Assembly: GCA_028718525.1 (NCBI GenBank) | Contig: JAQULP010000001.1 | Span: 65,406 to 129,405, forward strand | DNA length: 64,000 nucleotides | Direction of reading: 5' to 3' | Source: Sulfuricurvum sp. | Lineage (GTDB): Bacteria > Campylobacterota > Campylobacteria > Campylobacterales > Sulfurimonadaceae | Shown here: one piece after another, positions 1 to 64,000 of the stretch | How positions within the stretch are numbered: the first letter of the stretch is position 1 | How the letters are laid out: every line of letters starts with the position of its first letter | Notes under the pieces: model-generated | Told to the model about the DNA's origin: nothing | Seen by the model: only the letters and a program-made list of their open reading frames with translations | The model's database searches: none | Translations under genes and position numbers: made by a program

Positions 1-208
1 TAAGAAGCATATCCACTTCACTTCGTTCGGGTGTCGAGGTATAGTGTTCTGCATACGCAATTAGTTTATTGGTTTCACCGCTCATGGCCGAAACGACGAC
101 CACCACCTGATGCCCTTCTTTAAGTGTTTGCGAGACGCGGTTGGCGACGTTTTGGATCCGTTCCAAATCGCCGACACTGGTTCCGCCGAATTTTTGAACA
201 ATTAGCAT
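1..208 (-). CDS. lysC: Aspartate kinase, N-terminal part (runs off the window)
   Basis: Only the first 69 codons are inside the window; the rest lies to the left. The reading frame opens with the aspartokinase signature VQKFGGTSV and continues to VVVVSAMSGETN, the kinase nucleotide-binding region. The enzyme phosphorylates L-aspartate, the first step towards lysine, threonine and methionine. The ATG overlaps the stop codon of the upstream rppH gene (TAATG), so the two are translationally coupled. Family assignment is secure; completeness cannot be judged. Confidence 0.93.
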   Translation of the reverse strand, partial: MLIVQKFGGTSVGDLERIQNVANRVSQTLKEGHQVVVVVSAMSGETNKLIAYAEHYTSTPERSEVDMLL

Positions 209-678
209 TACAGATACCCCTTGGTTCTAAAATGAGAAATTACCCGTTCGTAAACCGGTTTTTTGAAATGGGCTACATGACTCATCAACGTATCGATACT
301 GACGAATTGGTACGCTTTAAATTCAGGATGTTTCGTATCCAAATTAATTTTAGCCCCCTTTTTCAAACGTACCAGATAATAACGTTGTTTCTGTCCTGCG
401 TACGGAGCCATTTTGACAGCGATATGAGAAGGAAAGTCATAGGCAATCCAATCCGGATACTCGGCGATAATCTCTACTTTTTTCGTGCCGATTTCTTCTC
501 CGAGTTCCCGAAACAATGCCTCTTCACTTGATTCACCTTCATCAATTCCCCCTTGAGGAAATTGCCATACTCCTGCCAAATCACTGCGTTCAGCGATAAA
601 AATATCTTTTTTCTCAGGATATTCAGAAGATACGATAATCGCCGCCACATTCGGTCGGTAGAACTTTTTTTCGGTCAT
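208..678 (-). CDS. rppH: RNA pyrophosphohydrolase (Nudix)
   Basis: 156 residues with a full Nudix box at about residues 43-65: GGIDEGE, then REL.EEIG. The surrounding N-terminal FYRPNVAAII and WQFPQGG are typical of RppH/NudH. It is expected to remove pyrophosphate from the 5' end of mRNAs and so start RNase E or J decay. It lies directly upstream of lysC with a one-base stop/start overlap, an order common in Campylobacterota. Some family members act on dinucleoside polyphosphates, which cannot be excluded from sequence. Confidence 0.92.
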   Translation of the reverse strand: MTEKKFYRPNVAAIIVSSEYPEKKDIFIAERSDLAGVWQFPQGGIDEGESSEEALFRELGEEIGTKKVEIIAEYPDWIAYDFPSHIAVKMAPYAGQKQRYYLVRLKKGAKINLDTKHPEFKAYQFVSIDTLMSHVAHFKKPVYERVISHFRTKGYL

Positions 679-735
679 TCACCATCTTTTAAATTTAATG
701 TTATTCGTCTATCCGGCAAAGCCTTTTAGACGACC

Positions 736-751
736 GGGACAGGTTTGTCCC
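736..751. other. Small hairpin between rppH and hemW
   Basis: GGGACA and TGTCCC form a 6-bp stem with a four-base loop in the 170-base gap between the divergent genes rppH and hemW. A second imperfect palindrome (TTTC-a-CACATGTG-c-GAAA) lies about 20 bases further on. They could belong to the 5' leader of hemW or be operator-like; nothing more can be said. Confidence 0.3.
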
Positions 752-848
752 CTGCACTCCCCTAAAGCTTTTCACACATGTGCGAAAGAATTCTTTATTT
801 TGGAGGGGTATTGTAAACTATTCGCCATTAAAAATACTATAATCTCGT

Positions 849-1910
849 ATGCTTTTATATATTCATATCCCTTTTTGCGATAGCAAATGTTCATACTGTG
901 CGTTTAACTCTTATGTTGATAAATTTTCTCTGCGCGAAGCCTATATGGATGCCCTTATTATCCAGCTCAAAGAGGAACTTCTCCGCTTCAATGTTACCCC
1001 CGACAATCCGATCGAAACCATTTTTATCGGAGGGGGAACCCCATCTACGGTTGAGCCCTCGCTGTACCGTCCGCTGTTTGAAATGATCGACCCTTATGTG
1101 GCCCAAGGGTGTGAAATTACCTCCGAAGCCAACCCTAACAGCGCAACACGTTCATGGCTGGAAGGGATGTTTGAACTCGGGGTAAACCGAATCAGTTTCG
1201 GAGTACAAAGTTTTAATAATGAAAAATTAAAAACGCTCGGACGTGCCCACAATACTTCCCATGCTCTGGAATCGATCCGTACAGCCTCGGCCATCGGATA
1301 CAAACACATCAGTATTGATTTGATTTACGGTGTCCGGGGAGATTCTAAAGCCCTCTTATCAAGCGATCTCTCTCAAGCCTTCGCCCTCCCCATAGATCAT
1401 ATCAGCCTCTACGCTCTCACGATAGAAGAGGAGACGGCATTCGAAAAAACTCCTGAGATAGCGGAAGAAAAACTGGAACTTACCCGATGGCTCTTTCGCG
1501 AAATCACTTCCAAAGGATTTGACCACTATGAAATCTCCAACTTTGGCACATACCGTTCACGTCACAATATCGGCTATTGGGAACATAAACCGTATATAGG
1601 ACTAGGTTCCGGAGCCGTCGGATTTTTAGAGGGAATCCGTTATTACCCGAGTACCGATGTAGTCCATTATTGTCAAAATCCGTGTGCTATTTTGACCGAA
1701 ACGATCGATTCCGAATCCCTTTTAAGTGAAAAACTCTTTTTAGGATTTCGCAGCTGCGTCGGCGTCAAGAAAGCTATTTTAAATGAAAAACAAAGCGCTC
1801 AGGCCGATTTACTCTGCCGTGAGGGGATGCTTAGCTTCCGTGAAGGGCATTATTTCAATACCGATTTTCTTGTGGCGGATGAAATCGCACTCAGGGTAGA
1901 AGGGTTTTAA
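849..1910 (+). CDS. hemW: Radical SAM HemW-like protein (coproporphyrinogen oxidase family)
   Basis: 353 residues. The radical SAM cluster motif is at the very start, C.DSKCSYC within IPFCDSKCSYCAFNSY, followed by the GGGTPS motif (about residue 60) and the family's SFGVQSF segment. Short proteins of this type usually belong to HemW, a heme chaperone, rather than to the oxygen-independent coproporphyrinogen III oxidase HemN, which has a longer N-terminus. The role is therefore inferred as heme handling. It precedes tatB by about 50 bases and may be co-transcribed with the Tat genes. Confidence 0.85.
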   Translation: MLLYIHIPFCDSKCSYCAFNSYVDKFSLREAYMDALIIQLKEELLRFNVTPDNPIETIFIGGGTPSTVEPSLYRPLFEMIDPYVAQGCEITSEANPNSATRSWLEGMFELGVNRISFGVQSFNNEKLKTLGRAHNTSHALESIRTASAIGYKHISIDLIYGVRGDSKALLSSDLSQAFALPIDHISLYALTIEEETAFEKTPEIAEEKLELTRWLFREITSKGFDHYEISNFGTYRSRHNIGYWEHKPYIGLGSGAVGFLEGIRYYPSTDVVHYCQNPCAILTETIDSESLLSEKLFLGFRSCVGVKKAILNEKQSAQADLLCREGMLSFREGHYFNTDFLVADEIALRVEGF

Positions 1911-1965
1911 ACTTTGTTTGGGTAAAATCCCCCTCACTATTAAATTTTCTATTTGGATGAACATT

Positions 1966-2370
1966 ATGTTTGGAATGGGTTTAGGCGAAATTTTTATCAT
2001 TGTCATTATTGCCATTTTGTTTTTGGGACCGGACAAACTCCCGACAACGATGGTAGAGATCGCAAAATTTTTCCGCAGCGTCAAAAGTACGGTCAGTTCA
2101 GCTCGTGCAACGCTCGAAGAGGAGATGAAATTTTCCGAAATGAAACAAGAAGCGCTCAACTATAAAAAAGAACTTACCGATGCCAGTGCGGAATTAGAAC
2201 GTATGACAAACGTTACAGAAATCGGTTCGGAATTAAATGTCATTAAAAATGATCTGGACTTGAACTCTATTGCCCCTGCAGCTCCTGCAGCTCCGAAAGA
2301 ACCTGAGGTAATCACCTTTACCCCAAAAAACAAACCCAACGAAATCAAAAATAATGAAGAGAATGCCTAA
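1966..2370 (+). CDS. tatB: Sec-independent protein translocase TatB
   Basis: Starts MFGMGLGEIF, followed by one membrane helix ending in FLGPDKLP, then a long amphipathic and charged region (SVKSTVSSARATLEEEM) and a proline/alanine-rich tail (APAAPAAPKEP). This is the standard TatA/B plan; the length and the LGP hinge favour TatB. The ATG at 1966 was chosen because a GGA-type ribosome site sits about 8 bases upstream and homologues start MFGMG; ATG at 1957 is an alternative. It overlaps tatC by one base (TAATG). With TatC it exports folded proteins, which fits the twin-arginine SorA nearby. Confidence 0.88.
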   Translation: MFGMGLGEIFIIVIIAILFLGPDKLPTTMVEIAKFFRSVKSTVSSARATLEEEMKFSEMKQEALNYKKELTDASAELERMTNVTEIGSELNVIKNDLDLNSIAPAAPAAPKEPEVITFTPKNKPNEIKNNEENA

Positions 2371-3152
2371 TGTTTGATGATCTCCGTCCCCATTTAGTTG
2401 AATTGCGTAAACGGCTCGGTATCAGTGTTGCCGCCGTTATCGTTATGTTTTTTGTAGCGTTTAATTTTCATGAGCCGATTATGACGTGGATGACCGCTCC
2501 TTTAAACAATGCACTTGCCGAAGTTGCAAAAGTCGCCCCGAACGCTGCCCAGGGAATGGTGACGACGACGCAAGTAGGAGGGACCTTTTTTGTCGCTATG
2601 AAAGTCGCATTTTTTGCCGGTTTATTGGGTGCTTTACCCATTATTCTCTCTCAAATTTGGCTCTTTGTCGCACCGGGCTTATACGCCAATGAAAAAAAGA
2701 TGCTCTACCCTTTCATTTTCGGCGGAACAACCATGTTTATTGTCGGGGCGCTGTTCGCCTATTACGTTGTCACTCCGTTTGGATTTAGCTTTTTGATCGC
2801 ATTCGGAGCGTTTGAGTTCGTTCCGATGATCAATATCGAAGAGTATGTCGACTTTTTCTCAAAAATCATGTTCGGTTTCGGTTTGGCCTTCGAACTTCCG
2901 ATAATCTGTTATTTTCTTGCCCTTTTAGGATTGATTGACGACCGTATGATGAGCGGATTTTTCCGATACGCCATCGTATTGATCTTTATCATTTCGGCTA
3001 TTCTGACCCCTCCGGATGTTCTTACCCAAATTTTGATGGCTATCCCCCTTACCCTGCTTTATGGGGTATCAATTCTGATCGTTCGTGCCGTCAATCCGGC
3101 GCCGAAAGAGGAACCTTATATCGCTGAAGATGAAGAAGAGACGATTGATTAA
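2370..3152 (+). CDS. tatC: Sec-independent protein translocase TatC
   Basis: 260 residues beginning MFDDLRPHLVELRKRL, the TatC N-terminal signature that contacts twin-arginine signals. Six membrane segments are visible, with the conserved FVAPGLYANEKK segment near residue 108 and SAILTPPDVLTQ near residue 212. It forms the Tat receptor complex with TatB. The acidic tail (EDEEETID) is not unusual. The end overlaps the likely start of queA. Confidence 0.95.
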   Translation: MFDDLRPHLVELRKRLGISVAAVIVMFFVAFNFHEPIMTWMTAPLNNALAEVAKVAPNAAQGMVTTTQVGGTFFVAMKVAFFAGLLGALPIILSQIWLFVAPGLYANEKKMLYPFIFGGTTMFIVGALFAYYVVTPFGFSFLIAFGAFEFVPMINIEEYVDFFSKIMFGFGLAFELPIICYFLALLGLIDDRMMSGFFRYAIVLIFIISAILTPPDVLTQILMAIPLTLLYGVSILIVRAVNPAPKEEPYIAEDEEETID

Positions 3153-4251
3153 TACCCCCTCGAACGAGGCAAGCTCGATTCCTTTCATCTCCGGAATTGA
3201 CGAAGAGACGCATCCTCTTCGCCATTCTCCGAAAAATCCGCTGCTTACCTCCAGTTATCACTATGAACTCCCCAATGAACTCATTGCTACGCATCCGGTT
3301 CATCCGAGAGAACACGCACGATTATTGGTTTACAACCGCTGTGATCAAAGCATCATACATGCACGTTTTGATGCGCTCGAATCTTTCTTGCCTGAAAACT
3401 GCGGCATCATATTTAACGATACCAAGGTTATTAAAGCACGCCTTTACGGGAACAAAGAGAGCGGCGGAGCCATAGAATTACTCATCAATCGTCCTCATGA
3501 TGCTCATAACATTAATGTCTATATCAAAGGAAGGGTAAGAACAGATACCCTTTTGCATTTTGCAAGCGGTATTAATGCCCGAGTCGTTGCCCTGCATGAT
3601 GACGGTTCTCGCGATGTCAATTTTTATCGTGAGAACGTTTTGATCCGATTTGAAGAGCTGTTGCCCCTTCTTGATCTTATCGGGCATATCCCTCTTCCCC
3701 CTTATCTTGGACGTGAAGATAACGCCGAAGATGAACGGGAATATCAGAGTGTCTTTGCCCAACACGAAGGTGCAGTCGCAGCCCCTACCGCATCGCTTCA
3801 TTTTAGCGATGCACTGTTTGATGCCGTTTGTTCCAAGCACCCTCACGCTTTTGTTACCCTTCATGTCGGTTCAGGGACATTTAAACCGGTCGAAGCAGCG
3901 GTCATAACCGATCATCCGATGCATTCAGAATATTACAGTGTCAGCGATGAAGCGGATAAGCTCATCCAAAGTGACCTCCCTCTGCTCTCGATTGGAACAA
4001 CTTCTACCCGAACGGTAGAATTTTATGTTCGAAACCATAAGCTGCAAGGGGAAGCAAACCTCTTTTTACACCCCAATAATCCGCCGCTGCGGGTCAATCA
4101 TCTTCTCACAAACTTTCATCTTCCCCAATCAACCCTGTTAATGCTCGTCGCATCGTTTGTTGGGCTTGAAGAGACGCACCGAATCTATCAGGAAGCAATT
4201 GAACAAAAATACCGCTTTTTCTCCTACGGCGATGCTATGCTTATACTGTAA
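3130..4251 (+). CDS. queA: tRNA preQ1(34) S-adenosylmethionine ribosyltransferase-isomerase
   Basis: QueA transfers the ribosyl part of S-adenosylmethionine to 7-aminomethyl-7-deazaguanine in tRNA, making epoxyqueuosine. Family landmarks include YELPNELIATHP, IIFNDTKVIKARL, GHIPLPPYL, PTASLHF, HVGSGTF and GTTSTRTVE. The homologous core begins at about codon 38 (LLTSSYHYELP), leaving an unusual N-terminal extension with no good start codon nearer the core. The ATG at 3130 overlaps tatC by 23 bases and is the best available start, but it is uncertain. The enzyme body is intact to the end. Confidence 0.9.
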   Translation: MKKRRLINTPSNEASSIPFISGIDEETHPLRHSPKNPLLTSSYHYELPNELIATHPVHPREHARLLVYNRCDQSIIHARFDALESFLPENCGIIFNDTKVIKARLYGNKESGGAIELLINRPHDAHNINVYIKGRVRTDTLLHFASGINARVVALHDDGSRDVNFYRENVLIRFEELLPLLDLIGHIPLPPYLGREDNAEDEREYQSVFAQHEGAVAAPTASLHFSDALFDAVCSKHPHAFVTLHVGSGTFKPVEAAVITDHPMHSEYYSVSDEADKLIQSDLPLLSIGTTSTRTVEFYVRNHKLQGEANLFLHPNNPPLRVNHLLTNFHLPQSTLLMLVASFVGLEETHRIYQEAIEQKYRFFSYGDAMLIL

Positions 4252-4301
4252 ATTATTTCCAATTATGATAAAATGGTGATATTCCTTTCAAAGGCATTAT
4301 C

Positions 4302-5522
4302 ATGGATCAATTTAATCGCAGAAATTTTTTAGGCGCCGGCCTGATCTTAGGTGCATCGACCCTCTTTGGAAAAGAGACACCGAAAAAAATCATTACCGAA
4401 AGCCGAGAATTTACTCCTCCTGTCATTGCGTTTCCGGAGAAAAAACCGCTTAAAACAATTTCGGACCGCCCTCCGTTGCTTGAATCACCACGTGATATTT
4501 TCACTCAGCCTATCACACCGAACGACCAATTTTTCGTCCGATGGCATATGCCGGATATTCCGACCTACATCGATCTTAACGAATTTCGCTTGCAGATTCA
4601 GGGTTCCGTAGAAACACCGCTCTCGCTAAGCGTAGATGACCTCAAATCTAAATTTGAACCGGTAGAAATCACATCCGTCCTTCAATGCGGCGGTAACAGT
4701 CGTAAATACTACGCCGCAACCGGTCAAGCCACCCACGGTGTCCAATGGGGACACGGAGCGATGGGGTGTGCCGTTTGGAAAGGGGTCCGGCTCAAGGACC
4801 TCCTTAACCATGCCGGAGTAAAAGGGAGTGCCCGATGGGTGGGCGTTAACGGTTTGGAAAAACCAGCGATGGATGAAACACCGAAATTTTTCCGTGAAAT
4901 AGAAATCGATGAAGCATTAAGCGGTTAGATGATTGTCGCTTATTCCATGAACGGAGAAGATTTACCGTATCTAAACGGCTTCCCGTTACGCCTTGTCATC
5001 CCGGGACATTTTTCGGACAGCTGGGTAAAAATGCTCTCAGAAATTACAGTAATGGATGAGTACCGAAAAACATTTTTCATGGATGTTGCCTATACCGTAC
5101 CTGATAATGATTGTGAATGTGTGATTTCAGGAAGCGATTTTGAGTATAAACGCAAACCGATCTCCGTGATGAAAGTCAAATCGGTTATCGGTTATCCTAC
5201 GCCGGGAACCGTCATTAAAAAAGGCTCAAAAGTCAAAGTAACGGGAATGGCTTTCGATCAGGGAAAAGGGATTAAAGAGGTGATGGTATCGGTTGACGGC
5301 GGAAAAAGCTGGAATCCGACCGCACTCCAAAAAGACTACGGAAAATTCGCTTACCGCCAATGGGTTTTCCAATGGGAACCGAAAGCCAAAGGGGAATATA
5401 CGATTATGGTCCGTGCTATCAACCGTATCGGAAATATCCAGCCTCTTCCTGAAGATATCGGCTGGAATGCGGGTGGATATCAGTATAACGCCGTTGACAG
5501 TGTCAATGTAAAAATCGTATAA
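4302..5522 (+). pseudogene. sorA: Sulfite dehydrogenase molybdenum subunit, interrupted by an in-frame amber codon
   Basis: The two halves (208 and 197 residues) are in the same frame, separated only by TAG at 4926-4928, and together give the usual length of about 405 residues. The N-terminus has a twin-arginine signal (RRNFLGAG). The first half holds the oxidoreductase molybdopterin domain with the molybdenum-ligand cysteine in LQCGGNSR and the AMGCAVWKGVRLKD stretch. The second half continues with MIVAYSMNGEDLPYLNGFPLRLV and then the Mo-co dimerisation domain. The enzyme oxidises sulfite to sulfate in the periplasm, passing electrons to the adjacent cytochrome. The TAG is a single-codon change (for example from GAG, CAG or AAG) and is followed at once by ATG. 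It may be a true null, a sequencing error or allow re-initiation. Confidence 0.85.
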
Positions 5523-5532
5523 GGGAACGACT

Positions 5533-5862
5533 ATGAAAAAAACACTCTTTTTAAGTGCCCTATTACTAAGTGCATCGACATTATTTGCTCAAGTTTCCAA
5601 ACCGATAGAAATGCCCTATTATGATTATCCGATTGAAAAAGGGGACCATGACGAAGTCGTACAACAATACTGCCTTATCTGTCACTCTTTTGGATATATG
5701 CTTAACCAAGGGAAAAAAAGTCGTCCTTATTGGACCGGAACCGTTTCCAAAATGGTCAATGAATTTAAAGCGCCTATTCCGAAAGAAGAACAACAAATCA
5801 TTATCAACTATCTTGTTAAACACTACGGATATGAGACACAGGCAGGACAATCAGGGCACTAA
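5533..5862 (+). CDS. sorB: Periplasmic c-type cytochrome, sulfite dehydrogenase subunit
   Basis: 109 residues with a cleavable signal peptide (MKKTLFLSALLLSASTLFA) and one heme-binding site CLICH near residue 47. A methionine (MLNQG) downstream could be the second heme ligand. It starts 10 bases after the sorA stop with a GGGA-type ribosome site, so it is in the same operon and is the likely electron acceptor of the molybdenum subunit. The symbol follows the SorAB pair; the cytochrome alone would only be called a small mono-heme c-type protein. Confidence 0.8.
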   Translation: MKKTLFLSALLLSASTLFAQVSKPIEMPYYDYPIEKGDHDEVVQQYCLICHSFGYMLNQGKKSRPYWTGTVSKMVNEFKAPIPKEEQQIIINYLVKHYGYETQAGQSGH

Positions 5863-5869
5863 GCCTTGA

Positions 5870-6478
5870 TTAACCCACAAAAACCCTACCGCTGTGAACA
5901 CTTATCAAACCTGATAATTCTCCCTCAAAAACTTCATTCGGAAATTTATTGATCGCCTCTTCATAGGTAGGATTTGATCGGCAATAGGCTATAAACGGCG
6001 TGTCCTCTATGGCCAGACGCCCTTTTAAACTCATTGTAGCGACAAAATAGTCAATATCGTCGATTGCTAAGGCTTTTCCTTCCGACATAAGTTTTCGTGT
6101 TGCTTCACTTTCACGAATACGATGAGGGAGCACATAAATCGCTTTCCCCATTTCCAATGCATATTCTACGCTTCGCATACTACCGCTGCCGAAATCGGCT
6201 TCCGTAACGATCAGCGCATCACCCAAAGCTACAACAATTTCATTGCGTACGACAAAACTCCAATCCCTGGCCCTAAATCCAACATCAAATGGCGTTAATG
6301 TCAATCCGTGCGATTCAATATCTTCAATTAACCGACTATTAGCCGCCGGATAGCGGATATCTATTCCACTGGGCAAAACGGCAATGGTATTCATAGCACC
6401 CGCCCCCTCATGGGCAATTCTATCTACACCGATTGCTCCTCCGCTGACAACAACCATTCCCGACAAGGCAAGTTTCTT
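5870..6478 (-). pseudogene. dprA: DprA, 3' part of the host gene cut by the transposon
   Basis: In frame from the transposon edge this encodes KLALSGMVVVSGGAIGVD and the rest of the DprA Rossmann-like fold to a normal stop, including SGSMRSVEYALEMGK and the C-terminal NPTYEEAI region. DprA loads RecA on incoming single-stranded DNA during natural transformation. The fragment lacks its first 56 or so codons, which lie 23 kb away at 29930-30102. Joining 30102-29930 to 6473-5870 gives 777 bases, exactly 259 codons with the stop, and recreates ITFELSKKLALSGM. It converges on sorB, with 7 bases between the stops. Confidence 0.95.
6474..6478. repeat. Target site duplication, left copy (TTCTT)
   Basis: TTCTT immediately outside the left transposon terminus matches TTCTT immediately outside the right terminus (29930-29934). 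Five bases is the duplication length made by Tn7-family transposases. Confidence 0.95.
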
Positions 6479-6493
6479 TGTCATTTCCAATAA
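6479..6493 (+). repeat. Left terminal inverted repeat
   Basis: TGTCATTTCCAATAA, identical over 15 bases to the reverse complement of 29915-29929. Just inside, AATTAATGATAATG (6492-6505) resembles AATTAGTGATAATG near the other end (reverse complement of 29883-29896), and ATGATAA recurs near 6538. These are candidate TnsB-binding repeats. Confidence 0.93.
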
Positions 6494-6666
6494 TTAATGA
6501 TAATGTAATAGAACTCTCATTTTATATTAAATGAAGAATGATAAAAATAAATCCTTCGTATCACCATCAATTCTGATTACAAGCACACACAACACAAAGG
6601 TTCTACAGATCGGTGAACCTAATAGGGTTTATTTCAATATTCAAATTGGATTAACTTGCGCTTTGC

Positions 6667-7611
6667 CTAAAAAACATTTACCCAAACTTTGTCACCATCA
6701 ACCAGTTTAAAAGAAATTCCGAATCTAAAATACAAATCAACCACAACGTCATATAGTAACCCATAAGCATTATCATCCCAGTCGTGCGGATGAGACTCAA
6801 ACATCTGCTTTAGGATTTGTTCCATTTGAAAATAGATATCGCAAAAAATATGGGAGCTTAACAGCGTAAACATATCAGGAGACAGCTCTTTAAGTTCCAC
6901 ACCAATGCCGTGGCAGTAACCTATAAGATAAGCAGCAGAAAGAAATATCCCTTTTGTATATGGCAGAAAATGTACATGTAGAAATTCATCGAGGCTAATT
7001 TGATGTATCCTATAGAGATATTTCCACTCCAGAATGTCTTGTTGTACATTAGACAGATATCCAGAAAAAACCTCGACACACCACTTAATGTTTTCTTCTC
7101 CGACAGTGGAGCTGGACATGCGATTTGCAAAATATTCACTCCATGCCATCGTGGCGAGCGGCAAAAAATTCTGGTCAATTAATTCAATATTTTTGCGATT
7201 AAAGTGATATAAAACTTCATCTGTGAGTGAGAATTCATGGATATGGCATAATTCATGATGGAACAAATGGATTGCGGCTTCCGGGTAATTTCTATATACA
7301 TCCAGATATTGGTCAGTCAATACCAAAATAGCGTCATACTTACCATCATCCTTAAGTATATGAATAATTTTCGCTACAGCTTCGGCATGATTATTTTTTG
7401 TTCGTGTAATCTGATTGCCAGAAGTAAAACGCGAAAGATATTCCAATTCTCTATCAGGATTATCACTCAGCACAATACGTTCAAGCATTTCGAGTCGCAT
7501 CGACGTTAGCTTTTTAATCTCTTCAAAAATAGTGTATATAAATGCACTTATCTCATCCATTACATCGATAGTGTCATTAATCTTTATAACAATCAGCGGA
7601 GATATTCCCAT
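6667..7611 (-). CDS. Zinc metallopeptidase-like protein of unknown role
   Basis: About 314 residues. The sequence HHELCHIHEFS is a zinc-binding HExxH helix, and WSEYFANR about 45 residues later supplies a plausible third ligand glutamate (gluzincin pattern). No signal peptide or membrane segment is evident, so it is probably cytoplasmic. The ATG at 7611 is preceded by GAAGGA; GTG or TTG starts 36-39 bases upstream are possible. It is the first cargo gene inside the left end, reading towards that end. Similar cytoplasmic metallopeptidases occur as regulators (ImmA/IrrE) and in phage defence, but I do not recognise a specific family. Confidence 0.65.
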   Translation of the reverse strand: MGISPLIVIKINDTIDVMDEISAFIYTIFEEIKKLTSMRLEMLERIVLSDNPDRELEYLSRFTSGNQITRTKNNHAEAVAKIIHILKDDGKYDAILVLTDQYLDVYRNYPEAAIHLFHHELCHIHEFSLTDEVLYHFNRKNIELIDQNFLPLATMAWSEYFANRMSSSTVGEENIKWCVEVFSGYLSNVQQDILEWKYLYRIHQISLDEFLHVHFLPYTKGIFLSAAYLIGYCHGIGVELKELSPDMFTLLSSHIFCDIYFQMEQILKQMFESHPHDWDDNAYGLLYDVVVDLYFRFGISFKLVDGDKVWVNVF

Positions 7612-7712
7612 AAAGAGTGTCGTCCTTCTTTCTAAATTTATACTCACCAATATTTGCTACGGTTTAACTTTTTATTGCGACATAAAGCAACATCTTAGCA
7701 AAAAATGCATGC

Positions 7713-7718
7713 TATAAT
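7713..7718 (+). promoter_or_regulatory. Probable extended -10 promoter for the gene at 7902
   Basis: TGCTATAAT, a perfect -10 hexamer with a TG extension, lies in the 290-base gap between two divergent cargo genes. No clear -35 box is present, which is common in Campylobacterota. The leader to the ATG is about 180 bases; no convincing structure was seen in it. Confidence 0.5.
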
Positions 7719-7901
7719 TTGCTTGGCCGACAGAAAGCCAGTCCATTCCTGCCTCATTTAGAGGTTAGGCAAATCTGTTTTATCAAATGTGTCTCCATGT
7801 TGCTTTAAGCGTTAACCGCAAAAACAATAAGGGTGCAACGGGAATACCACTTCTCTCAAATAGTAAAGTTTTTGCAGATATAACTTTTAAAGGAACATCG
7901 G

Positions 7902-8987
7902 ATGGACTCACTGCTGCCTATTCTCACGCTTGCACAACTCAAGCAGATCACCAAAAACACCAAAAGCGCCCTGAAAGAACTCGGGATAGACCTAACCAAT
8001 TCCACTACGCTCAATCTAGTCTCCAAGGGCTTCGGCTTCAAGGATTACAACACTGCCAAAGCGGTTCTTTCAAAAGAAAAAATCAAAGAGAACGATGAAG
8101 CCGATTCCACTTTCGGCCCGCTGGATTTCTACACCGTTCTGTCAGATCCGGAAAAGCAGGATTTGTTTGACGTGCATCTTCCTCTTATTAAAAGCAAGAT
8201 ATTGGGAATCAGTGCCGAAAATGGGGTATCCGAGCGCGATATTACATTAACCTTTAGCCCCACCACTGCCTTTTTAGACGCGCAGCCCATATTGCAAATC
8301 GCCCATGACCACCTTAAAGATCTAACGGTCGTCAATATTGATACTTACAACAACCCTGACGATATCATAAAACTGGTCCACACCTATCGCCGCTACGGCA
8401 TTAAGCGCCTCATTCTCATGACCAATAAACACGCCATGGACGGATACCGCTCCCACCTGCAAAACGAATGCGTCAAAAACAATGTAGAGTTTCGGCACAA
8501 AAGAGACCTCGTAACCCTCTTGCTGATTTTGCGCACAGAGGACGACGCTCATTCAACCTCTTCCAAAATGAGCTATGTACCGATTGAAGAGTTTGTTCAA
8601 CTTGCAGAAGAGATTGGGCTCTTTCGCAAAGAGGCTAAAGATCTTGCGCATTGGTATCACGAACTAAACGGAGGGTGGGTTGAATACAATCTTCTCCTGG
8701 CGGGATTCATGTTTAGCGAAAAAGACTCTCTGTTTGACATTAAAAAAGTCCTATATGAATATTTTGTCTATTCTCTGCCCAACTACAACGTAGGGGATAA
8801 AACAAAAAATGACCATTGGGAAAGCTACATCAACAAAGAGATATGGACACGGGATGCCAAAAAGATGTTTGACGAAGGGATTTACTACAGCCAAGAAATT
8901 GCCGATGCAATTGGTACCGACTATGATGTAGGAGCCTTGATGTTTGCAACAGAAAGGGCGCGACACACCCACGCGAAACACTCGTAG
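7902..8987 (+). CDS. Glyoxalase-superfamily-type N-terminal domain protein, function unknown
   Basis: 361 residues. Residues about 8-57 (LAQLKQITKNTKSALKELGI, then LNLVSKGFGFKDYNTAKAVL) match a short helical domain I recall at the N-terminus of proteins annotated as glyoxalase superfamily; it is widespread in accessory genes. The remainder has a Rossmann-like alternation (LTVVNIDTYNN, IKRLILMTNKHAM) but no catalytic motif I can name. AAAGGA sits well placed before the ATG. It could be part of an uncharacterised defence or stress function; this is only inferred from its place in the transposon. Confidence 0.6.
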   Translation: MDSLLPILTLAQLKQITKNTKSALKELGIDLTNSTTLNLVSKGFGFKDYNTAKAVLSKEKIKENDEADSTFGPLDFYTVLSDPEKQDLFDVHLPLIKSKILGISAENGVSERDITLTFSPTTAFLDAQPILQIAHDHLKDLTVVNIDTYNNPDDIIKLVHTYRRYGIKRLILMTNKHAMDGYRSHLQNECVKNNVEFRHKRDLVTLLLILRTEDDAHSTSSKMSYVPIEEFVQLAEEIGLFRKEAKDLAHWYHELNGGWVEYNLLLAGFMFSEKDSLFDIKKVLYEYFVYSLPNYNVGDKTKNDHWESYINKEIWTRDAKKMFDEGIYYSQEIADAIGTDYDVGALMFATERARHTHAKHS

Positions 8988-9071
8988 AATTTTTCTTAGG
9001 CTCAGTTGTTTTTTGGTTAGTCCAACAATAAATTAGATAGAATTTATTCCAAAACCAAGATGGAGACTAAA

Positions 9072-9950
9072 ATGTTTTTGGATGAACTTGAAAAAGTGTT
9101 TATTGCTGAAAATAGCCATTTAAGGTACGATCAAGACTTTGGTCTATACTCACAAAATATACATACAGATTCAAGCGTACTGCACGTATTTATAGCGGGA
9201 ATAGGAATGAATGCAAAAACATTCGCCATGCCGTTTAATTATATAGTCAAAAATCATTCGCGTCATTTGCTTGCGATTACACTGATTGGGTTTGGTGAAA
9301 ACGATCAACAAACAGACTATAGCGAAGTAGAGCAAATCAAGGATGCCTCATTAAGGATTTTGAGATTTGCCTCAACAAAAAAAAATATTTCAAAAATCAA
9401 CCTATTTGGCTTTTCCTATGGAGCCGACCTGCTTTGTGGTATTGCCGAACAATTAAAAGAAGATATAGAGCGTCAACATAGAAAAATAGCTATTCTGAGA
9501 ATGGTTATCTCAGAAATAAATATCAATACAGACACAGCCTTCATAACAGGTAGAATTTGCCAAATAGGCAAACAACACGACGAGGCTGACGAGGCTGACA
9601 AAAAAGCCGAATTTATGAGAGAACTTTTATTAAATAAGCGCAGCCCTAAAGAAGTGCTTGATAATCTCGAATACTTAAGAGCGTCGTATAGAGTAAGTTG
9701 GCTCCAGATGGAAAGAAGCGCAGGGGATGCTTACAATCATGCCAATAATCGCATTAGCGATCTAATAAGTTTTTGTGCAAAAAATAAGTATACATGGGTC
9801 ATTCTTTACTCCAGAAAAAGTTTAGACATCAATATTCGTCTCGTCAATCTTACAATAAAAGAACCACTAGCAAGTCATTTTGATGGGATATCACTATCTT
9901 TAATAAAAGATGCGGATTCTTTCATGTCTACGGGCAAGCAGAAAAAATAA
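9072..9950 (+). CDS. Alpha/beta-hydrolase-like protein
   Basis: 292 residues from the ATG preceded by GGAG at 6 bases; an ATG four codons upstream is possible. FIAGIGMNAKTFAMPF resembles the oxyanion-loop strand of alpha/beta hydrolases and GFSYGAD (GxSxG) the nucleophile elbow, with serine as the presumed nucleophile. Later acid and histidine residues cannot be assigned confidently (SHFDGISL near the end is possible). A short DEADEAD tandem repeat occurs mid-protein. It follows the 7902 gene by 84 bases on the same strand and may share its transcript. Substrate unknown. Confidence 0.6.
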   Translation: MFLDELEKVFIAENSHLRYDQDFGLYSQNIHTDSSVLHVFIAGIGMNAKTFAMPFNYIVKNHSRHLLAITLIGFGENDQQTDYSEVEQIKDASLRILRFASTKKNISKINLFGFSYGADLLCGIAEQLKEDIERQHRKIAILRMVISEININTDTAFITGRICQIGKQHDEADEADKKAEFMRELLLNKRSPKEVLDNLEYLRASYRVSWLQMERSAGDAYNHANNRISDLISFCAKNKYTWVILYSRKSLDINIRLVNLTIKEPLASHFDGISLSLIKDADSFMSTGKQKK

Positions 9951-10056
9951 TCGACCATGACGATGCGTAAAGACTTACGCGCGGCGCTGTGCCACAAAAG
10001 TTGTTACGTTGATTCGTATCTAGGCTCCTCCGTATCACCTTTACATATTTATTCCC

Positions 10057-10491
10057 CTATTCCAGCATCAATGATAAAGTCTGAATATCATAATTAATAT
10101 AGGGGATCAGTTCCTCATTTGATAGCTCCCAAATAATCCTCGTGGTTTTTCCGCAAATCTTAATATTTCCATCATATATGCCGTATATTTTTTCGCCAGA
10201 TATAATGTCTACACCGCCGAGAATCTTCCCTGCATATAACCTAACCACGTCTTCTACAAAGAAATCAAGAAAGGACGTGAAAAAGAATTTAGTGTTTACC
10301 GGGATTCTTTCACAATCCCGATTGATATGTTCTTGGTGGCGTTCGTATAGCTGGAGAAATCTTTCCGGCATCGGGTCTGACAACATCGACCAAGAAACAA
10401 AAGGAGAAATTTGCTCGCCATTAAGTACAAAAGCAAGCCCAAGCCCAGCTTGTTTCAACTCAACATATATTTCTTTCTCTTTTATTGCCAT
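10057..10491 (-). CDS. Hypothetical protein, 144 residues
   Basis: An intact frame with a GAGG ribosome site before the ATG. No membrane segment, signal peptide or recognised motif. It reads convergently towards the hydrolase-like gene and away from the tns operon. Composition is ordinary and the frame looks genuinely coding, but I cannot name a family. Confidence 0.5.
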   Translation of the reverse strand: MAIKEKEIYVELKQAGLGLAFVLNGEQISPFVSWSMLSDPMPERFLQLYERHQEHINRDCERIPVNTKFFFTSFLDFFVEDVVRLYAGKILGGVDIISGEKIYGIYDGNIKICGKTTRIIWELSNEELIPYINYDIQTLSLMLE

Positions 10492-10560
10492 GTTATTAGC
10501 CTCTTTTTTTCTTTTATCTATCGGGCAATGTGGAATTCACCGAGCATCATAATTTCACTT

Positions 10561-10637
10561 ACTATCTAAATACAAATACTATCTTGCAACAATTAATAAA
10601 TAATGTCAATATTTAGATACTTTGGTATTTAAATATT
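10561..10637 (+). promoter_or_regulatory. Inverted-repeat operator candidates upstream of tnsA
   Basis: AATATTTAGATAC (10608-10620) and GTATTTAAATATT (10625-10637) are arms of a near-perfect palindrome (12 of 13 pairs) with a TTTG loop. ATCTAAATAC at 10564-10573 repeats the same motif in inverse orientation. The block sits in the 276-base AT-rich gap before tnsA and suggests a dimeric repressor site controlling transposase expression. It could instead be a hairpin in the leader. Confidence 0.4.
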
Positions 10638-10768
10638 GAATACTTGCTATTGCATTCCAAGTATAAATAATAATAAAAACAATAAATAGTGATAATATAA
10701 ATAGAATCTATTAAATATTGATAAAAAACTCACTTGAAATTTTTACATGAAAGTTATATGATTATTTT

Positions 10769-11416
10769 ATGGCAGTTAGAAAAATCAAAAAGAGCTATCG
10801 CTCTGTTACTGGATACTTTATGAGTCGCAAGAATAATCGACAGCTTGCATTCGAATCATCACTTGAGCATGACTTTTTTCTAACACTTGAATTCGATCCA
10901 TCCGTGGTTTCATTTGAAGAACAACCTTTTAAACTTCGGTATGAGTGCGATGGAACCAATCGATTTTATACCCCGGACGCACTTGTTCATAATCATAACT
11001 CCTCTACAGTTTTTGAAGTAAAGTACAAAAATGAACTTGATAGTGATAAGGAATTACGGCAAAAACTTTCTTGTATCACCCATCAAATTGAGCGTGAAGG
11101 CAAATACAAGTTCATGATTTTCACCGATGCGACATTTGATCAGATCTATTTACAAAATCTAAAGTTCCTATACAAATTCGCGTTTTTGAAAAATACAGAA
11201 AAATTTGACGAACGCTTTAAAAGCATCTATGAAAATCTTTCAGGCCCTATATCCCTTATGGATTTTTTATATGCTATCGATACCGATAGCTCAAATCATG
11301 GGAAAGTTATCCCCTATCTTTGGCACTTTCTTGCATTGAACCCAAAAACAATAGACTTGACCCAGAAACTTTCAATGAACTCACCCCTTATAAAGGATTC
11401 TTTATGGCAAAAGTAG
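10769..11416 (+). CDS. tnsA: Tn7-like transposase endonuclease subunit TnsA
   Basis: 215 residues. The restriction-endonuclease-like core is present: Glu33 (SLEHDFF), Asp70 in YTPDALV, and Glu83/Lys85 in FEVKYK, matching the catalytic pattern of Tn7 TnsA. TnsA cuts the 5' ends of the element so that transposition is cut-and-paste. The C-terminal part (about 140-215) would contact TnsC. The gene overlaps tnsB by 13 bases. The start ATG is the only reasonable one after the long AT-rich leader. Confidence 0.9.
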   Translation: MAVRKIKKSYRSVTGYFMSRKNNRQLAFESSLEHDFFLTLEFDPSVVSFEEQPFKLRYECDGTNRFYTPDALVHNHNSSTVFEVKYKNELDSDKELRQKLSCITHQIEREGKYKFMIFTDATFDQIYLQNLKFLYKFAFLKNTEKFDERFKSIYENLSGPISLMDFLYAIDTDSSNHGKVIPYLWHFLALNPKTIDLTQKLSMNSPLIKDSLWQK

Positions 11417-13272
11417 ACTTCAGTTATGGTGCAACCGTCTATTGGGACGATGAAGAGTATAAAGTTGTGGGAGCCGATGGGCTCACTAAAGTCAACATCA
11501 AACATGCCAAGTATGGTAATGTTGCATCCGTTTCCATCACTGAACTCTCTACTAAACCCCGCAATGATTCACCTACTATCGATTTAAATGATCATTCGGA
11601 ACACGAGTGGGAAACTGCAAAAACTAGATTGGAAATAATCAGACCTTTAGTAGGTATCAAGCGAAGTGCCAATGATATAAAAAAGATAGCTGATGCCAAG
11701 CATATCGGACAAGCCACCATTTATCGATGGTTATCAGCTTTTGAATCAAACCCTACCTTGAGTGCATTGATACCACAAACTAAAAAGCGTGGTCCTAAAG
11801 AAAAACGCCTTCCCAAAGATACAAATGAGATCATCAATGATATTCTTGAAAACTACTATCTCAATAAACAAAAACATTCTTTCAAACGCACCTATATGAA
11901 AATTAAGCAAGCCTGTCTTCATAAAAATACTCCCGTGCCTAGTGAGAATACCGTCCGCAATTGGATTAAAGAGATCGATCCGATGTATATGCTCAAGCGC
12001 CGAGAAAATTATAAAACGGCTCTATCGCAATACGGTGACTTTTCAGGTGAATTCAAAAATGGTAACTACCCTCTTGATGTCTATCAGATTGATCATACAC
12101 CTCTTGATATCATCTTAGTAGATGACCTGCGCCGACTTCCGATCGGCAGACCCTATCTCACACTGGCTATCGATGTCTATAGCCGGATGGTGGCAGGCTT
12201 TTTCCTCTCTTTTCAAGGGCCTGGCTTTTTCAATGTCGGACAGTGCCTCTATCAATGCTTTCTCCCAAAAGAACGCTATCTCAAAAAACTCCATGTCGAA
12301 GGCGAGTGGCCTATCTATGGCACACCACGTGTTTTGCATAGCGATAATGGTGCTGAGCTAGTTGGAACCGAAGTTCAACGTGTCTGTGAAGAATACGGTA
12401 TCTCTATCGAAAAACGCCCCGTTGCACGACCTCAATTTGGGGGCAATATAGAACGAATTTTCTTAACAATTAACAAAGAAATACATAATCTTCCGGGAGC
12501 TACCTTTTCCAATGTCAAAGAGCGCGGAAGTTATGATTCAGAAAAACAAGCTTCTCTAACTATCAAAGAACTTGAAAAATGGTTGACACAGTACATTGTT
12601 AATATCTATCATAAAACCTATCATAATGGAATCGAAACCACCCCTTTGCAACGATACCAGTTCGGTATCGAGGAAGACGAGAATAATCCGCAAGTCGGTA
12701 TTCTCCCCGCTATGATCGAAGATGACGAACACATTCGTATATCGCTCCTTCCTACTTTTTATCGTACCGTACAGCGCAACGGAATTACGCTTGAGGGCAT
12801 TACCTATTACGACGATACGTTACGCCGTTTTGTGAATCGAAAAGACTCTAACGATCAAAAACTCAAACTAAAAATTAAACGTGATCCTATGGATATCAGC
12901 CGCATACATGTTTATGACCCAAATCTTAATATCTATCTTGATGTACCTTACCGACGAATGAGTGCTCCGGCAATGAACATTTGGGAACTGCAAGCCATCA
13001 AACGATTTTTAGCCGATCAGCGTAAAACGAACTATGATGAAAACGATATATTCCGAGCTTATCATAACCTCGAAGAGATTGAAAAAAATGCTAAACGGGC
13101 GACTAATAGTTTACGAAAACAAACACCGCCATCATCAGCCAAAAAGGCTTCTGCAATTCAAGAAGACACACCAACTAAAGCTTCCAATGAACAACCGGTT
13201 CGAAAAAGAAGCTTTGGAAATATCGAGATTTTTGACGTCGTTGAATATAAACCTGAGGGAAAAGATTCATGA
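11404..13272 (+). CDS. tnsB: Tn7-like transposase TnsB (DDE integrase fold)
   Basis: 622 residues from the ATG preceded by AAAGGA at 6 bases. An N-terminal DNA-binding region with helix-turn-helix (ANDIKKIADAKHIGQATIYR) is followed by the catalytic core with Asp230 (YQIDHTPLD), Asp314 (LHSDNGAE) and Glu350 (FGGNIERIF), a DD(35)E spacing. A Mu-type C-terminal barrel follows (YYDDTLRRF). TnsB binds the terminal repeats and makes 3' end cuts and strand transfer. The stop overlaps the tnsC start (ATGA). All catalytic residues are present, so it is probably active. Confidence 0.95.
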   Translation: MAKVDFSYGATVYWDDEEYKVVGADGLTKVNIKHAKYGNVASVSITELSTKPRNDSPTIDLNDHSEHEWETAKTRLEIIRPLVGIKRSANDIKKIADAKHIGQATIYRWLSAFESNPTLSALIPQTKKRGPKEKRLPKDTNEIINDILENYYLNKQKHSFKRTYMKIKQACLHKNTPVPSENTVRNWIKEIDPMYMLKRRENYKTALSQYGDFSGEFKNGNYPLDVYQIDHTPLDIILVDDLRRLPIGRPYLTLAIDVYSRMVAGFFLSFQGPGFFNVGQCLYQCFLPKERYLKKLHVEGEWPIYGTPRVLHSDNGAELVGTEVQRVCEEYGISIEKRPVARPQFGGNIERIFLTINKEIHNLPGATFSNVKERGSYDSEKQASLTIKELEKWLTQYIVNIYHKTYHNGIETTPLQRYQFGIEEDENNPQVGILPAMIEDDEHIRISLLPTFYRTVQRNGITLEGITYYDDTLRRFVNRKDSNDQKLKLKIKRDPMDISRIHVYDPNLNIYLDVPYRRMSAPAMNIWELQAIKRFLADQRKTNYDENDIFRAYHNLEEIEKNAKRATNSLRKQTPPSSAKKASAIQEDTPTKASNEQPVRKRSFGNIEIFDVVEYKPEGKDS

Positions 13273-14204
13273 ATAATTTATTAGCCAAAGAATATCAGTA
13301 TCTCCTTGAAAGCTCCGATGAAGAGCGTATGGCATTTATTTTTCAATACCGGTGGATTAATTACCCAAGAGCGAAACTAATGCTTGACAAGCTCGAAGAG
13401 CTTTTCAAATACGGAAAAAACTTTCCTCGCATCACCAGTCTTCTTATCGTGGGTGAAGGAAACAATGGAAAAAGTTCGATCATCAGTCGATTTGCTGAAC
13501 TGCATCCACCCTATGACTACAACATTGAACGTCCGGCGAATCTACCGAATGATTATTTTGATACTCATACCGGAGCAGGAATTCCGGTCGTACATGTCGA
13601 TGCACCGAATGAGCCGAGCGAATCACGACTTTATAGCCAAATTCTCGCCGAGCTTTCTGTCCCCTATAAAGAGACTGAAACCGTTGCACGAAAACAATAC
13701 CTCGTACAATACTATTTGAAACTCCTCGAAGTTGAGATGCTGGTGATCGATGAAATACACAATATCCTGAGCGGTTCTATTGCCAGACAAAAGCAGGTTT
13801 TAAATGCCATTAAGAGCCTCTCTAATGCGCTACAGATCCCGATCGTCCTTTCCGGCACCAAAGCTGCCCTCAGTGCTATAAATACTGATCCTCAGATCGA
13901 GAGCCGTTTTATGCCAATATATCTTCCTAAATGGCAATTCGATGATGAGTTCGGAAGTCTTTTAGCAACCTATGCAAGTCGCCTTCCACTTAAAAATGAG
14001 TCAAAATTAACCGATGAAGCGGTGGCCGATGAGATTTTAGAACTTAGTGATGGCTACATAGGCAATATGTTTGACTTGTTACGACAAGCTGCCAAGATTG
14101 CCATCGAAACAAAATCCGAACGTATCACTCTGGTCGAGATACGCGCATGTAATTATGTCTCTCCACATCAACGCTCGAAAAACGCAATGCTCGAACAGTT
14201 ATGA
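13269..14204 (+). CDS. tnsC: Transposition regulator ATPase TnsC
   Basis: 311 residues, AAA+ ATPase of the TniB/TnsC type. Walker A is GEGNNGKS at about 62-69 and Walker B is MLVIDE at about 157-162, with a sensor-like VLSGT near 196. TnsC links the target selector to TnsAB and enforces target immunity. Its size is nearer to TniB-like TnsC proteins than to the 555-residue Tn7 protein. The start overlaps tnsB and the stop overlaps tniQ, both by four bases. Confidence 0.92.
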   Translation: MNNLLAKEYQYLLESSDEERMAFIFQYRWINYPRAKLMLDKLEELFKYGKNFPRITSLLIVGEGNNGKSSIISRFAELHPPYDYNIERPANLPNDYFDTHTGAGIPVVHVDAPNEPSESRLYSQILAELSVPYKETETVARKQYLVQYYLKLLEVEMLVIDEIHNILSGSIARQKQVLNAIKSLSNALQIPIVLSGTKAALSAINTDPQIESRFMPIYLPKWQFDDEFGSLLATYASRLPLKNESKLTDEAVADEILELSDGYIGNMFDLLRQAAKIAIETKSERITLVEIRACNYVSPHQRSKNAMLEQL

Positions 14205-15334
14205 TCAAAAAAGTCAAAAATCCGGCGGTCACTGCTTCGCGATTTTTGCTTATTCCAAAACCACTCCCCGACGAAATCCTCAGCTCATGGCTTGCACGAA
14301 CGGCATACGCTCATTTAACTCATCCCAAAACATTTATGAATATGCACTTTTCTACCGGAAAGTTCAACTGGAGGCCCAACTTCGATGCATCGGTATCTGA
14401 TGATGTGCTGCGTATTATTGAACGAAAAAGTACTCTTAGTTTTGAAACTATTTATCAGATGAGTCTCAAATCCTATGAGAGCTATCTCCAAGAATCGATC
14501 ATACCGGATGGTCTAAATACCTTTATCGTTCCTCAACGGTTCTGTCCAGTCTGTTTGCGAGAAGATCAATTCCCGTACTATCGAAAAAGTTGGAAAGTCC
14601 TTTTCACAACAGTTTGTTTCAAACATCACTGCTATCTTTATGATCGCTGTCCGCAATGCGGATCTCTGCTTAATCTTGCCAATATGTATCGCAATACTTT
14701 GTCGTTTGTGTTTTGTCACAAGTGTGGGTTTGATTTGCGAAAATCACGAAAGCTGACAGTGCCAAAAACATTTGATTCCGCGTTTAAACGAATGCAGCGA
14801 ATACAGTCAATTCTCAAAAGAGGCTATATTGTTCTCAATAAAATACCAGTTTACTCATTTTTCTTTTTTGAAGTCTTTGTACAGCTTGCCAAAATGATGC
14901 TCCCTTATAAAAAAAATGCTTCTATTGATCATCAATCAAAGATTATAAATATCACGAAAAGAACCCGTTTCACTAAAACTCAGCCTGTTATTCGGGAACT
15001 CAGTATTCCACAGCAATTTGTTGTACTGTCAGCTATTATGGAATTATTTAGACACTATCCAAAGTATTTTGAGCATTATGTGGAAAGCAATAATCTCACA
15101 CATTGGCTACTAACGAAAGAATTGAAAGAAAAAGCGTTTTGGTATGAAAACCTTTTGGATAAAGTGACTCCACAAACTTGTTTCACATCTGATTTATTGA
15201 CAGAACAAGAGATTCAAAATGCAGCTAAATGGCTAACTGTTCAAGGAATTATCGTCAATAAAATAATTTTAAAAAGACTATTTCAGTGTGATTTTTATCA
15301 TAATTCGATTGGAAAACATCTTTTCACAGAATAA
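14201..15334 (+). CDS. tniQ: TniQ/TnsD-family target selector
   Basis: 377 residues. The TniQ N-terminal region includes LPDEILSSWLARTAYAHL. Zinc-ligand pairs follow: FCPVC (115/118), CFKHHC (139-144), CPQC (150/153) and CHKC (172/175). The C-terminal 200 residues are probably the DNA-reading part. In Tn7-like elements this protein recognises the attachment site; here the site is inside dprA (TTCTT at codons 56-58), so this protein is the candidate dprA-recognition factor. It is longer than the roughly 300-residue TniQ of CRISPR-associated elements and shorter than Tn7 TnsD (about 508). Confidence 0.9.
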   Translation: MIKKVKNPAVTASRFLLIPKPLPDEILSSWLARTAYAHLTHPKTFMNMHFSTGKFNWRPNFDASVSDDVLRIIERKSTLSFETIYQMSLKSYESYLQESIIPDGLNTFIVPQRFCPVCLREDQFPYYRKSWKVLFTTVCFKHHCYLYDRCPQCGSLLNLANMYRNTLSFVFCHKCGFDLRKSRKLTVPKTFDSAFKRMQRIQSILKRGYIVLNKIPVYSFFFFEVFVQLAKMMLPYKKNASIDHQSKIINITKRTRFTKTQPVIRELSIPQQFVVLSAIMELFRHYPKYFEHYVESNNLTHWLLTKELKEKAFWYENLLDKVTPQTCFTSDLLTEQEIQNAAKWLTVQGIIVNKIILKRLFQCDFYHNSIGKHLFTE

Positions 15335-15434
15335 TCAAATCTGTAATGTTCCTTCTCTCGCATAAATTTTCCCCATATTCTTAACTCATTAATTACTTAT
15401 TGTATAGAAAAATACATGAATTCATACCCCTCAT

Positions 15435-15557
15435 AATATATATGTATTTTACATATATATTATTTATTTAACATACTATATATAATATATAAAGTAATAT
15501 ATATGTATTTAAGGCTACTATTTTGTCTAAAGCATAATTTTTTTATTTAAATACATA
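15435..15557 (+). promoter_or_regulatory. Clustered palindromic operator candidate upstream of the RADAR operon
   Basis: AATATATATGTA (15435-15446) and TACATATATATT (15450-15461) form a perfect 12-bp inverted repeat with a TTT spacer. The half-site recurs as AATATATATGTATTT (15496-15510) and, inverted and weaker, as AAATACATATTA (15549-15560). The array ends about 40 bases before a small helix-turn-helix gene, the first gene of the operon, which suggests autoregulation. AT-richness makes chance palindromes more likely than usual. Confidence 0.5.
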
Positions 15558-15597
15558 TTAATCAGCCTATTAAAGTTAAAAAGCTATACTCATAGGT

Positions 15598-15819
15598 ATG
15601 AAATATGATTTATTTAAAAAGAAACTACTTGAAGCAGGATTAGACAAGGAAAGCTTCTTATCTCTTACCAAAACGCCTAAAGGAACATATGAGGGTTGGG
15701 CATCAAAAAGGAATTTTAAAACTCCTTATTGGGTACAAGCCTATCTGGATTTGTATATTGAAAATAGAAATAATGAAATATATATTTCCAAGTTAAAAGA
15801 GGAACTAAATAAATCATGA
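15598..15819 (+). CDS. Small helix-turn-helix protein, probable operon regulator
   Basis: 73 residues. Residues 1-55 (LFKKKLLEAGLDKESFLSLT, then TYEGWASKRNFKTPYWVQAYL) look like the small Cro/phage-repressor-like proteins common in Campylobacterota plasmids and islands. The last four bases overlap the start of the DndC-like gene (ATGA), so it is coupled to the defence operon. It sits just after a cluster of palindromes that could be its operator. DNA binding is inferred from resemblance only. Confidence 0.6.
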   Translation: MKYDLFKKKLLEAGLDKESFLSLTKTPKGTYEGWASKRNFKTPYWVQAYLDLYIENRNNEIYISKLKEELNKS

Positions 15820-17324
15820 CTAAATCGATCGATACTTCAAATTTAGATAAGATACAATTTGAATCCCTTGCTAATAAACTCATGAATACTAAATCTATAA
15901 TCAAGAAAAATTATCTTAACGATCCTAGACCTTTTTGTGTGGCTTATAGTGGAGGCAAAGATAGTACGGCTGTAGTGTATTTAGTTTTACAAATGTTACA
16001 GGAAGTTAAAAATCAGAAAAAAATTGTATACATACTAAATTCTAATACTCTAGCTGAATTGCCTCCTGTTTTGGAACATATTCAAAAGTCATTAATCTCA
16101 ATTGAAAAATTTGCTCAAAAAAATAATTTGCCAGTAAAAGTTATTGAAGTTGTTCCTGAATTAAAAAATACTTTAAATGTTCAACTTTTTGGCGTAGGCA
16201 TGCCACCGCCTAGTCAAACATTACGTTGGTGTACAGATAAATTGAAAGTACAACCCATAGACAAAAAAATTCAAGAATTATTTCCTAATGGGGAATTTAT
16301 TTCAATTTTAGGCACTAGAAATGATGAAGGATACAAGAGACAAGAAAGGATTGAGCAAAGAACAGTAAAAGGGACAGATTTAAAATTAAATGACAGATAT
16401 CCAAAAGCTTCAAATCTTATGCCAATTGAGCATTGGTCGACAAAAGAAGTTTGGACTTATCTATTTGATCAAACAAATGAATTTATTGATATAGATTTTT
16501 TATGGAAACTTTATAGTGATGCGAGTAACAAAGATGCTAGCGAATGTACATTTGTAGGAGCTGGTGGAAAGCATATTGATGATGGTAAGCTAGGCTGTGG
16601 GACTTCACGATTCGGTTGTTGGCAATGTTATTTAGTAAGAGAGAAAGATAAAAGTTTAGATGGTTTAATGCAGAGTGGCTACAAAGATTTAGAACATTAC
16701 AATGCATTTAGAGACTGGTTTTGGAAGCTTACTCAACAAGGCTGGGAAAAAACAAGAGATGTCTATAATCATAGAATACATACGAGAGATTACTATGATA
16801 AAGGCTCAAGTGAAAGTGAAAAATATCATATGACAATGCCAAAGGGTCTTACATTGTCATTACGAAAAAAAGCATTTAAAAAATTTATTGAATTACAGCA
16901 AAAGATTCAAGAACCACTCATAACCATAGATGAATGCCTCTTGATACAAAAAAGATGGATACTAGAAGGTGATTTTGAATTATCGGCGTTTAAATATATA
17001 AAAAATATACCATTTAACCTAAACAGTTTTTCTCTCTCAAAAGATGATAGAACAAATCTTAGAAAAGCAAAAAATATTTATTTACTGTTGAAGAATGACA
17101 TATTTACAAGAAAAAATTACACTTTAAGCACTTTAAAACGTTTTTCAATACAATATGCTGTAAATAGTAATAAAATTCAACGTCAATTCTATCCAACTGT
17201 AAGAGAAGAAAAACATATACGAAAAGAATGGAAGTTGTTAAAAAAACTTGATCAAAATGTTCAAGAAAAAATTGAACTTTATGTTATCTATGAAAGGTTA
17301 TTAAATGAGCGGTGTAGTAAATGA
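15816..17324 (+). CDS. DndC-like PAPS-reductase-family sulfurtransferase in the RADAR operon
   Basis: 502 residues. A PP-loop ATP pyrophosphatase motif is present, AYSGGKDST (about 43-51). Cysteines at 139 (LRWCTDK), 261, 268 and 271 (LGCGTSRFGCWQC) resemble the four iron-sulfur ligands of DndC, and LGTRNDEG and YKRQER are also of that type. DndC activates DNA for phosphorothioate sulfur insertion, and BrxP of some BREX systems is in the same superfamily. No dndB, dndD, dndE or cysteine desulfurase is nearby, so ordinary phosphorothioation is unlikely. It overlaps rdrA by 20 bases, indicating a functional link to RADAR. Confidence 0.82.
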   Translation: MTKSIDTSNLDKIQFESLANKLMNTKSIIKKNYLNDPRPFCVAYSGGKDSTAVVYLVLQMLQEVKNQKKIVYILNSNTLAELPPVLEHIQKSLISIEKFAQKNNLPVKVIEVVPELKNTLNVQLFGVGMPPPSQTLRWCTDKLKVQPIDKKIQELFPNGEFISILGTRNDEGYKRQERIEQRTVKGTDLKLNDRYPKASNLMPIEHWSTKEVWTYLFDQTNEFIDIDFLWKLYSDASNKDASECTFVGAGGKHIDDGKLGCGTSRFGCWQCYLVREKDKSLDGLMQSGYKDLEHYNAFRDWFWKLTQQGWEKTRDVYNHRIHTRDYYDKGSSESEKYHMTMPKGLTLSLRKKAFKKFIELQQKIQEPLITIDECLLIQKRWILEGDFELSAFKYIKNIPFNLNSFSLSKDDRTNLRKAKNIYLLLKNDIFTRKNYTLSTLKRFSIQYAVNSNKIQRQFYPTVREEKHIRKEWKLLKKLDQNVQEKIELYVIYERLLNERCSK

Positions 17325-19872
17325 TGATCAGATAGTTATCGATATAGAGGATTCATTAGATGCAAGTGGAAGGTTTGAAACTAATAATCTATTGCAAAGA
17401 AAAGCAATTGGAAAGATAAAAAGACTTATAGAAAGTAGATTAGAAAAAGTAAAAATGTGTGATCATCAAGACTGTGAGAATGACAGAAGACATGATACTA
17501 TCACTATTTTAGGTGAAAGAGGAAGTGGAAAAACAAGTTTATTATTAAATTTAGAGACAATATTAGTGAAGCATAAAAAAGATCTTGTTTTTTTAAAAAT
17601 AATTGATCCTACGCTTTTCGAAACAAAGCAAAATATATTAGTTTCTATAATATCTTTGATAGCTGATAAGGTCAAAGACAAAAACAAAGAAGCGGATGAC
17701 GATTGGAATGAATCACTAATTAAACTGGCAGACGGGTTAAAGCTTTTGGATGGCGTCGGAAGTGATATCATAAAAAGTGATCTTTTCGATGATGGTACAC
17801 TCATACTAGAAAAAGGGCTTGATCATGCTCACTCAGGGTTAAATTTAGAAAAATATTTTAATTGTTATATTGTTAAAAGCTTATCTTTATTAGATCAAAA
17901 AATGTTCGTTGTTATTTTCGATGATATAGACACAAATATTGATAAGGGATGGATGGTTCTCGAAACAATCAGAAAATATTTAACATCTTGTCAGTTGCAA
18001 GTATTTGTTTCCGGGGATTGGGGACTATATTCATCACTTGTAAGAATGAAACAATGGGAAAACTTTGATAGAAAAATATTACCTGAAAAAGAGTGGCATA
18101 ACAAAGAAGATTTAATTGATCAACTTGAAGAACAATATCTAATTAAGGTATTAAAACCAGAATACCGAATATATTTAGAAAATTTATATCAATTAACCAA
18201 AAAACCAGAGCAAATTTTAGTAAATGGTTTTAATACAAATCCAATTAAAATAGATACGATTTATAAATATATTAGTCAGATCCTATTTAGGTTTCAAAAT
18301 GAATTTCAAACTCAAGATGTTTCAAATCTAATCAAACAGCTTCCCATGCGAACAAATATGAAAATACTTTATGCACAGTTAGTAAATCAAGAAGATGCAG
18401 AAGAACTCATTAATGCTATTAGTAATGTATTTATTACAAACACGGCTCGATTCAATTTTACACATTTAGATTATGAAAACTTATCCCCCAATGCTGTAAT
18501 ACAAGAAATGGCAAAAAAACTTTATTTGATTTCAAGTGATAAATTTTCTTTTCAAAAATTAAGTTATTTTCCCATGAATTTAAGTGATAAAGATTTGAAT
18601 TTACTATTGATGATAATTAATTTGCATTTGATGAAAACTATCGATAATCATATTAATACTTTTTTTGAATGGCTTACGAGATTTACATACTTAGAAATCA
18701 TAGGAAGAGAAATATATGATAATGACAAAAAAAATGAACTACTAAGTAACCTAAAATATGATTATATCATTTCCATGAAAGACCAATTAGATGAAATTGA
18801 TCAATATAGCAGAAGATCTGCAAGATCATCTATGCCAGGCTTTAGATTGACATATGCGCACGATGGTGTAGCAAAAGAACGCGGTTTTATTGGAGTAGAT
18901 AAATTTTTACTAAATGACAAATGCGATGAAGTTTTTTTATTAAGTATTATGTCTTCTAGAAAAAAATTAGCAGCCCATGCAGAACAAACAACTGTAAGTA
19001 TTATTAATATATTTGCATTTTTATCAGATTTCCTTCAAATTAGTAAAGATCAAGCAGAAACATATTTATTTAATATTTTCGAGATGTTTCATTATGCTGA
19101 GTCTGGATTATTTGATCCAGTTAAAAATAACGATATAAATGAAAATACATTATTTAAAAGTTTATTAGAATGGCATGCACTTAAAGAAGATATTAAAATG
19201 TTTTCTATCCCTCAAACGAATAGTATTTGGGAAGGTTTTCTTCAAAAACATGAACTTGAATTACAAAATAAAAAATTCATTACAGTTAAAGATTTTATTT
19301 CTACACAATGTATAATTTTTTTCAATTCTTTAATTACAGAGACGCTTTTTAATAGCAATATGACAACACCTTATAGTAGTATCAATACTACTACTAATTT
19401 AAATAGAAATATAGGAATTGCATATAATTTAGAGCAAACTTTTTATGATACAGAAAATTTGGATTTATTTAAATATATGTACATGTGCCCACTTTTTTAT
19501 TGTTTTATAGATGATGAAAAATATATAAAACCTGATAATAAATATTGGGTTGGGGAAGAGAATAAAAATCGTATTCTTACTTCTTTCAGTAAATTAGGTA
19601 TACATGGTGAGTCTATGAAAAAAGATCTCTCTGAGATTATCACGAAATATATAACTCTTAATGATTTAAGAAAAATTACGGACCTAGAAATACCTACTCT
19701 TGAAAATGTGATAGAACAAATTAAAAGTGCAGAAATTAGTAATTACGAAGATCTTTGGAATAAAATTAAACCTCCGAAAAATAGAATCACAACAGAAAGA
19801 GAAGCTATACTAAAACGTTTCATGACAAATGTTCAAAATGATATAAAAACAGATGATACATCAACTAATTGA
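17305..19872 (+). CDS. rdrA: RADAR defence ATPase RdrA
   Basis: 855 residues. A large P-loop NTPase of the KAP/STAND-like type: Walker A GERGSGKTS at 70-78, Walker B VVIFDDIDT at about 202-210, and a sensor-like FVSGDWGLY near 234. The N-terminal DASGRFETNNLLQRKAI resembles RdrA. In characterised RADAR systems RdrA assembles into rings that activate the adenosine deaminase RdrB during phage infection. The gene overlaps both neighbours by 20 bases. The assignment rests on size, motifs and pairing with a 751-residue deaminase; I ran no search. Confidence 0.85.
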   Translation: MSGVVNDDQIVIDIEDSLDASGRFETNNLLQRKAIGKIKRLIESRLEKVKMCDHQDCENDRRHDTITILGERGSGKTSLLLNLETILVKHKKDLVFLKIIDPTLFETKQNILVSIISLIADKVKDKNKEADDDWNESLIKLADGLKLLDGVGSDIIKSDLFDDGTLILEKGLDHAHSGLNLEKYFNCYIVKSLSLLDQKMFVVIFDDIDTNIDKGWMVLETIRKYLTSCQLQVFVSGDWGLYSSLVRMKQWENFDRKILPEKEWHNKEDLIDQLEEQYLIKVLKPEYRIYLENLYQLTKKPEQILVNGFNTNPIKIDTIYKYISQILFRFQNEFQTQDVSNLIKQLPMRTNMKILYAQLVNQEDAEELINAISNVFITNTARFNFTHLDYENLSPNAVIQEMAKKLYLISSDKFSFQKLSYFPMNLSDKDLNLLLMIINLHLMKTIDNHINTFFEWLTRFTYLEIIGREIYDNDKKNELLSNLKYDYIISMKDQLDEIDQYSRRSARSSMPGFRLTYAHDGVAKERGFIGVDKFLLNDKCDEVFLLSIMSSRKKLAAHAEQTTVSIINIFAFLSDFLQISKDQAETYLFNIFEMFHYAESGLFDPVKNNDINENTLFKSLLEWHALKEDIKMFSIPQTNSIWEGFLQKHELELQNKKFITVKDFISTQCIIFFNSLITETLFNSNMTTPYSSINTTTNLNRNIGIAYNLEQTFYDTENLDLFKYMYMCPLFYCFIDDEKYIKPDNKYWVGEENKNRILTSFSKLGIHGESMKKDLSEIITKYITLNDLRKITDLEIPTLENVIEQIKSAEISNYEDLWNKIKPPKNRITTEREAILKRFMTNVQNDIKTDDTSTN

Positions 19873-22108
19873 TATAGATATCTTAACTCCTTTAGCTTTT
19901 TTAAGTTCTAAAAGGCTTTTAGAAAGTTATAAGAAGGTATCTTTTTCAAATATTAAATCTATGAGAGACGATGTATTTCTATCTCAGAGAGAGTTACGAC
20001 ACGATTTACCTGATCAAATTCATGAAAATTTAATTGAACAGTTTTTTGAAGATAATAAAAAAGGTTTTTATTATTATGTCGGTAAGGCAGTTGAACAGAT
20101 ATCAGAAAAGTATTTTAAAAATCAATATATCAAAAAAGATTTGTATCTTAATTGGAATAATATTTTAACGTTAGTTCCCCCTTTACTCTTTAGTTCGTTT
20201 CCTTCTTCCCAAATAGTATTTCAAAATTCCTCTTTACCTATACCAAACGATAGTGACTTAAATTATTTGACAGAATTAAAGATGATTGAAACTCATATGC
20301 ACATCAATGGAACGTCTGAAATGATTTACAATTGGCATTATTTTTTGGATAACTTAGACCAAGCGTATTTAATTTTAAGAGATTCGTTCGCTGAAAACTC
20401 TATATTATTTAAACAGAATGGTATAAATGACATTAAAGGCTTTATGGACATTTTAAAAAAATCAAAATCTGTTTTTGAATACGTATTATATAAAATTATG
20501 TATGTTAGCAACGATTATGATATGTGGAAAAAACATTTCTCATCACGATTTATTTTTGAGAAAACTTTATTAGTAAGAATAGATGCAAAAAAAATACAAA
20601 ATCATAATAAAAGTATGAGTACTATCGAAAAGGAGCATCATTTCTATACTTTAATTTTTGATATATTTAAAAATGAAACAGACGAAACTAAAAAAAATAC
20701 CTATGCAGGATTACTACATTTTTATACATTAGCACAATCTTTATTCAACTCTTTATTCGTTCAACAATTAAATCAATATGGTTTTTCGCAGTTTCAAAGA
20801 ATTACAGATAGCAAATTAAGAGATATGTATGAGGATAGAGGGTTTAAAGATAGATACGAGCAATTAGAAGGTGCGAATAAAACTAATCTTTTAAAACATT
20901 TAGAGCTTAGATTTGCTCCTAAAAATAGTACCTATAAAACAGCAAAGTTATATTTACAAATAGTCAATGATTATGAAAAATATGGAAAAGATAAAAATAA
21001 AGAGCATGTCCCCTCTATTTCAATAACCTCTCATTTTATCAAGTATAAAGAGCAAAGTAATCCTAAGCATATTTATATGCGCGACGCTAAAACAAAAACT
21101 GAATTAAATAAAAGAGTAGTTTCAATAATGGGGTTATTATCTTTATCTAAACCAAAATATTTACCATCAAGTCATGAAAGTTTTACTCGCTTTCAGTATT
21201 TAAACTCTATTGATGCTGCTGGAAATGAACTTTATGCAAGACCAGAAGCCTTTGCTTCAAGTTTTAGATATATCAGAGAACAAGCAAAAAAAAGATTTGA
21301 CCGAGACATCAAAATTACTTTTCATGCTGGAGAAGATTTTGTTCATATCATTTCAGGCATTCGTTATATTTACGAAGCTGTAATATTTTTAAATATGCAA
21401 AATAGTGATCGAATTGGTCATGCGACGGCATTAGGACTAAGCCCAAAAAAGTGGAGAGAACAGCTCAATAATACAATTGTTATGAAACAAGGTGAGTACG
21501 TAGACAACTTGTTTTTTGTATTAGATATGCTACAAGACAATCAAAAATATCATAATGAATACACTTATCTTGAAAAAATATATAATGCGCGTTGCACAAA
21601 AGTATATGGTTCTACTTATAGTATAAAAAATTATAAAGCATTTTATACAAAAAAATGGATGAAAAAAGAGGAAGTGCATCGACAGCTCACAAAAAAACAA
21701 AATGAACTTTTCGATAAATACCATTCTATCCAAAATTATAAAAAATACAATCAACTTATCTCTATCAATATAGGTGAAATTTCAGATAATGTTATGAGCT
21801 TTTTACAAAATACAGTGATGGCATTGTTGAAAGAAAAGCAAATTGCTATTGAATCTATGATCACCAGTAATACAAGAATAAGTTTTTATACAAACTTTAG
21901 AGAACATCATATATTGTCATGGCTACAAAATCCTAATGCGACAGATATCGTATTAGCTTCTGATGATCCAGGAATTTTTAATACAAATTTATATTTAGAA
22001 TATTTTATTCTGAATCAATTACTACATGTCACGAGTTTTGATCAAAAAGCGATCATTAAAAAATTACTTTCCAATGGAGAAAAATATTATTTTAAACCTC
22101 ATAAATAA
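19853..22108 (+). CDS. rdrB: RADAR defence adenosine deaminase RdrB
   Basis: 751 residues, an adenosine-deaminase fold with long insertions. Metal and catalytic residues are intact: ETHMHINGT (His148, His150), HAGED (His491, Glu494), RIGHATALG (His523) and ASDDPG (Asp704, Asp705). RdrB forms a large shell and deaminates ATP/adenosine to inosine forms, and possibly RNA, to abort phage growth. It is coupled to rdrA by a 20-base overlap and ends the operon. All active-site residues are present, so it is expected to be functional. Confidence 0.9.
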   Translation: MIHQLIDIDILTPLAFLSSKRLLESYKKVSFSNIKSMRDDVFLSQRELRHDLPDQIHENLIEQFFEDNKKGFYYYVGKAVEQISEKYFKNQYIKKDLYLNWNNILTLVPPLLFSSFPSSQIVFQNSSLPIPNDSDLNYLTELKMIETHMHINGTSEMIYNWHYFLDNLDQAYLILRDSFAENSILFKQNGINDIKGFMDILKKSKSVFEYVLYKIMYVSNDYDMWKKHFSSRFIFEKTLLVRIDAKKIQNHNKSMSTIEKEHHFYTLIFDIFKNETDETKKNTYAGLLHFYTLAQSLFNSLFVQQLNQYGFSQFQRITDSKLRDMYEDRGFKDRYEQLEGANKTNLLKHLELRFAPKNSTYKTAKLYLQIVNDYEKYGKDKNKEHVPSISITSHFIKYKEQSNPKHIYMRDAKTKTELNKRVVSIMGLLSLSKPKYLPSSHESFTRFQYLNSIDAAGNELYARPEAFASSFRYIREQAKKRFDRDIKITFHAGEDFVHIISGIRYIYEAVIFLNMQNSDRIGHATALGLSPKKWREQLNNTIVMKQGEYVDNLFFVLDMLQDNQKYHNEYTYLEKIYNARCTKVYGSTYSIKNYKAFYTKKWMKKEEVHRQLTKKQNELFDKYHSIQNYKKYNQLISINIGEISDNVMSFLQNTVMALLKEKQIAIESMITSNTRISFYTNFREHHILSWLQNPNATDIVLASDDPGIFNTNLYLEYFILNQLLHVTSFDQKAIIKKLLSNGEKYYFKPHK

Positions 22109-22121
22109 TTGCAGCAAACTA

Positions 22122-22895
22122 TTATTTTAACGCAATCTTACCATTCCTTATTTCAATTTTTCCACTGAGCTCTGCCTCAAAAACTCGATCTGCAAACTTT
22201 ACTACCGCTTCTTCATACGTTGGTCGTGTAGCGCAAAACAATATAAACGGATCACTTTTATCAATCTCAGAATTTACCATTCCGAATTTTCCTACAAAAG
22301 TATCGATATCATAAATAGCCTCGGCTTTTCCATCAGCTAATAATCTATTACTTCCTTCGCTCTCACCAATCCGATGCGGTAGAACATAAATTTTCTTCCT
22401 CATCTCCAGTGCGAATTCGACACTTCGCATACTCCCACTGTCAATATCCGCTTGTGTAACGATCAATACCTCTCCGAGTGCAACGACAACCTCGTTACGC
22501 ACCACAAAGCTCCAGTTCGTTGCTTGAAACCCCGGATCAAACTGACTTATAGCCAAACCGCTATTCTCTATGTTTTCCAATAACGATTTATTGACTGCTG
22601 GATAGCGTAAATCGATCCCACAAGGCAAAACTGCGATCGTACTATCATTTCCTGCTCCTCGATGAGCTATCGCGTCTACACCCATTGCTCCACCGCTTAC
22701 AATGCATATTCCAATCCTCGATAATTCACTTGCTAAACGATGTGTCATCTGTTGAGCATATTGATTTGGCTTTCGACTGCCGATTATGGATACTTTTCGT
22801 CGGGTCAATAAATCAAGATTGCCTTTATAATACAGATTTTCGGGATATTTTTTCATCGAGTCAAGTTCGGAAAGATGATGTTCAATTGTGTGCAT
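22122..22895 (-). CDS. dprA: Second, intact DprA carried by the transposon
   Basis: 257 residues, full length, aligning end to end with the interrupted host DprA: SMKKYPENLYYKGNLDLLT versus SMKRYPEKLYSRGNLNLLT, then SGGAMGVDAIAHRGAG and SGSMRSVEFALEM. It has the DprA Rossmann-like domain and, like other Campylobacterota members, no long C-terminal domain. The ATG at 22895 matches the host start. It lies on the same strand as the host gene and converges on rdrB, 13 bases apart. It probably restores RecA loading in transformation and recombination. It differs clearly from the host sequence, so it came from another strain or species, not from duplication in place. Confidence 0.95.
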   Translation of the reverse strand: MHTIEHHLSELDSMKKYPENLYYKGNLDLLTRRKVSIIGSRKPNQYAQQMTHRLASELSRIGICIVSGGAMGVDAIAHRGAGNDSTIAVLPCGIDLRYPAVNKSLLENIENSGLAISQFDPGFQATNWSFVVRNEVVVALGEVLIVTQADIDSGSMRSVEFALEMRKKIYVLPHRIGESEGSNRLLADGKAEAIYDIDTFVGKFGMVNSEIDKSDPFILFCATRPTYEEAVVKFADRVFEAELSGKIEIRNGKIALK

Positions 22896-22922
22896 CAATA
22901 GCCCTGTAGAGTATTTTTGAAA

Positions 22923-22969
22923 AGTATACCTACGTTGAATATATGTAGAAATTTTATGTCAAATTGTCA
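22923..22969 (-). promoter_or_regulatory. Promoter of the carried dprA, collinear with the host dprA promoter
   Basis: On the minus strand, TGACAATTTGACATA (22969-22955) lies 26 bases before a -10 box TATACT (22928-22923), which is 27 bases before the ATG. The host dprA has the identical 15-mer and TATGCT at exactly the same distances. The whole promoter was therefore carried with the gene. Confidence 0.75.
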
Positions 22970-23005
22970 ATTTTTTGAGGGGAAAATCAAAAAATTATTT
23001 ACCAT

Positions 23006-23050
23006 TTTGGTATATAAACTATTTACTGATTTGGTATATAAAGTATTAAC
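23006..23050. repeat. Two 21-base direct repeats, 24-base period
   Basis: TTTGGTATATAAACTATTTAC (23006-23026, 21 positions) is repeated at 23030-23050 with three differences, in the non-coding gap between the carried dprA promoter and the gene at 23067. The start of each shares TTTGGTATATAAA. Function unknown; possibly an iterated binding site. Confidence 0.5.
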
Positions 23051-23066
23051 CAAAATATTAAATATC

Positions 23067-23447
23067 TCAGCCTCTATATTTTTCTTTATAAGCAAGAACT
23101 GCACCGTCATGTAGATGGAAAATCGTACCATCTTCACCGATAGAAGCCTCTTTAACGCACACATAGCCTTTATTAATGAGAAGAGGTCGATACAGACCTT
23201 GATCCATGTTTCCAACACTCCATACACTCTTTTTCCCCTCAATTTCATCTTCAAATTCGATGTGATATTGAGGAAATAAATAGGTCATGATTCTAATAAA
23301 AACTTTTGGTGGTATTTGGCGAACAGACATCCGATCGATGTTTTTATTATCTTGTGTGTAATATCGAAATTCACCAAGTTTTAAATTTGGAATTGTACCT
23401 ATCCCTTTGTCCCCATTAGTATGACCAACTTGTTTCAGAGTATTCAT
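23067..23447 (-). CDS. Hypothetical protein, 126 residues
   Basis: The ATG at 23447 has GGAG six bases upstream. No signal peptide or membrane segment. The middle holds VRQIPPKVFIRIMTYLFPQYHIEFEDEI and the end GTIFHLHDGAVLAYKEKY; no family recognised. It lies downstream of the nuclease-helicase on the same strand with a 130-base gap, so it could be a partner gene or independent. Overlapping longer frames here (for example one with LYTK repeats from the 24-base repeat region) look non-coding. Confidence 0.55.
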   Translation of the reverse strand: MNTLKQVGHTNGDKGIGTIPNLKLGEFRYYTQDNKNIDRMSVRQIPPKVFIRIMTYLFPQYHIEFEDEIEGKKSVWSVGNMDQGLYRPLLINKGYVCVKEASIGEDGTIFHLHDGAVLAYKEKYRG

Positions 23448-23575
23448 TTTTTTCTCCAAATGACAAAATAATCAAATGATAGCACTATCAGAGCAATGAT
23501 TTATCTTTATATTACGGTGATGTGTAAATAAAATTTATTTAAAATAAAACTCATTTATAAAATTGTAAATAGATT

Positions 23576-25072
23576 TTATTTATTCAATATGTTCAGACAT
23601 CTTTCCAGGAGTTCACTGTTATTGATTATGACAATATGGAGTTTTTTTCTAGTTCTCGTGATGTTCTGAAAGAGCATTTTTACAGGATGGTAATATGCAC
23701 TGCCTCTGTACATCAATTTACCTTTGTCATTATAAAAAAAATGCCTATCAATTGTCACAGCGACTTTATCATATTCTTGCCCTATAACTTTATGTGAGGT
23801 GTCTGCGGTATATAAAGCATATTGCTCATGATGTTCTTGGTTATATTGTGAAGGCGTAAAACGGATAACTTCCCATCCTTGATCATCCAATACTGAGAGA
23901 AATTCTTTGGCATCATCATTATTGCTGAAATAGTTCAATTCAATATTGTTTTCATTTGAAAGCGTTGAGTTCTTATTCTTATCGAATAGCATTTTAATAA
24001 AAGATGCTATTTCTTTGTTTGTTCGTATTTTTTCTGATAATTCATAAGAAACAATCGAAGGTATTTCACTAATTTTTTGAGCTATATTATTTCCTTCTTC
24101 CTGTAGAGATAAAGTTTGAGCATTATCGTATGAAAAAAGGCAATTTCCATTCATAGATTGAATTTGTTGAACAATTGCTACAAGTTGATTTGCGTAGATT
24201 CTTTGTGCTTCATCTATGATCACTAACGCATAATGAGAAAAATTATAACCACTGTAATGCTTTATTGCTGTGATTGCCCAAGCATGCTCTTGAGTCAGTT
24301 TCATTTGCCCTTCATTTAGATATCCACAATGAATAATCAATACATTCTTTCCACTTTTCTTTATTTCTTTAGCAATATCGTAAGTTAGCAACGTTTTACC
24401 TGTGCCGGCACTGCCTGTAATTGAAATAAAATTAGCTTTTGAAAAATCCTTTATGATAGTTAAAATATTTGTTTTCAGTTCTTCTTGTTGATGTGTTAAG
24501 AAGTATTCATTTTGAATAAACTTTTCTGTTGAGTTAAAGGGGGACACCAAGTAATCTGAAGGGTCAAATATTTTATCGACATTATCTAAGTAAGCAACTT
24601 GTTGATCAAGTAAGAATTTAATCAAATATGAAAAATCTACTTCTATGATTTTGTCTTCATCATTTAGAAAATACAACTTTTTTTCATCTGCAACAAATGT
24701 AAAGGCATATATTTGCTTCTCTATAAAACTTAAATAATATCCATTCCGTTTTAGTTGGTTAAAAATTTTTTCTTCTGTACTACTGTTTTTTAGCTCTATA
24801 TTAATTACACAACTGTCGCCAAAACGTAATAGATCGAATTCTTTACCTATTTGAGGGATTTTATAACTTACGTAAAATTGACTGAAAATGCTTCTTTCTG
24901 CTGTCCCATCATACAAAATGGTTACTAAAGAGTTTAGATCATCTACTTCTTTATCTTTAATAGTTATACCATAGTGCTCTAAAAAGTTTTTATAGTTTAC
25001 TTCTTCTAAAGTATCATACGATTGAACTAGTGATAATAAATTTATATTTTTCAATATATTTCCTCTATACAT
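23576..25072 (-). CDS. Nuclease-helicase (DUF2075-type, PD-(D/E)xK N-terminus), probable defence gene
   Basis: 498 residues. The N-terminal part has KEFDLLRFGD followed by NIELKNSS (Asp80, Glu93, Lys95), a PD-(D/E)xK nuclease-like arrangement. A superfamily 1-like helicase/AAA domain follows: Walker A TGSAGTGKT (219-227), Walker B LVIIDEAQR near residue 285, arginine-rich ELSEKIRTN, and a C-terminal VIGQEYDKVAV plus ITRTRKKLHIVI motif. Similar proteins (DUF2075, Schlafen group 3-like) are common in defence islands. A TTG start at 25054 with AGAGGA six bases before it is an alternative to the ATG used. Transcribed towards the 126-residue gene. Confidence 0.75.
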   Translation of the reverse strand: MYRGNILKNINLLSLVQSYDTLEEVNYKNFLEHYGITIKDKEVDDLNSLVTILYDGTAERSIFSQFYVSYKIPQIGKEFDLLRFGDSCVINIELKNSSTEEKIFNQLKRNGYYLSFIEKQIYAFTFVADEKKLYFLNDEDKIIEVDFSYLIKFLLDQQVAYLDNVDKIFDPSDYLVSPFNSTEKFIQNEYFLTHQQEELKTNILTIIKDFSKANFISITGSAGTGKTLLTYDIAKEIKKSGKNVLIIHCGYLNEGQMKLTQEHAWAITAIKHYSGYNFSHYALVIIDEAQRIYANQLVAIVQQIQSMNGNCLFSYDNAQTLSLQEEGNNIAQKISEIPSIVSYELSEKIRTNKEIASFIKMLFDKNKNSTLSNENNIELNYFSNNDDAKEFLSVLDDQGWEVIRFTPSQYNQEHHEQYALYTADTSHKVIGQEYDKVAVTIDRHFFYNDKGKLMYRGSAYYHPVKMLFQNITRTRKKLHIVIINNSELLERCLNILNK

Positions 25073-25374
25073 CTACCAGTAACATCTTTAACCACTTGAT
25101 ATGACTATTAAGTTATTCCCATAATATGTCTTTTGAGCAAAAAATCATAGTTGGATAAGACATCATACGTGTCCACTTATTTAAAATCCTAACTCAAAAT
25201 TTCATAAATAACATATTTTAAAAATTTCACTACTCATTCCAACAAAGAACATAACATTTTAAATAAAACAGCGACTACTTGTCTTTCTAACTTATAGCAA
25301 AAGGAAAAAATGCCCTGAAAAGAGAGATTATCTCTATACGTACATCTATTTATCTGCTAAAAATTATTAGTTTG
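25073..25374. other. Non-coding gap, about 300 bases
   Basis: AT-rich intergenic stretch upstream of the nuclease-helicase and downstream of the small zinc-ribbon gene. A possible -10 (TATTAT, minus strand) lies near 25120. No open frame, repeat or RNA structure worth naming was seen apart from a short AGAGA/TCTCT palindrome near 25325. Confidence 0.4.
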
Positions 25375-25611
25375 TTATTTCTTTTGCTGGGCAAATACAA
25401 TAAGCTGCCACTCTATTTTACCGGCTCCAGGTGCATGCTGATGATGATTCTGAGGTGGCAACTTGTGCCCTTTTGCAATACCAATTTCATCGCCACAGGC
25501 TACGCAACGATAAATTCCTGCATTTGGTGCTTCACTACCTGGCGCATGCTTAGTATCGTAAGCAGCGTTATCAGACTTATTAAGGTAACTTCCATTCTTA
25601 TATTGAGCCAT
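25375..25611 (-). CDS. Small zinc-ribbon protein ('protein L' type)
   Basis: 78 residues: KNGSYLNKSDNAAYD, then IYRCVACGDEIGIAKGHKLP, then a QNHHQH cluster and an IEWQLIV end. The CxxC pair and histidines suggest one bound zinc. It closely resembles small proteins I recall being annotated only as 'protein L' in Proteobacteria; their function is not known to me. AAAAGGAT precedes the ATG and a TATAAT (minus strand, 25649-25644) lies about 33 bases upstream, so it is independently expressed. Confidence 0.75.
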   Translation of the reverse strand: MAQYKNGSYLNKSDNAAYDTKHAPGSEAPNAGIYRCVACGDEIGIAKGHKLPPQNHHQHAPGAGKIEWQLIVFAQQKK

Positions 25612-25643
25612 ATCCTTTTCTCCATATATTAATATATCACATT

Positions 25644-25649
25644 ATTATA
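25644..25649 (-). promoter_or_regulatory. -10 box of the zinc-ribbon gene
   Basis: TATAAT on the minus strand in the context TTGTATAATAATG, 33 bases before the ATG at 25611. No convincing -35 element. The remaining gap to 25918 shows no other feature than an AT-rich leader for the lipoprotein gene. Confidence 0.45.
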
Positions 25650-25918
25650 CAAGAAATACACTAAAGTCAGAAAAATTATAAAATCTTCATAAAACGCCAA
25701 TATCATGCACAAAGATATCAGCCTTTACTAGCCACTATACTGGCGAAGTTGTGAAAGTATTTATCCACTCATTTTTGAGCTTTTATTAACTATTAGTATT
25801 TAGCTGTAAAAGAATACTCAAATTTCCATTTAGCGGTTTTAAACTTAGTATTTTATGTTTAGATTAATTATAAATAATGTACGATTTAGCTACTATTCCC
25901 TAATGAAAAGGTTTGAGT

Positions 25919-27061
25919 ATGGGTAAGCATTTATTAATTTTATTTGGGATTGGCGTTTTTCTATCAGGGTGTGCAAACTTAAATTCAATTGCTCGTGATT
26001 TTAATATTAACGAAGGACAGGGAAAATTAATTGATGCCAAACAAAGAGCAATAATTGTGCATCAAAGACCCGAAACAAACCAAACTGTCGTATGTGCTGA
26101 ACCTAGTCCAGATGCACTGTCGGCTTATGCAATGCAATTAGCGTTAGAAGGAAATATTCCAAATAATGTAGCCGGCAAAATCGCCACTTCACTGCAAGAG
26201 GGAACTTCATTTACTGGTTTGCGAACCCAAAGTATACAATTACTTAGAGATGGCATGTTCCGAAACTGTGAAGCATACGCTAATGGCGCGATCGATAAAG
26301 ACGAATATGCCACAGAATCTAGAAGATATCAACGAAATATGATTGCATTATTGGCAATTGAACAATTAACGGGAGCCATAAGAGTCCCACCTATTGCAAT
26401 TACGACCGAAGGAAACGTAGAATTAGGTAAATCATTAAATGATCTACAAATGCAATCCGACGCATTACAACAAAAAATAGACGAAATAAAAAAAGAAATT
26501 AGTGATACCGACATTAACGATACAAAAAAAGGTGTACTAGAATCCCAAGTGGCCAATTGGGAGCAAAATAAAAAAGCTATAGACAGTGCAATAGTTAATT
26601 CCAGAGATATTTTAACAAATGGCAAAAGTCAAATTTCTATAAATGAAAAGTCTCTTGATCCAAATCGTAGCGATGCCCATATTCAAGCTGTTGCAGATAC
26701 AGTTTATAGGATTTTCAAAGATCTTAATGGAGCAGATGATTTTGAAGCTTTATGTCTTACATATTTAATAAATTATGAAAACACTGGCAAAATGAAATCA
26801 TCAAACATAGCTAAAGTTTGTGAACAACGCTTGGAAATTAAAAACAAATATTTTGAAGCTTCTATCAATGTCAATAAGAACATAGTAGATGTAAGTAACC
26901 ATTATCTATCTTCAAGCCAAGCACAACAAACAAAGGCTGGTATTTCACAAGCTTTAAAAAATTTAAATGATGCTGGATCAAACTTGTTAAATTTACAGGG
27001 CTTAAAAGCTGCAAAAGATATGGGTGTGGCAAAGGCTAGAAATATTTTAAATGATCAATAA
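25919..27061 (+). CDS. Lipoprotein of unknown function
   Basis: 380 residues from the ATG preceded by AAAAGG. The signal peptide ends in a lipobox LSGC (Cys18), so the protein is expected to be membrane-anchored outside the cytoplasm. VVCAEPSPDALSAYA and FTGLRTQSIQLLRDGMFRNCEAYANGAI are highly characteristic stretches that I recall from a widespread family of uncharacterised lipoproteins. Residues about 180-250 are predicted coiled coil (LQMQSDALQQKIDEIKKEI). It may protect or modify the cell envelope, but this is not established. It overlaps a 66-residue frame. Confidence 0.7.
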   Translation: MGKHLLILFGIGVFLSGCANLNSIARDFNINEGQGKLIDAKQRAIIVHQRPETNQTVVCAEPSPDALSAYAMQLALEGNIPNNVAGKIATSLQEGTSFTGLRTQSIQLLRDGMFRNCEAYANGAIDKDEYATESRRYQRNMIALLAIEQLTGAIRVPPIAITTEGNVELGKSLNDLQMQSDALQQKIDEIKKEISDTDINDTKKGVLESQVANWEQNKKAIDSAIVNSRDILTNGKSQISINEKSLDPNRSDAHIQAVADTVYRIFKDLNGADDFEALCLTYLINYENTGKMKSSNIAKVCEQRLEIKNKYFEASINVNKNIVDVSNHYLSSSQAQQTKAGISQALKNLNDAGSNLLNLQGLKAAKDMGVAKARNILNDQ

Positions 27062-27251
27062 GTTTAAACAGTTTATGGATTATGTTCAAGATATTTACAT
27101 CATGGACATTTATCTGGCTGGCAAACTGGATGAACTCTCTATATTTTTCTTTAATGTCTGGCTTTTCTATGTGTACTTTCTTACAAACGCACATGTATTA
27201 AAGAGTAAAATTGAATTTATCAATGCAATTTATGATCATAAGCTGAGCTGA
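27051..27251 (+). CDS. Possible small membrane protein, 66 residues
   Basis: Starts with an ATG overlapping the end of the lipoprotein gene by 11 bases. One hydrophobic segment (LSIFFFNVWLFYVYFLT) could span the membrane. No homologue recognised and no strong ribosome site, so it may be a chance frame. If real it would be coupled to the lipoprotein. Confidence 0.3.
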   Translation: MINKFKQFMDYVQDIYIMDIYLAGKLDELSIFFFNVWLFYVYFLTNAHVLKSKIEFINAIYDHKLS

Positions 27252-27256
27252 TCAAG

Positions 27257-27325
27257 CTAACAAATAAGAGGCAATCAATCAAAAACCAGCGAGTGGATTT
27301 TTGATTGATCATTTTGAACGTTATG
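27257..27325 (+). repeat. attC-like hairpin 5' of the HNH gene
   Basis: A 12-bp perfect stem, ATCAATCAAAAA (27274-27285) with TTTTTGATTGAT (27298-27309), is bracketed by CTAAC (27257-27261) and CGTTATG (27319-27325), resembling the outer core sites of integron attC recombination sites. A related sequence occurs after the HNH gene at 28132. A simple transcription terminator is the alternative. Confidence 0.4.
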
Positions 27326-27378
27326 TGACCTGAATAATTCATTTTTTAATCCTTAAATTTTTATGGAGTAGTTTATAA

Positions 27379-28134
27379 ATGGCAAAATGTTACTTCCCTG
27401 GATGTGAATCGCACGCAAGTACAAAGGAGCATATACCACCTAAATCATTTTTTCCAGATTCGAAAAAAATAAATTTGATGACGGTTAAATCATGTAAGCT
27501 ACATAATAATGAGAAAACAAAAGATGATATGTATGTACTTGCAAATATTTGCTTAAATAGTATTACTGAGACTGAAAATGATGCATCAAAGGTATTTGAA
27601 TCTAATGTAAAGCCTCAATTAATGCATAACAACGAAGCTCTTTTAAAAAAAGTTTTTCGGAATCCAACAAAGCACGATGAAAAGACTAGTAGATTCGAAA
27701 TTGACATTTCTCGGTTAGATTCATTCTTTGACTGCCTCACACATGGAGTGATTTACAAAAAAGTAAATAAAAAAGTAGTGTTAGAAAATTATAACGTTAG
27801 ACATTTATATATCAATCTTGAAGATATAGACAAAGATGGAAATGTTGATAAAGATAGTATTTTTATGAAAAAATATTGGCAAGAATATCTTGAATCCGTT
27901 GAATTATCAGAAGTTATCGAATTTAAGTATGAGACTCCAAAAGGGTATAGTACAGAAATCTATAGCGTGCGTTTTATAGGCGCCGATTTTATAAAATCTT
28001 TGGAATCTGATTCTTTTAACTCTTCTATAACTGTTGTACATAAATTTTTTGGATATTTTGTAGTTGTGTCATTGTTAACTAGGATTGTATCTTTTGCTAA
28101 TACCCCTATTCATATAGCACCGAAAAATACATAA
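27379..28134 (+). CDS. HNH-type nuclease-like protein
   Basis: 251 residues. The N-terminal 50 residues form an HNH-like zinc motif: CYFPGCES, then STKEHIPPKSFF, then SCKLHNNEKTKDD, with two cysteine ligands and the EH and HN catalytic pieces in order. The remainder shows no named domain. Such proteins are restriction-like or single-gene defence candidates. GGAG precedes the ATG by about 12 bases. The stop codon is built into an attC-like repeat (TAACAAAA), as is usual for integron gene cassettes. Function as a nuclease is inferred. Confidence 0.65.
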   Translation: MAKCYFPGCESHASTKEHIPPKSFFPDSKKINLMTVKSCKLHNNEKTKDDMYVLANICLNSITETENDASKVFESNVKPQLMHNNEALLKKVFRNPTKHDEKTSRFEIDISRLDSFFDCLTHGVIYKKVNKKVVLENYNVRHLYINLEDIDKDGNVDKDSIFMKKYWQEYLESVELSEVIEFKYETPKGYSTEIYSVRFIGADFIKSLESDSFNSSITVVHKFFGYFVVVSLLTRIVSFANTPIHIAPKNT

Positions 28135-28185
28135 CAAAATAATGGAGACCAATCAAAAAGCTATAAACAGTAGGAATAATTGTTA
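28132..28185 (+). repeat. attC-like repeat 3' of the HNH gene
   Basis: The 28 bases at 28132-28159 match 27258-27285 at 21 positions, including TAACAAA at the start and CAATCAAAAA at the same offset of 18. TAACAA and TTGTTA (28180-28185) form the outer arms. It overlaps the HNH stop codon and also lies at the end of the convergent tnsE-like gene, so it may double as a terminator. Confidence 0.4.
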
Positions 28186-28190
28186 CCTTT

Positions 28191-29870
28191 TTATTTTACT
28201 CTCAATATTCTTGCAATCACAAGCTCACACCACCCCTCAATCTCTTCATCATCCACATCTCCTTTTTTATGATCTTTATGATCAAATAGCAATCCATAGC
28301 GATTAAAAACATACTCTTCAAATTTGTTATAAGTTGGTTCATTCCCAATGTAATATTCAACTAAATCTTTCATATCATCTGATGTATAGATTTCTGCTGA
28401 TTCTTGCGCAATAAACATCCATGTAGAAGGTCCCCAAGCCCTATCATGCTCAATTTCAACAATATAAATATCTTTATTGTCGTAATTTAAAAGACCGAAT
28501 AAGAATTTTCTCGACTGATCTTGCTTCCCATATAAAATAGCTTTACTTTTTATACTCTTTCTATTTTTATTGTATATAGCTTTTATTTCAAATGGTCCTA
28601 CTAATTGTTCACCATCGACACCGGCATACGTCAAAAGCCCTTCATAAAACTGGTAAAAATCCTGAAGATTAAAAATTTCGTTTTCTACACTACTCTCTTC
28701 AGGTTCTCCATTTACAACATGAGCTTGACCAAGGTTTTCATCACCATCATTCGAAGCATCTTTTAGAGAATTACCAATTTTCTTATCACTTTTTGTGTAA
28801 ACAATTTCCGCTTCATTGCCCTGGTAAATTGTTTCACTAACGACTTTTACATTGTTCTTATAATATTCGTCATCACTTCGCGTGTACAACGTATAAAGCA
28901 AATAATCATTGGATGGTGTACCTTCATAGATTTTATTATCCCGAGTTGCTTTGACCTTTTTAATCCGCTTTTTCGAATTCTTTTTTATCTTCAATAATTC
29001 TGGTTCAACTGTTTTTGGATCTTGCTTTTCACTGTATTGTTTATAATGCAACTCTTCAAATCCTAAATATGAATTGTCTGAGTGAATATTCAACACTACA
29101 TACTTAGGTAGTCCGCGCTCATCATTTCCGACACATATATACGAAGTGTAAATGTCAAATGAGTTTTTCACGGGGAACTGTGCTTTAATTTGCTGAAACG
29201 GCTTCTTATTGTTTCTTTGTGAAGTGAGGTACTTAAATCTCGACTGAGCATATGTGCTTCCCGCAAAGCGTGCAATAAATGGTATATCTTTTTTATTTGC
29301 TTTCTTTTTTGCATGAAACCTTGCCAATAGTGGTCCATCTTCTTTAGCCTCGGTATTAAAAGACCCTTCATAGTAAAGGTCAGCAAGCACCCCGCGCATC
29401 GCTGCATGTTTAAATGCCGAAGATAGAAAATAGAATCGATTAGCAATAGCATAGCAAGGTATGATCAACATACAATCATCATGTATCTCGACATGTGCAA
29501 ATTGCCGTAAATAGTATTTTTTGACTTCACCATAACTAATCAACTCAACATCATTTTCAGTAAGCACTGTTGAGATTTTTACAAGTGGCTGAGCATAATT
29601 GTCGTTGACATGAAATTCACCTTTAAGCAGACTCTTGTTTTCTCCTACATGTTCACCATTTGTATAGATATGACCTATTTTATACTTGTAACGCATCATT
29701 TCAGGTGCAATCTCATATGAACGAAACTTACCGGTTTTAATATTTTTAAAAATACCCTTGTAATTGTAAGGGGATTCGATCATATTAATATCTGTAACAG
29801 TGATAAATTCTAACGGTTGATTTCTATATTGGTCAAAAAAGACAGGTTTGTGTTGAAGGAGATCAGCCAT
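28191..29870 (-). CDS. Probable divergent TnsE-like transposition protein
   Basis: 559 residues from the ATG at 29870, preceded by a strong GGAGGA seven bases upstream. Its first codon is 59 bases inside the right terminus, reading inward. The length is close to Tn7 TnsE (about 538), and the last 20 residues (EEIEGWCELVIARIL) resemble the C-terminus I recall for Tn7 TnsE (EDMEGWAERVVRE). In Tn7, TnsE directs insertion to replicating conjugative plasmids via the sliding clamp. No nuclease or ATPase motif is visible; a basic KIKKNSKKRIKKVKA stretch lies mid-protein. Unlike Tn7, it is separated from tnsABC by 13 kb of cargo. Similarity is remote. Confidence 0.6.
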   Translation of the reverse strand: MADLLQHKPVFFDQYRNQPLEFITVTDINMIESPYNYKGIFKNIKTGKFRSYEIAPEMMRYKYKIGHIYTNGEHVGENKSLLKGEFHVNDNYAQPLVKISTVLTENDVELISYGEVKKYYLRQFAHVEIHDDCMLIIPCYAIANRFYFLSSAFKHAAMRGVLADLYYEGSFNTEAKEDGPLLARFHAKKKANKKDIPFIARFAGSTYAQSRFKYLTSQRNNKKPFQQIKAQFPVKNSFDIYTSYICVGNDERGLPKYVVLNIHSDNSYLGFEELHYKQYSEKQDPKTVEPELLKIKKNSKKRIKKVKATRDNKIYEGTPSNDYLLYTLYTRSDDEYYKNNVKVVSETIYQGNEAEIVYTKSDKKIGNSLKDASNDGDENLGQAHVVNGEPEESSVENEIFNLQDFYQFYEGLLTYAGVDGEQLVGPFEIKAIYNKNRKSIKSKAILYGKQDQSRKFLFGLLNYDNKDIYIVEIEHDRAWGPSTWMFIAQESAEIYTSDDMKDLVEYYIGNEPTYNKFEEYVFNRYGLLFDHKDHKKGDVDDEEIEGWCELVIARILRVK

Positions 29871-29914
29871 GACTGATTCCTCCATTATCACTAATTAATG
29901 TACATTCTCGTTTT

Positions 29915-29929
29915 TTATTGGAAATGACA
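29915..29929 (-). repeat. Right terminal inverted repeat
   Basis: Reverse complement TGTCATTTCCAATAA, identical to the left end. Further in, AATTAGTGATAATG (reverse complement of 29883-29896) is the counterpart of the left-end internal repeat. Confidence 0.93.
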
Positions 29930-29934
29930 TTCTT
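29930..29934. repeat. Target site duplication, right copy (TTCTT)
   Basis: TTCTT directly outside the right terminus, equal to 6474-6478. Confidence 0.95.
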
Positions 29935-30102
29935 TGAAAGCTCAAAAGTGATGGCGCGTGTATAAGGATTGGGACGACGTGTACCGACAATGGATATTTT
30001 AGGCTGAGTTAGTAAATTAAGGTTCCCGCGGGAATATAGTTTCTCCGGATAACGCTTCATCGAAGAGAGCTCGGGAATTGTCCACGAAATTTCATTATAC
30101 AT
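29930..30102 (-). pseudogene. dprA: DprA, 5' part of the host gene cut by the transposon
   Basis: Encodes the DprA N-terminus MYNEISWTIPELSSMKRYP to RAITFELSK, including KISIVGTRRPNPYTR, the start of the nucleotide-binding fold. Past the insertion point the frame runs 22 codons into the transposon end and stops at 29863, giving a truncated product of about 80 residues. A GTG start at 30114 is also possible, but the ATG matches the carried copy. The 3' portion is at 5870-6478. It lies just downstream of the deacetylase and ilvC, the usual neighbourhood of dprA in this phylum. Confidence 0.95.
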
Positions 30103-30129
30103 AGCATTGCTCACAATTGTAGTTAAAGT

Positions 30130-30176
30130 AGCATACCACTTACTGTAAATATCAAAAAAACTATGTCAAATTGTCA
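30130..30176 (-). promoter_or_regulatory. Promoter of the interrupted host dprA
   Basis: On the minus strand, TGACAATTTGACATA (30176-30162) begins with the stop codon of the upstream deacetylase; TATGCT (30135-30130) is the -10 box, 27 bases before the ATG. The spacing is identical to that of the carried copy. It is expected still to fire and transcribe into the transposon end. Confidence 0.65.
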
Positions 30177-31208
30177 GATTTGTTCTATTCCGATTAACTG
30201 AACTTCACCCAAAAGCTCTTTAGACTCTTTAAGTGCCTGAATCGTATCCGGGCGCGGATGACCGATGGCAATGGCAACCCCATGCCGTTTCGCTTTATCA
30301 ACAGCCTCTTTTATCTGTTTTTTTACATTGTCGACACCATCTTGATGATCCAAGAATACATCTCTTCCGACATAATGGATTCCGAAAGCTTCTGAAACGG
30401 CCGGTACCTTTGATTTTGGTGTGGTTCGGCTATCGACAAACTTCAACCCCTCTTTTTGAAAAACATGAAGAAGGCGTTCCATGGCGGCAGTATCAGAGGT
30501 AAATTTTGATCCGGTATGATTGTTATAATACCGGGCATTTGGAAATTGGCATCGAAGGGCGTTAATACGCTTGGAAATGGTCTCTTCTGAATCCCCTATA
30601 CGCAAAGTAGAAGGTTCTTCCGCATCATAGTCCAGCGCTTCAAGCGGAAGATGCACCATATACGTTTTTTGCTGCTGAGCCAAAATTGCCGAATCACCGT
30701 GTCTTGAACTTGGAGGCAAAAAAGACATGACCAACGGCAATCCGGTCGATTGGATCGCTTTCACGTCACGGGCATACGACACATCGTCAATGATAATGAC
30801 GAGCCTTGCTGCAGATCCTGTAGGGCAGACAGGACGTTCAACAGCCGGTGGCGGAAGCACTTTAGTCCCTTTAGGAGCATATTCATGCTGGGGTTTGACG
30901 ATTTCACTCGGGCGTTCTCGATCAAGCAGTTTTTGCAATTCACGTTGCAGCTGAGCGATTTCACCGTCATAGCTTTTGTCCTTCGCTTTTGACAACGGCT
31001 GATTATATTCATCAATGGAAGCTATCTGTTGAATCTGTTCTGCGAGGTGACGTGTTTTTAATCGTTCCGCATCTAACTCATCTTCGGCTTGATTAAATCC
31101 GATAAAATAGCCGATAAACAAAGCGATAACAAAGAGAATAATTCCGATCAATGATAATCCGAACCATTTTAAAAAAGAGGACTTAGGAGAAAGAGAACGT
31201 TTGCCCAT
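30174..31208 (-). CDS. Divergent polysaccharide deacetylase family protein
   Basis: 344 residues: a membrane anchor near the N-terminus (LSLIGIILFVIALFIGYFIG), a coiled-coil stretch (about 45-100), then a NodB-like barrel with IIIDDVSY, SFLPPSSRHG, HLPLEALDY and NNHTGSKFTSD. This is the YibQ/DUF610 type found near envelope or division genes; the catalytic activity is not established. It sits between ilvC and dprA on the same strand, as in other Campylobacterota, and its stop lies within the dprA promoter region. Confidence 0.85.
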   Translation of the reverse strand: MGKRSLSPKSSFLKWFGLSLIGIILFVIALFIGYFIGFNQAEDELDAERLKTRHLAEQIQQIASIDEYNQPLSKAKDKSYDGEIAQLQRELQKLLDRERPSEIVKPQHEYAPKGTKVLPPPAVERPVCPTGSAARLVIIIDDVSYARDVKAIQSTGLPLVMSFLPPSSRHGDSAILAQQQKTYMVHLPLEALDYDAEEPSTLRIGDSEETISKRINALRCQFPNARYYNNHTGSKFTSDTAAMERLLHVFQKEGLKFVDSRTTPKSKVPAVSEAFGIHYVGRDVFLDHQDGVDNVKKQIKEAVDKAKRHGVAIAIGHPRPDTIQALKESKELLGEVQLIGIEQI

Positions 31209-31233
31209 AAACAGAAAAACCTCTCTTAGATAT

Positions 31234-31256
31234 TTTCAGAGCATCAGGCTCTGAAA
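31234..31256 (-). terminator. Hairpin after ilvC
   Basis: TTTCAGAGC and GCTCTGAAA form a 9-bp stem with a five-base loop, located just after the ilvC stop codon. The following T-run on the minus strand is weak (GGTTTTTC about 15 bases on), so termination may be partial and allow read-through to the deacetylase gene. Confidence 0.5.
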
Positions 31257-31263
31257 GGGGATA

Positions 31264-32307
<1,044 letters not shown>

Positions 32308-32451
32308 TCATAGGCTTAAAATTTGGCGAATTATACCCCACTTTTGCATAAAAAAAGTTTAGTATACACTTAGAATAGTCCGGTAACTTTTCCTTTTAGA
32401 AGTTACGCATCTCTACATGCTACAATTCACCAAAAACAGACGGAGCACTTC

Positions 32452-33093
32452 ATGAAAAAATTCAACCTCTTTAAAGAGATTATCGTCGTACAGCGTAATG
32501 ATTTTCTCCATGCGCTTAATGCTAACCGAAAATTTGCCATCACCTACGAGGGTAAGATTGTTTACGAACCGTTCACTCCGGATCTTATATCCATTTACGA
32601 GGGGAGTATTCCACCGCTCTCTCCACTATCGCCGAGCCTTTCTCGCCCCATAAATGATATTTTAGGAAAAGAGTACCGAATCGTTGAAGATGATGATCGC
32701 ATTCTAATCAAAGCTTCGGGTGCATGGCAGAGCATTATCGGATTGAATCGTATTCGAGCGCTTTATGATGATACGAGTGCAGACGGCATTGACAAATTTT
32801 CCGATAAAGCTCTTGAAGAGATCGGATGGCACGCGACGGAATTCCATATCCCCTACCGGGATATCGTCGAACAGTTCGAAAAAGAGTGTGAGGGGATACT
32901 CCTGTGCATCGAACAAGAGGAGCCTTATCAATTCAGCGGTCTGGGGTTTTTATTTGATCTCAACCAAGCTCGCAATGTCGCCTATAGCTATTGTGCTGAC
33001 ATCATTAAATCAAAACTGGCCAATGACGATGAGTTTTCGACCTTGAGTGACGATGAAGAGGAAGCGGTAACATTTTTCCAAGCTGCTGAGTAA
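32452..33093 (+). CDS. Conserved-looking hypothetical protein, 213 residues
   Basis: A soluble, acidic protein starting MKKFNLFKEIIVVQR; no signal peptide or membrane helix. FAITYEGKIVYEPF and the acidic tail (DDEFSTLSDDEEEAV) are notable, but no family is recognised. It stands alone on the plus strand between ilvC and the polysaccharide locus and ends in a palindromic terminator shared with wzz. GC content and codon use match the core genes. Confidence 0.75.
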   Translation: MKKFNLFKEIIVVQRNDFLHALNANRKFAITYEGKIVYEPFTPDLISIYEGSIPPLSPLSPSLSRPINDILGKEYRIVEDDDRILIKASGAWQSIIGLNRIRALYDDTSADGIDKFSDKALEEIGWHATEFHIPYRDIVEQFEKECEGILLCIEQEEPYQFSGLGFLFDLNQARNVAYSYCADIIKSKLANDDEFSTLSDDEEEAVTFFQAAE

Positions 33094-33105
33094 TTACTCA
33101 GCAGC
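33082..33105. terminator. Perfect 24-bp palindrome carrying both stop codons
   Basis: GCTGCTGAGTAA followed by its exact reverse complement TTACTCAGCAGC. The two TAA stops of the convergent genes meet at its centre. A T-rich tract (CGTTTTCTCTTC) follows on the plus strand, so it should terminate the plus-strand gene; on the minus strand the downstream tract is not T-rich. Confidence 0.8.
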
Positions 33106-34041
33106 CGTTTTCTCTTCTTTTCGAAGAAATTCGAGTAAGAAAATCCCAAAAATTCCGATAATTATCGATGTGACCAAAGCAACAATCACAATCAATCCGC
33201 GTTTCGGACCCTCTTTATCTTTTTCATAAGCTACACTGGGAGCCGTAATCATCTTAACGTTATAGTAATCACTCGCTTGAGCCAATACCTTTTTTTGTAT
33301 CAACGCCGACATTTGCTGTGACAATTGTGTTTTAAGGGCAAGGTCATTGGTTTTTTCGAGTTCTTCATCGTAATATTTAATCTTTTTATCCATATCCGAA
33401 AGTTCGTTATGACGAAGCGCATTGGATGCTTTGCTTAAAAACTCTTCTACCATCACTTTGGCCAAAACTGGATCCGGGTTACTAAAACCGATCGTAATCA
33501 CGGATGTTTTTTTATCCCTACTAATGGAAAGAAGCGGTTTGATCCGTTGATACGTTTTAAAGAGCAACGCCTCTTTTTCATCGTCAGTCAATTCTGCCAA
33601 CGGTTTTTTAAGAGATCTTTTTTGAATGTAATAAAAGGTATCAATTCCCAAAACAAAACGGTAGTTCTTATCTGTATCCGGCGCATTTAGCTTTTCAAAC
33701 AATTTGGTTTGAAGTAAAAAACCTCTCATCCAATGATAATCGTCCAAATAAAGCTGATAAGCACCATCGGGTGTCATTTCGCCACCACCGATATCCACAC
33801 CGGCCATTCCGGCCAACGCACCGAGTCCCCCCATCGATGAGCTGGAAGTTGTCTGCGGGACCAATACGACCTGTGAATGATAAATATTCGGTTTAGAGAG
33901 TACCCACACGATACTTAGAAAAGTAATTATCAGGGTAAAAAAAACCAACTTTCTCTTATACCTACTGATTGTCCGTACTAATTCACGAAGATCAATCTCA
34001 TCTTCCTGCATCTCTTGTGAGTTTGATATGCTCTCTTGCAT
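33094..34041 (-). CDS. wzz: Wzz-type chain length determinant protein
   Basis: 315 residues with a membrane helix at about 33-50 and another at about 283-305 (LIVIVALVTSIIIGIFGIFLLEFL), and a long helical periplasmic domain between them, the usual Wzz plan. No kinase domain is attached. It modulates the length of the polymer made by the Wzy protein. It is the last gene of the minus-strand polysaccharide operon, one base after the wza-like gene. Confidence 0.85.
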   Translation of the reverse strand: MQESISNSQEMQEDEIDLRELVRTISRYKRKLVFFTLIITFLSIVWVLSKPNIYHSQVVLVPQTTSSSSMGGLGALAGMAGVDIGGGEMTPDGAYQLYLDDYHWMRGFLLQTKLFEKLNAPDTDKNYRFVLGIDTFYYIQKRSLKKPLAELTDDEKEALLFKTYQRIKPLLSISRDKKTSVITIGFSNPDPVLAKVMVEEFLSKASNALRHNELSDMDKKIKYYDEELEKTNDLALKTQLSQQMSALIQKKVLAQASDYYNVKMITAPSVAYEKDKEGPKRGLIVIVALVTSIIIGIFGIFLLEFLRKEEKTAAE

Positions 34042-37000
34042 TAGATACTTCCTATCGTATGAAGTGCCGCGACAGAAACCGCTAATTGGTATAATATTGA
34101 CGTTACATCTTTCGCCATTTGAATACCGCTTATTGTACTAATGCGCATCGGTACTACGATGATATCACCCGGTCCGACTTGTGTTGATGAACTGAAGAAA
34201 AATCCTTTACCGGCGCTTTGAGCTTCACCGTTAGCATGAACCACAAAAACATTACTGCTATCAGCACTCTCTTTCATTCCACCTGCTTTATCAATGTATT
34301 CATCAATATCAAAGCCTGCATGATAAATTACGGAATTTGGATTGAGTACTTCTCCTTGAACCACGACGCTGTCTTCTCGTTCAGGAACATAAAGGGCATC
34401 TCCATTTTTGAGCAGGACATTTGACGCACTCTGACTCAATTCTGTGAGATCACCTTGCAAATTAATCGCTAAACGCCCCGCAAACTCTGTTTTCAATACT
34501 TCTTCTTTGAGTGTAGAAATCATTCCAAACAGCTGTGATTTATCCGATTGAACCTGACCTGCTTGCGTCGGTTGGGCACTGCTGTACAAAATACGTTCTT
34601 CCATCTCTTTAATCTGTCGCTGAGCACCCTCTTGCTGCCGTTTTTTTAACTCTTCACGTGTAAATACCGCTGCAGGCAAATACGCTGCATCCGTAAAGCC
34701 GCCGGCACGCTGGATCAAATCGGATAGACGGTCCCCTTCTTCAATCGTATATTCCCCTGGATACTTGACTTTTCCCAATATTTTTGCCGTTTTACGCTCA
34801 AACCATTTTGGTATTTTAAAGACCGTAATTTCATCGTACCCCATTAAACGAGGAGAGTTATCAGACATTGCCTCTTTTGAAGTAATTTCAATAACATTCC
34901 GGGTTCGTTCACCCTTCACGATACTGTAGCGAATAAGCTCAATTTTGTCCAAACTTGCTCTGTCCGTCATGCCTCCCGCTGCCAATAAGATATCTTTGAG
35001 CGTTGTTTTATTCTCATCAATTTTAAATGAACCCGGTTTATAGACCTCCCCATTGACCGTTACGGATGAACGGGTACTCAATTCATCAATATTATAAATG
35101 CTTACAATATCTTTGTCTTTAATTATAAATGTGGCAGCTTCGTTGTCCAAATCTTTCAACGAGACAAAATAATCCTGTGTAACAAATTTGATACCCTCTT
35201 CGGATACCGTGCGTGTCACACGTGCACGATCTAAAAATGCATATTTGGTAAGTCCACCTGCAGCCATTACCATATCTTTGAGGGTTGTTGCTTCTGATAT
35301 CGGATACGTCCCACCTTTATATACTTCTCCATCAACTGTTGCCATTTTCATAGGGTTAGTTGTGAAATAACCGATCGTACGAATATCATCAAACTCTTTA
35401 AGCGGCAATGTTGTCTCTTTTGTCGTGTCAACAACCCGCACTTTCATACTCATGGCTTCAGAATCAGGTGAAACAATTGTCACTTTGGTACGATCAATCG
35501 GGCAGATAGTTCCTACAGCCGTTAGAAGGCCTTCAAATGTCATATTGTTAAAAAATTTATACTCTCCGGGACGTGCAATACATTCTCCTGATATCTTTAC
35601 AATCGAAGAGGGAGTTACCGTTGTACGGTTAAGGATGTAAAGATCATCACGGCTATGTAGTTTAATCTTCTCTTTTCCTGCTAGCACCTTTGCCAATGAA
35701 AATCCGATTACCTCCTCTTTGAGGTTGCTATGCACCCGCTTAATCAAGGCATAATCAAAATGGGTATTTTCCAAAAATACACCGCGCAATGTGTTTTGGG
35801 CAATTTCCCGTTTAAAGAACTCACCTAAATCCATCCCTTCTTTCTCAAGAGGCCAAAATCCCGGTTTAACAATATTTCCATGAAGAATGACGCCTCGAAG
35901 GTTGCTTTTGTCCAAATCATGCACATATACAGTGTCTTGATCTTGTGCGACCATTTTATTTGCTTCTACCAAAGAGATATTAAGGACTCGTATACGTTCA
36001 TGCGCTTCATAACGGGTAATACGAATATCATTTTTATTGGCTTCAGCGCTAATTCCGCCGGCATATGCGATTAATTCACCAATTGTCGTATTGGGTTTAG
36101 CCTCATAAATTGCAGGACGTTTTACATCACCATCGATAATTACACTTTTACCCTGTACTGGTACCACGATCACATCCCCCGCTTGTAGGAGAGTGTCTTT
36201 ACGACTGTTACCACGGATAATCGTGTATAAATCGATGTTCTGGTAAACTTTCCCACCACGTTTCAGGATAACGGTACGCATTGAACCATTTTTTGAGAGC
36301 CCTCCGGCAGCAATTAATGCCTCTTTTATTGTAGAAAATGAACTGATATTATAGAGCCCAGGTGTAGCAACCTCACCTGCCAAGGTGACCTGAATCGTTG
36401 AGAACTGAGTAATATTCACCGTTACCCCAACATTCGGAAATGCAGCCATTAATGCATCGCTAATCGTCTTTTTTGCTTCACTAAAACTAAGACCTGCAAT
36501 ATGGAGCGGTCCAAACGAAGGAATAACAATATTGCCCTCTTTATCCACCGTTAAACTCATATTATCACTTTTTGGTCCGTACAAAATGACAGACAGTACA
36601 TCCTTGGGTACTAATTTGTACTGATCCGGAACCGGTAGTGATGACAAATCCATCCCATTTTTATTGGAGAAGAATTCAAACCCGTAACGACTTAAACTAG
36701 AGCTCTGAGCTTTAATCTGTCGTGCAAGGAGTCGCTTTGCATAGGCGCTATTACTCTCAATCGTTAATGGCGATCCATAAAGAGGATTTACATCCGAATT
36801 AACCAAAACCTCCGGTTGAGATTCTTTTGCATCAGAGTTTTTCCCATCATTTACGACAGTTTTCTCATCCAGTGCTTTTTTACTATCGATTTTATTCACC
36901 GGTTGTTCTGATGTTGCACTTGTTGATACAGATGCGGATGTGGTTTGGTTCACTTTTTGAAGTACCTGCGCTTCACTCACCCCTCTTTGGGCCATTGCTT

Positions 37001-37139
37001 GCTGGGCCTGCGGTGAATCAAGCAATGCCGGATTTGCTTTTATTGCTGAAATGATCGATGCGTTCGAACCTCCCCCTAAATCTTCTGCATTGAGCGAAAC
37101 AACTATAATCGCCAGCAGTGCTACTATCCATCTGATCAT
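34041..37139 (-). CDS. Wza-family polysaccharide export protein with many SLBB repeats
   Basis: 1032 residues from the ATG at 37139 (AAGGAG upstream); signal peptide MIRWIVALLAIIVVSLNAED. A polysaccharide export (PES) domain near residue 175 (YKLVPKDVLSVILYG) is followed by about eight SLBB-like units with the pattern V.G.V..PG.Y, e.g. LAGEVATPGLYNI, ISGECIARPGEYKF, VNGEVYKPGSFKI. E. coli Wza has about 379 residues, so this is far longer than usual, like other bacterial SLBB giants. It should form the outer-membrane or periplasmic channel for the polymer. Confidence 0.85.
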   Translation of the reverse strand: MIRWIVALLAIIVVSLNAEDLGGGSNASIISAIKANPALLDSPQAQQAMAQRGVSEAQVLQKVNQTTSASVSTSATSEQPVNKIDSKKALDEKTVVNDGKNSDAKESQPEVLVNSDVNPLYGSPLTIESNSAYAKRLLARQIKAQSSSLSRYGFEFFSNKNGMDLSSLPVPDQYKLVPKDVLSVILYGPKSDNMSLTVDKEGNIVIPSFGPLHIAGLSFSEAKKTISDALMAAFPNVGVTVNITQFSTIQVTLAGEVATPGLYNISSFSTIKEALIAAGGLSKNGSMRTVILKRGGKVYQNIDLYTIIRGNSRKDTLLQAGDVIVVPVQGKSVIIDGDVKRPAIYEAKPNTTIGELIAYAGGISAEANKNDIRITRYEAHERIRVLNISLVEANKMVAQDQDTVYVHDLDKSNLRGVILHGNIVKPGFWPLEKEGMDLGEFFKREIAQNTLRGVFLENTHFDYALIKRVHSNLKEEVIGFSLAKVLAGKEKIKLHSRDDLYILNRTTVTPSSIVKISGECIARPGEYKFFNNMTFEGLLTAVGTICPIDRTKVTIVSPDSEAMSMKVRVVDTTKETTLPLKEFDDIRTIGYFTTNPMKMATVDGEVYKGGTYPISEATTLKDMVMAAGGLTKYAFLDRARVTRTVSEEGIKFVTQDYFVSLKDLDNEAATFIIKDKDIVSIYNIDELSTRSSVTVNGEVYKPGSFKIDENKTTLKDILLAAGGMTDRASLDKIELIRYSIVKGERTRNVIEITSKEAMSDNSPRLMGYDEITVFKIPKWFERKTAKILGKVKYPGEYTIEEGDRLSDLIQRAGGFTDAAYLPAAVFTREELKKRQQEGAQRQIKEMEERILYSSAQPTQAGQVQSDKSQLFGMISTLKEEVLKTEFAGRLAINLQGDLTELSQSASNVLLKNGDALYVPEREDSVVVQGEVLNPNSVIYHAGFDIDEYIDKAGGMKESADSSNVFVVHANGEAQSAGKGFFFSSSTQVGPGDIIVVPMRISTISGIQMAKDVTSILYQLAVSVAALHTIGSI

Positions 37140-37168
37140 CAATGAACTCCTTTTCCAGATATATTTTT

Positions 37169-37768
37169 TTACGATGAGTGTTGGTATCCCATTAGACGGT
37201 CGACTTCGGCCTTGGCTTCGCGCCACGCTATTTTCGGATTCAGCCCCGATGCAATCTTTTCATCCGTCCGACTTACAAGCTGTGCTTGAACAAAACGGCT
37301 GCGCGGATCATCCTCGCGACTTCGCTTCACGCGCTCAACGGATGGGATATCTGCCATGGCCAGCCTTCTGAGCCACTGACTTTTGTAGAGCGGATTGGCA
37401 GAGTGATAACACCCTATGGCATCTAGATTGTACCCTCTTCTACGTATATGAGAGCTGAGCAACAGCGCTCCAACATATATATTAACTTCAGGATCAAGAA
37501 GTGCTTTTTGGGTTACACCGATTTTAGATAAGCGTTTCAAATGAATAGAATTGATTTGCATTATTCCAATGTCAACAGTTCCGTTTTTATTTTTATTCAT
37601 CGCATGTGGGTTAAGTGAGCTTTCAATCGTAGCAATTCGCTTCAACAGAGATGGTTCAATGCTAAAATCAGCCCCAGCACGTTCAAACAATAAATCATAG
37701 TTCGCTTCTGCATATAAAATTTCAGCACCTAAAATAATCAATATTAAAAATCGAAACACTATCCCCAT
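37169..37768 (-). CDS. Lytic transglycosylase (SLT domain)
   Basis: 199 residues. Signal peptide at the start, then the SLT motif IATIESSLNPHAMN with the catalytic glutamate, GIMQINSIHL and IGCYHSAN. It cleaves peptidoglycan glycan strands and may open the wall for the export machinery encoded next to it. A GTG start nine bases downstream has better ribosome-site spacing. It is separated by 29 bases from the wza-like gene. Confidence 0.85.
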   Translation of the reverse strand: MGIVFRFLILIILGAEILYAEANYDLLFERAGADFSIEPSLLKRIATIESSLNPHAMNKNKNGTVDIGIMQINSIHLKRLSKIGVTQKALLDPEVNIYVGALLLSSHIRRRGYNLDAIGCYHSANPLYKSQWLRRLAMADIPSVERVKRSREDDPRSRFVQAQLVSRTDEKIASGLNPKIAWREAKAEVDRLMGYQHSS

Positions 37769-37879
37769 ATCCTTCTTTATTTTACATTTGAATAATTAAT
37801 GATTTAATAGTGTAGACCTCACCTACCATATATAGAATATCTGTTACTGATAGATTTTTTTTGATTCTCCACAAAATTA

Positions 37880-39196
37880 TTAATACGCACCTTCTCTGAA
37901 TAAAACAACTTTAACGGTTTTAAGTAATATGATGATATCAAGCCATATTGACCAATTGACTACATACCATTTATCAATTGAAACTCGAAAATCATAATCT
38001 GTGTCACTTCGCCCACTTACTTGCCAAAGTCCGGTTATACCAGGTTTAACCATATAATAATATTCTGCATTATCTTTATAATAATTATCTAATTCTTGCT
38101 GTATAACCGGTCTCGGCCCAACAAAATTCATCTCACCTTTTAAGACGTTAAAAATTTGCGGCAATTCATCTAATGATGTTTTTCTTAATATGGCACCTAT
38201 CTTGGTAACTCTAGGATCATCTTTTAATTTAAAATTAGTTTCCCATTCTCGTCTTATATTATCATCTTCAGCTAAAAGTTTATTAAGTCGCTCTTGTGCA
38301 TCACTAAACATACTTCGAAATTTTAATGTAGGGATAATTGCTCCATTTTTACCAATGCGATTATGTGCAAAAAAGACAGGACCTTCAGATTCTCTTTTTA
38401 TCAGAAAAGCTAAAATTGCAATAAGAGGAAGCAATACAGGAAGTAAAAATAAAGCTAATGCATAGTTAAATATTTGTTGAAGAAAAAGTCGAAATCTACT
38501 TTGTAACCGATTTTGCAATACAATAAGATTTGTTCTTGTATTTGAAAGTTCATAGATTTTGGAATTCACCATATTATAATCATTCAGGAGCGGGACAAAA
38601 ATAACCTCACTATTTTTTCTTATTTCAGTATCGATAATATTTTTAAATTCATCTACTTCCAAATCTTGTGAATTGACAAAAACTGTTTTAGCATTCTCTC
38701 TCGAATCAATATATCCAAGATAAGGATTATTAAAAATCTCATTATTTATTAATTTATTTTTACTATATATTTTTACCTCTCTCTGCCAAAGACCGAATTG
38801 ATATAACTTTTTTTTCAAAATATTTTTAAATAATGGAATAAAAAAAGTAAGATACATGAATACTAAAAATATTGTCAACACCGAATAATGATCAGTATGC
38901 TTTGTAAAAGCTAAAAGAGTAAAAACAAGTAAAAATGACAGCCCAAATGACTTAATAATTAGCCTACTTTCATGCCAAAAGTCATATCGTTGAGTATAAA
39001 CACCATCATAAAACAAAGTAGCTAAAACAATAATATAGATCAACGGATCACTTGTATACCCATATAAATCTGATATTGGAGTAAACTTAACGATATTATC
39101 AAAAAATACCCTCGTATAAAATGCCAAAACTATACTTATATAAACTGCAAGCAGATCAAATGAAATTAATATAAGACGAGACAGATTATTCTTCAT
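37880..39196 (-). CDS. Undecaprenyl-phosphate sugar phosphotransferase (WbaP/WcaJ family)
   Basis: 438 residues: four or five N-terminal membrane helices, a soluble middle, another membrane segment (LALFLLPVLLPLIAILAFLI) and the bacterial sugar transferase domain with KFRSMFSDA, RKTSLDELPQIFNVLKGEM and FVGPRPV. It starts chain assembly by moving a sugar phosphate (galactose, glucose or a relative) to undecaprenyl phosphate in the inner membrane. Which sugar is used cannot be told. The C-terminal motifs are complete. Confidence 0.9.
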   Translation of the reverse strand: MKNNLSRLILISFDLLAVYISIVLAFYTRVFFDNIVKFTPISDLYGYTSDPLIYIIVLATLFYDGVYTQRYDFWHESRLIIKSFGLSFLLVFTLLAFTKHTDHYSVLTIFLVFMYLTFFIPLFKNILKKKLYQFGLWQREVKIYSKNKLINNEIFNNPYLGYIDSRENAKTVFVNSQDLEVDEFKNIIDTEIRKNSEVIFVPLLNDYNMVNSKIYELSNTRTNLIVLQNRLQSRFRLFLQQIFNYALALFLLPVLLPLIAILAFLIKRESEGPVFFAHNRIGKNGAIIPTLKFRSMFSDAQERLNKLLAEDDNIRREWETNFKLKDDPRVTKIGAILRKTSLDELPQIFNVLKGEMNFVGPRPVIQQELDNYYKDNAEYYYMVKPGITGLWQVSGRSDTDYDFRVSIDKWYVVNWSIWLDIIILLKTVKVVLFREGAY

Positions 39197-39249
39197 GAAT
39201 AAAAACCTTCATTTTTTGTTATTTTAGTGTATTTTTCTATTGATGTTGT

Positions 39250-40173
39250 TTAAAAAGTGCGTTTTTTCCACCATCTATTGTGCATACTGGTTTTTTTAAT
39301 GAGCCATAAAGGTAGTTTCTCATACATTTGCCCAAACTTATATCCTAGATATTTCATACCATTTCGAATAAACCATTCAGGAAGTAAATACCATGCATTA
39401 TTTTCAAATAAAAATTTAACTTCAGATTTAATATATCTGATTCCTTCGCCCTCGGCTTTACCAAATTCTTTAAGTATCCAATTTTCACATTGATGAAAGA
39501 CACCGATATCGAAATATCTTTTAAATTCTTCCATAACAGTGTAACTATGTGAGTGATAAACCTTTGCATTCGCTTGATAAGCTATACTATAGCCGCATAG
39601 CATTAATTTACCACCGGCATATATATCTTCTCCAAGTATTAGACCATCTTTAAACCAACCTATACTTTCTAATGCACTTTTTCGGTACGCTGCAAAACTA
39701 TCAGATAAAAATGGTGTTTTAAGTCCAAATTTTTTTATATCATCTTTGTTTCTTATATAAGAATTTTCTCCATAATTAAACATTCGCAAGTGTTTTCCAA
39801 AAAGATTTGTTGTTTCATAACTGAGTTGTCTTCCATATGAAGCACCTACATTTTCATCTTTAAAAACATTCACTATATTTTCAATTGTATATTCGTTATA
39901 AGGCAGCGCATCTTGCGTTAAATATACAAGAATATCCCCTTTCGCAATTTGAGCTGCTTTTGCACGTGTACCACCATGGTCAAATTCACTTTGGGGTATA
40001 ACTATTATATTTTCCGTATACTGTTTTGCTATTTCTACGGTTTTATCATTAGATGTAGAATCTATGATAATCAATTCACAATCATTGATAGATTGAGCTT
40101 CCAATTTATCAAGTAATTTTGGAAGATAACCTTCCGCATTATATGATGGGATAATCACTGATATTTTAAGCAT
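39250..40173 (-). CDS. Family 2 glycosyltransferase, rhamnosyltransferase-like
   Basis: 307 residues. SVIIPSYNAEGYLPKLL and CELIIIDSTSNDKT form the nucleotide-sugar binding site. SEFDHGGTRAKAAQIAKG and YLTQDA are typical of rhamnosyltransferases that use dTDP-L-rhamnose, in agreement with rfbABCD in the same locus. GEDIYAGGKLMLCGY may hold the catalytic base. Donor specificity is inferred. Confidence 0.82.
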   Translation of the reverse strand: MLKISVIIPSYNAEGYLPKLLDKLEAQSINDCELIIIDSTSNDKTVEIAKQYTENIIVIPQSEFDHGGTRAKAAQIAKGDILVYLTQDALPYNEYTIENIVNVFKDENVGASYGRQLSYETTNLFGKHLRMFNYGENSYIRNKDDIKKFGLKTPFLSDSFAAYRKSALESIGWFKDGLILGEDIYAGGKLMLCGYSIAYQANAKVYHSHSYTVMEEFKRYFDIGVFHQCENWILKEFGKAEGEGIRYIKSEVKFLFENNAWYLLPEWFIRNGMKYLGYKFGQMYEKLPLWLIKKTSMHNRWWKKRTF

Positions 40174-41290
40174 TAACTAAATCCTCATAAACCTTTTTTA
40201 ATTTTTTTGCTGCTTTTTCCCAACTAAATTCTCTGAGTATTGTTAGCCGTAATTCATGATCAAAGTTCTGATTGTACATTTGTTTAATTGTATTTGCATT
40301 CAGCTTATCGGGATCAATATATAATATCGAATCAGAGTCAAACATGTTATTTGTCGAACTGTACTGGGTAGTAATAACATTCATTCCGCATGCCAATGCT
40401 TCTAAATCTACCAATGGTGAAACTTCTACGTAGCTCGGTAAGATATTTAATCTTGAGCTTCTCATTTTATCAATAAGCTGTTCATATGGAAGTCCATTCA
40501 AGAATGTCACATTTTGTAATTCATTAACTTTACTTATAAAATCATTGTAGTAACTCAAATTATTTTGGTTTATTTTTCCAATAAATGTGATATTAAAAGG
40601 CAAATTCTTTGCGATTTCTAATAAATGCATTTGATTTTTTCTTGGTTCAATCCTTGCAACACATAAAACATCTTTCTTTAATTTGTAATCCGGCTCGGGT
40701 GCAAATAATTCTGTATTAATTCCATTAGGAACTATCACACATTTTTTCAACTCTATATTGATCTTTAGATCTCTATTAATCACATCCAGCTCATAATCTG
40801 ACAATAAAAGTACTTTATTGACCTTACTTAATATGAATCTTTGCTGGTCACTATAGGAAACAGATTGATACATCAAATATTTTACTTTTTTATTGATTGT
40901 AGTCGAATATTTTGCAATCCTAATAATATTTTTTAATAATTCAATAAAATTGATATTGGGAATTACTTTGTATATAACTCTTATAAATTTACTTTGTAAA
41001 GATTTATTTATCTTCAGTAGTTGTTTCATATCATGATGAATAGTACTTACAACAATATAAGGCTTTTTAGTATTGTCTAAAATATATTTTATTTGAATAA
41101 ATGTTTCTAACGGTCTATCAAGATTAATTAAGTGATAGACATCATAATTCAACTCAAAACTATCAAAATCAGTAGTTATATCAACAATACAATTCAGTTT
41201 AATTAGTTCATCAATATATGCCTTCGTTTGAATGGTATCTCCGCCCGGTTTTGTAAAGAAATCATATCTTACACAAAATAATATTTTCAT
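40166..41290 (-). CDS. Family 4 (GT-B) glycosyltransferase
   Basis: 374 residues. The C-terminal half has CVARIEPRKNQMHLLEIAK, then LPSYVEVSPLVDLEALACGMNVITT with the EX7E-type region of GT4 enzymes. It overlaps the upstream gene by 29 bases and the downstream gene by 8. It adds one sugar of the repeat unit at the cytoplasmic membrane face; donor unknown. Confidence 0.85.
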   Translation of the reverse strand: MKILFCVRYDFFTKPGGDTIQTKAYIDELIKLNCIVDITTDFDSFELNYDVYHLINLDRPLETFIQIKYILDNTKKPYIVVSTIHHDMKQLLKINKSLQSKFIRVIYKVIPNINFIELLKNIIRIAKYSTTINKKVKYLMYQSVSYSDQQRFILSKVNKVLLLSDYELDVINRDLKINIELKKCVIVPNGINTELFAPEPDYKLKKDVLCVARIEPRKNQMHLLEIAKNLPFNITFIGKINQNNLSYYNDFISKVNELQNVTFLNGLPYEQLIDKMRSSRLNILPSYVEVSPLVDLEALACGMNVITTQYSSTNNMFDSDSILYIDPDKLNANTIKQMYNQNFDHELRLTILREFSWEKAAKKLKKVYEDLVNA

Positions 41291-42500
41291 TTTTCTTTTT
41301 CCTTAACAAATATCCATAATAAAACCATAGTAATACCATAGCCTTATATGTAGTGAATATATCAATAAACAATGCAGTTATTACAATTGTTATAATATAG
41401 CTTTTCATTATAAAATCATCACTCGTTTGTTTATATATAAGATACATAATATAAAGAAATAAACTTAGCCCGATAATACCTGTTTCTACAAACAATCTTA
41501 CATAATTACCATCCACAGCTGCTGCGGCGAATGAAGGACCGACCCCGATCATTGTGGACACAGGCGTACTAATTGTCATTCCAATTAATATGACCCATCT
41601 TGTAAATCTAATTAATGTGCTTGAGTCTCCTTCCATTGCTAAAATTGTAGTCAGCTTATTTCCATATGTCATATCGAAATAATATTCTCTGTCTATATTG
41701 TATTGAAACGACTCAACAAGTTCTATTAGTGACTCATAGGTTGAAATATTTAAAATACTTAGATACCTTTCAATAATATCTAGATTTACAAAGGAAATTG
41801 TCACAATCATTATCAAAAGTACTAAGAAAATCAATAGTATTTTTTTTAGAGTAAGTTTTTTAAAGGCAACGATGATAAAAATCAATAATACCGCAAAGGT
41901 TGTTATCCTAGATTGTGTCAATAATAATATCAAGAATGAAGCAAATAAATAGATTTTATTCTCAAAATATATATATGAATAAAAAATAGCAAATGCTATT
42001 AAAGCTGCCAATTCCCAGGGACCACCTGTATTTGCAATTGCTCGATTCCCTCCAAACTGACTGACAACCGGTATGACGTTTAATGCTTGTAATACCACCA
42101 ATGATAATGCATAGATAATATACGATTTCATTAAAAAATCTAAACTAAATGTTGTATTTGCTAAATAATATCCAATATAAAAGAAAATCATATACTCTAT
42201 AGTTCTCACAGAATATATCCAACCGGATAATAATGGCAAATGATACAAATAATTATTAATAAATACTGATATAAATCCAATTACTACAAATAGAAGAGTT
42301 AGCAGTATGACTTTATTATTTGTAGGAACATTTGTCTTTCTTAGATTAAATAAGATCAATATAAGTAAAAAAAATATCAGAATGTCATCGATTCGAATAC
42401 CGCTACCTTCTAAGGGAATTAAATTTATTTTAAATGAAAAAATTGCAAATACAAAAATGAAAGCCGTAAGATAGTATGTAACTATCTGATTCAATTTCAT
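41262..42500 (-). CDS. Wzy-like O-antigen/polysaccharide polymerase
   Basis: 412 residues with about ten to eleven membrane segments and one large periplasmic loop (about 220-300). GVGPSFAAAAVDGNYVRLFVETGIIG matches the O-antigen ligase/polymerase pattern in which a glycine-rich loop precedes ETGIIG. Within a locus that also has Wzx and Wzz it is best called the polymerase. A ligase role is less likely but not excluded. Confidence 0.75.
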   Translation of the reverse strand: MKLNQIVTYYLTAFIFVFAIFSFKINLIPLEGSGIRIDDILIFFLLILILFNLRKTNVPTNNKVILLTLLFVVIGFISVFINNYLYHLPLLSGWIYSVRTIEYMIFFYIGYYLANTTFSLDFLMKSYIIYALSLVVLQALNVIPVVSQFGGNRAIANTGGPWELAALIAFAIFYSYIYFENKIYLFASFLILLLTQSRITTFAVLLIFIIVAFKKLTLKKILLIFLVLLIMIVTISFVNLDIIERYLSILNISTYESLIELVESFQYNIDREYYFDMTYGNKLTTILAMEGDSSTLIRFTRWVILIGMTISTPVSTMIGVGPSFAAAAVDGNYVRLFVETGIIGLSLFLYIMYLIYKQTSDDFIMKSYIITIVITALFIDIFTTYKAMVLLWFYYGYLLRKKKNENIILCKI

Positions 42501-43189
42501 TTTATTTTCTTGATTATTCTAGCAGGATTGCCAACTGCAACACTAAATCGTTCTATAGATCTCGTGACCACTGATCCTGCACCGATAACACACCCTTCAC
42601 CTATTTCCACGCCGTCAAGTATAATAGCATTATTTCCTATCCAACAATTTTCATTAATTATAATTCCTTTTCGATCAACACCTTGTTCAGATATTGATAA
42701 TTTTTCATCATTGAATTTGTGGTTTTCAGCAATAAATTGAACATTGGCTCCAATTTGATTACCTGATTTGATATGTAAAAGTCCAGCAGCACCTAATATC
42801 GCATTTGGTCCAATATAAACATTTGAATCAATAATTATCCCTTCACCTAAATTAGATAAATCGCTGGTAATTTGTAGCCATGCATTTTCACGTATAGTCA
42901 CTCTATCTCCAAAGACAACACCTTTTTTTGATAAACAGTTAATATACCCATTATCTGCAATATAGCAATTTCTACCAACGGATAATCTATTCTTAAATAA
43001 AACCTTAGTGTTTGATCCCACAAGGAAGATTCCATCACATTTTTTCAGTCTGATTTTGTAATAAGGATATTTAATAATTCCAGGGAATATTTTGTAAATA
43101 ATATATTTAAATATATCACTTCCAGATACTTCAGTCAAATCAACTTTTTTTCCAAGATGGTTAAGAATTTTCATAAATATCTTAGTCAT
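42497..43189 (-). CDS. Left-handed beta-helix acyltransferase
   Basis: 230 residues. Hexapeptide repeats run from about residue 55 to the end, with NCWIGNNAIILDGVEIGEGCVIGAGSVVTR being characteristic of sugar O-acetyltransferases (WcaF/NodL type) and a histidine in AENHKFND. It probably acetylates a sugar of the repeat unit. It overlaps both neighbours by a few bases. Confidence 0.82.
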   Translation of the reverse strand: MTKIFMKILNHLGKKVDLTEVSGSDIFKYIIYKIFPGIIKYPYYKIRLKKCDGIFLVGSNTKVLFKNRLSVGRNCYIADNGYINCLSKKGVVFGDRVTIRENAWLQITSDLSNLGEGIIIDSNVYIGPNAILGAAGLLHIKSGNQIGANVQFIAENHKFNDEKLSISEQGVDRKGIIINENCWIGNNAIILDGVEIGEGCVIGAGSVVTRSIERFSVAVGNPARIIKKIK

Positions 43190-44297
43190 TACCGAGCCTT
43201 AAAAGCCTATTTTTAAATTTTTCAAACCATGCTTCTTCACTCAGGTTCAATCTTATAGCATCATAATACATTGAAAAATCATTTATATTGTCTATTTTTT
43301 TTGTTAATTTTTCATATAAATCGTCTATATCATCCAATTTATATTTATCTTTTTCATGTACCAAATAAAATGCATCAATATCTGAGCTTAAGATTTGTTT
43401 TTTCAATGCCAATGCTTCTAATAACACCAGGCTTAACCCTTCAAATCGTGATGGCATTAAAATTAAATCACATCCTTGCATTTCTTGTGTTACACTATTA
43501 GTCCAACCTTCGGCGACGATTAAATCATTTTTCGATGACAATTTCAATATTTCCATATCAGGGCCATCCCCATAAAAATGAAATTTCATATTTTGTAAAT
43601 TTTTCTCATATTTAGTTACTACTTTTATTATCTGATCTTGCCCTTTATGACAAAATTGAATTCTTCCAAAAATTCCGACTTTATAATAATGATTCTTTTT
43701 TGATGTAAGAGGTATATTAATTTTTGGTATAGGATTTTCAATGGTAAATAAATTTTCTTGATTTGTTCCTCTTCTATACATTTCATCATGGGAACTTAAA
43801 GATACTACCACCAAATTATTATGAAAATTTACTAAAAAGGATTTCGCGATGAAGTCTCTAAGGCTTGCCAATAACTTGATTTTAAAGGATGATTCTCTCA
43901 ACATGTCTGTGAATGAAGTGGAATTGTGCAACCACGCGATATACTTTATTCCACATCTTTTTAACACACGCGAATAATTTATTCCAAATTCGATACCTGC
44001 CAAATTAACAATTGCAAAAGTAGGATTAACATTCTTAATCACTTCATAAGCAATTTGATATTGTTTATTATCAAAGTAAGAAGTTATAGATGGCATTTTT
44101 GTTACTTGATAACCATCGATTAATTTAATATTTTCCATCGCTACAAATTCATTCAACAACTCTTTATTATTAAAACTAATGGCAACGTAAATATCAAAAT
44201 AACCATCATTTACAAAATAATCTACCAATTTTCTTAAAGCTTTCTGCGCACCGCCAAAAGTATGTGAATCATCACAAAAAAGTAATCTTTGTTTCAT
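43182..44297 (-). CDS. Family 4 (GT-B) glycosyltransferase
   Basis: 371 residues. The N-terminus FCDDSHTFGGAQKALRKLV is the GGAQ acceptor-side motif; FGRIQFCHKGQDQIIKVV and MPSRFEGLSLVLLEALAL form the donor site with the E..LVLLE pair. It is a retaining sugar transferase acting at the cytoplasmic membrane face. Specific donor not identifiable. It overlaps the acetyltransferase gene by 8 bases. Confidence 0.85.
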   Translation of the reverse strand: MKQRLLFCDDSHTFGGAQKALRKLVDYFVNDGYFDIYVAISFNNKELLNEFVAMENIKLIDGYQVTKMPSITSYFDNKQYQIAYEVIKNVNPTFAIVNLAGIEFGINYSRVLKRCGIKYIAWLHNSTSFTDMLRESSFKIKLLASLRDFIAKSFLVNFHNNLVVVSLSSHDEMYRRGTNQENLFTIENPIPKINIPLTSKKNHYYKVGIFGRIQFCHKGQDQIIKVVTKYEKNLQNMKFHFYGDGPDMEILKLSSKNDLIVAEGWTNSVTQEMQGCDLILMPSRFEGLSLVLLEALALKKQILSSDIDAFYLVHEKDKYKLDDIDDLYEKLTKKIDNINDFSMYYDAIRLNLSEEAWFEKFKNRLLRLGND

Positions 44298-45865
44298 TAA
44301 TTATCCGTTATCAATAATTGCTGGTCTGACTTAACTACACAATTATCGGGAATAGATTTATATATCAAACAATTTGATCCAATGACTACATTATTACCTA
44401 TCTTAACCCCCATCAAAATAGTTACATTTGAACCAATCCACACATTACTGCCAATTACTACACTTTTTGCTGTGAAGCCTTGTTCATGAATCAATTTCCC
44501 TTTCTCCTTAAATCTATGATTATGATCATAGATTTTAATATTTTCACCGAATAAAACGTCATTACCAATCTCAATACTATCTAAGCAATTCAGTGAGCAA
44601 TTATTATTAAAAAATACATTATCACCTATTATCAAATTTGATGCATTCTGAAATGTAAACATAAGGTTTCTTCTTGCAGAAAAATTTTCTCCAATTTTTA
44701 ATTGAAATCTACTTCCATCAGACTGAATTTTAAACCTACTCGTAAAATTATAATTTTTACCGACAGATATAACATCTTTCATTAATATAAAATATATTCT
44801 AAAGAAAATACTTATGAATATTTTATTATAAATCATACTAAACAAATAAGGTCTATTCATCATTTTAATCTTTAATAAATATTGCAAAGGTTTAAATGTA
44901 ATAAGTTTAAAGAGAATTTTGATTTTATTATCTGAATAATGCGTTGTCTGACGAGCTTGTGTTGCGACATAAATTAGCTCATCTGCTTTGCCAAGCTTGT
45001 ACAAATTTTTTGCTATGTGATAAAAGAAATTTGAGTTCACTATACTTATCTCTCTTTTATATTTGAAATTAGTATATTGATCTAACATTTCCATTGCATG
45101 TATCATTTTATAAAAATGGGCTGTTGAGTTTTTTAAATTCTTCAAAACATTGCTCGTCCATGAACTAGCATGGGATACTCTGTATATAGCCATATTTCTA
45201 TTAATGTAAAGCGCTCCTCCTTTTAAGGAAGCTAAAATTTGAATGAAATAGTCACCTACGGGAGCTTCATTATAGAACCATAATGGTAAATTAACAATAC
45301 ACTCTCTTCTAATCATCAAAGAAGCTGTTGGACAAAATTCACCGCCTCCCAAAATAAGTTCAGAAGTTAAAAAAACTTTTGTTTCATTTGCTTGTTTACC
45401 TAAAATCTTACCTTCCTTTCCATCTTTTAATTCATTTATGAAATGGAAGCTAATATCAACATTAGGCACATTATTCATTTGATCAACTTGAATTTGTAAC
45501 TTTTTTATATCTGTCCAATAATCATCACCCTCACATAAAGCGATAAATGTTCCTGAAGCTTTTTTTAAAGTCTCCGGAAAGGCTTTAATTCCTTTTTGAA
45601 ATCCATTTTCTGTTTCATAAATTGGCTTGACAATTTTTGGATATTTTTTTACATATTCTTTTATGATATCTGCAGTTTTATCTACAGATGCGTCATCACG
45701 AATAATTACTTCGATAGGAAAGTCTGTTTCTTGTAACAAAAACGAATCAAGCGCTTCTGATATAAATGTTTCATGATTATAAGTAATACAACATACACTC
45801 ACCAATGGTTTATTTATATTACCATTCCAATTGCTGATTATCTCTTCTTCTGTTCTATTGATCAT
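44297..45865 (-). CDS. Fusion: family 2 glycosyltransferase plus beta-helix acetyltransferase
   Basis: 522 residues. Residues about 15-260 form a GT-A transferase (LVSVCCITYNHETFISEAL, IIRDDASVDKTADII, CEGDDYWTD). Residues about 370-522 are a left-handed beta-helix acetyltransferase (IGDNVFFNNNCSLNCLDSI, KSVVIGSNVWIGSNVTILMG). The join has a helical linker. A single protein that both adds and acetylates a sugar residue is implied. The frame is continuous with no sign of assembly error. Confidence 0.82.
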   Translation of the reverse strand: MINRTEEEIISNWNGNINKPLVSVCCITYNHETFISEALDSFLLQETDFPIEVIIRDDASVDKTADIIKEYVKKYPKIVKPIYETENGFQKGIKAFPETLKKASGTFIALCEGDDYWTDIKKLQIQVDQMNNVPNVDISFHFINELKDGKEGKILGKQANETKVFLTSELILGGGEFCPTASLMIRRECIVNLPLWFYNEAPVGDYFIQILASLKGGALYINRNMAIYRVSHASSWTSNVLKNLKNSTAHFYKMIHAMEMLDQYTNFKYKREISIVNSNFFYHIAKNLYKLGKADELIYVATQARQTTHYSDNKIKILFKLITFKPLQYLLKIKMMNRPYLFSMIYNKIFISIFFRIYFILMKDVISVGKNYNFTSRFKIQSDGSRFQLKIGENFSARRNLMFTFQNASNLIIGDNVFFNNNCSLNCLDSIEIGNDVLFGENIKIYDHNHRFKEKGKLIHEQGFTAKSVVIGSNVWIGSNVTILMGVKIGNNVVIGSNCLIYKSIPDNCVVKSDQQLLITDN

Positions 45866-47370
45866 TTTATTCTACTTTTTAATAAATTAAAGATTATCTT
45901 TCTTACTTCATTTGCGGCAAAACTATTTACTATTAACAGACCAAAACCAATTAGTATTAATCTTAAAAACATCTCCAATCTATTCTCATCGTAAGTTAGT
46001 CCCAACTGATTAATTAAAAGCAAATAAATAAAACTGCTAAAAAATACCGGCAATACATCTTGAAGCATCCACTTTACATGAATTCCCTTTGCAAACTTAT
46101 GATGTACAATAGGGGTCCATACAAAAAAACTGACAACCCTTAACCCAAACCAAAGTATAGCTACACCTAAAGCTCCATGGTTATATGCCGCAAAATATAT
46201 CAACGGAACAGAAATTATTACTACAATTGTATTGTATTGTACATGCATTTTAAGATTACCATGTGCAAACTGCAATGCATACTGAAAAGTTCCAATTGCA
46301 AGAATAGCATTACCCATTACGTACCAAAATAATATATCTTTTGCCCAAAGTGATATTTCTATATTTCCAGTCCATGAGTAAAGTAATTCGTAAGAATAGA
46401 CCCCAACTACACCTGCTACAGAAAAAATAAACACAGCCATAAACTGAGTTGCTTTTCTGTACAAAAGGATCATTTCATTCTCTTTATTTTGATGTAACAA
46501 ACTTACCATTCTTGGCTGTAACGCTTGCCCTATCGGTCCAATAAGCTGAAGTATAGCATTTGCAACCAAAGCCATAATAGCAAAAGATCCATACTCTTTT
46601 AGAGGAAGAATATTAGATAAAAGCAACTTATCCAATTGAGTTAAAAAAACCCAAATTCCCCCTGTATATGCAATACTCAAGGCGAATGGAAGAATTGGTT
46701 TTACAGCATATAGGTCAAAATATATTCTAAATTTACCTATATCAAGTAATTTATACATTTTTAAAATAAAAATTACTAATGTCAATATGGCCACTATTAC
46801 TTGATACTCAAAAAATAATTTAATATCGTTGTCAATAAAATGTAATATTGCTAAGACTCCAACATATCGTAAAGTGTTCAATACAATATTTGTGACATTT
46901 AACCAAACTTGCGCTTCCGCTCCTGCAATTCCACTATAATAGAGTGTGCTTAAGAATCTTAACCCGATGACCATTCCCATGAGAGAGATACAGTATGAAA
47001 CATTTTCTAAATTCAAAGAATCCACATGTAACCAAATTTGAGCTATCCAATGACTAAAAAAAATAATACTGATAGTTAAAACAACCGATATAATAAGGAA
47101 GATCAACTCCAAACTATGCAATAAAGAAATAAATTTTCGTTTTTCTATATCACTACAATGTGATTTGAGTTTAGCGACTTCTCGTGACAATGTGGGTGAA
47201 AACCCCAAATCCAAAAGTACCATCCAAGATTGGATTAAAGTAAAAAAACCGACTAGACCATATGCTTCTGTACCTAAATATTTTAAATAAAAAGGCACCA
47301 TTACTATACCAATAATTATCGTATAAAATTGGCCGAAGTAATTAGCAATAATATTTTTTTTTAACCTCAT
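45862..47370 (-). CDS. wzx: Wzx-type polysaccharide flippase
   Basis: 502 residues with about twelve to fourteen membrane segments and the MATE/PST family start MRLKKNIIANYFGQFYTIIIGIVMVPFYLKYLGTEAYG reduced to its key parts: GQFYTI, PFYLKYLG, and LLDLGFSPTLSREVAK. It moves the undecaprenyl-linked repeat unit to the periplasm. It overlaps the glycosyltransferase fusion by four bases. Confidence 0.87.
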   Translation of the reverse strand: MRLKKNIIANYFGQFYTIIIGIVMVPFYLKYLGTEAYGLVGFFTLIQSWMVLLDLGFSPTLSREVAKLKSHCSDIEKRKFISLLHSLELIFLIISVVLTISIIFFSHWIAQIWLHVDSLNLENVSYCISLMGMVIGLRFLSTLYYSGIAGAEAQVWLNVTNIVLNTLRYVGVLAILHFIDNDIKLFFEYQVIVAILTLVIFILKMYKLLDIGKFRIYFDLYAVKPILPFALSIAYTGGIWVFLTQLDKLLLSNILPLKEYGSFAIMALVANAILQLIGPIGQALQPRMVSLLHQNKENEMILLYRKATQFMAVFIFSVAGVVGVYSYELLYSWTGNIEISLWAKDILFWYVMGNAILAIGTFQYALQFAHGNLKMHVQYNTIVVIISVPLIYFAAYNHGALGVAILWFGLRVVSFFVWTPIVHHKFAKGIHVKWMLQDVLPVFFSSFIYLLLINQLGLTYDENRLEMFLRLILIGFGLLIVNSFAANEVRKIIFNLLKSRIK

Positions 47371-47373
47371 ATA

Positions 47374-48309
47374 TTATCTTTTTGGCCCAACTTTCAATGG
47401 TCTTAACGGTTTCGCCGGATTTCCGAATACCGTTAATTTTTCATTTAAAGATTTTGTAACAACACTTCCCATACCGATAGTTGATTCTTCTGCAATAAAC
47501 AAATTATCTTTTAAGCTAACACTCAAACCAATCGTTACATAGTCTTCAATAATGCAGTTTCCACCGATGAGCCCACCTACAGACATCCAAACTTTTTTCC
47601 CTATCTTTACCCCATGACCAATATTAGATAAATTTCCAATTACCGTATCATTACCAATAGAAGTATTTGTCAACGTGCCCTTCACTATTACACAGTTTGC
47701 ACCTATTTCTACATTCTTCCCTATCCATACACCGGCTATATGCGGGAATCTTAGGACATCATCATTTTTGGCTTTATACAAAGCAATGCCATCACACCCA
47801 ATAGTGCAATTCTCTCTAATGATAGTACCTTTACCAATATAGGTGCCATTTTTTATAACACATCCTGCCGATACGACAACATCATCCTCTATAATTACAT
47901 CGTTTTCTATAATAGCTGAAGTATGTATGTTTGCGCGATGACTAATACTTTTCGCTCGCGGCTCTATTTTAGTTGTGAATTTTTCAAGCAACTCTGTATT
48001 ATTAAAATATTCAAGCAATTTTATAAAAGCAAATCGAGCATCATTAACATGCAGAATTGAATAGTCTCCGTATTCATCGTTTACTGGAGTATTTGTTAAA
48101 ATCAAACTGTTTTTTAGGTTATCTACTAAATTTTTCTCATTAATACTTTCTATAAAGCAAAGGGTATAATCAATTTTTAAAAGACCATTTGAAACGCCCT
48201 CAATTTTACTATTTGATTTATTACTTCTAGTAAATGATATAGACATACTTTCCAAAATATTTAATATGTCGTGAATTGTTATACGCTTATTAAATTTGAT
48301 AAATTCCAT
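47374..48309 (-). CDS. LpxD-like N-acyltransferase (left-handed beta-helix)
   Basis: 311 residues. An N-terminal domain of about 110 residues precedes hexapeptide repeats (SAIIENDVIIEDDVVVSAGCVI, TIIRENCTIGCDGIALYK, GNLSNIGHGVKIGKKVWM) in the arrangement of LpxD. A histidine in NIGHGVKIG fits the LpxD catalytic position. Unlike housekeeping LpxD it sits in a locus with a dedicated acyl carrier protein and ketoacyl synthase, so it may attach an acyl group from that carrier to an amino sugar. It is followed by the wzx gene. Confidence 0.78.
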   Translation of the reverse strand: MEFIKFNKRITIHDILNILESMSISFTRSNKSNSKIEGVSNGLLKIDYTLCFIESINEKNLVDNLKNSLILTNTPVNDEYGDYSILHVNDARFAFIKLLEYFNNTELLEKFTTKIEPRAKSISHRANIHTSAIIENDVIIEDDVVVSAGCVIKNGTYIGKGTIIRENCTIGCDGIALYKAKNDDVLRFPHIAGVWIGKNVEIGANCVIVKGTLTNTSIGNDTVIGNLSNIGHGVKIGKKVWMSVGGLIGGNCIIEDYVTIGLSVSLKDNLFIAEESTIGMGSVVTKSLNEKLTVFGNPAKPLRPLKVGPKR

Positions 48310-48311
48310 TC

Positions 48312-49601
48312 TCAGTCCATTATATAATATAAATTATCTGAATTATACATACTAGTGATAGCTGAACTTTTATATCCATAATTACAACTAAAACAGATTT
48401 TTGAATAACTTTTTATATTTAATTCTTTTGATTGTGTTAGATTCGATTGTATGATTGAACCCAAATTGCTACAATTTTTATCCAATAAAATATTTGTAAA
48501 TTCATTAGTAATCTCACTTTTATCTATCAGATTGGACGAAGTTAGGTACTTACACTCAATTAAACCGAAATCACTGTTAATGATCCCAGCTATATTATCA
48601 AGCCCGACTCTCAAAAGTTTAATTATAAATTCTTGCAAATTGGAAGCCAAGTCACCTATAAGGTAAATAGATTTTTCATAACTTAATAAGTTACCGGCGA
48701 TTAATGAAACATTAGCATGTTCACAAATATTAATACTTCTTCTAATATGGTTTTTATGGAATATTCGAGGTTCTCTCAAATCTACGATCTGAATATGATC
48801 GTCCTGTTTCAATTCTTCAAATTCAAAGCGGCCTATATTGGACAAAATGTCTTCTACTAACGTTGGTCCTGATATATTTGCTCCTGCCATTTTTTTAAAA
48901 AATGCCGGAGTCTCTATACTCTGTGCTATTAAATTCTCTGTATATTCAAATTTACTTTTTTGACAAAGACTAAAACTATAATTCGTCTTTTTTTCAATCC
49001 CGATCGTTGAAAAATATTGACGGCTCAAATTTTTACCACACAATGAGCCTTCAATATGTGAAGTGAATACTATTATCTCATCTGATAGTTCCCAAAGCTT
49101 TAAAGCTGACTCATAAGAGCTGTTTGCTAATGATTCAAGGTTGTCTTCACCTAGTAAATCAGGTCTTCCTATGTCTCCTACAAAGAGTAAATCACCGGTA
49201 AATAACAGTTTGTCCGTACTGAATTCATTTACGAGTAAACATAAATCAAATGGGGTATGTCCCGGTGTTTCTAAAATTTTAACTTTTAACGTGCTACCAA
49301 TAAAAAATTCATCATTATCGTTTGCTTTGATAATCTCAAAATTCTCTATAGGAGCTGATTTTTGAAAAATATTGTCTACACTAAATTTTGAAGCAAGTTC
49401 AATGTGTCCACCTATATAATCAGCATGTGTATGCGTATTGAAAACATATTTTAAGTTTAATGAATGATTTGCTATAAATTCTTCATACTCTTTTGTATCT
49501 CTCCTTGGATCAACAACAAATGCTTCTTTACTTTCACTACATGCTACGATATAAGATACATGACCTAAATCACGATCAATAAATTTTTCAAAAATCATCA
49601 T
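48312..49601 (-). CDS. Metallo-beta-lactamase-fold protein with rhodanese-like domains
   Basis: 429 residues. The N-terminal domain has NTHTHADYIGGH (His57, His59, Asp61), ETPGHTPFDLCL and FTGDLLFVGDIGRPDL, typical of ETHE1/persulfide dioxygenase or glyoxalase II relatives. About residues 260-340 (IVDLREPRIFHKNHI) form a rhodanese-like domain whose active-site cysteine is absent; the C-terminus has CNYGYKS, a rhodanese-type loop with cysteine. It lies between the acyl carrier protein and the acyltransferase, an unusual place. A thioesterase-like role on acyl-thioesters is possible; sulfur chemistry is the alternative. Confidence 0.72.
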   Translation of the reverse strand: MMIFEKFIDRDLGHVSYIVACSESKEAFVVDPRRDTKEYEEFIANHSLNLKYVFNTHTHADYIGGHIELASKFSVDNIFQKSAPIENFEIIKANDNDEFFIGSTLKVKILETPGHTPFDLCLLVNEFSTDKLLFTGDLLFVGDIGRPDLLGEDNLESLANSSYESALKLWELSDEIIVFTSHIEGSLCGKNLSRQYFSTIGIEKKTNYSFSLCQKSKFEYTENLIAQSIETPAFFKKMAGANISGPTLVEDILSNIGRFEFEELKQDDHIQIVDLREPRIFHKNHIRRSINICEHANVSLIAGNLLSYEKSIYLIGDLASNLQEFIIKLLRVGLDNIAGIINSDFGLIECKYLTSSNLIDKSEITNEFTNILLDKNCSNLGSIIQSNLTQSKELNIKSYSKICFSCNYGYKSSAITSMYNSDNLYYIMD

Positions 49602-49610
49602 AGCACCTTT

Positions 49611-49847
49611 TTATGCGAGCTGATTATTGATATATTCTACAATCCCAGCAATCGTTTGCACTTGACTCAAATCTTCATCAGGAATTTTTACTTCGAACTT
49701 CTCTTCTAATAAAAGATATACATTAACTGCATCAAGCGAGTCAATTCCTTGTTCACTGAGAGGTGTATCGTTTTTCATTTGATCAACGTCACCTAATACA
49801 TCTGCTTCTGCTATGACTTCTTTTACATTTTCGATTGTTGCTTTCAT
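49611..49847 (-). CDS. Acyl carrier protein of the polysaccharide locus
   Basis: 78 residues with the phosphopantetheine attachment serine in SEQGIDSLDAVNVYLLLEE and the usual acidic four-helix pattern. It is separate from fatty-acid acpP, which normally sits with fabF, and is flanked by a ketoacyl synthase III and the MBL/rhodanese gene. It would carry the acyl group used to decorate a sugar. Confidence 0.9.
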   Translation of the reverse strand: MKATIENVKEVIAEADVLGDVDQMKNDTPLSEQGIDSLDAVNVYLLLEEKFEVKIPDEDLSQVQTIAGIVEYINNQLA

Positions 49848-49868
49848 TCTTTTACCCTTTATTTTAAA

Positions 49869-50786
49869 TTAAATCTTTTCAATTATAGCACTTCCCCAAG
49901 ACAAACCTACACCAAATCCTGCAATTACGATTTTTTTGTTCTCCTGATTTTGAAACTCTTCTTCCAAAATTAACGGAATTGAAGAAGAAATAGTATTCCC
50001 ATAGTTATACATGCAAAAAGGGACTTTCTCTTCATTTACCTTAAGCCTTTTTCTTATTGTATCTACAATGTATTTACTCCCCTGATGCAGTATATATTTA
50101 TCTATATCACTATCTGTCAAACCATTTTTTTCTAACAGTTTTTGGATATGACCCGGAATTGTCGTAGCTGTAAAATTAAATACTGCCCTGCCATTCATAT
50201 AAAGTTTATCTTTACATAATAATTCTTTATAGTCTTTTCCGTTTGTACCGAAACTAAAATCTTTTGGAATAAATAAAGCATCATTCGCTATAAAAGTTAC
50301 AGTTGCACCATCTCCAAAAAGTAAATCGGTATTTTTATCGTCATGATCAATAATTTCAGAATATGGATCTGCAGTGAACAGTAAACCATTTTTTAGGTTA
50401 TTGCTTTGCATAAATGAAATAATACTTGAGAGCCCATACACATACCCACTGCATCCAAGTGAAATATCAAAACATGCACAAGTTTGCGATAATTCAAGTT
50501 TTCCATGGACAATTGCAGATGTATGAGGGATGTTATAGTCTGGATTTTGCGTTACAACGATACAGCAATCAATATTACTTTTATCTATCGGGATTTTATT
50601 TATTAAGTTTTCAAAAGCTTTCACACATAAATCCGATGCTTTTTCATGTTCATCTTTTTGTGTATGAAACTTGACCCCTATTTTATTTTCTATGAAATCA
50701 TCATCTAATTCAAATTTATCTTTTTTATCATAATTCGAAATTTTTTTTTCCGGTAAATAACTTGCTACTTCTCTAATACCAAACAC
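49869..50786 (-). CDS. Beta-ketoacyl-ACP synthase III-like enzyme
   Basis: 305 residues, thiolase fold. The catalytic Cys is in DISLGCSGYVYGLSS, the His in YILHQGSKYIVDTI and the Asn in YNYGNTISSSIP, so the Cys-His-Asn triad is complete. It condenses an acyl-CoA with malonyl-ACP; next to its own carrier protein it probably starts a short, specific acyl chain. It is not in a fatty-acid operon, so it is called FabH-like rather than fabH. Confidence 0.87.
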   Translation of the reverse strand: MFGIREVASYLPEKKISNYDKKDKFELDDDFIENKIGVKFHTQKDEHEKASDLCVKAFENLINKIPIDKSNIDCCIVVTQNPDYNIPHTSAIVHGKLELSQTCACFDISLGCSGYVYGLSSIISFMQSNNLKNGLLFTADPYSEIIDHDDKNTDLLFGDGATVTFIANDALFIPKDFSFGTNGKDYKELLCKDKLYMNGRAVFNFTATTIPGHIQKLLEKNGLTDSDIDKYILHQGSKYIVDTIRKRLKVNEEKVPFCMYNYGNTISSSIPLILEEEFQNQENKKIVIAGFGVGLSWGSAIIEKI

Positions 50787-50796
50787 TTCAAATCCT

Positions 50797-51387
50797 TCAA
50801 ACTAAACTAAAATAGATAAATCCAAGAGATTTATCATTATGAAATATTTCTGTCTTTGTTAACTTAAAATTAAAGTTAGATTTTAAAATAAGCTTCAATG
50901 GATAGCATGACTCTATTGGGATATCCTTAATTTGAAATCTAGTAAAATACCATTTTCCATTTACATCTGGGAATAGATTTTCAAGTAAAAATTTGTTTAA
51001 AGCAACACAGTTTTCCACAAAAGAATAACCAGAATTCTCTGTAAGAACAATTTCTTGTTGTTTCAAATCTAAAATAGACAATTTACAAATATCTTCTTCC
51101 GGATAAGCATATCTACATTCAATGATATTTGAATTCTCGATGCCATAAAAAATTTTTTTGGAATCATTTTTATCTATTAATTTGCATAAAAACTTTAATG
51201 TTTTTTCATCTCTTGGCTTTTCTTCTGTTATTATTATATTTCTCTTTGCTATCCCATGAAAAGACAAATCGAAATTTTGAAGTTTCATTTCACCTTCAAA
51301 CAATTTAATAAGATTATTATATATATCTGTACCATGAACATAAGTACGATTACCTTTGAAACAAAACTCTAAATTGTATTCTTTCAT
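50797..51387 (-). CDS. Hypothetical protein of the acyl module, 196 residues
   Basis: No signal peptide or membrane helix. The C-terminal half (GKWYFTRFQIKDI, FKLTKTEIFHNDKSLGFIYFSLV) has the beta-rich alternation of hotdog-fold enzymes, but I cannot identify catalytic residues, so this is a guess. It overlaps the aminotransferase gene by four bases and precedes the ketoacyl synthase, indicating a role in making or transferring the acyl group. Confidence 0.6.
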   Translation of the reverse strand: MKEYNLEFCFKGNRTYVHGTDIYNNLIKLFEGEMKLQNFDLSFHGIAKRNIIITEEKPRDEKTLKFLCKLIDKNDSKKIFYGIENSNIIECRYAYPEEDICKLSILDLKQQEIVLTENSGYSFVENCVALNKFLLENLFPDVNGKWYFTRFQIKDIPIESCYPLKLILKSNFNFKLTKTEIFHNDKSLGFIYFSLV

Positions 51388-52460
51388 GACAATGCCCCTT
51401 TAATAATATCTATTATTAACGTTTGTTCTTCAAATGTCAGTTCTGGATATATCGGCAAACACAGTATACGGCTTGCGATATCCCTCGAATTTAAACATAA
51501 CTGTTTTGGCTCAATATAGCTTAGTGTATCTAAAGATGGATAAAAATAGCGACGTGGAAAAATATTTTGTTCATTCAATGCTTTTTGAACTTTTTTTAAT
51601 TGTTCTTCTGTTTTTAGTACAATCGGAACATAACTATAGTTTTGTGAAGCATAAGGATTCATTTCCTGAAATTGAACAAGAGTAGATAGTTCTTTCACAT
51701 ACATTTCACAAACGGCTTTTCGTCTAGATTTTATTTCTTCTATATCATCAAGTACACATAATCCCATTGCCGCTTCAAATTCATTCATTTTTGCATTAGT
51801 ACCAAGTTCAGGAATTTCTTCAGTATTCTTGATCCCAAAATTGATAAGATATCGCGCTTTTTCAACCAAAGAGTCGTCATTGATGATTAAAGCCCCTCCC
51901 TCAATGCTATGAAAAAGCTTTGTAGCATGAAAACTTAAAGTTGAAATATCCCCGTATTCGAGAACACTTTTATCTTTATACCGTATATCAAAAGCATGTG
52001 CAGCATCATAGATTACTTTTAGATTATGTTTTGCTGCTATAGCACCAATTTCTTCAACTTCACATGAATTACCAAAAACATGTACAGGTAAAATTGCACT
52101 TGTATTTTTTGTAATTGACTGTTCAATATTTTCTGAAGCAAGATTAAATGTATTAGGATTGATATCAGAAAAAATAGGTAATAAGCCATTTGTTACTAAA
52201 GAGCTAGTCGTTGCAACAAAACTAAAAGGAGTCGTAATGACAAAACCTTTGAGACCAAGTGTGCGATAAGCAATCTCTAAGGCTACAGTACCATTAGAAA
52301 CCAAAATAAGGTTTTTTACGCCTAAGTATTCAGCCAAACGTTTTTCAAGTTTTTGAACTAAAGGACCATTATTCGTCACCCATCCATTAGCATAGATTTC
52401 ATCAATATATTGTTTATATTTTTCCACATTTGGAAGATATGTTTTAGTTACATTAATCAT
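51384..52460 (-). CDS. DegT-family sugar aminotransferase, VioA-like
   Basis: 358 residues, PLP enzyme of the DegT/DnrJ/EryC1 family: GWVTNNGPLVQKLEK, LVSNGTVALEIAYRTLGL, TTPFSFVATTSSLV, and the PLP lysine in LSFHATKLFHSIEGGA. The sequence is closest in my memory to VioA, which makes dTDP-4-amino-4,6-dideoxy-glucose from dTDP-4-keto-6-deoxy-glucose; that substrate is made by the adjacent RfbB. WecE- or FdtB-like specificity is possible. It overlaps rfbB by four bases. Confidence 0.85.
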   Translation of the reverse strand: MINVTKTYLPNVEKYKQYIDEIYANGWVTNNGPLVQKLEKRLAEYLGVKNLILVSNGTVALEIAYRTLGLKGFVITTPFSFVATTSSLVTNGLLPIFSDINPNTFNLASENIEQSITKNTSAILPVHVFGNSCEVEEIGAIAAKHNLKVIYDAAHAFDIRYKDKSVLEYGDISTLSFHATKLFHSIEGGALIINDDSLVEKARYLINFGIKNTEEIPELGTNAKMNEFEAAMGLCVLDDIEEIKSRRKAVCEMYVKELSTLVQFQEMNPYASQNYSYVPIVLKTEEQLKKVQKALNEQNIFPRRYFYPSLDTLSYIEPKQLCLNSRDIASRILCLPIYPELTFEEQTLIIDIIKGALS

Positions 52461-53482
52461 AAGATGCCTGTTCTATATTTATTAAGATACCATTCAATGG
52501 TTTTAACAATCCCTGTATCAAAAGTTTCTTCCGCTTTCCAACCGAGTTCATTTTCAAGTTTAGTGGCATCGATTGCATAACGTCTGTCATGTCCCGCTCT
52601 ATCTTCGACATAAACAATCTGTTCTTTATAGCTTTTACCTTCAGATGAAGGTTTCATTTGATCGAGAAGAGAACAGATACGATCGGCAATCTGATTATTA
52701 TTGCGTTCATTACGTCCACCGATGTTATAGACTTCACCACTACGTCCAACATGATAAACGAGATCAATCCCTTTACAATGATCGAGAACATAAAGCCAAT
52801 CACGGATATTTTTACCGTCACCGTAGATAGGAATATTCTCGCCCGCAAGTGCTTTTCGAATAATGGTAGGAATCAGCTTTTCATTATGCTGTTTTGGACC
52901 GTAGTTATTGGAACAATTGGTAATAACCGTATTCATCCCATAGGTATGGTGATAGGAACGGACGATCATATCTGAACCTGCTTTTGATGCACTGTAAGGA
53001 GAATTGGGAGCGTAAGAAGTCTCTTCAGTGAACAATCCCGTCTCGCCGAGTGTCCCGTATACTTCATCAGTACTAATGTGGTGGAAACGGCACTCGTCAT
53101 AACCTGATTTATACACAAACGGTTTTTCCATCCACATTTTATAAGCGACATCAACCAGAGTAAAAGTTCCGTTGACATTCGTCTGAACAAATACACCTGG
53201 GTTTTTAATCGAGTTGTCTACATGACTTTCTGCAGCGAAATGAATGACACCGCGAATATCATATTGTGTAAAGAGTGATTCAACGAGCGCTCTGTCACAA
53301 ATATCTCCTTGGATAAAAATGTGACGTTCGTTCTGAGGCGCATCGGAGAGATTTGTCATATCACCCGCATAGGTGAGAAGGTCTAGATTAATCAAACGAA
53401 CATCAGAATACTTATCTAAAAAATACGGAACAAAATTGCTTCCAATAAATCCGGCACATCCCGTAACTAAAATGGTTCTCAT
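52457..53482 (-). CDS. rfbB: dTDP-glucose 4,6-dehydratase
   Basis: 341 residues. NAD-binding GCAGFIGSNFVPYF, the catalytic triad with HFAAESHVDNSI and YSASKAGSDM (Tyr-x-x-x-Lys), and STDEVYG. It converts dTDP-glucose to dTDP-4-keto-6-deoxy-glucose, the branch point to dTDP-L-rhamnose and to the amino sugar. The start at 53482 has GGAG upstream and overlaps the rfbD stop. Confidence 0.95.
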   Translation of the reverse strand: MRTILVTGCAGFIGSNFVPYFLDKYSDVRLINLDLLTYAGDMTNLSDAPQNERHIFIQGDICDRALVESLFTQYDIRGVIHFAAESHVDNSIKNPGVFVQTNVNGTFTLVDVAYKMWMEKPFVYKSGYDECRFHHISTDEVYGTLGETGLFTEETSYAPNSPYSASKAGSDMIVRSYHHTYGMNTVITNCSNNYGPKQHNEKLIPTIIRKALAGENIPIYGDGKNIRDWLYVLDHCKGIDLVYHVGRSGEVYNIGGRNERNNNQIADRICSLLDQMKPSSEGKSYKEQIVYVEDRAGHDRRYAIDATKLENELGWKAEETFDTGIVKTIEWYLNKYRTGIL

Positions 53483-54357
53483 GCTGTTTCTCCTAATTTT
53501 TTTAAACATTTTTGAAGAGAATCTCTCCAATATGGAATCATAATATTAAATTCCTGTTTTATCTTTGTTTTATTCAACAAAGAATAATGCGGCCGCGATG
53601 CAGGGGTTGGATATTGATCGGTGGTGATTGGTATTACGGTACATTGAACACCGCTCAATTCAAATATTGCTTTCGAAAAATCATACCAGCTAGCCACACC
53701 TTCATTACTATAGTGATAGATCTCTGGTTTATCATTACTAATCTGTGGCAGGATATCCAGAATGACTTTCGCAAGGTCTCCTGCATACGTCGGTGTCCCT
53801 ATCTGATCAAAGATTACTCCCAACGTTTCTTTTTCTTTCCCCAAACGAAGCATTGTTTTAACAAAATTATTTCCAAATGAGGAATATACCCATGAAGTAC
53901 GGATAATAATAGTATTTTGAGGTGATGTCGAGAGGATCGCATTTTCACCATCAGATTTAGTCTGTCCATAAATTCCTTGGGGATCAGTCGGATCAGCCTC
54001 TACGTATGGATGGTACTTTCTTCCATCAAATACATAATCAGTTGAAATATGGACTAATAAAGAGCCATCACGTTTAGCAATCTTGGCAAGCATCGCAACG
54101 AATCGATGGTTAATAGTATCTGCAAGTTCCTGTTCTAATTCCGCCTTGTCGACAGCGGTATACGCTGCACAATTGATAATGGCATCAAATTTATGCTTAT
54201 CGAAGAAATCTTCCATTTTACAAAGGTTTGAAAGATCGAGAGTATTACGATCACTAAAGGTAAATGTATAATGAGGATACTGCCATACTAAATCATGTAT
54301 CTCACTTCCTAGCTGGCCGTTTGAGCCGGTAACGAGGATATTCATCGCTTTACTCAT
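53479..54357 (-). CDS. rfbD: dTDP-4-dehydrorhamnose reductase
   Basis: 292 residues. GSNGQLGSEI at the N-terminus, STDYVFDG and YGQTKSDGE (Tyr-x-x-x-Lys), plus RTSWVYS. It makes dTDP-L-rhamnose in the last step. The start ATG at 54357 overlaps rfbC by eight bases; a second ATG four codons on is possible. Confidence 0.94.
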   Translation of the reverse strand: MSKAMNILVTGSNGQLGSEIHDLVWQYPHYTFTFSDRNTLDLSNLCKMEDFFDKHKFDAIINCAAYTAVDKAELEQELADTINHRFVAMLAKIAKRDGSLLVHISTDYVFDGRKYHPYVEADPTDPQGIYGQTKSDGENAILSTSPQNTIIIRTSWVYSSFGNNFVKTMLRLGKEKETLGVIFDQIGTPTYAGDLAKVILDILPQISNDKPEIYHYSNEGVASWYDFSKAIFELSGVQCTVIPITTDQYPTPASRPHYSLLNKTKIKQEFNIMIPYWRDSLQKCLKKLGETA

Positions 54358-54922
54358 ATAGATTAATCCCATATTCAAATAAATCTGCATCGCTTAGAAG
54401 CGGTTGTTTAGTATCTTTCGATGAAAGTTGAAGATTTTCAGAATCTACTATCCAGTCAATATTTAGAACCGGATCATTAAACGCAATGCCGCGATCATAC
54501 TCTGGACTATAATAGTCATCAACTTTATAAGCAAAAGTACAGGTTTTACTAAGAACAACAAATCCGTGAGCAAAACCTCTCGGTATAAAGAGTTGACGTT
54601 TATTCTCCCCTGAGAGTTTTACTGCTACATGCTGTCCAAATGTGGGGGATCCTTTACGTATGTCGACGGCGACATCAAGTACCTCGCCCTCAATAACGCG
54701 AACCAATTTGGTCTGGGCAAACGGTGGAAGCTGGTAATGAAGCCCCCGTAGCACGCCATATGAAGACTTGGACTCATTATCTTGGCAAAAAGGGACACTA
54801 AATCCTAAAAATTCTTCGAGTCTATCTGCACGGAACGTTTCAACAAAATAGCCTCGCTCATCACCATGTACTTTGGGCTGACATATAATAACATCGGAAA
54901 TAGAAGTACGTGTGAACGTCAT
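54350..54922 (-). CDS. rfbC: dTDP-4-dehydrorhamnose 3,5-epimerase
   Basis: 190 residues, cupin fold. [32 protein letters not shown] with the catalytic histidine, and [14 protein letters not shown]. It epimerises C3 and C5 of the 4-keto sugar. It overlaps both rfbA and rfbD by a few bases. Confidence 0.95.
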
Positions 54923-55806
54923 TGAATTAGTCCTTCATTCGCACGGCGGATCAGATACTGTCCATATTGATTTTTACTCAAAGGCTGAGCAAGTTCAAGG
55001 AGTTTCTCTTTGGTAATATATCCCATTTCATAGGCAATCTCTTCGATACAGGCGACTTTTAGCCCTTGACGGTTTTCAATCGTTTGAATAAACATACTTG
55101 CTTCAAGCAGACTCTCATGAGTGCCAGTATCCAGCCAAGCATAGCCTCTTCCCATTAATTCTACTTTAAGAGAGTTCTGAGCCAGATACGTTTGATTAAC
55201 TGTTGTAATTTCGAGTTCTCCTCTATCACTAGGCTGAATATTTTTGGCAATCTCGACAACACTGTTAGGATAGAAATAGAGTCCCACAACGGCGTAGGAA
55301 CTCTTAGGTATTTTAGGTTTCTCCTCAATCGAAAGGACATTTCCCTCTTTGTCAAATTCGGCAACCCCATAACGTTCAGGATCTTTGACCCAGTAACCGA
55401 ATACCGTCGCTTTTTTCTCTTCAGTGACATTACGTACCGATTGTGCTAACATCTTCGTCAAACCATGCCCATAAAAAATATTATCACCCAAAACAAGACA
55501 CACATCATCATCACCGATAAAATCAGCTCCTAAAATAAATGCCTGGGCCAATCCATCAGGAGAAGGTTGCACACAGTATTCAAAACGCATTCCAATATCA
55601 CTTCCATCTCCTAAAAGCTCACGGAATCGCGGAAGATCAGTGGGAGTAGATATAATAAGTATTTCAGTGATTCCAGCTAACATCAAAACAGAGAGAGGAT
55701 AATAGATCATCGGTTTATCATAAATAGGGACCAGTTGTTTGCTCACCCCTTTGGTAATAGGGTAAAGGCGTGTCCCGCTTCCCCCTGCTAAGATAATCCC
55801 TTTCAT
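54919..55806 (-). CDS. rfbA: Glucose-1-phosphate thymidylyltransferase
   Basis: 295 residues. [20 protein letters not shown] nucleotide-binding loop, [14 protein letters not shown] and [11 protein letters not shown]. It makes dTDP-glucose, the first step of the rhamnose and amino-sugar pathways. The start has AAAGGAG upstream. Complete. Confidence 0.95.
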
Positions 55807-55866
55807 ACTAACTCCTTTCAAATCTCTTGAATGTTTATTTACAACTATTGCAAAATTATTTTACAA

Positions 55867-56691
55867 TTAAACCTGCTTCTCTTTTTCATATAATTCTATT
55901 GTTGCTTGTACATACCCGTCAATGCTGCCGCAATCATAACGTTTACCACGAAAACGGTATGCAATAACTTTCCCCTCACGGGCCTGTTCCATAAGGGCAT
56001 CGGTAATTTGAATTTCACCCCCTTTCCCTGGCTTGGTTTGACGGAGGATCTCAAAAATATCCGGAGTAAGGATGTATCGGCCTATAATTGCAAGATTGGA
56101 AGGGGCATTCTCCGGAGCAGGTTTTTCCACCATCGTATGTACCCGGTAAATCCCCTCCGAAATTGCTTCTCCGGCGATGATTCCGTATTTATTGGTATGA
56201 GACGGGTCAACCTCTTCGATTGCGATAATACTGCATTGGTACTCGTTATAAAGCTTTACCATTTGCGCAAGGACACCTTCTCCTTCACAAATACACAGAT
56301 CATCTGCCAATACAACGGCAAACGGTTCATTCCCGATTAGCGTCTCACCGGTAAGTATAGCATGTCCAAGTCCAAGCATCTCAGCTTGACGTGTATAAGA
56401 AAATGTACAGGTATCGATAATATCACGGATATCGGCCAACATCTTCTCTTTTTCCGTTCCGCGAATCTGATGCTCCAATTCATAGCTAATGTCAAAATGA
56501 TCGGCGATAGCCCGCTTGCCTCTTCCGGTAATCATGGCCATGGTATTCATCCGAGCGTTCATCGCCTCTTCAACACCGTATTGGATAAGAGGTTTGGTAA
56601 GGATTGGAAGCATCTCTTTGGGAATGGCTTTGGTCATTGGTAAAAAGCGTGTACCGTAGCCGGCGGCGGGAAAAAGGCATTTTCGTATCAT
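55867..56691 (-). CDS. galU: UTP-glucose-1-phosphate uridylyltransferase
   Basis: 274 residues. FPAAGYGTRFLPMTKAIPKEMLP and VVLADDLCI are the GalU donor loops; TGRGKRAIADHFD fits the family. It makes UDP-glucose, used by GalE and as a general sugar donor. Ten bases separate it from the wbpP-like gene, so they are in one operon. Confidence 0.93.
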   Translation of the reverse strand: MIRKCLFPAAGYGTRFLPMTKAIPKEMLPILTKPLIQYGVEEAMNARMNTMAMITGRGKRAIADHFDISYELEHQIRGTEKEKMLADIRDIIDTCTFSYTRQAEMLGLGHAILTGETLIGNEPFAVVLADDLCICEGEGVLAQMVKLYNEYQCSIIAIEEVDPSHTNKYGIIAGEAISEGIYRVHTMVEKPAPENAPSNLAIIGRYILTPDIFEILRQTKPGKGGEIQITDALMEQAREGKVIAYRFRGKRYDCGSIDGYVQATIELYEKEKQV

Positions 56692-56700
56692 TAAGGTTCC

Positions 56701-57729
56701 TTATTTAAGATTATCTATATACCAGCGGATGCATTCATCCATTCCGCTATTAATATTATGGGTCGGATGAAAATCGAGTATCGATTGAATTTTATCAATA
56801 TTGGCATTCGAATGGCGGATGTCTCCGGCACGAAAATCACGATAAATGGGAGCTTTACTGATAAATCCTTCCCTATTTGTTTCCAAACGTTCGCTAATTG
56901 AACGGTAAAGATCATTCAAGGTCAATCGCCCCCCAACCGCCGTATTGAAGACAGTGCCGAAAGCTGCTTCATTAGTTGTTGTTCCGGCTAAAATATTGGC
57001 TTGAACCACATTATCGATGTAGGTAAAATCACGACTAGTCTCCCCATCCCCGTTAATATATACCTCTTCTTCTTTCAAAAGTGAGGCTACCCATTTCGGG
57101 ATAACGGCCGCATATGCACCGTTAGGGTCTTGACGTCGTCCGAAAACATTAAAATACCGAAGACCTATCGTCTCCATTCCGTAACAACGACGAAATACCC
57201 CGGCATAAAGTTCATTCGCATATTTGGTAACAGCATAAGGAGAGAGAAGGTTTCCGGTCCGTTCTTCGACTTTTGGCAATTCTGCCGAATCGCCGTATAC
57301 AGAACTGGAAGATGCGTAGACGAAACGGCGGGCACCGTTCTCTTTTGCCGCAGTCAAAAGATTCAAAAAACCGGTTACATTGGAACGATTCGAATTCACC
57401 GGATTATCAATCGAACGGGGCACCGATCCAAGAGCTGCCTGATGCAAGACGATGTTAACGCCGGCCGTAGCTTCCAAACAGGTATCGTAATCGGCCACAT
57501 CACCTTCAATAAAACGAAAATTGTTCCACTCATGTTCGGCTACATTCATACGTATATCGTCAAGATTATGACGGTGTCCCGTCGAAAAGTTATCAAGCCC
57601 GATAACCTTTTGACCGAGTTTCAACAGTGTTTCTGCAAGGTTTGAACCGATAAATCCGGCACACCCGCTCACAAGCCATATTTTTGGTTCTTCTTGAAGA
57701 CTGTTCTTGATCTGTTCGTAACGTGTCAT
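56701..57729 (-). CDS. wbpP: UDP-N-acetylglucosamine 4-epimerase (WbpP-like)
   Basis: 342 residues from the ATG with GGGAG upstream. SGCAGFIGSNLAETLL, HQAALGSVPRSIDNP, YASSSSVYGD, SPYAVTKYANELYA and FNVFGRRQDPNGAYAAVIPKW match the WbpP/TviC type, which interconverts UDP-GlcNAc (or its uronic acid) and the galacto form. It supplies a precursor for the repeat unit. Substrate preference is inferred. Confidence 0.85.
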   Translation of the reverse strand: MTRYEQIKNSLQEEPKIWLVSGCAGFIGSNLAETLLKLGQKVIGLDNFSTGHRHNLDDIRMNVAEHEWNNFRFIEGDVADYDTCLEATAGVNIVLHQAALGSVPRSIDNPVNSNRSNVTGFLNLLTAAKENGARRFVYASSSSVYGDSAELPKVEERTGNLLSPYAVTKYANELYAGVFRRCYGMETIGLRYFNVFGRRQDPNGAYAAVIPKWVASLLKEEEVYINGDGETSRDFTYIDNVVQANILAGTTTNEAAFGTVFNTAVGGRLTLNDLYRSISERLETNREGFISKAPIYRDFRAGDIRHSNANIDKIQSILDFHPTHNINSGMDECIRWYIDNLK

Positions 57730-57776
57730 CGATTCTCCCACCTTCTGTAATTTCTAACCCGATCTCTAACGAATAT

Positions 57777-58796
57777 CTAACTGAGCAGATAACCTTCAGG
57801 GTTTTTAGACTGAAAATACCATGTATCACGGCACATGTCCGCCAAATTATACGATGCACTCCATCCGAGGATCTCACGTGCGTACGAAGGGTCTGCATAA
57901 CAGGCGGCAATGTCCCCTTCTCGTCGCGGTGCGATCACGTACGGAATACTCTTGCCGCTTGCTTGTACAAAGGCATTGACGACGTCCAAAACACTGTAAC
58001 CGATCCCCGTTCCTAAATTCACCGCACGGCATTGAGGAGACTCAAGCGCTTCCAATGCTTTGATATGACCCACTGCCAAATCGACCACATGAATATAATC
58101 ACGAACCCCTGTTCCGTCATGGGTTGGATAATCTCCTCCAAATACGTTTAAAGCTTCCCTTCGTCCTATGGCCACTTGTGCGACAAATGGCATTAAATTA
58201 TTCGGAATCCCCTGGGGATCTTCACCGATCAAACCGCTTTTATGGGCTCCTACCGGATTAAAATAGCGAAGAATCATAATTTTCCATAAAGGGTTTGAAC
58301 GGTAAAGGTCACGAAGTATCCCCTCGATAACCAGTTTGGTTGTACCGTATGGGTTGGTTGTCCGAAGCGGATGCGATTCATTTAACGGTAAATACTCAGG
58401 ATCCCCATAAACCGTTGCCGATGAGCTAAAAACGAGTGAGTGAATCGAATTTGCCTCCATTGCACGAAGTAAACACAACGTCCCTTGTACATTATTATCA
58501 TAATATTCCAACGGTTTTTCTACCGATTCTCCCACTGCCTTAAGCCCGGCAAAATGGATTACGGCATCACATCCGGACATCGATTCTGTCATTAATGCTT
58601 CATCGCGGATATCACCTAGAATCAAAGAAACTTTTTTTCCGGTAATCTTTTCCACCCGTTTGAGCGCTTCAGCATTGCTATTGGAAAAATTATCGTATAC
58701 GACCACTTCATAACCGGCATTTAATAATTCGACACAGGTATGAGTACCGATATATCCGGCACCTCCCGTAACAAAAACACGTAATAATCTATTCAT
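57777..58796 (-). CDS. galE: UDP-glucose 4-epimerase
   Basis: 339 residues. [54 protein letters not shown] and RYFNPVGAH are standard GalE motifs with the Tyr-x-x-x-Lys pair. It makes UDP-galactose for polysaccharide assembly. The start overlaps the uppS stop by four bases (ATGA), coupling sugar supply with the lipid carrier gene. Confidence 0.93.
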
Positions 58797-59479
58797 GAAT
58801 TCAACCCTCCAAAACGGCGTTCCCGTTGTTCAAAATCTTCTAACATACCTTCTAACTCTTCCGCAGAAAAATCGGGCCATAAGGTAGGGGTAAAGAAAAG
58901 TTCTGAATACGCCGCCTGCCATAACAAAAAATTCGAGAGGCGGGTATCCCCGCCCGTACGGATAATCATATCAATGGTTCCAAACGGCGCAGTATCCAGA
59001 TGACGTTCTATAGCTTCGGCATTTAACGGTATTTTGGCTTCGTTCAACCGTTGAATCGCACGGACAATCTCATCATGGGCACCATAGTTTAACGCCAACA
59101 CCTGTGTCAAACCGATATGATGGGCGGTAGCGTCTTTCGTAATCTGTATCTGTTTCCTGAGTGCAGAGGAGAACGGGCTCAAGTCCCCTATGGTTTCAAA
59201 TCGGACATTGTTTTCAATCAAAAGAGGAAGTTCGTTTTTTAAATATTTGATCATCAATTTCATCAAAAAAGAGACTTCCAAGGCTGGACGCTTCCAGTTT
59301 TCTGTACTGAAAGCATAAAGGGTCAGATAACGGATCCCGAGATTCGAACAAACCCGTGTCATTTCACGAACTTTTACGGCTCCGGCTTCGTGTCCGAATG
59401 AGCGATTTTTACCTCGCGCTTGGGCCCACCTGCCATTTCCGTCCATGATAATACCGATATGCTGACAAGAAAACTTCAT
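58793..59479 (-). CDS. uppS: Undecaprenyl diphosphate synthase
   Basis: 228 residues. [12 protein letters not shown] (catalytic Asp), [21 protein letters not shown] and [24 protein letters not shown] are the cis-prenyltransferase motifs. It makes the C55 carrier used for peptidoglycan and for the polysaccharide locus. It is the first gene of the block that continues into galE. Confidence 0.95.
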
Positions 59480-59529
59480 AAAACAACTTTAAATAACATT
59501 GATATTATTGTAGCGTTTTATGAATAAGA

Positions 59530-59904
59530 TTATACTAAAGCGATTGCGTCGATCTCAACCAAGGCATTTTTCGGTAACGTTTTTACCGCTACCGTGGAAC
59601 GTGCCGGTTTATGCTCTCCGAAAGCTTCGGCATAAATTGAATTCACGGCAGCGAAATCATCCATATCCGCTAAAAATATCGTCGTTTTGATCACGCGCGA
59701 AAAAGAGCTTCCGGCTTCTTCCAAAACGGCTTTGAGATTCGCAAGTACTTGCACACATTGAACAGCGACATCGCCTTCTAGCATCTCACCTGATGGCGTT
59801 AGAGCAATTTGACCGGAAGTAAAAACCATCCCGTTGGCAATCATAGCCTGGGAGTATGGTCCGATTGCCGCAGGGGCATGGGGTGTTTGTACATTTTTGA
59901 TCAT
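59530..59904 (-). CDS. ridA: RidA/YjgF-family enamine/imine deaminase
   Basis: 124 residues. [23 protein letters not shown], the conserved [16 protein letters not shown] and the C-terminal [11 protein letters not shown] are RidA signatures, with the catalytic arginine expected in [12 protein letters not shown]. It hydrolyses reactive 2-aminoacrylate and similar products of amino-acid metabolism. Confidence 0.92.
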
Positions 59905-59907
59905 CGA

Positions 59908-60306
59908 TTATTTTCCTTTATTTTTTCGTAATGCATCATCAAGGATCGATTGATAATCTTCAACCGGCCAATACCCTGGAATCGAGTACAGGACTTTTCC
60001 GTTTCCATCCAAAAAATAACTCATCGGAACCATTTGTGCCGTCAGATTTTTAGGATAGACACTCTTGTCTCGAGTGACATGAATCGGTACAAAATGGCCG
60101 TTGATTTTACTGATTATCCCTTCATCTTCAAGAGTAGTCGATTCCAATTTTCGACACCATCGGCATTGTTCGGAGGTGATTAATACCAGCAATGGTTTAG
60201 ACTCTTTTTTTGCTTTCGCCTGTGCATCGGTAAAATTATTATTCCATTCGATATCGGCGCCCATCAGCCAGAGGGGAGCCAGAAGAAGCATGGCCAATTT
60301 TTTCAT
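59908..60306 (-). CDS. Periplasmic thioredoxin-like protein
   Basis: 132 residues from the ATG at 60306 with AAGGA upstream. Signal peptide MKKLAMLLLAPLWLMGA, then a thioredoxin fold with active site CRWC in TSEQCRWCRKLE and a cis-proline in AQMVPMSYFLD. Probably a periplasmic disulfide reductant of the SoxW/DUF255-like type. Three bases separate it from ridA. Confidence 0.82.
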   Translation of the reverse strand: MKKLAMLLLAPLWLMGADIEWNNNFTDAQAKAKKESKPLLVLITSEQCRWCRKLESTTLEDEGIISKINGHFVPIHVTRDKSVYPKNLTAQMVPMSYFLDGNGKVLYSIPGYWPVEDYQSILDDALRKNKGK

Positions 60307-60385
60307 TGCACTATCCTTATTTTGAATTTGTAATTGTAGCCAAAGGTTTTTATTTCCGGAATACAAACTGTGTTATACTTGAGTT

Positions 60386-61567
60386 ATGAAAGCGTTGTCC
60401 TCTATTTTATTTCATGCCATTCATGGCATTGAGAAGCGGATCATCACCATTCGGCAAGATCTCCATGCCCATCCCGAACTCTCAGGGGGAGAGGAACGGA
60501 CGAAATATTTTCTAAAAGGGATTCTGGAGGCTGAAGGCATTGAGGTACATGAATCCGATCATCACTTCGGTTTGATTGCCCAGATTATCATTGATCCCGA
60601 TAAACCGTTTATTGCTTTACGCGCAGATATGGATGCGCTCCCGATTACGGAATTGAATTCTCTCCCCTATATTTCCCGCAATGAGGGGATAATGCACGCC
60701 TGCGGTCATGATGCGCATACCGCAATCGTACTGGGAACAGCCATAGCACTTAACCAAATCAAAAATCATTTAAAAAACAATATACGATTTATCTTTCAGC
60801 CATCCGAAGAGATATTGGAGGGGGGAAGTTCCCAAATGATTGAAGAGGGGGCATTGGAAAACGTCAAAGCCATCTTCGGCCTCCATGCTTATCCCTATCT
60901 TCCGACAGGGCAAATAGGGTATAAAAAAGGGGTTATGCTAGCATCAACCGACATGTTTGAAATCGAAATTTTTGGCCGCAGTTCTCATGCTGCCAGACCG
61001 CATGAAGGGGTTGATGCTATTCTTGTCACGGCGATGGCGGTCAATTCGCTTAATCATATCGTCTCCCGACAAATTGACCCCCTTCATCCCGCAGTCATTT
61101 CTTTAGGGACGATAGAGGGGGGACGTGCCGCAAATGTCATCTGTGATCATGTGAAACTCCAAGGAACCGTACGTACCGTTAATCATGACGTTCGACGCAG
61201 AATTCCAGAAATGATGGAAGTCTCCATAGCCGGGATCTGCAAATCGATGCATGCCGATTACCAGTTTCACTACAATTTTGGAATTCCCGAACTCCTCAAT
61301 GACGATGCCATGGTTGAACAGGTTATTGAAGCTTCATCAACCGTTATCGGAAAAGAAAATTGCATCGATTTGATCGATCCGGTAATGGGGGGAGAAGATT
61401 TTGGACGCTATCTTGAAACAGTGCCGGGGGCGTTTTTCCGTCTCGGTACGTGCAATAAAGCAAAAGAGACGTGTATCGCACAGCACAACAGCCGTTTCAA
61501 TGTAGATGATGATGCCCTCAGTATCGGAATGAAAATCCTTGGACTTCTGGCACTCAAAGAGATCTAA
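60386..61567 (+). CDS. M20-family amidohydrolase
   Basis: 393 residues. LRADMDALPI, HACGHDAHTAIVLG, IFQPSEEILEGGSSQMIEEG and GGEDFGRYLETVPGAFF are the metal ligands and dimer motifs of the hippurate/N-acyl-amino-acid hydrolases. The substrate is an N-acylated amino acid, not identifiable further. The next gene starts three bases after its stop. Confidence 0.9.
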   Translation: MKALSSILFHAIHGIEKRIITIRQDLHAHPELSGGEERTKYFLKGILEAEGIEVHESDHHFGLIAQIIIDPDKPFIALRADMDALPITELNSLPYISRNEGIMHACGHDAHTAIVLGTAIALNQIKNHLKNNIRFIFQPSEEILEGGSSQMIEEGALENVKAIFGLHAYPYLPTGQIGYKKGVMLASTDMFEIEIFGRSSHAARPHEGVDAILVTAMAVNSLNHIVSRQIDPLHPAVISLGTIEGGRAANVICDHVKLQGTVRTVNHDVRRRIPEMMEVSIAGICKSMHADYQFHYNFGIPELLNDDAMVEQVIEASSTVIGKENCIDLIDPVMGGEDFGRYLETVPGAFFRLGTCNKAKETCIAQHNSRFNVDDDALSIGMKILGLLALKEI

Positions 61568-61569
61568 AA

Positions 61570-62571
61570 ATGTTACAAACGGTTTCTGAAGAATTTCCCG
61601 AAATCTCCATCCGCACTTTTGTACCCGGAGATGCCGAAGGAATCACCCGGCTGATACGTCACAATTATGGGGAGAGTTATTATAAGGCCCTTTTTTATCA
61701 TCCGGAAGCGATCGTTCAAGCCAACGAAACACAAAACATTATCTCGATTGTTGCGTCATTTCATGAAACGGTTGTCGGCCATTTTTCGATGGTACCCTCT
61801 TCCCTTTCCAATATTGCCGAGATCGGAGCGGCAGTCGTTGATCCTGCCTTTAAACATTTGGGCATTATGAACCGTATGTTCGATCACCTCATCACAACCG
61901 CCAATCTTCATCGCTATCACGCTATCTACGGTGAGGGGATAATGCTTCACCCGTTCAGTCAAAAAGCCAATCTCCATCATGGAATGGTCGAAAGTGCCAT
62001 TTTACTGGGAGAAGTTCCCTCTACGATGGAAATCGAGCACCGTCTGAAAGATTCAAAAAGGAGCGGTGTCGTCGTCTCTTTTTTACCGTTTAACAAGCAC
62101 GATCGCACCCTCTTGCTACCGGATAGATATCGCCACATCATCCAAGAAGCCTATGATCATGCCAATATCAGAGTCTATCCCTTGGATACACCTCTTCCGC
62201 CAAAAGAGTCACCTCTTCTGCTCCGTTATAACCTTTTGTTAAACACAGCGATAGTGACCGTCGATTCGCATGTCTCTTCTGAAGAGATCGATACTGCGCT
62301 GGTAGAGATTTCGGAGCATCCCTGCGATATGATTTATATCGATATTAATCTTCATCGTGTTGCCGATATCGATAATCTCATCCGAATCTTGAACGAACGG
62401 CTTTTTTTCTACAGCGGTATCCTTTTTTCCTACTATAACAATGACGATTATCTGCGTCTCCAACACAAAAACTCTTCGGAGATAGATGAAGAGAGCCTGA
62501 TATGTTTTTCCGATTATGCGAAAAGGCTCTTATCCTTTATCCGGCAGGATGAATACAGCCTCACTCAATAG
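61570..62571 (+). CDS. GNAT-family acetyltransferase-like protein
   Basis: 333 residues. The N-terminal 150 residues form a GNAT fold (IRTFVPGDAEGITRLI, GAAVVDPAFKHLGIMNRMFDHL, the acetyl-CoA loop region). The C-terminal half, about 180 residues, has no named domain. It follows the amidohydrolase in the same operon and overlaps dapE (convergent) by seven bases. Acceptor unknown. Confidence 0.7.
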   Translation: MLQTVSEEFPEISIRTFVPGDAEGITRLIRHNYGESYYKALFYHPEAIVQANETQNIISIVASFHETVVGHFSMVPSSLSNIAEIGAAVVDPAFKHLGIMNRMFDHLITTANLHRYHAIYGEGIMLHPFSQKANLHHGMVESAILLGEVPSTMEIEHRLKDSKRSGVVVSFLPFNKHDRTLLLPDRYRHIIQEAYDHANIRVYPLDTPLPPKESPLLLRYNLLLNTAIVTVDSHVSSEEIDTALVEISEHPCDMIYIDINLHRVADIDNLIRILNERLFFYSGILFSYYNNDDYLRLQHKNSSEIDEESLICFSDYAKRLLSFIRQDEYSLTQ

Positions 62572-63659
62572 TTTTGGATGACGTCGGCGAAGACTTCATA
62601 CAGTTTCGTTACCTCATCGATGCTGGTACGTTCATTAGGGGCATGGATGGTATCGTTTCTAACGCCGAATTCAATAACATCAATTCCGAATTCTGCAATA
62701 AACCTTGCATCGGATGTCCCCCCTGCAGTGGAATGTTTAGGCTTGATTCCGGTAATACGTTCGATGGACCGGTCGAGTGTTTGAACGATTCCGGTATTGA
62801 CGTCTGTCATAAACGGTTTGGCTGATTGGTCCAGTTTAAGCGTATAATTCATCTCTTTAAAATATTTATGGACAAAATGTTCAATATCTTCTTTGGTTGT
62901 TTTGGTTGAATTTCGGACGTTGAACATCATTTTCAACTTGCCCGGAGTGACATTGGTCACCTCCATTCCCGCACGTATATCGGTGATCACAAATTGACTG
63001 GGAGAAAAAAACTCATCTCCCTCATCCAGATTGATTCCGGCCATATGCGGCAGCACCTGTGCTACTTTATGGATCGGATTGGTCGCTTTCTCAGGATACG
63101 CGGCATGTCCCTGCTTGCCGTGTTTTTCAATAATACCGTTGATTGAGCCTCGTCGACCTACTTTCATCGCATCACCGAAACGCTCTTCGCATGTAGGTTC
63201 GGCGACGATTGCCGCATCCGGAAGCATTCCGTTTTCTTTCAGATATTTCAACACTTCCAACGTTCCGTATTTGGCCGGCCCTTCTTCATCGGAAGTGAGT
63301 AAAACCGACAAAGTTCCGTTAAAGGGTCCCGCTTCTTTAAGTGCCTGAACAAATGCCGCTACGCCGCTTTTCATATCCTGTGCACCTCGGGCATAGATAT
63401 ATCCCTCTTTTTCAGTCGCGACAAACGGATCACTCTCCCATCCTTCTCCGGCCGGGACGACATCGACATGACCGGCGAAACAAAGATGTTTCCCCTCTCC
63501 GTACTTACGGTACGCAAAAAAGTTTTTTACCCCTTCACAATCAATCCGAACCGTCGTAAAGCCTTCCAGGTAGCTCTCTAAAAAATCAAATATTCCCCCA
63601 TCTTCCGGAGTTACACTCGGAGATTCCAAAAGATGTTTAAAAAGTTCTATAACGTTCAA
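62565..63659 (-). CDS. dapE: Succinyl-diaminopimelate desuccinylase
   Basis: 364 residues, M20 peptidase fold. CFAGHVDVVPAGEGWESDPF, GAQDMKSGVAAFV, LTSDEEGPAKYGT and the C-terminal EFGVRNDTIHAPNE are DapE motifs. It removes succinate in the diaminopimelate-lysine pathway, matching lysC near the other end of the window. All metal ligands are visible. Confidence 0.95.
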   Translation of the reverse strand: MNVIELFKHLLESPSVTPEDGGIFDFLESYLEGFTTVRIDCEGVKNFFAYRKYGEGKHLCFAGHVDVVPAGEGWESDPFVATEKEGYIYARGAQDMKSGVAAFVQALKEAGPFNGTLSVLLTSDEEGPAKYGTLEVLKYLKENGMLPDAAIVAEPTCEERFGDAMKVGRRGSINGIIEKHGKQGHAAYPEKATNPIHKVAQVLPHMAGINLDEGDEFFSPSQFVITDIRAGMEVTNVTPGKLKMMFNVRNSTKTTKEDIEHFVHKYFKEMNYTLKLDQSAKPFMTDVNTGIVQTLDRSIERITGIKPKHSTAGGTSDARFIAEFGIDVIEFGVRNDTIHAPNERTSIDEVTKLYEVFADVIQNY

Positions 63660-64000
63660 TCAATTTCCTCGTAATTGTGTCTCATATTCCAATCGCAAAC
63701 CTTGCTGCGTCATTATAAAACCTCTGAGATTGATTTTGCCTTGCGAAATCTCTCGGGCGTGTATTTCACATAAAGGTATAAGATGATGGTGCTCTTTAAG
63801 ATGGGGGATTTGTCTATTTCGGATTAGGGCACCGCATATAACACATTCGCACGCGACAACTTCCCGGTACCGTTTAATGTACTCTTTTTGATTTCCCAAT
63901 TCCAATACATCATACTCTTTGGCTAACTTATCACGTATTCTGCGGGCATTATGCAAAAAACCGGAATGCATATGGAGCGACTCGGCAAATTCCAACCCGT
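63660..64000 (-). CDS. Hypothetical protein with a possible Cys/His metal site, 5' end outside the window
   Basis: About 113 codons are visible and the frame remains open to the window edge. VACECVICG and HLKEHHHLIPLCEIHARE suggest a Cys2-His-type zinc site, reminiscent of HNH or zinc-ribbon proteins, but the family is not recognised. It ends right at the dapE start, so the two are probably co-transcribed. Start and full size unknown. Confidence 0.6.
   Translation of the reverse strand, partial: GLEFAESLHMHSGFLHNARRIRDKLAKEYDVLELGNQKEYIKRYREVVACECVICGALIRNRQIPHLKEHHHLIPLCEIHAREISQGKINLRGFIMTQQGLRLEYETQLRGN

Follow-up and report, generated by a model that had tools for sequence, protein, structure and literature searches.

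A Tn7-like element that splits dprA in a Sulfuricurvum-like bacterium and carries a divergent dprA as its probable replacement

Tn7 encodes TnsA, TnsB, TnsC, a TnsD/TniQ protein and a TnsE protein, generates a 5-bp duplication at a fixed target and inserts harmlessly downstream of glmS. Tn7 spares its target gene, whereas the element described here cuts dprA. Tn6022-type Tn7-like elements and Tsy also disrupt a transformation gene at a conserved coding motif; they differ in selector (TnsF) and target (comM), and the available part of the source mentions no replacement copy (PMC10293859). AbaR/Tn7-like insertions in comM of Acinetobacter, another host with another target, likewise entail the loss of a transformation gene and are discussed as genetic conflict, again with no replacement gene mentioned in the available text (PMC11472951). 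Disruption of transformation genes by mobile elements is usually interpreted as selfish blocking of DNA uptake.

A replacement gene is known from Vibrio cholerae S24, in which a genomic island termed the recA mobile element (RME), reported in 2014, lies in recA and brings a divergent recA (PMC4405046, available in part). RME occupies one site within a DNA-recombination gene and supplies an entire, divergent version of it, preceded by the usual LexA site; its authors propose that this copy offsets integration damage (PMC4405046). The element in our window (the whole 64,000-nt stretch of DNA analysed) similarly lies inside a gene and brings a complete, divergent copy of it with an upstream region. 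The two differ in that RME is an integrase-type genomic island targeting recA, and the present element is Tn7-like and targets dprA. Furthermore, the accessible text describes one RME, whereas the dprA arrangement recurs and coexists with relatives devoid of a replacement. The preliminary description of this locus knew of no Tn7-like element with a target-gene replacement strategy. In the literature searched, partly in excerpt, we found no dprA-inserted Tn7-like element, and the word dprA is absent from the main text of PMC10293859 and of a survey of Tn7-like cargo (PMC8649781). The claim holds to this extent, but the strategy itself has a precedent in the V. cholerae recA island (PMC4405046), and dprA replacement is therefore not a wholly new kind of strategy.

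The element and the split host gene

The element spans 23,451 bp (6479..29929), as delimited by matching terminal repeats and a 5-bp duplication. Its terminal inverted repeats are located at 6479..6507 on the forward strand at the tnsA end (29 nt, beginning with TGTCATTTCCAATAA and 86% complementary to the opposite end) and at 29901..29929 on the reverse strand at the tnsE-like end. They are flanked by the two copies of the target-site duplication TTCTT, at 6474..6478 and 29930..29934, respectively. The host dprA, encoded on the reverse strand, is split into a 5' part (29930..30102), the last five bases of which are the duplication, and a 3' part (5870..6478), the first five bases of which are the duplication. 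In silico, the host dprA becomes a single open frame of 258 codons once the element is taken out along with one TTCTT copy. A genome-wide search of the assembly, which is 83% complete, found the carried copy and the two host halves as the only dprA matches. A Tn7-like element thus splits the host dprA of this Sulfuricurvum-like bacterium; the ORF, Pfam and restored-frame evidence bears out what had been noticed at the outset, an intact dprA inside the element and a broken one around it.

The forward strand encodes tnsA (10769..11416; PF08722 and PF08721), tnsB (11320..13272; PF09299 and rve), a tnsC of the TniB family (13269..14204; PF05621) and tniQ (14201..15334; PF06527), a TnsD-like target selector whose relatives fall into target-specific groups in the TniQ tree. 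The features of Tn7-like elements are present, namely a heteromeric TnsA plus TnsB transposase, a TnsC-type AAA regulator, a TniQ/TnsD selector, terminal repeats and a 5-bp target duplication. At the opposite end lies a tnsE-like gene (28191..29891, reverse strand). Its relatives are located near the end of elements in both dprA and argJ, and in most examined elements of the window's TniQ clade; none was detected in the analysed stretch of G420. The domain TnsE_C (PF18623) is precomputed for 4 of 86 homologues of the tnsE-like protein, and direct Pfam scans of five members placed it below the cut-off in three and found it absent in two, including the window copy, which gave no significant Pfam match at all.

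Judged by its predicted genes, the cargo is partly defence-like. It comprises DndC-like, RdrA-like and RdrB-like genes with overlapping ends (15816..22108, forward strand) and an Nhi/AbiO-type helicase (23576..25072, reverse strand). The three forward-strand genes at 15816-22108 resemble a divergent RADAR system in which a DndC-like gene is the third member.

The carried dprA (22122..22895, reverse strand) encodes 257 residues from an ATG at 22895; the listed TTG at 22898 gives one residue more. Its product matches PF02481 (Rossmann domain) at E=1.6e-54, and its best solved relative is H. pylori DprA, with which it shares its layout, the Rossmann fold starting at about residue 3 and being followed by a C-terminal domain; residues 212-252 are matched by 6gw7, a DprA C-terminal piece. 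The carried and host proteins align end to end but are diverged, in agreement with the preliminary description, with 144 of 258 aligned columns identical (56%). Against the NCBIfam equivalog TIGR00732 the carried copy scores 171.1 bits, under the cut-off of 191.15 bits. Given that the four other carried copies described below (162.6-176.1 bits) and the native single DprA of G462 (168.8 bits) also fall under it, this cut-off does not discriminate here, and the DprA assignment is based on the Pfam family, the full-length alignment to native DprA and the tree.

Relatives inserted in dprA, with and without a second copy

Relatives were collected by TniQ searches of three overlapping sets: 42 of 398 genomes in the order matched at E<=0.001, 18 of 228 in the family at E<=1e-30, and 12 of 397 in the class at E<=1e-100. 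After scanning the genome contigs around the matches, 80 of 105 loci were kept. DprA was searched in sets of 30 and 18 genomes, with at least five genomes duplicated between labels, and in 41 genomes of the genus. Viral contigs yielded no TniQ relative. A split dprA was resolved in 13 distinct Campylobacterota genomes, the window's included, at two positions 99 nt apart. Site A is used in eight genomes: G000 (the window), G398 (also G460), G399 (also G463), G400, G420, G320, G207 and G120. Site B, 99 nt further on, is used in five: G184 (also G403), G260, G213, G182 and G027. In another genome, G453, dprA is split and lies next to a tnsE-like gene; this genome is too fragmented to class and is excluded from the 13. 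At all 12 loci checked (window included; G420, which was not joined, stands outside the 12), the two dprA breakpoints carry 5-bp duplications on either side of the element, and removing the element with one duplication leaves a single open dprA frame. The insertions look recent, since the empty-site frame is open in every one of these loci. The ComEC frame is open in all 13 split genomes.

An extra complete DprA is encoded in five of the 13 genomes (G000, G398, G399, G400 and G184). The carried gene is on the contig of an element end in G000, G399, G400 and G184, and shares a contig with tniQ in G398. Searching the assemblies of the other eight revealed no dprA besides the two halves; the completeness of these genomes is 99-100%, and three of them (G207, G260 and G027) consist of one or two contigs. 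Replacement is therefore facultative, an obligate one being rejected by the same count, and any benefit of the carried dprA has not fixed it. The preliminary description had asked whether dprA-inserted elements always carry a dprA, and had named relatives without one as evidence against its reading. Such relatives exist, which tells against "always" and not against the reading of the window element. Carriers belong to host families f1 (three) and f6 (one), with no family given for G400, and non-carriers to f9 (five), f20 (two) and f1 (one). As carriers and non-carriers are largely found in different host families, host biology is confounded with carriage. Nevertheless, relatives in the same gene differ in bringing a replacement, so that the payoff of blocking versus preserving transformation is open to comparison.

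A DprA profile run over the other kept TniQ loci, up to 10 kb on each side, gave no full-length DprA and one weak partial match, in L042 (E=0.0012). Among argJ-type elements, no DprA was found in those of G493, G482 and G582, which are complete with duplications, or in a nearly complete copy in G335; the dprA-versus-argJ contrast rests on these four elements. Further pairs of TniQ and DprA matches, seen without context and uncounted, suggest more carriers. Second DprA-like genes in G127 and G493/G402 are located on contigs other than those of tniQ.

Origin and likely role of the carried dprA

In a tree of 89 DprAs, from which two short database rows were omitted, the native Sulfuricurvum DprAs form a clade of 16 rows (100/100) that includes the three Sulfuricurvum hosts. 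Their carried copies form a separate group (92/88), and the copies of G400 and G184 are placed elsewhere. After removal of six natives and most database rows, a 50-row tree again gave three separate positions for the carried copies. A single ancestral carried dprA for all five was rejected (AU p=0.000446); G400 and G184 as one clade or capture was not (p=0.069). The carried dprA is of another allele lineage than the host's, and by these tests the captures number at least two and probably three. The native locus of G462 (L236:10140-10910), where there is no element, also has a dprA of the carried group (76%). This dprA is the only copy found in that genome, which indicates that the carried allele type can be the sole DprA; it may represent the donor allele group or a later replacement. 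The G399 element has a broken C-terminal dprA scrap (L163:9655-9780), nearest to carried-type DprAs, as a sign of dprA turnover.

Pairwise comparison of the three Sulfuricurvum carried copies gave dN/dS values of 0.086-0.126 at dS of 0.43-0.61, low ratios indicative of purifying selection. Near-invariant native positions, defined as those conserved with at most one exception across 30 natives after two divergent natives were dropped, are retained 48/48 in each of the five carried copies, all of which are open. The complete ORFs common to the G000, G399 and G398 elements are tnsA, tnsB, tnsC, tniQ, the tnsE-like gene and dprA only (ORFs of at least 90 aa, E<=1e-5, 30% coverage), apart from small frames inside shared genes and partial matches of two ORFs adjoining dprA; the G398 element spans three contigs, about 4 kb of one lying outside this comparison. 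Between G398 and the window, the tnsE-like proteins are 49% identical and the carried DprAs 91%. On this comparison, dprA behaves like a core gene in the window element's own clade.

The region upstream of the carried dprA (22896..22969, reverse strand) and that of the host gene have in common a 15-mer, TGACAATTTGACATA, located about 75 bp upstream in both cases, at 22955-22969 and at 30162..30176 (reverse strand), respectively; the latter overlaps the stop codon of the gene upstream. In both, the 15-mer is followed by 26 nt, a -10-like hexamer (TATACT in the carried, TATGCT in the host gene) and 27 nt to the ATG, as counted by eye. The exact TGACAATTTGNCATA occurs at two places only in the 1.94-Mb assembly (83% complete), both upstream of dprA, so that the sharing is not accidental. 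This arrangement had been taken for the carried gene's own promoter, collinear with that of the host. The shared 15-mer and spacings stand, but a promoter is not established: with 28 nt between the TTGACA of the 15-mer and the -10-like box, the distance exceeds that of a normal -35/-10 pair. The 15-mer was rejected as a -35 box on this ground, and a conserved upstream motif is the better description. A role as the site of a wider regulon was also rejected, since the 22 matches at up to two mismatches are about as many as the 20 of the reversed control.

Across 27 native loci of the genus (the 30 returned by the genus DprA search minus the three carried), the best 15-mer match always lies 68-77 nt before the start. 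It scores at least 13/15 in 18 loci, six of them exact, and 10-12 in nine, for which position alone, with no shuffled control, argues against chance. The three Sulfuricurvum carried copies match at 15, 15 and 14 of 15 positions. By these alignments, the 15-mer is a genus-wide dprA upstream feature rather than a copy of the window host's promoter, and hence the carried dprA seems to have been captured together with its control region. For the carried dprA of G400 and G184, no motif of this type was found in the 100 nt upstream, and dprA sits closely behind the tnsE-like gene. The 15-mer at 30162-30176 is a possible dprA-specific control site in the genus.

We consider it probable that this Tn7-like element breaks dprA and carries a replacement that takes over the DprA role, as an optional and repeatedly evolved answer to a disruptive target site. 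In this model, a Tn7-like transposon of a Campylobacterota clade, with TnsA, TnsB, TnsC, TniQ and a TnsE-like protein, inserts at a fixed position in dprA, TniQ presumably acting as the selector of the site. The full-length dprA of the element would have been taken from a chromosome together with its control region. The carried DprA would most likely take over DNA protection and RecA loading; the host would stay transformable, and the element would pay little for a harmful target. Related elements have captured other dprA genes separately, and many relatives do without, leaving their hosts without any detected DprA and presumably with a loss of transformation. The earlier proposal of a destroyed target and a functional substitute is thus supported for the window by the split gene, the intact dprA, purifying selection, the upstream motif and recurrence, and fails as a rule in view of the eight genomes without a second copy. 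The arrangement suggests a way in which a conserved protein-coding sequence can serve as a target while the host is spared ruinous damage.

Whether the carried protein serves the host or the element is not separable from sequence alone. It might act for the element by protecting incoming single-stranded element DNA and loading RecA on it, or by working with the TnsE-like protein. Indeed, dprA is downstream of the tnsE-like gene on the same strand in G000, G399, G400 and G184 (the two are on different contigs in G398), directly behind it with stop and start overlapping or touching in G400 and G184, and B. subtilis DprA was found to increase Hfr conjugation of E. coli, according to the part of that study available (PMC12386762). 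However, a role in the element's own use should not depend on the target, and dprA is absent from eight dprA-inserted relatives as well as from three complete and one nearly complete argJ-type elements, which makes such a role unlikely. An accidental pick-up at the dprA locus, where proximity eases capture, would leave a passing passenger of no benefit, as might be read from the eight of 13 genomes without it and from the broken second dprA in G399. Purifying selection on the carried copies, at least two captures of whole genes, the openness of 5/5 copies with all near-invariant residues and the fact that dprA is common to the elements and other cargo is not render this quite improbable.

The PADLOC model of ShosA, a DprA-like antitoxin, matches the carried dprA at E=3.8e-47, and the other cargo is defence-like, so that dprA could be a ShosA-type defence gene in chance company with that cargo. 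Yet the carried protein scores 159 bits against H. pylori DprA and only 66.6 bits against the solved ShosA chain, no ShosT match was found among the 10 element ORFs scanned, which include the neighbours on both sides, and no other complete cargo ORF was found to be common, whereas dprA is; we regard this origin as highly unlikely. We give hardly any credence to a carried DprA that dampens transformation, holding down competence and protecting the element from removal. A pneumococcal prophage does raise host DprA, thereby lowering transformation (PMC12637031), but the competence switch-off of S. pneumoniae is tied to an N-terminal SAM domain (PMC4489622; both sources available in part), the carried protein has the H. 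pylori layout, and non-carriers would block uptake more simply. Replacement of the broken host gene accordingly remains our preferred reading.

Target sites and TniQ

All seven aligned site-A hosts share the insertion position to the nucleotide, and all five site-B hosts agree to within 2 nt. Site A directly precedes the codons of the VSGGAxGVD motif, and this targeting of a conserved coding motif resembles that of comM in the available account (PMC10293859). The idea that the carried copy escapes the target site by divergence, which the preliminary description linked to immunity, was examined on both sides of the insertion. In the 57 nt to the right, host-carried identity is 0.51-0.68 for the four site-A carriers, overlapping the host-host range of 0.56-0.81 (seven chosen from 21 host pairs). 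To the left, host-carried identity is low (0.44-0.51), yet falls at the 3rd-24th percentile of windows within the gene pair, and the site-B carrier G184 has nothing unusual on either side. Other DprAs share the residues NQYA found left of the insertion, with NQYT, SKYS and further variants occurring as well. These comparisons do not establish that the carried copy is immune through its divergence.

The argJ-type relatives (L230, L233 and L234) are inserted at the argJ stop codon with 5-bp duplications, ArgJ being called by Pfam in one element and by likeness of proteins in two; the argJ label of G335, G422 and G275 comes from the TniQ group alone, insertion at argJ not being seen there. In these elements argJ lies on the tnsE-like side, whereas the target gene of Tn7 lies on the tnsA side, and TniQ may thus read either side of the insertion. 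In the TniQ tree, with distant TniQs as the outgroup, the argJ elements (100/100) and the site-B elements (100/99) each form a single group, and site-A sequences surround both. This topology suggests a move from dprA to argJ, with a root made unsure by long branches.

More tentatively, one transposon clade may have found three answers to a harmful target. In one, dprA would simply be broken and the host would lose the use of incoming DNA, a loss that may also keep transformation from removing the element. In another, a replacement would be carried in the core of the element. In the third, TniQ would be retargeted, initially to another position in dprA and later to the end of argJ, where insertion does no harm. 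If true, the TniQ tree and the repeated captures would constitute a natural series on trading host damage against element security. In G335, the argJ-type element is present as two near-identical copies.
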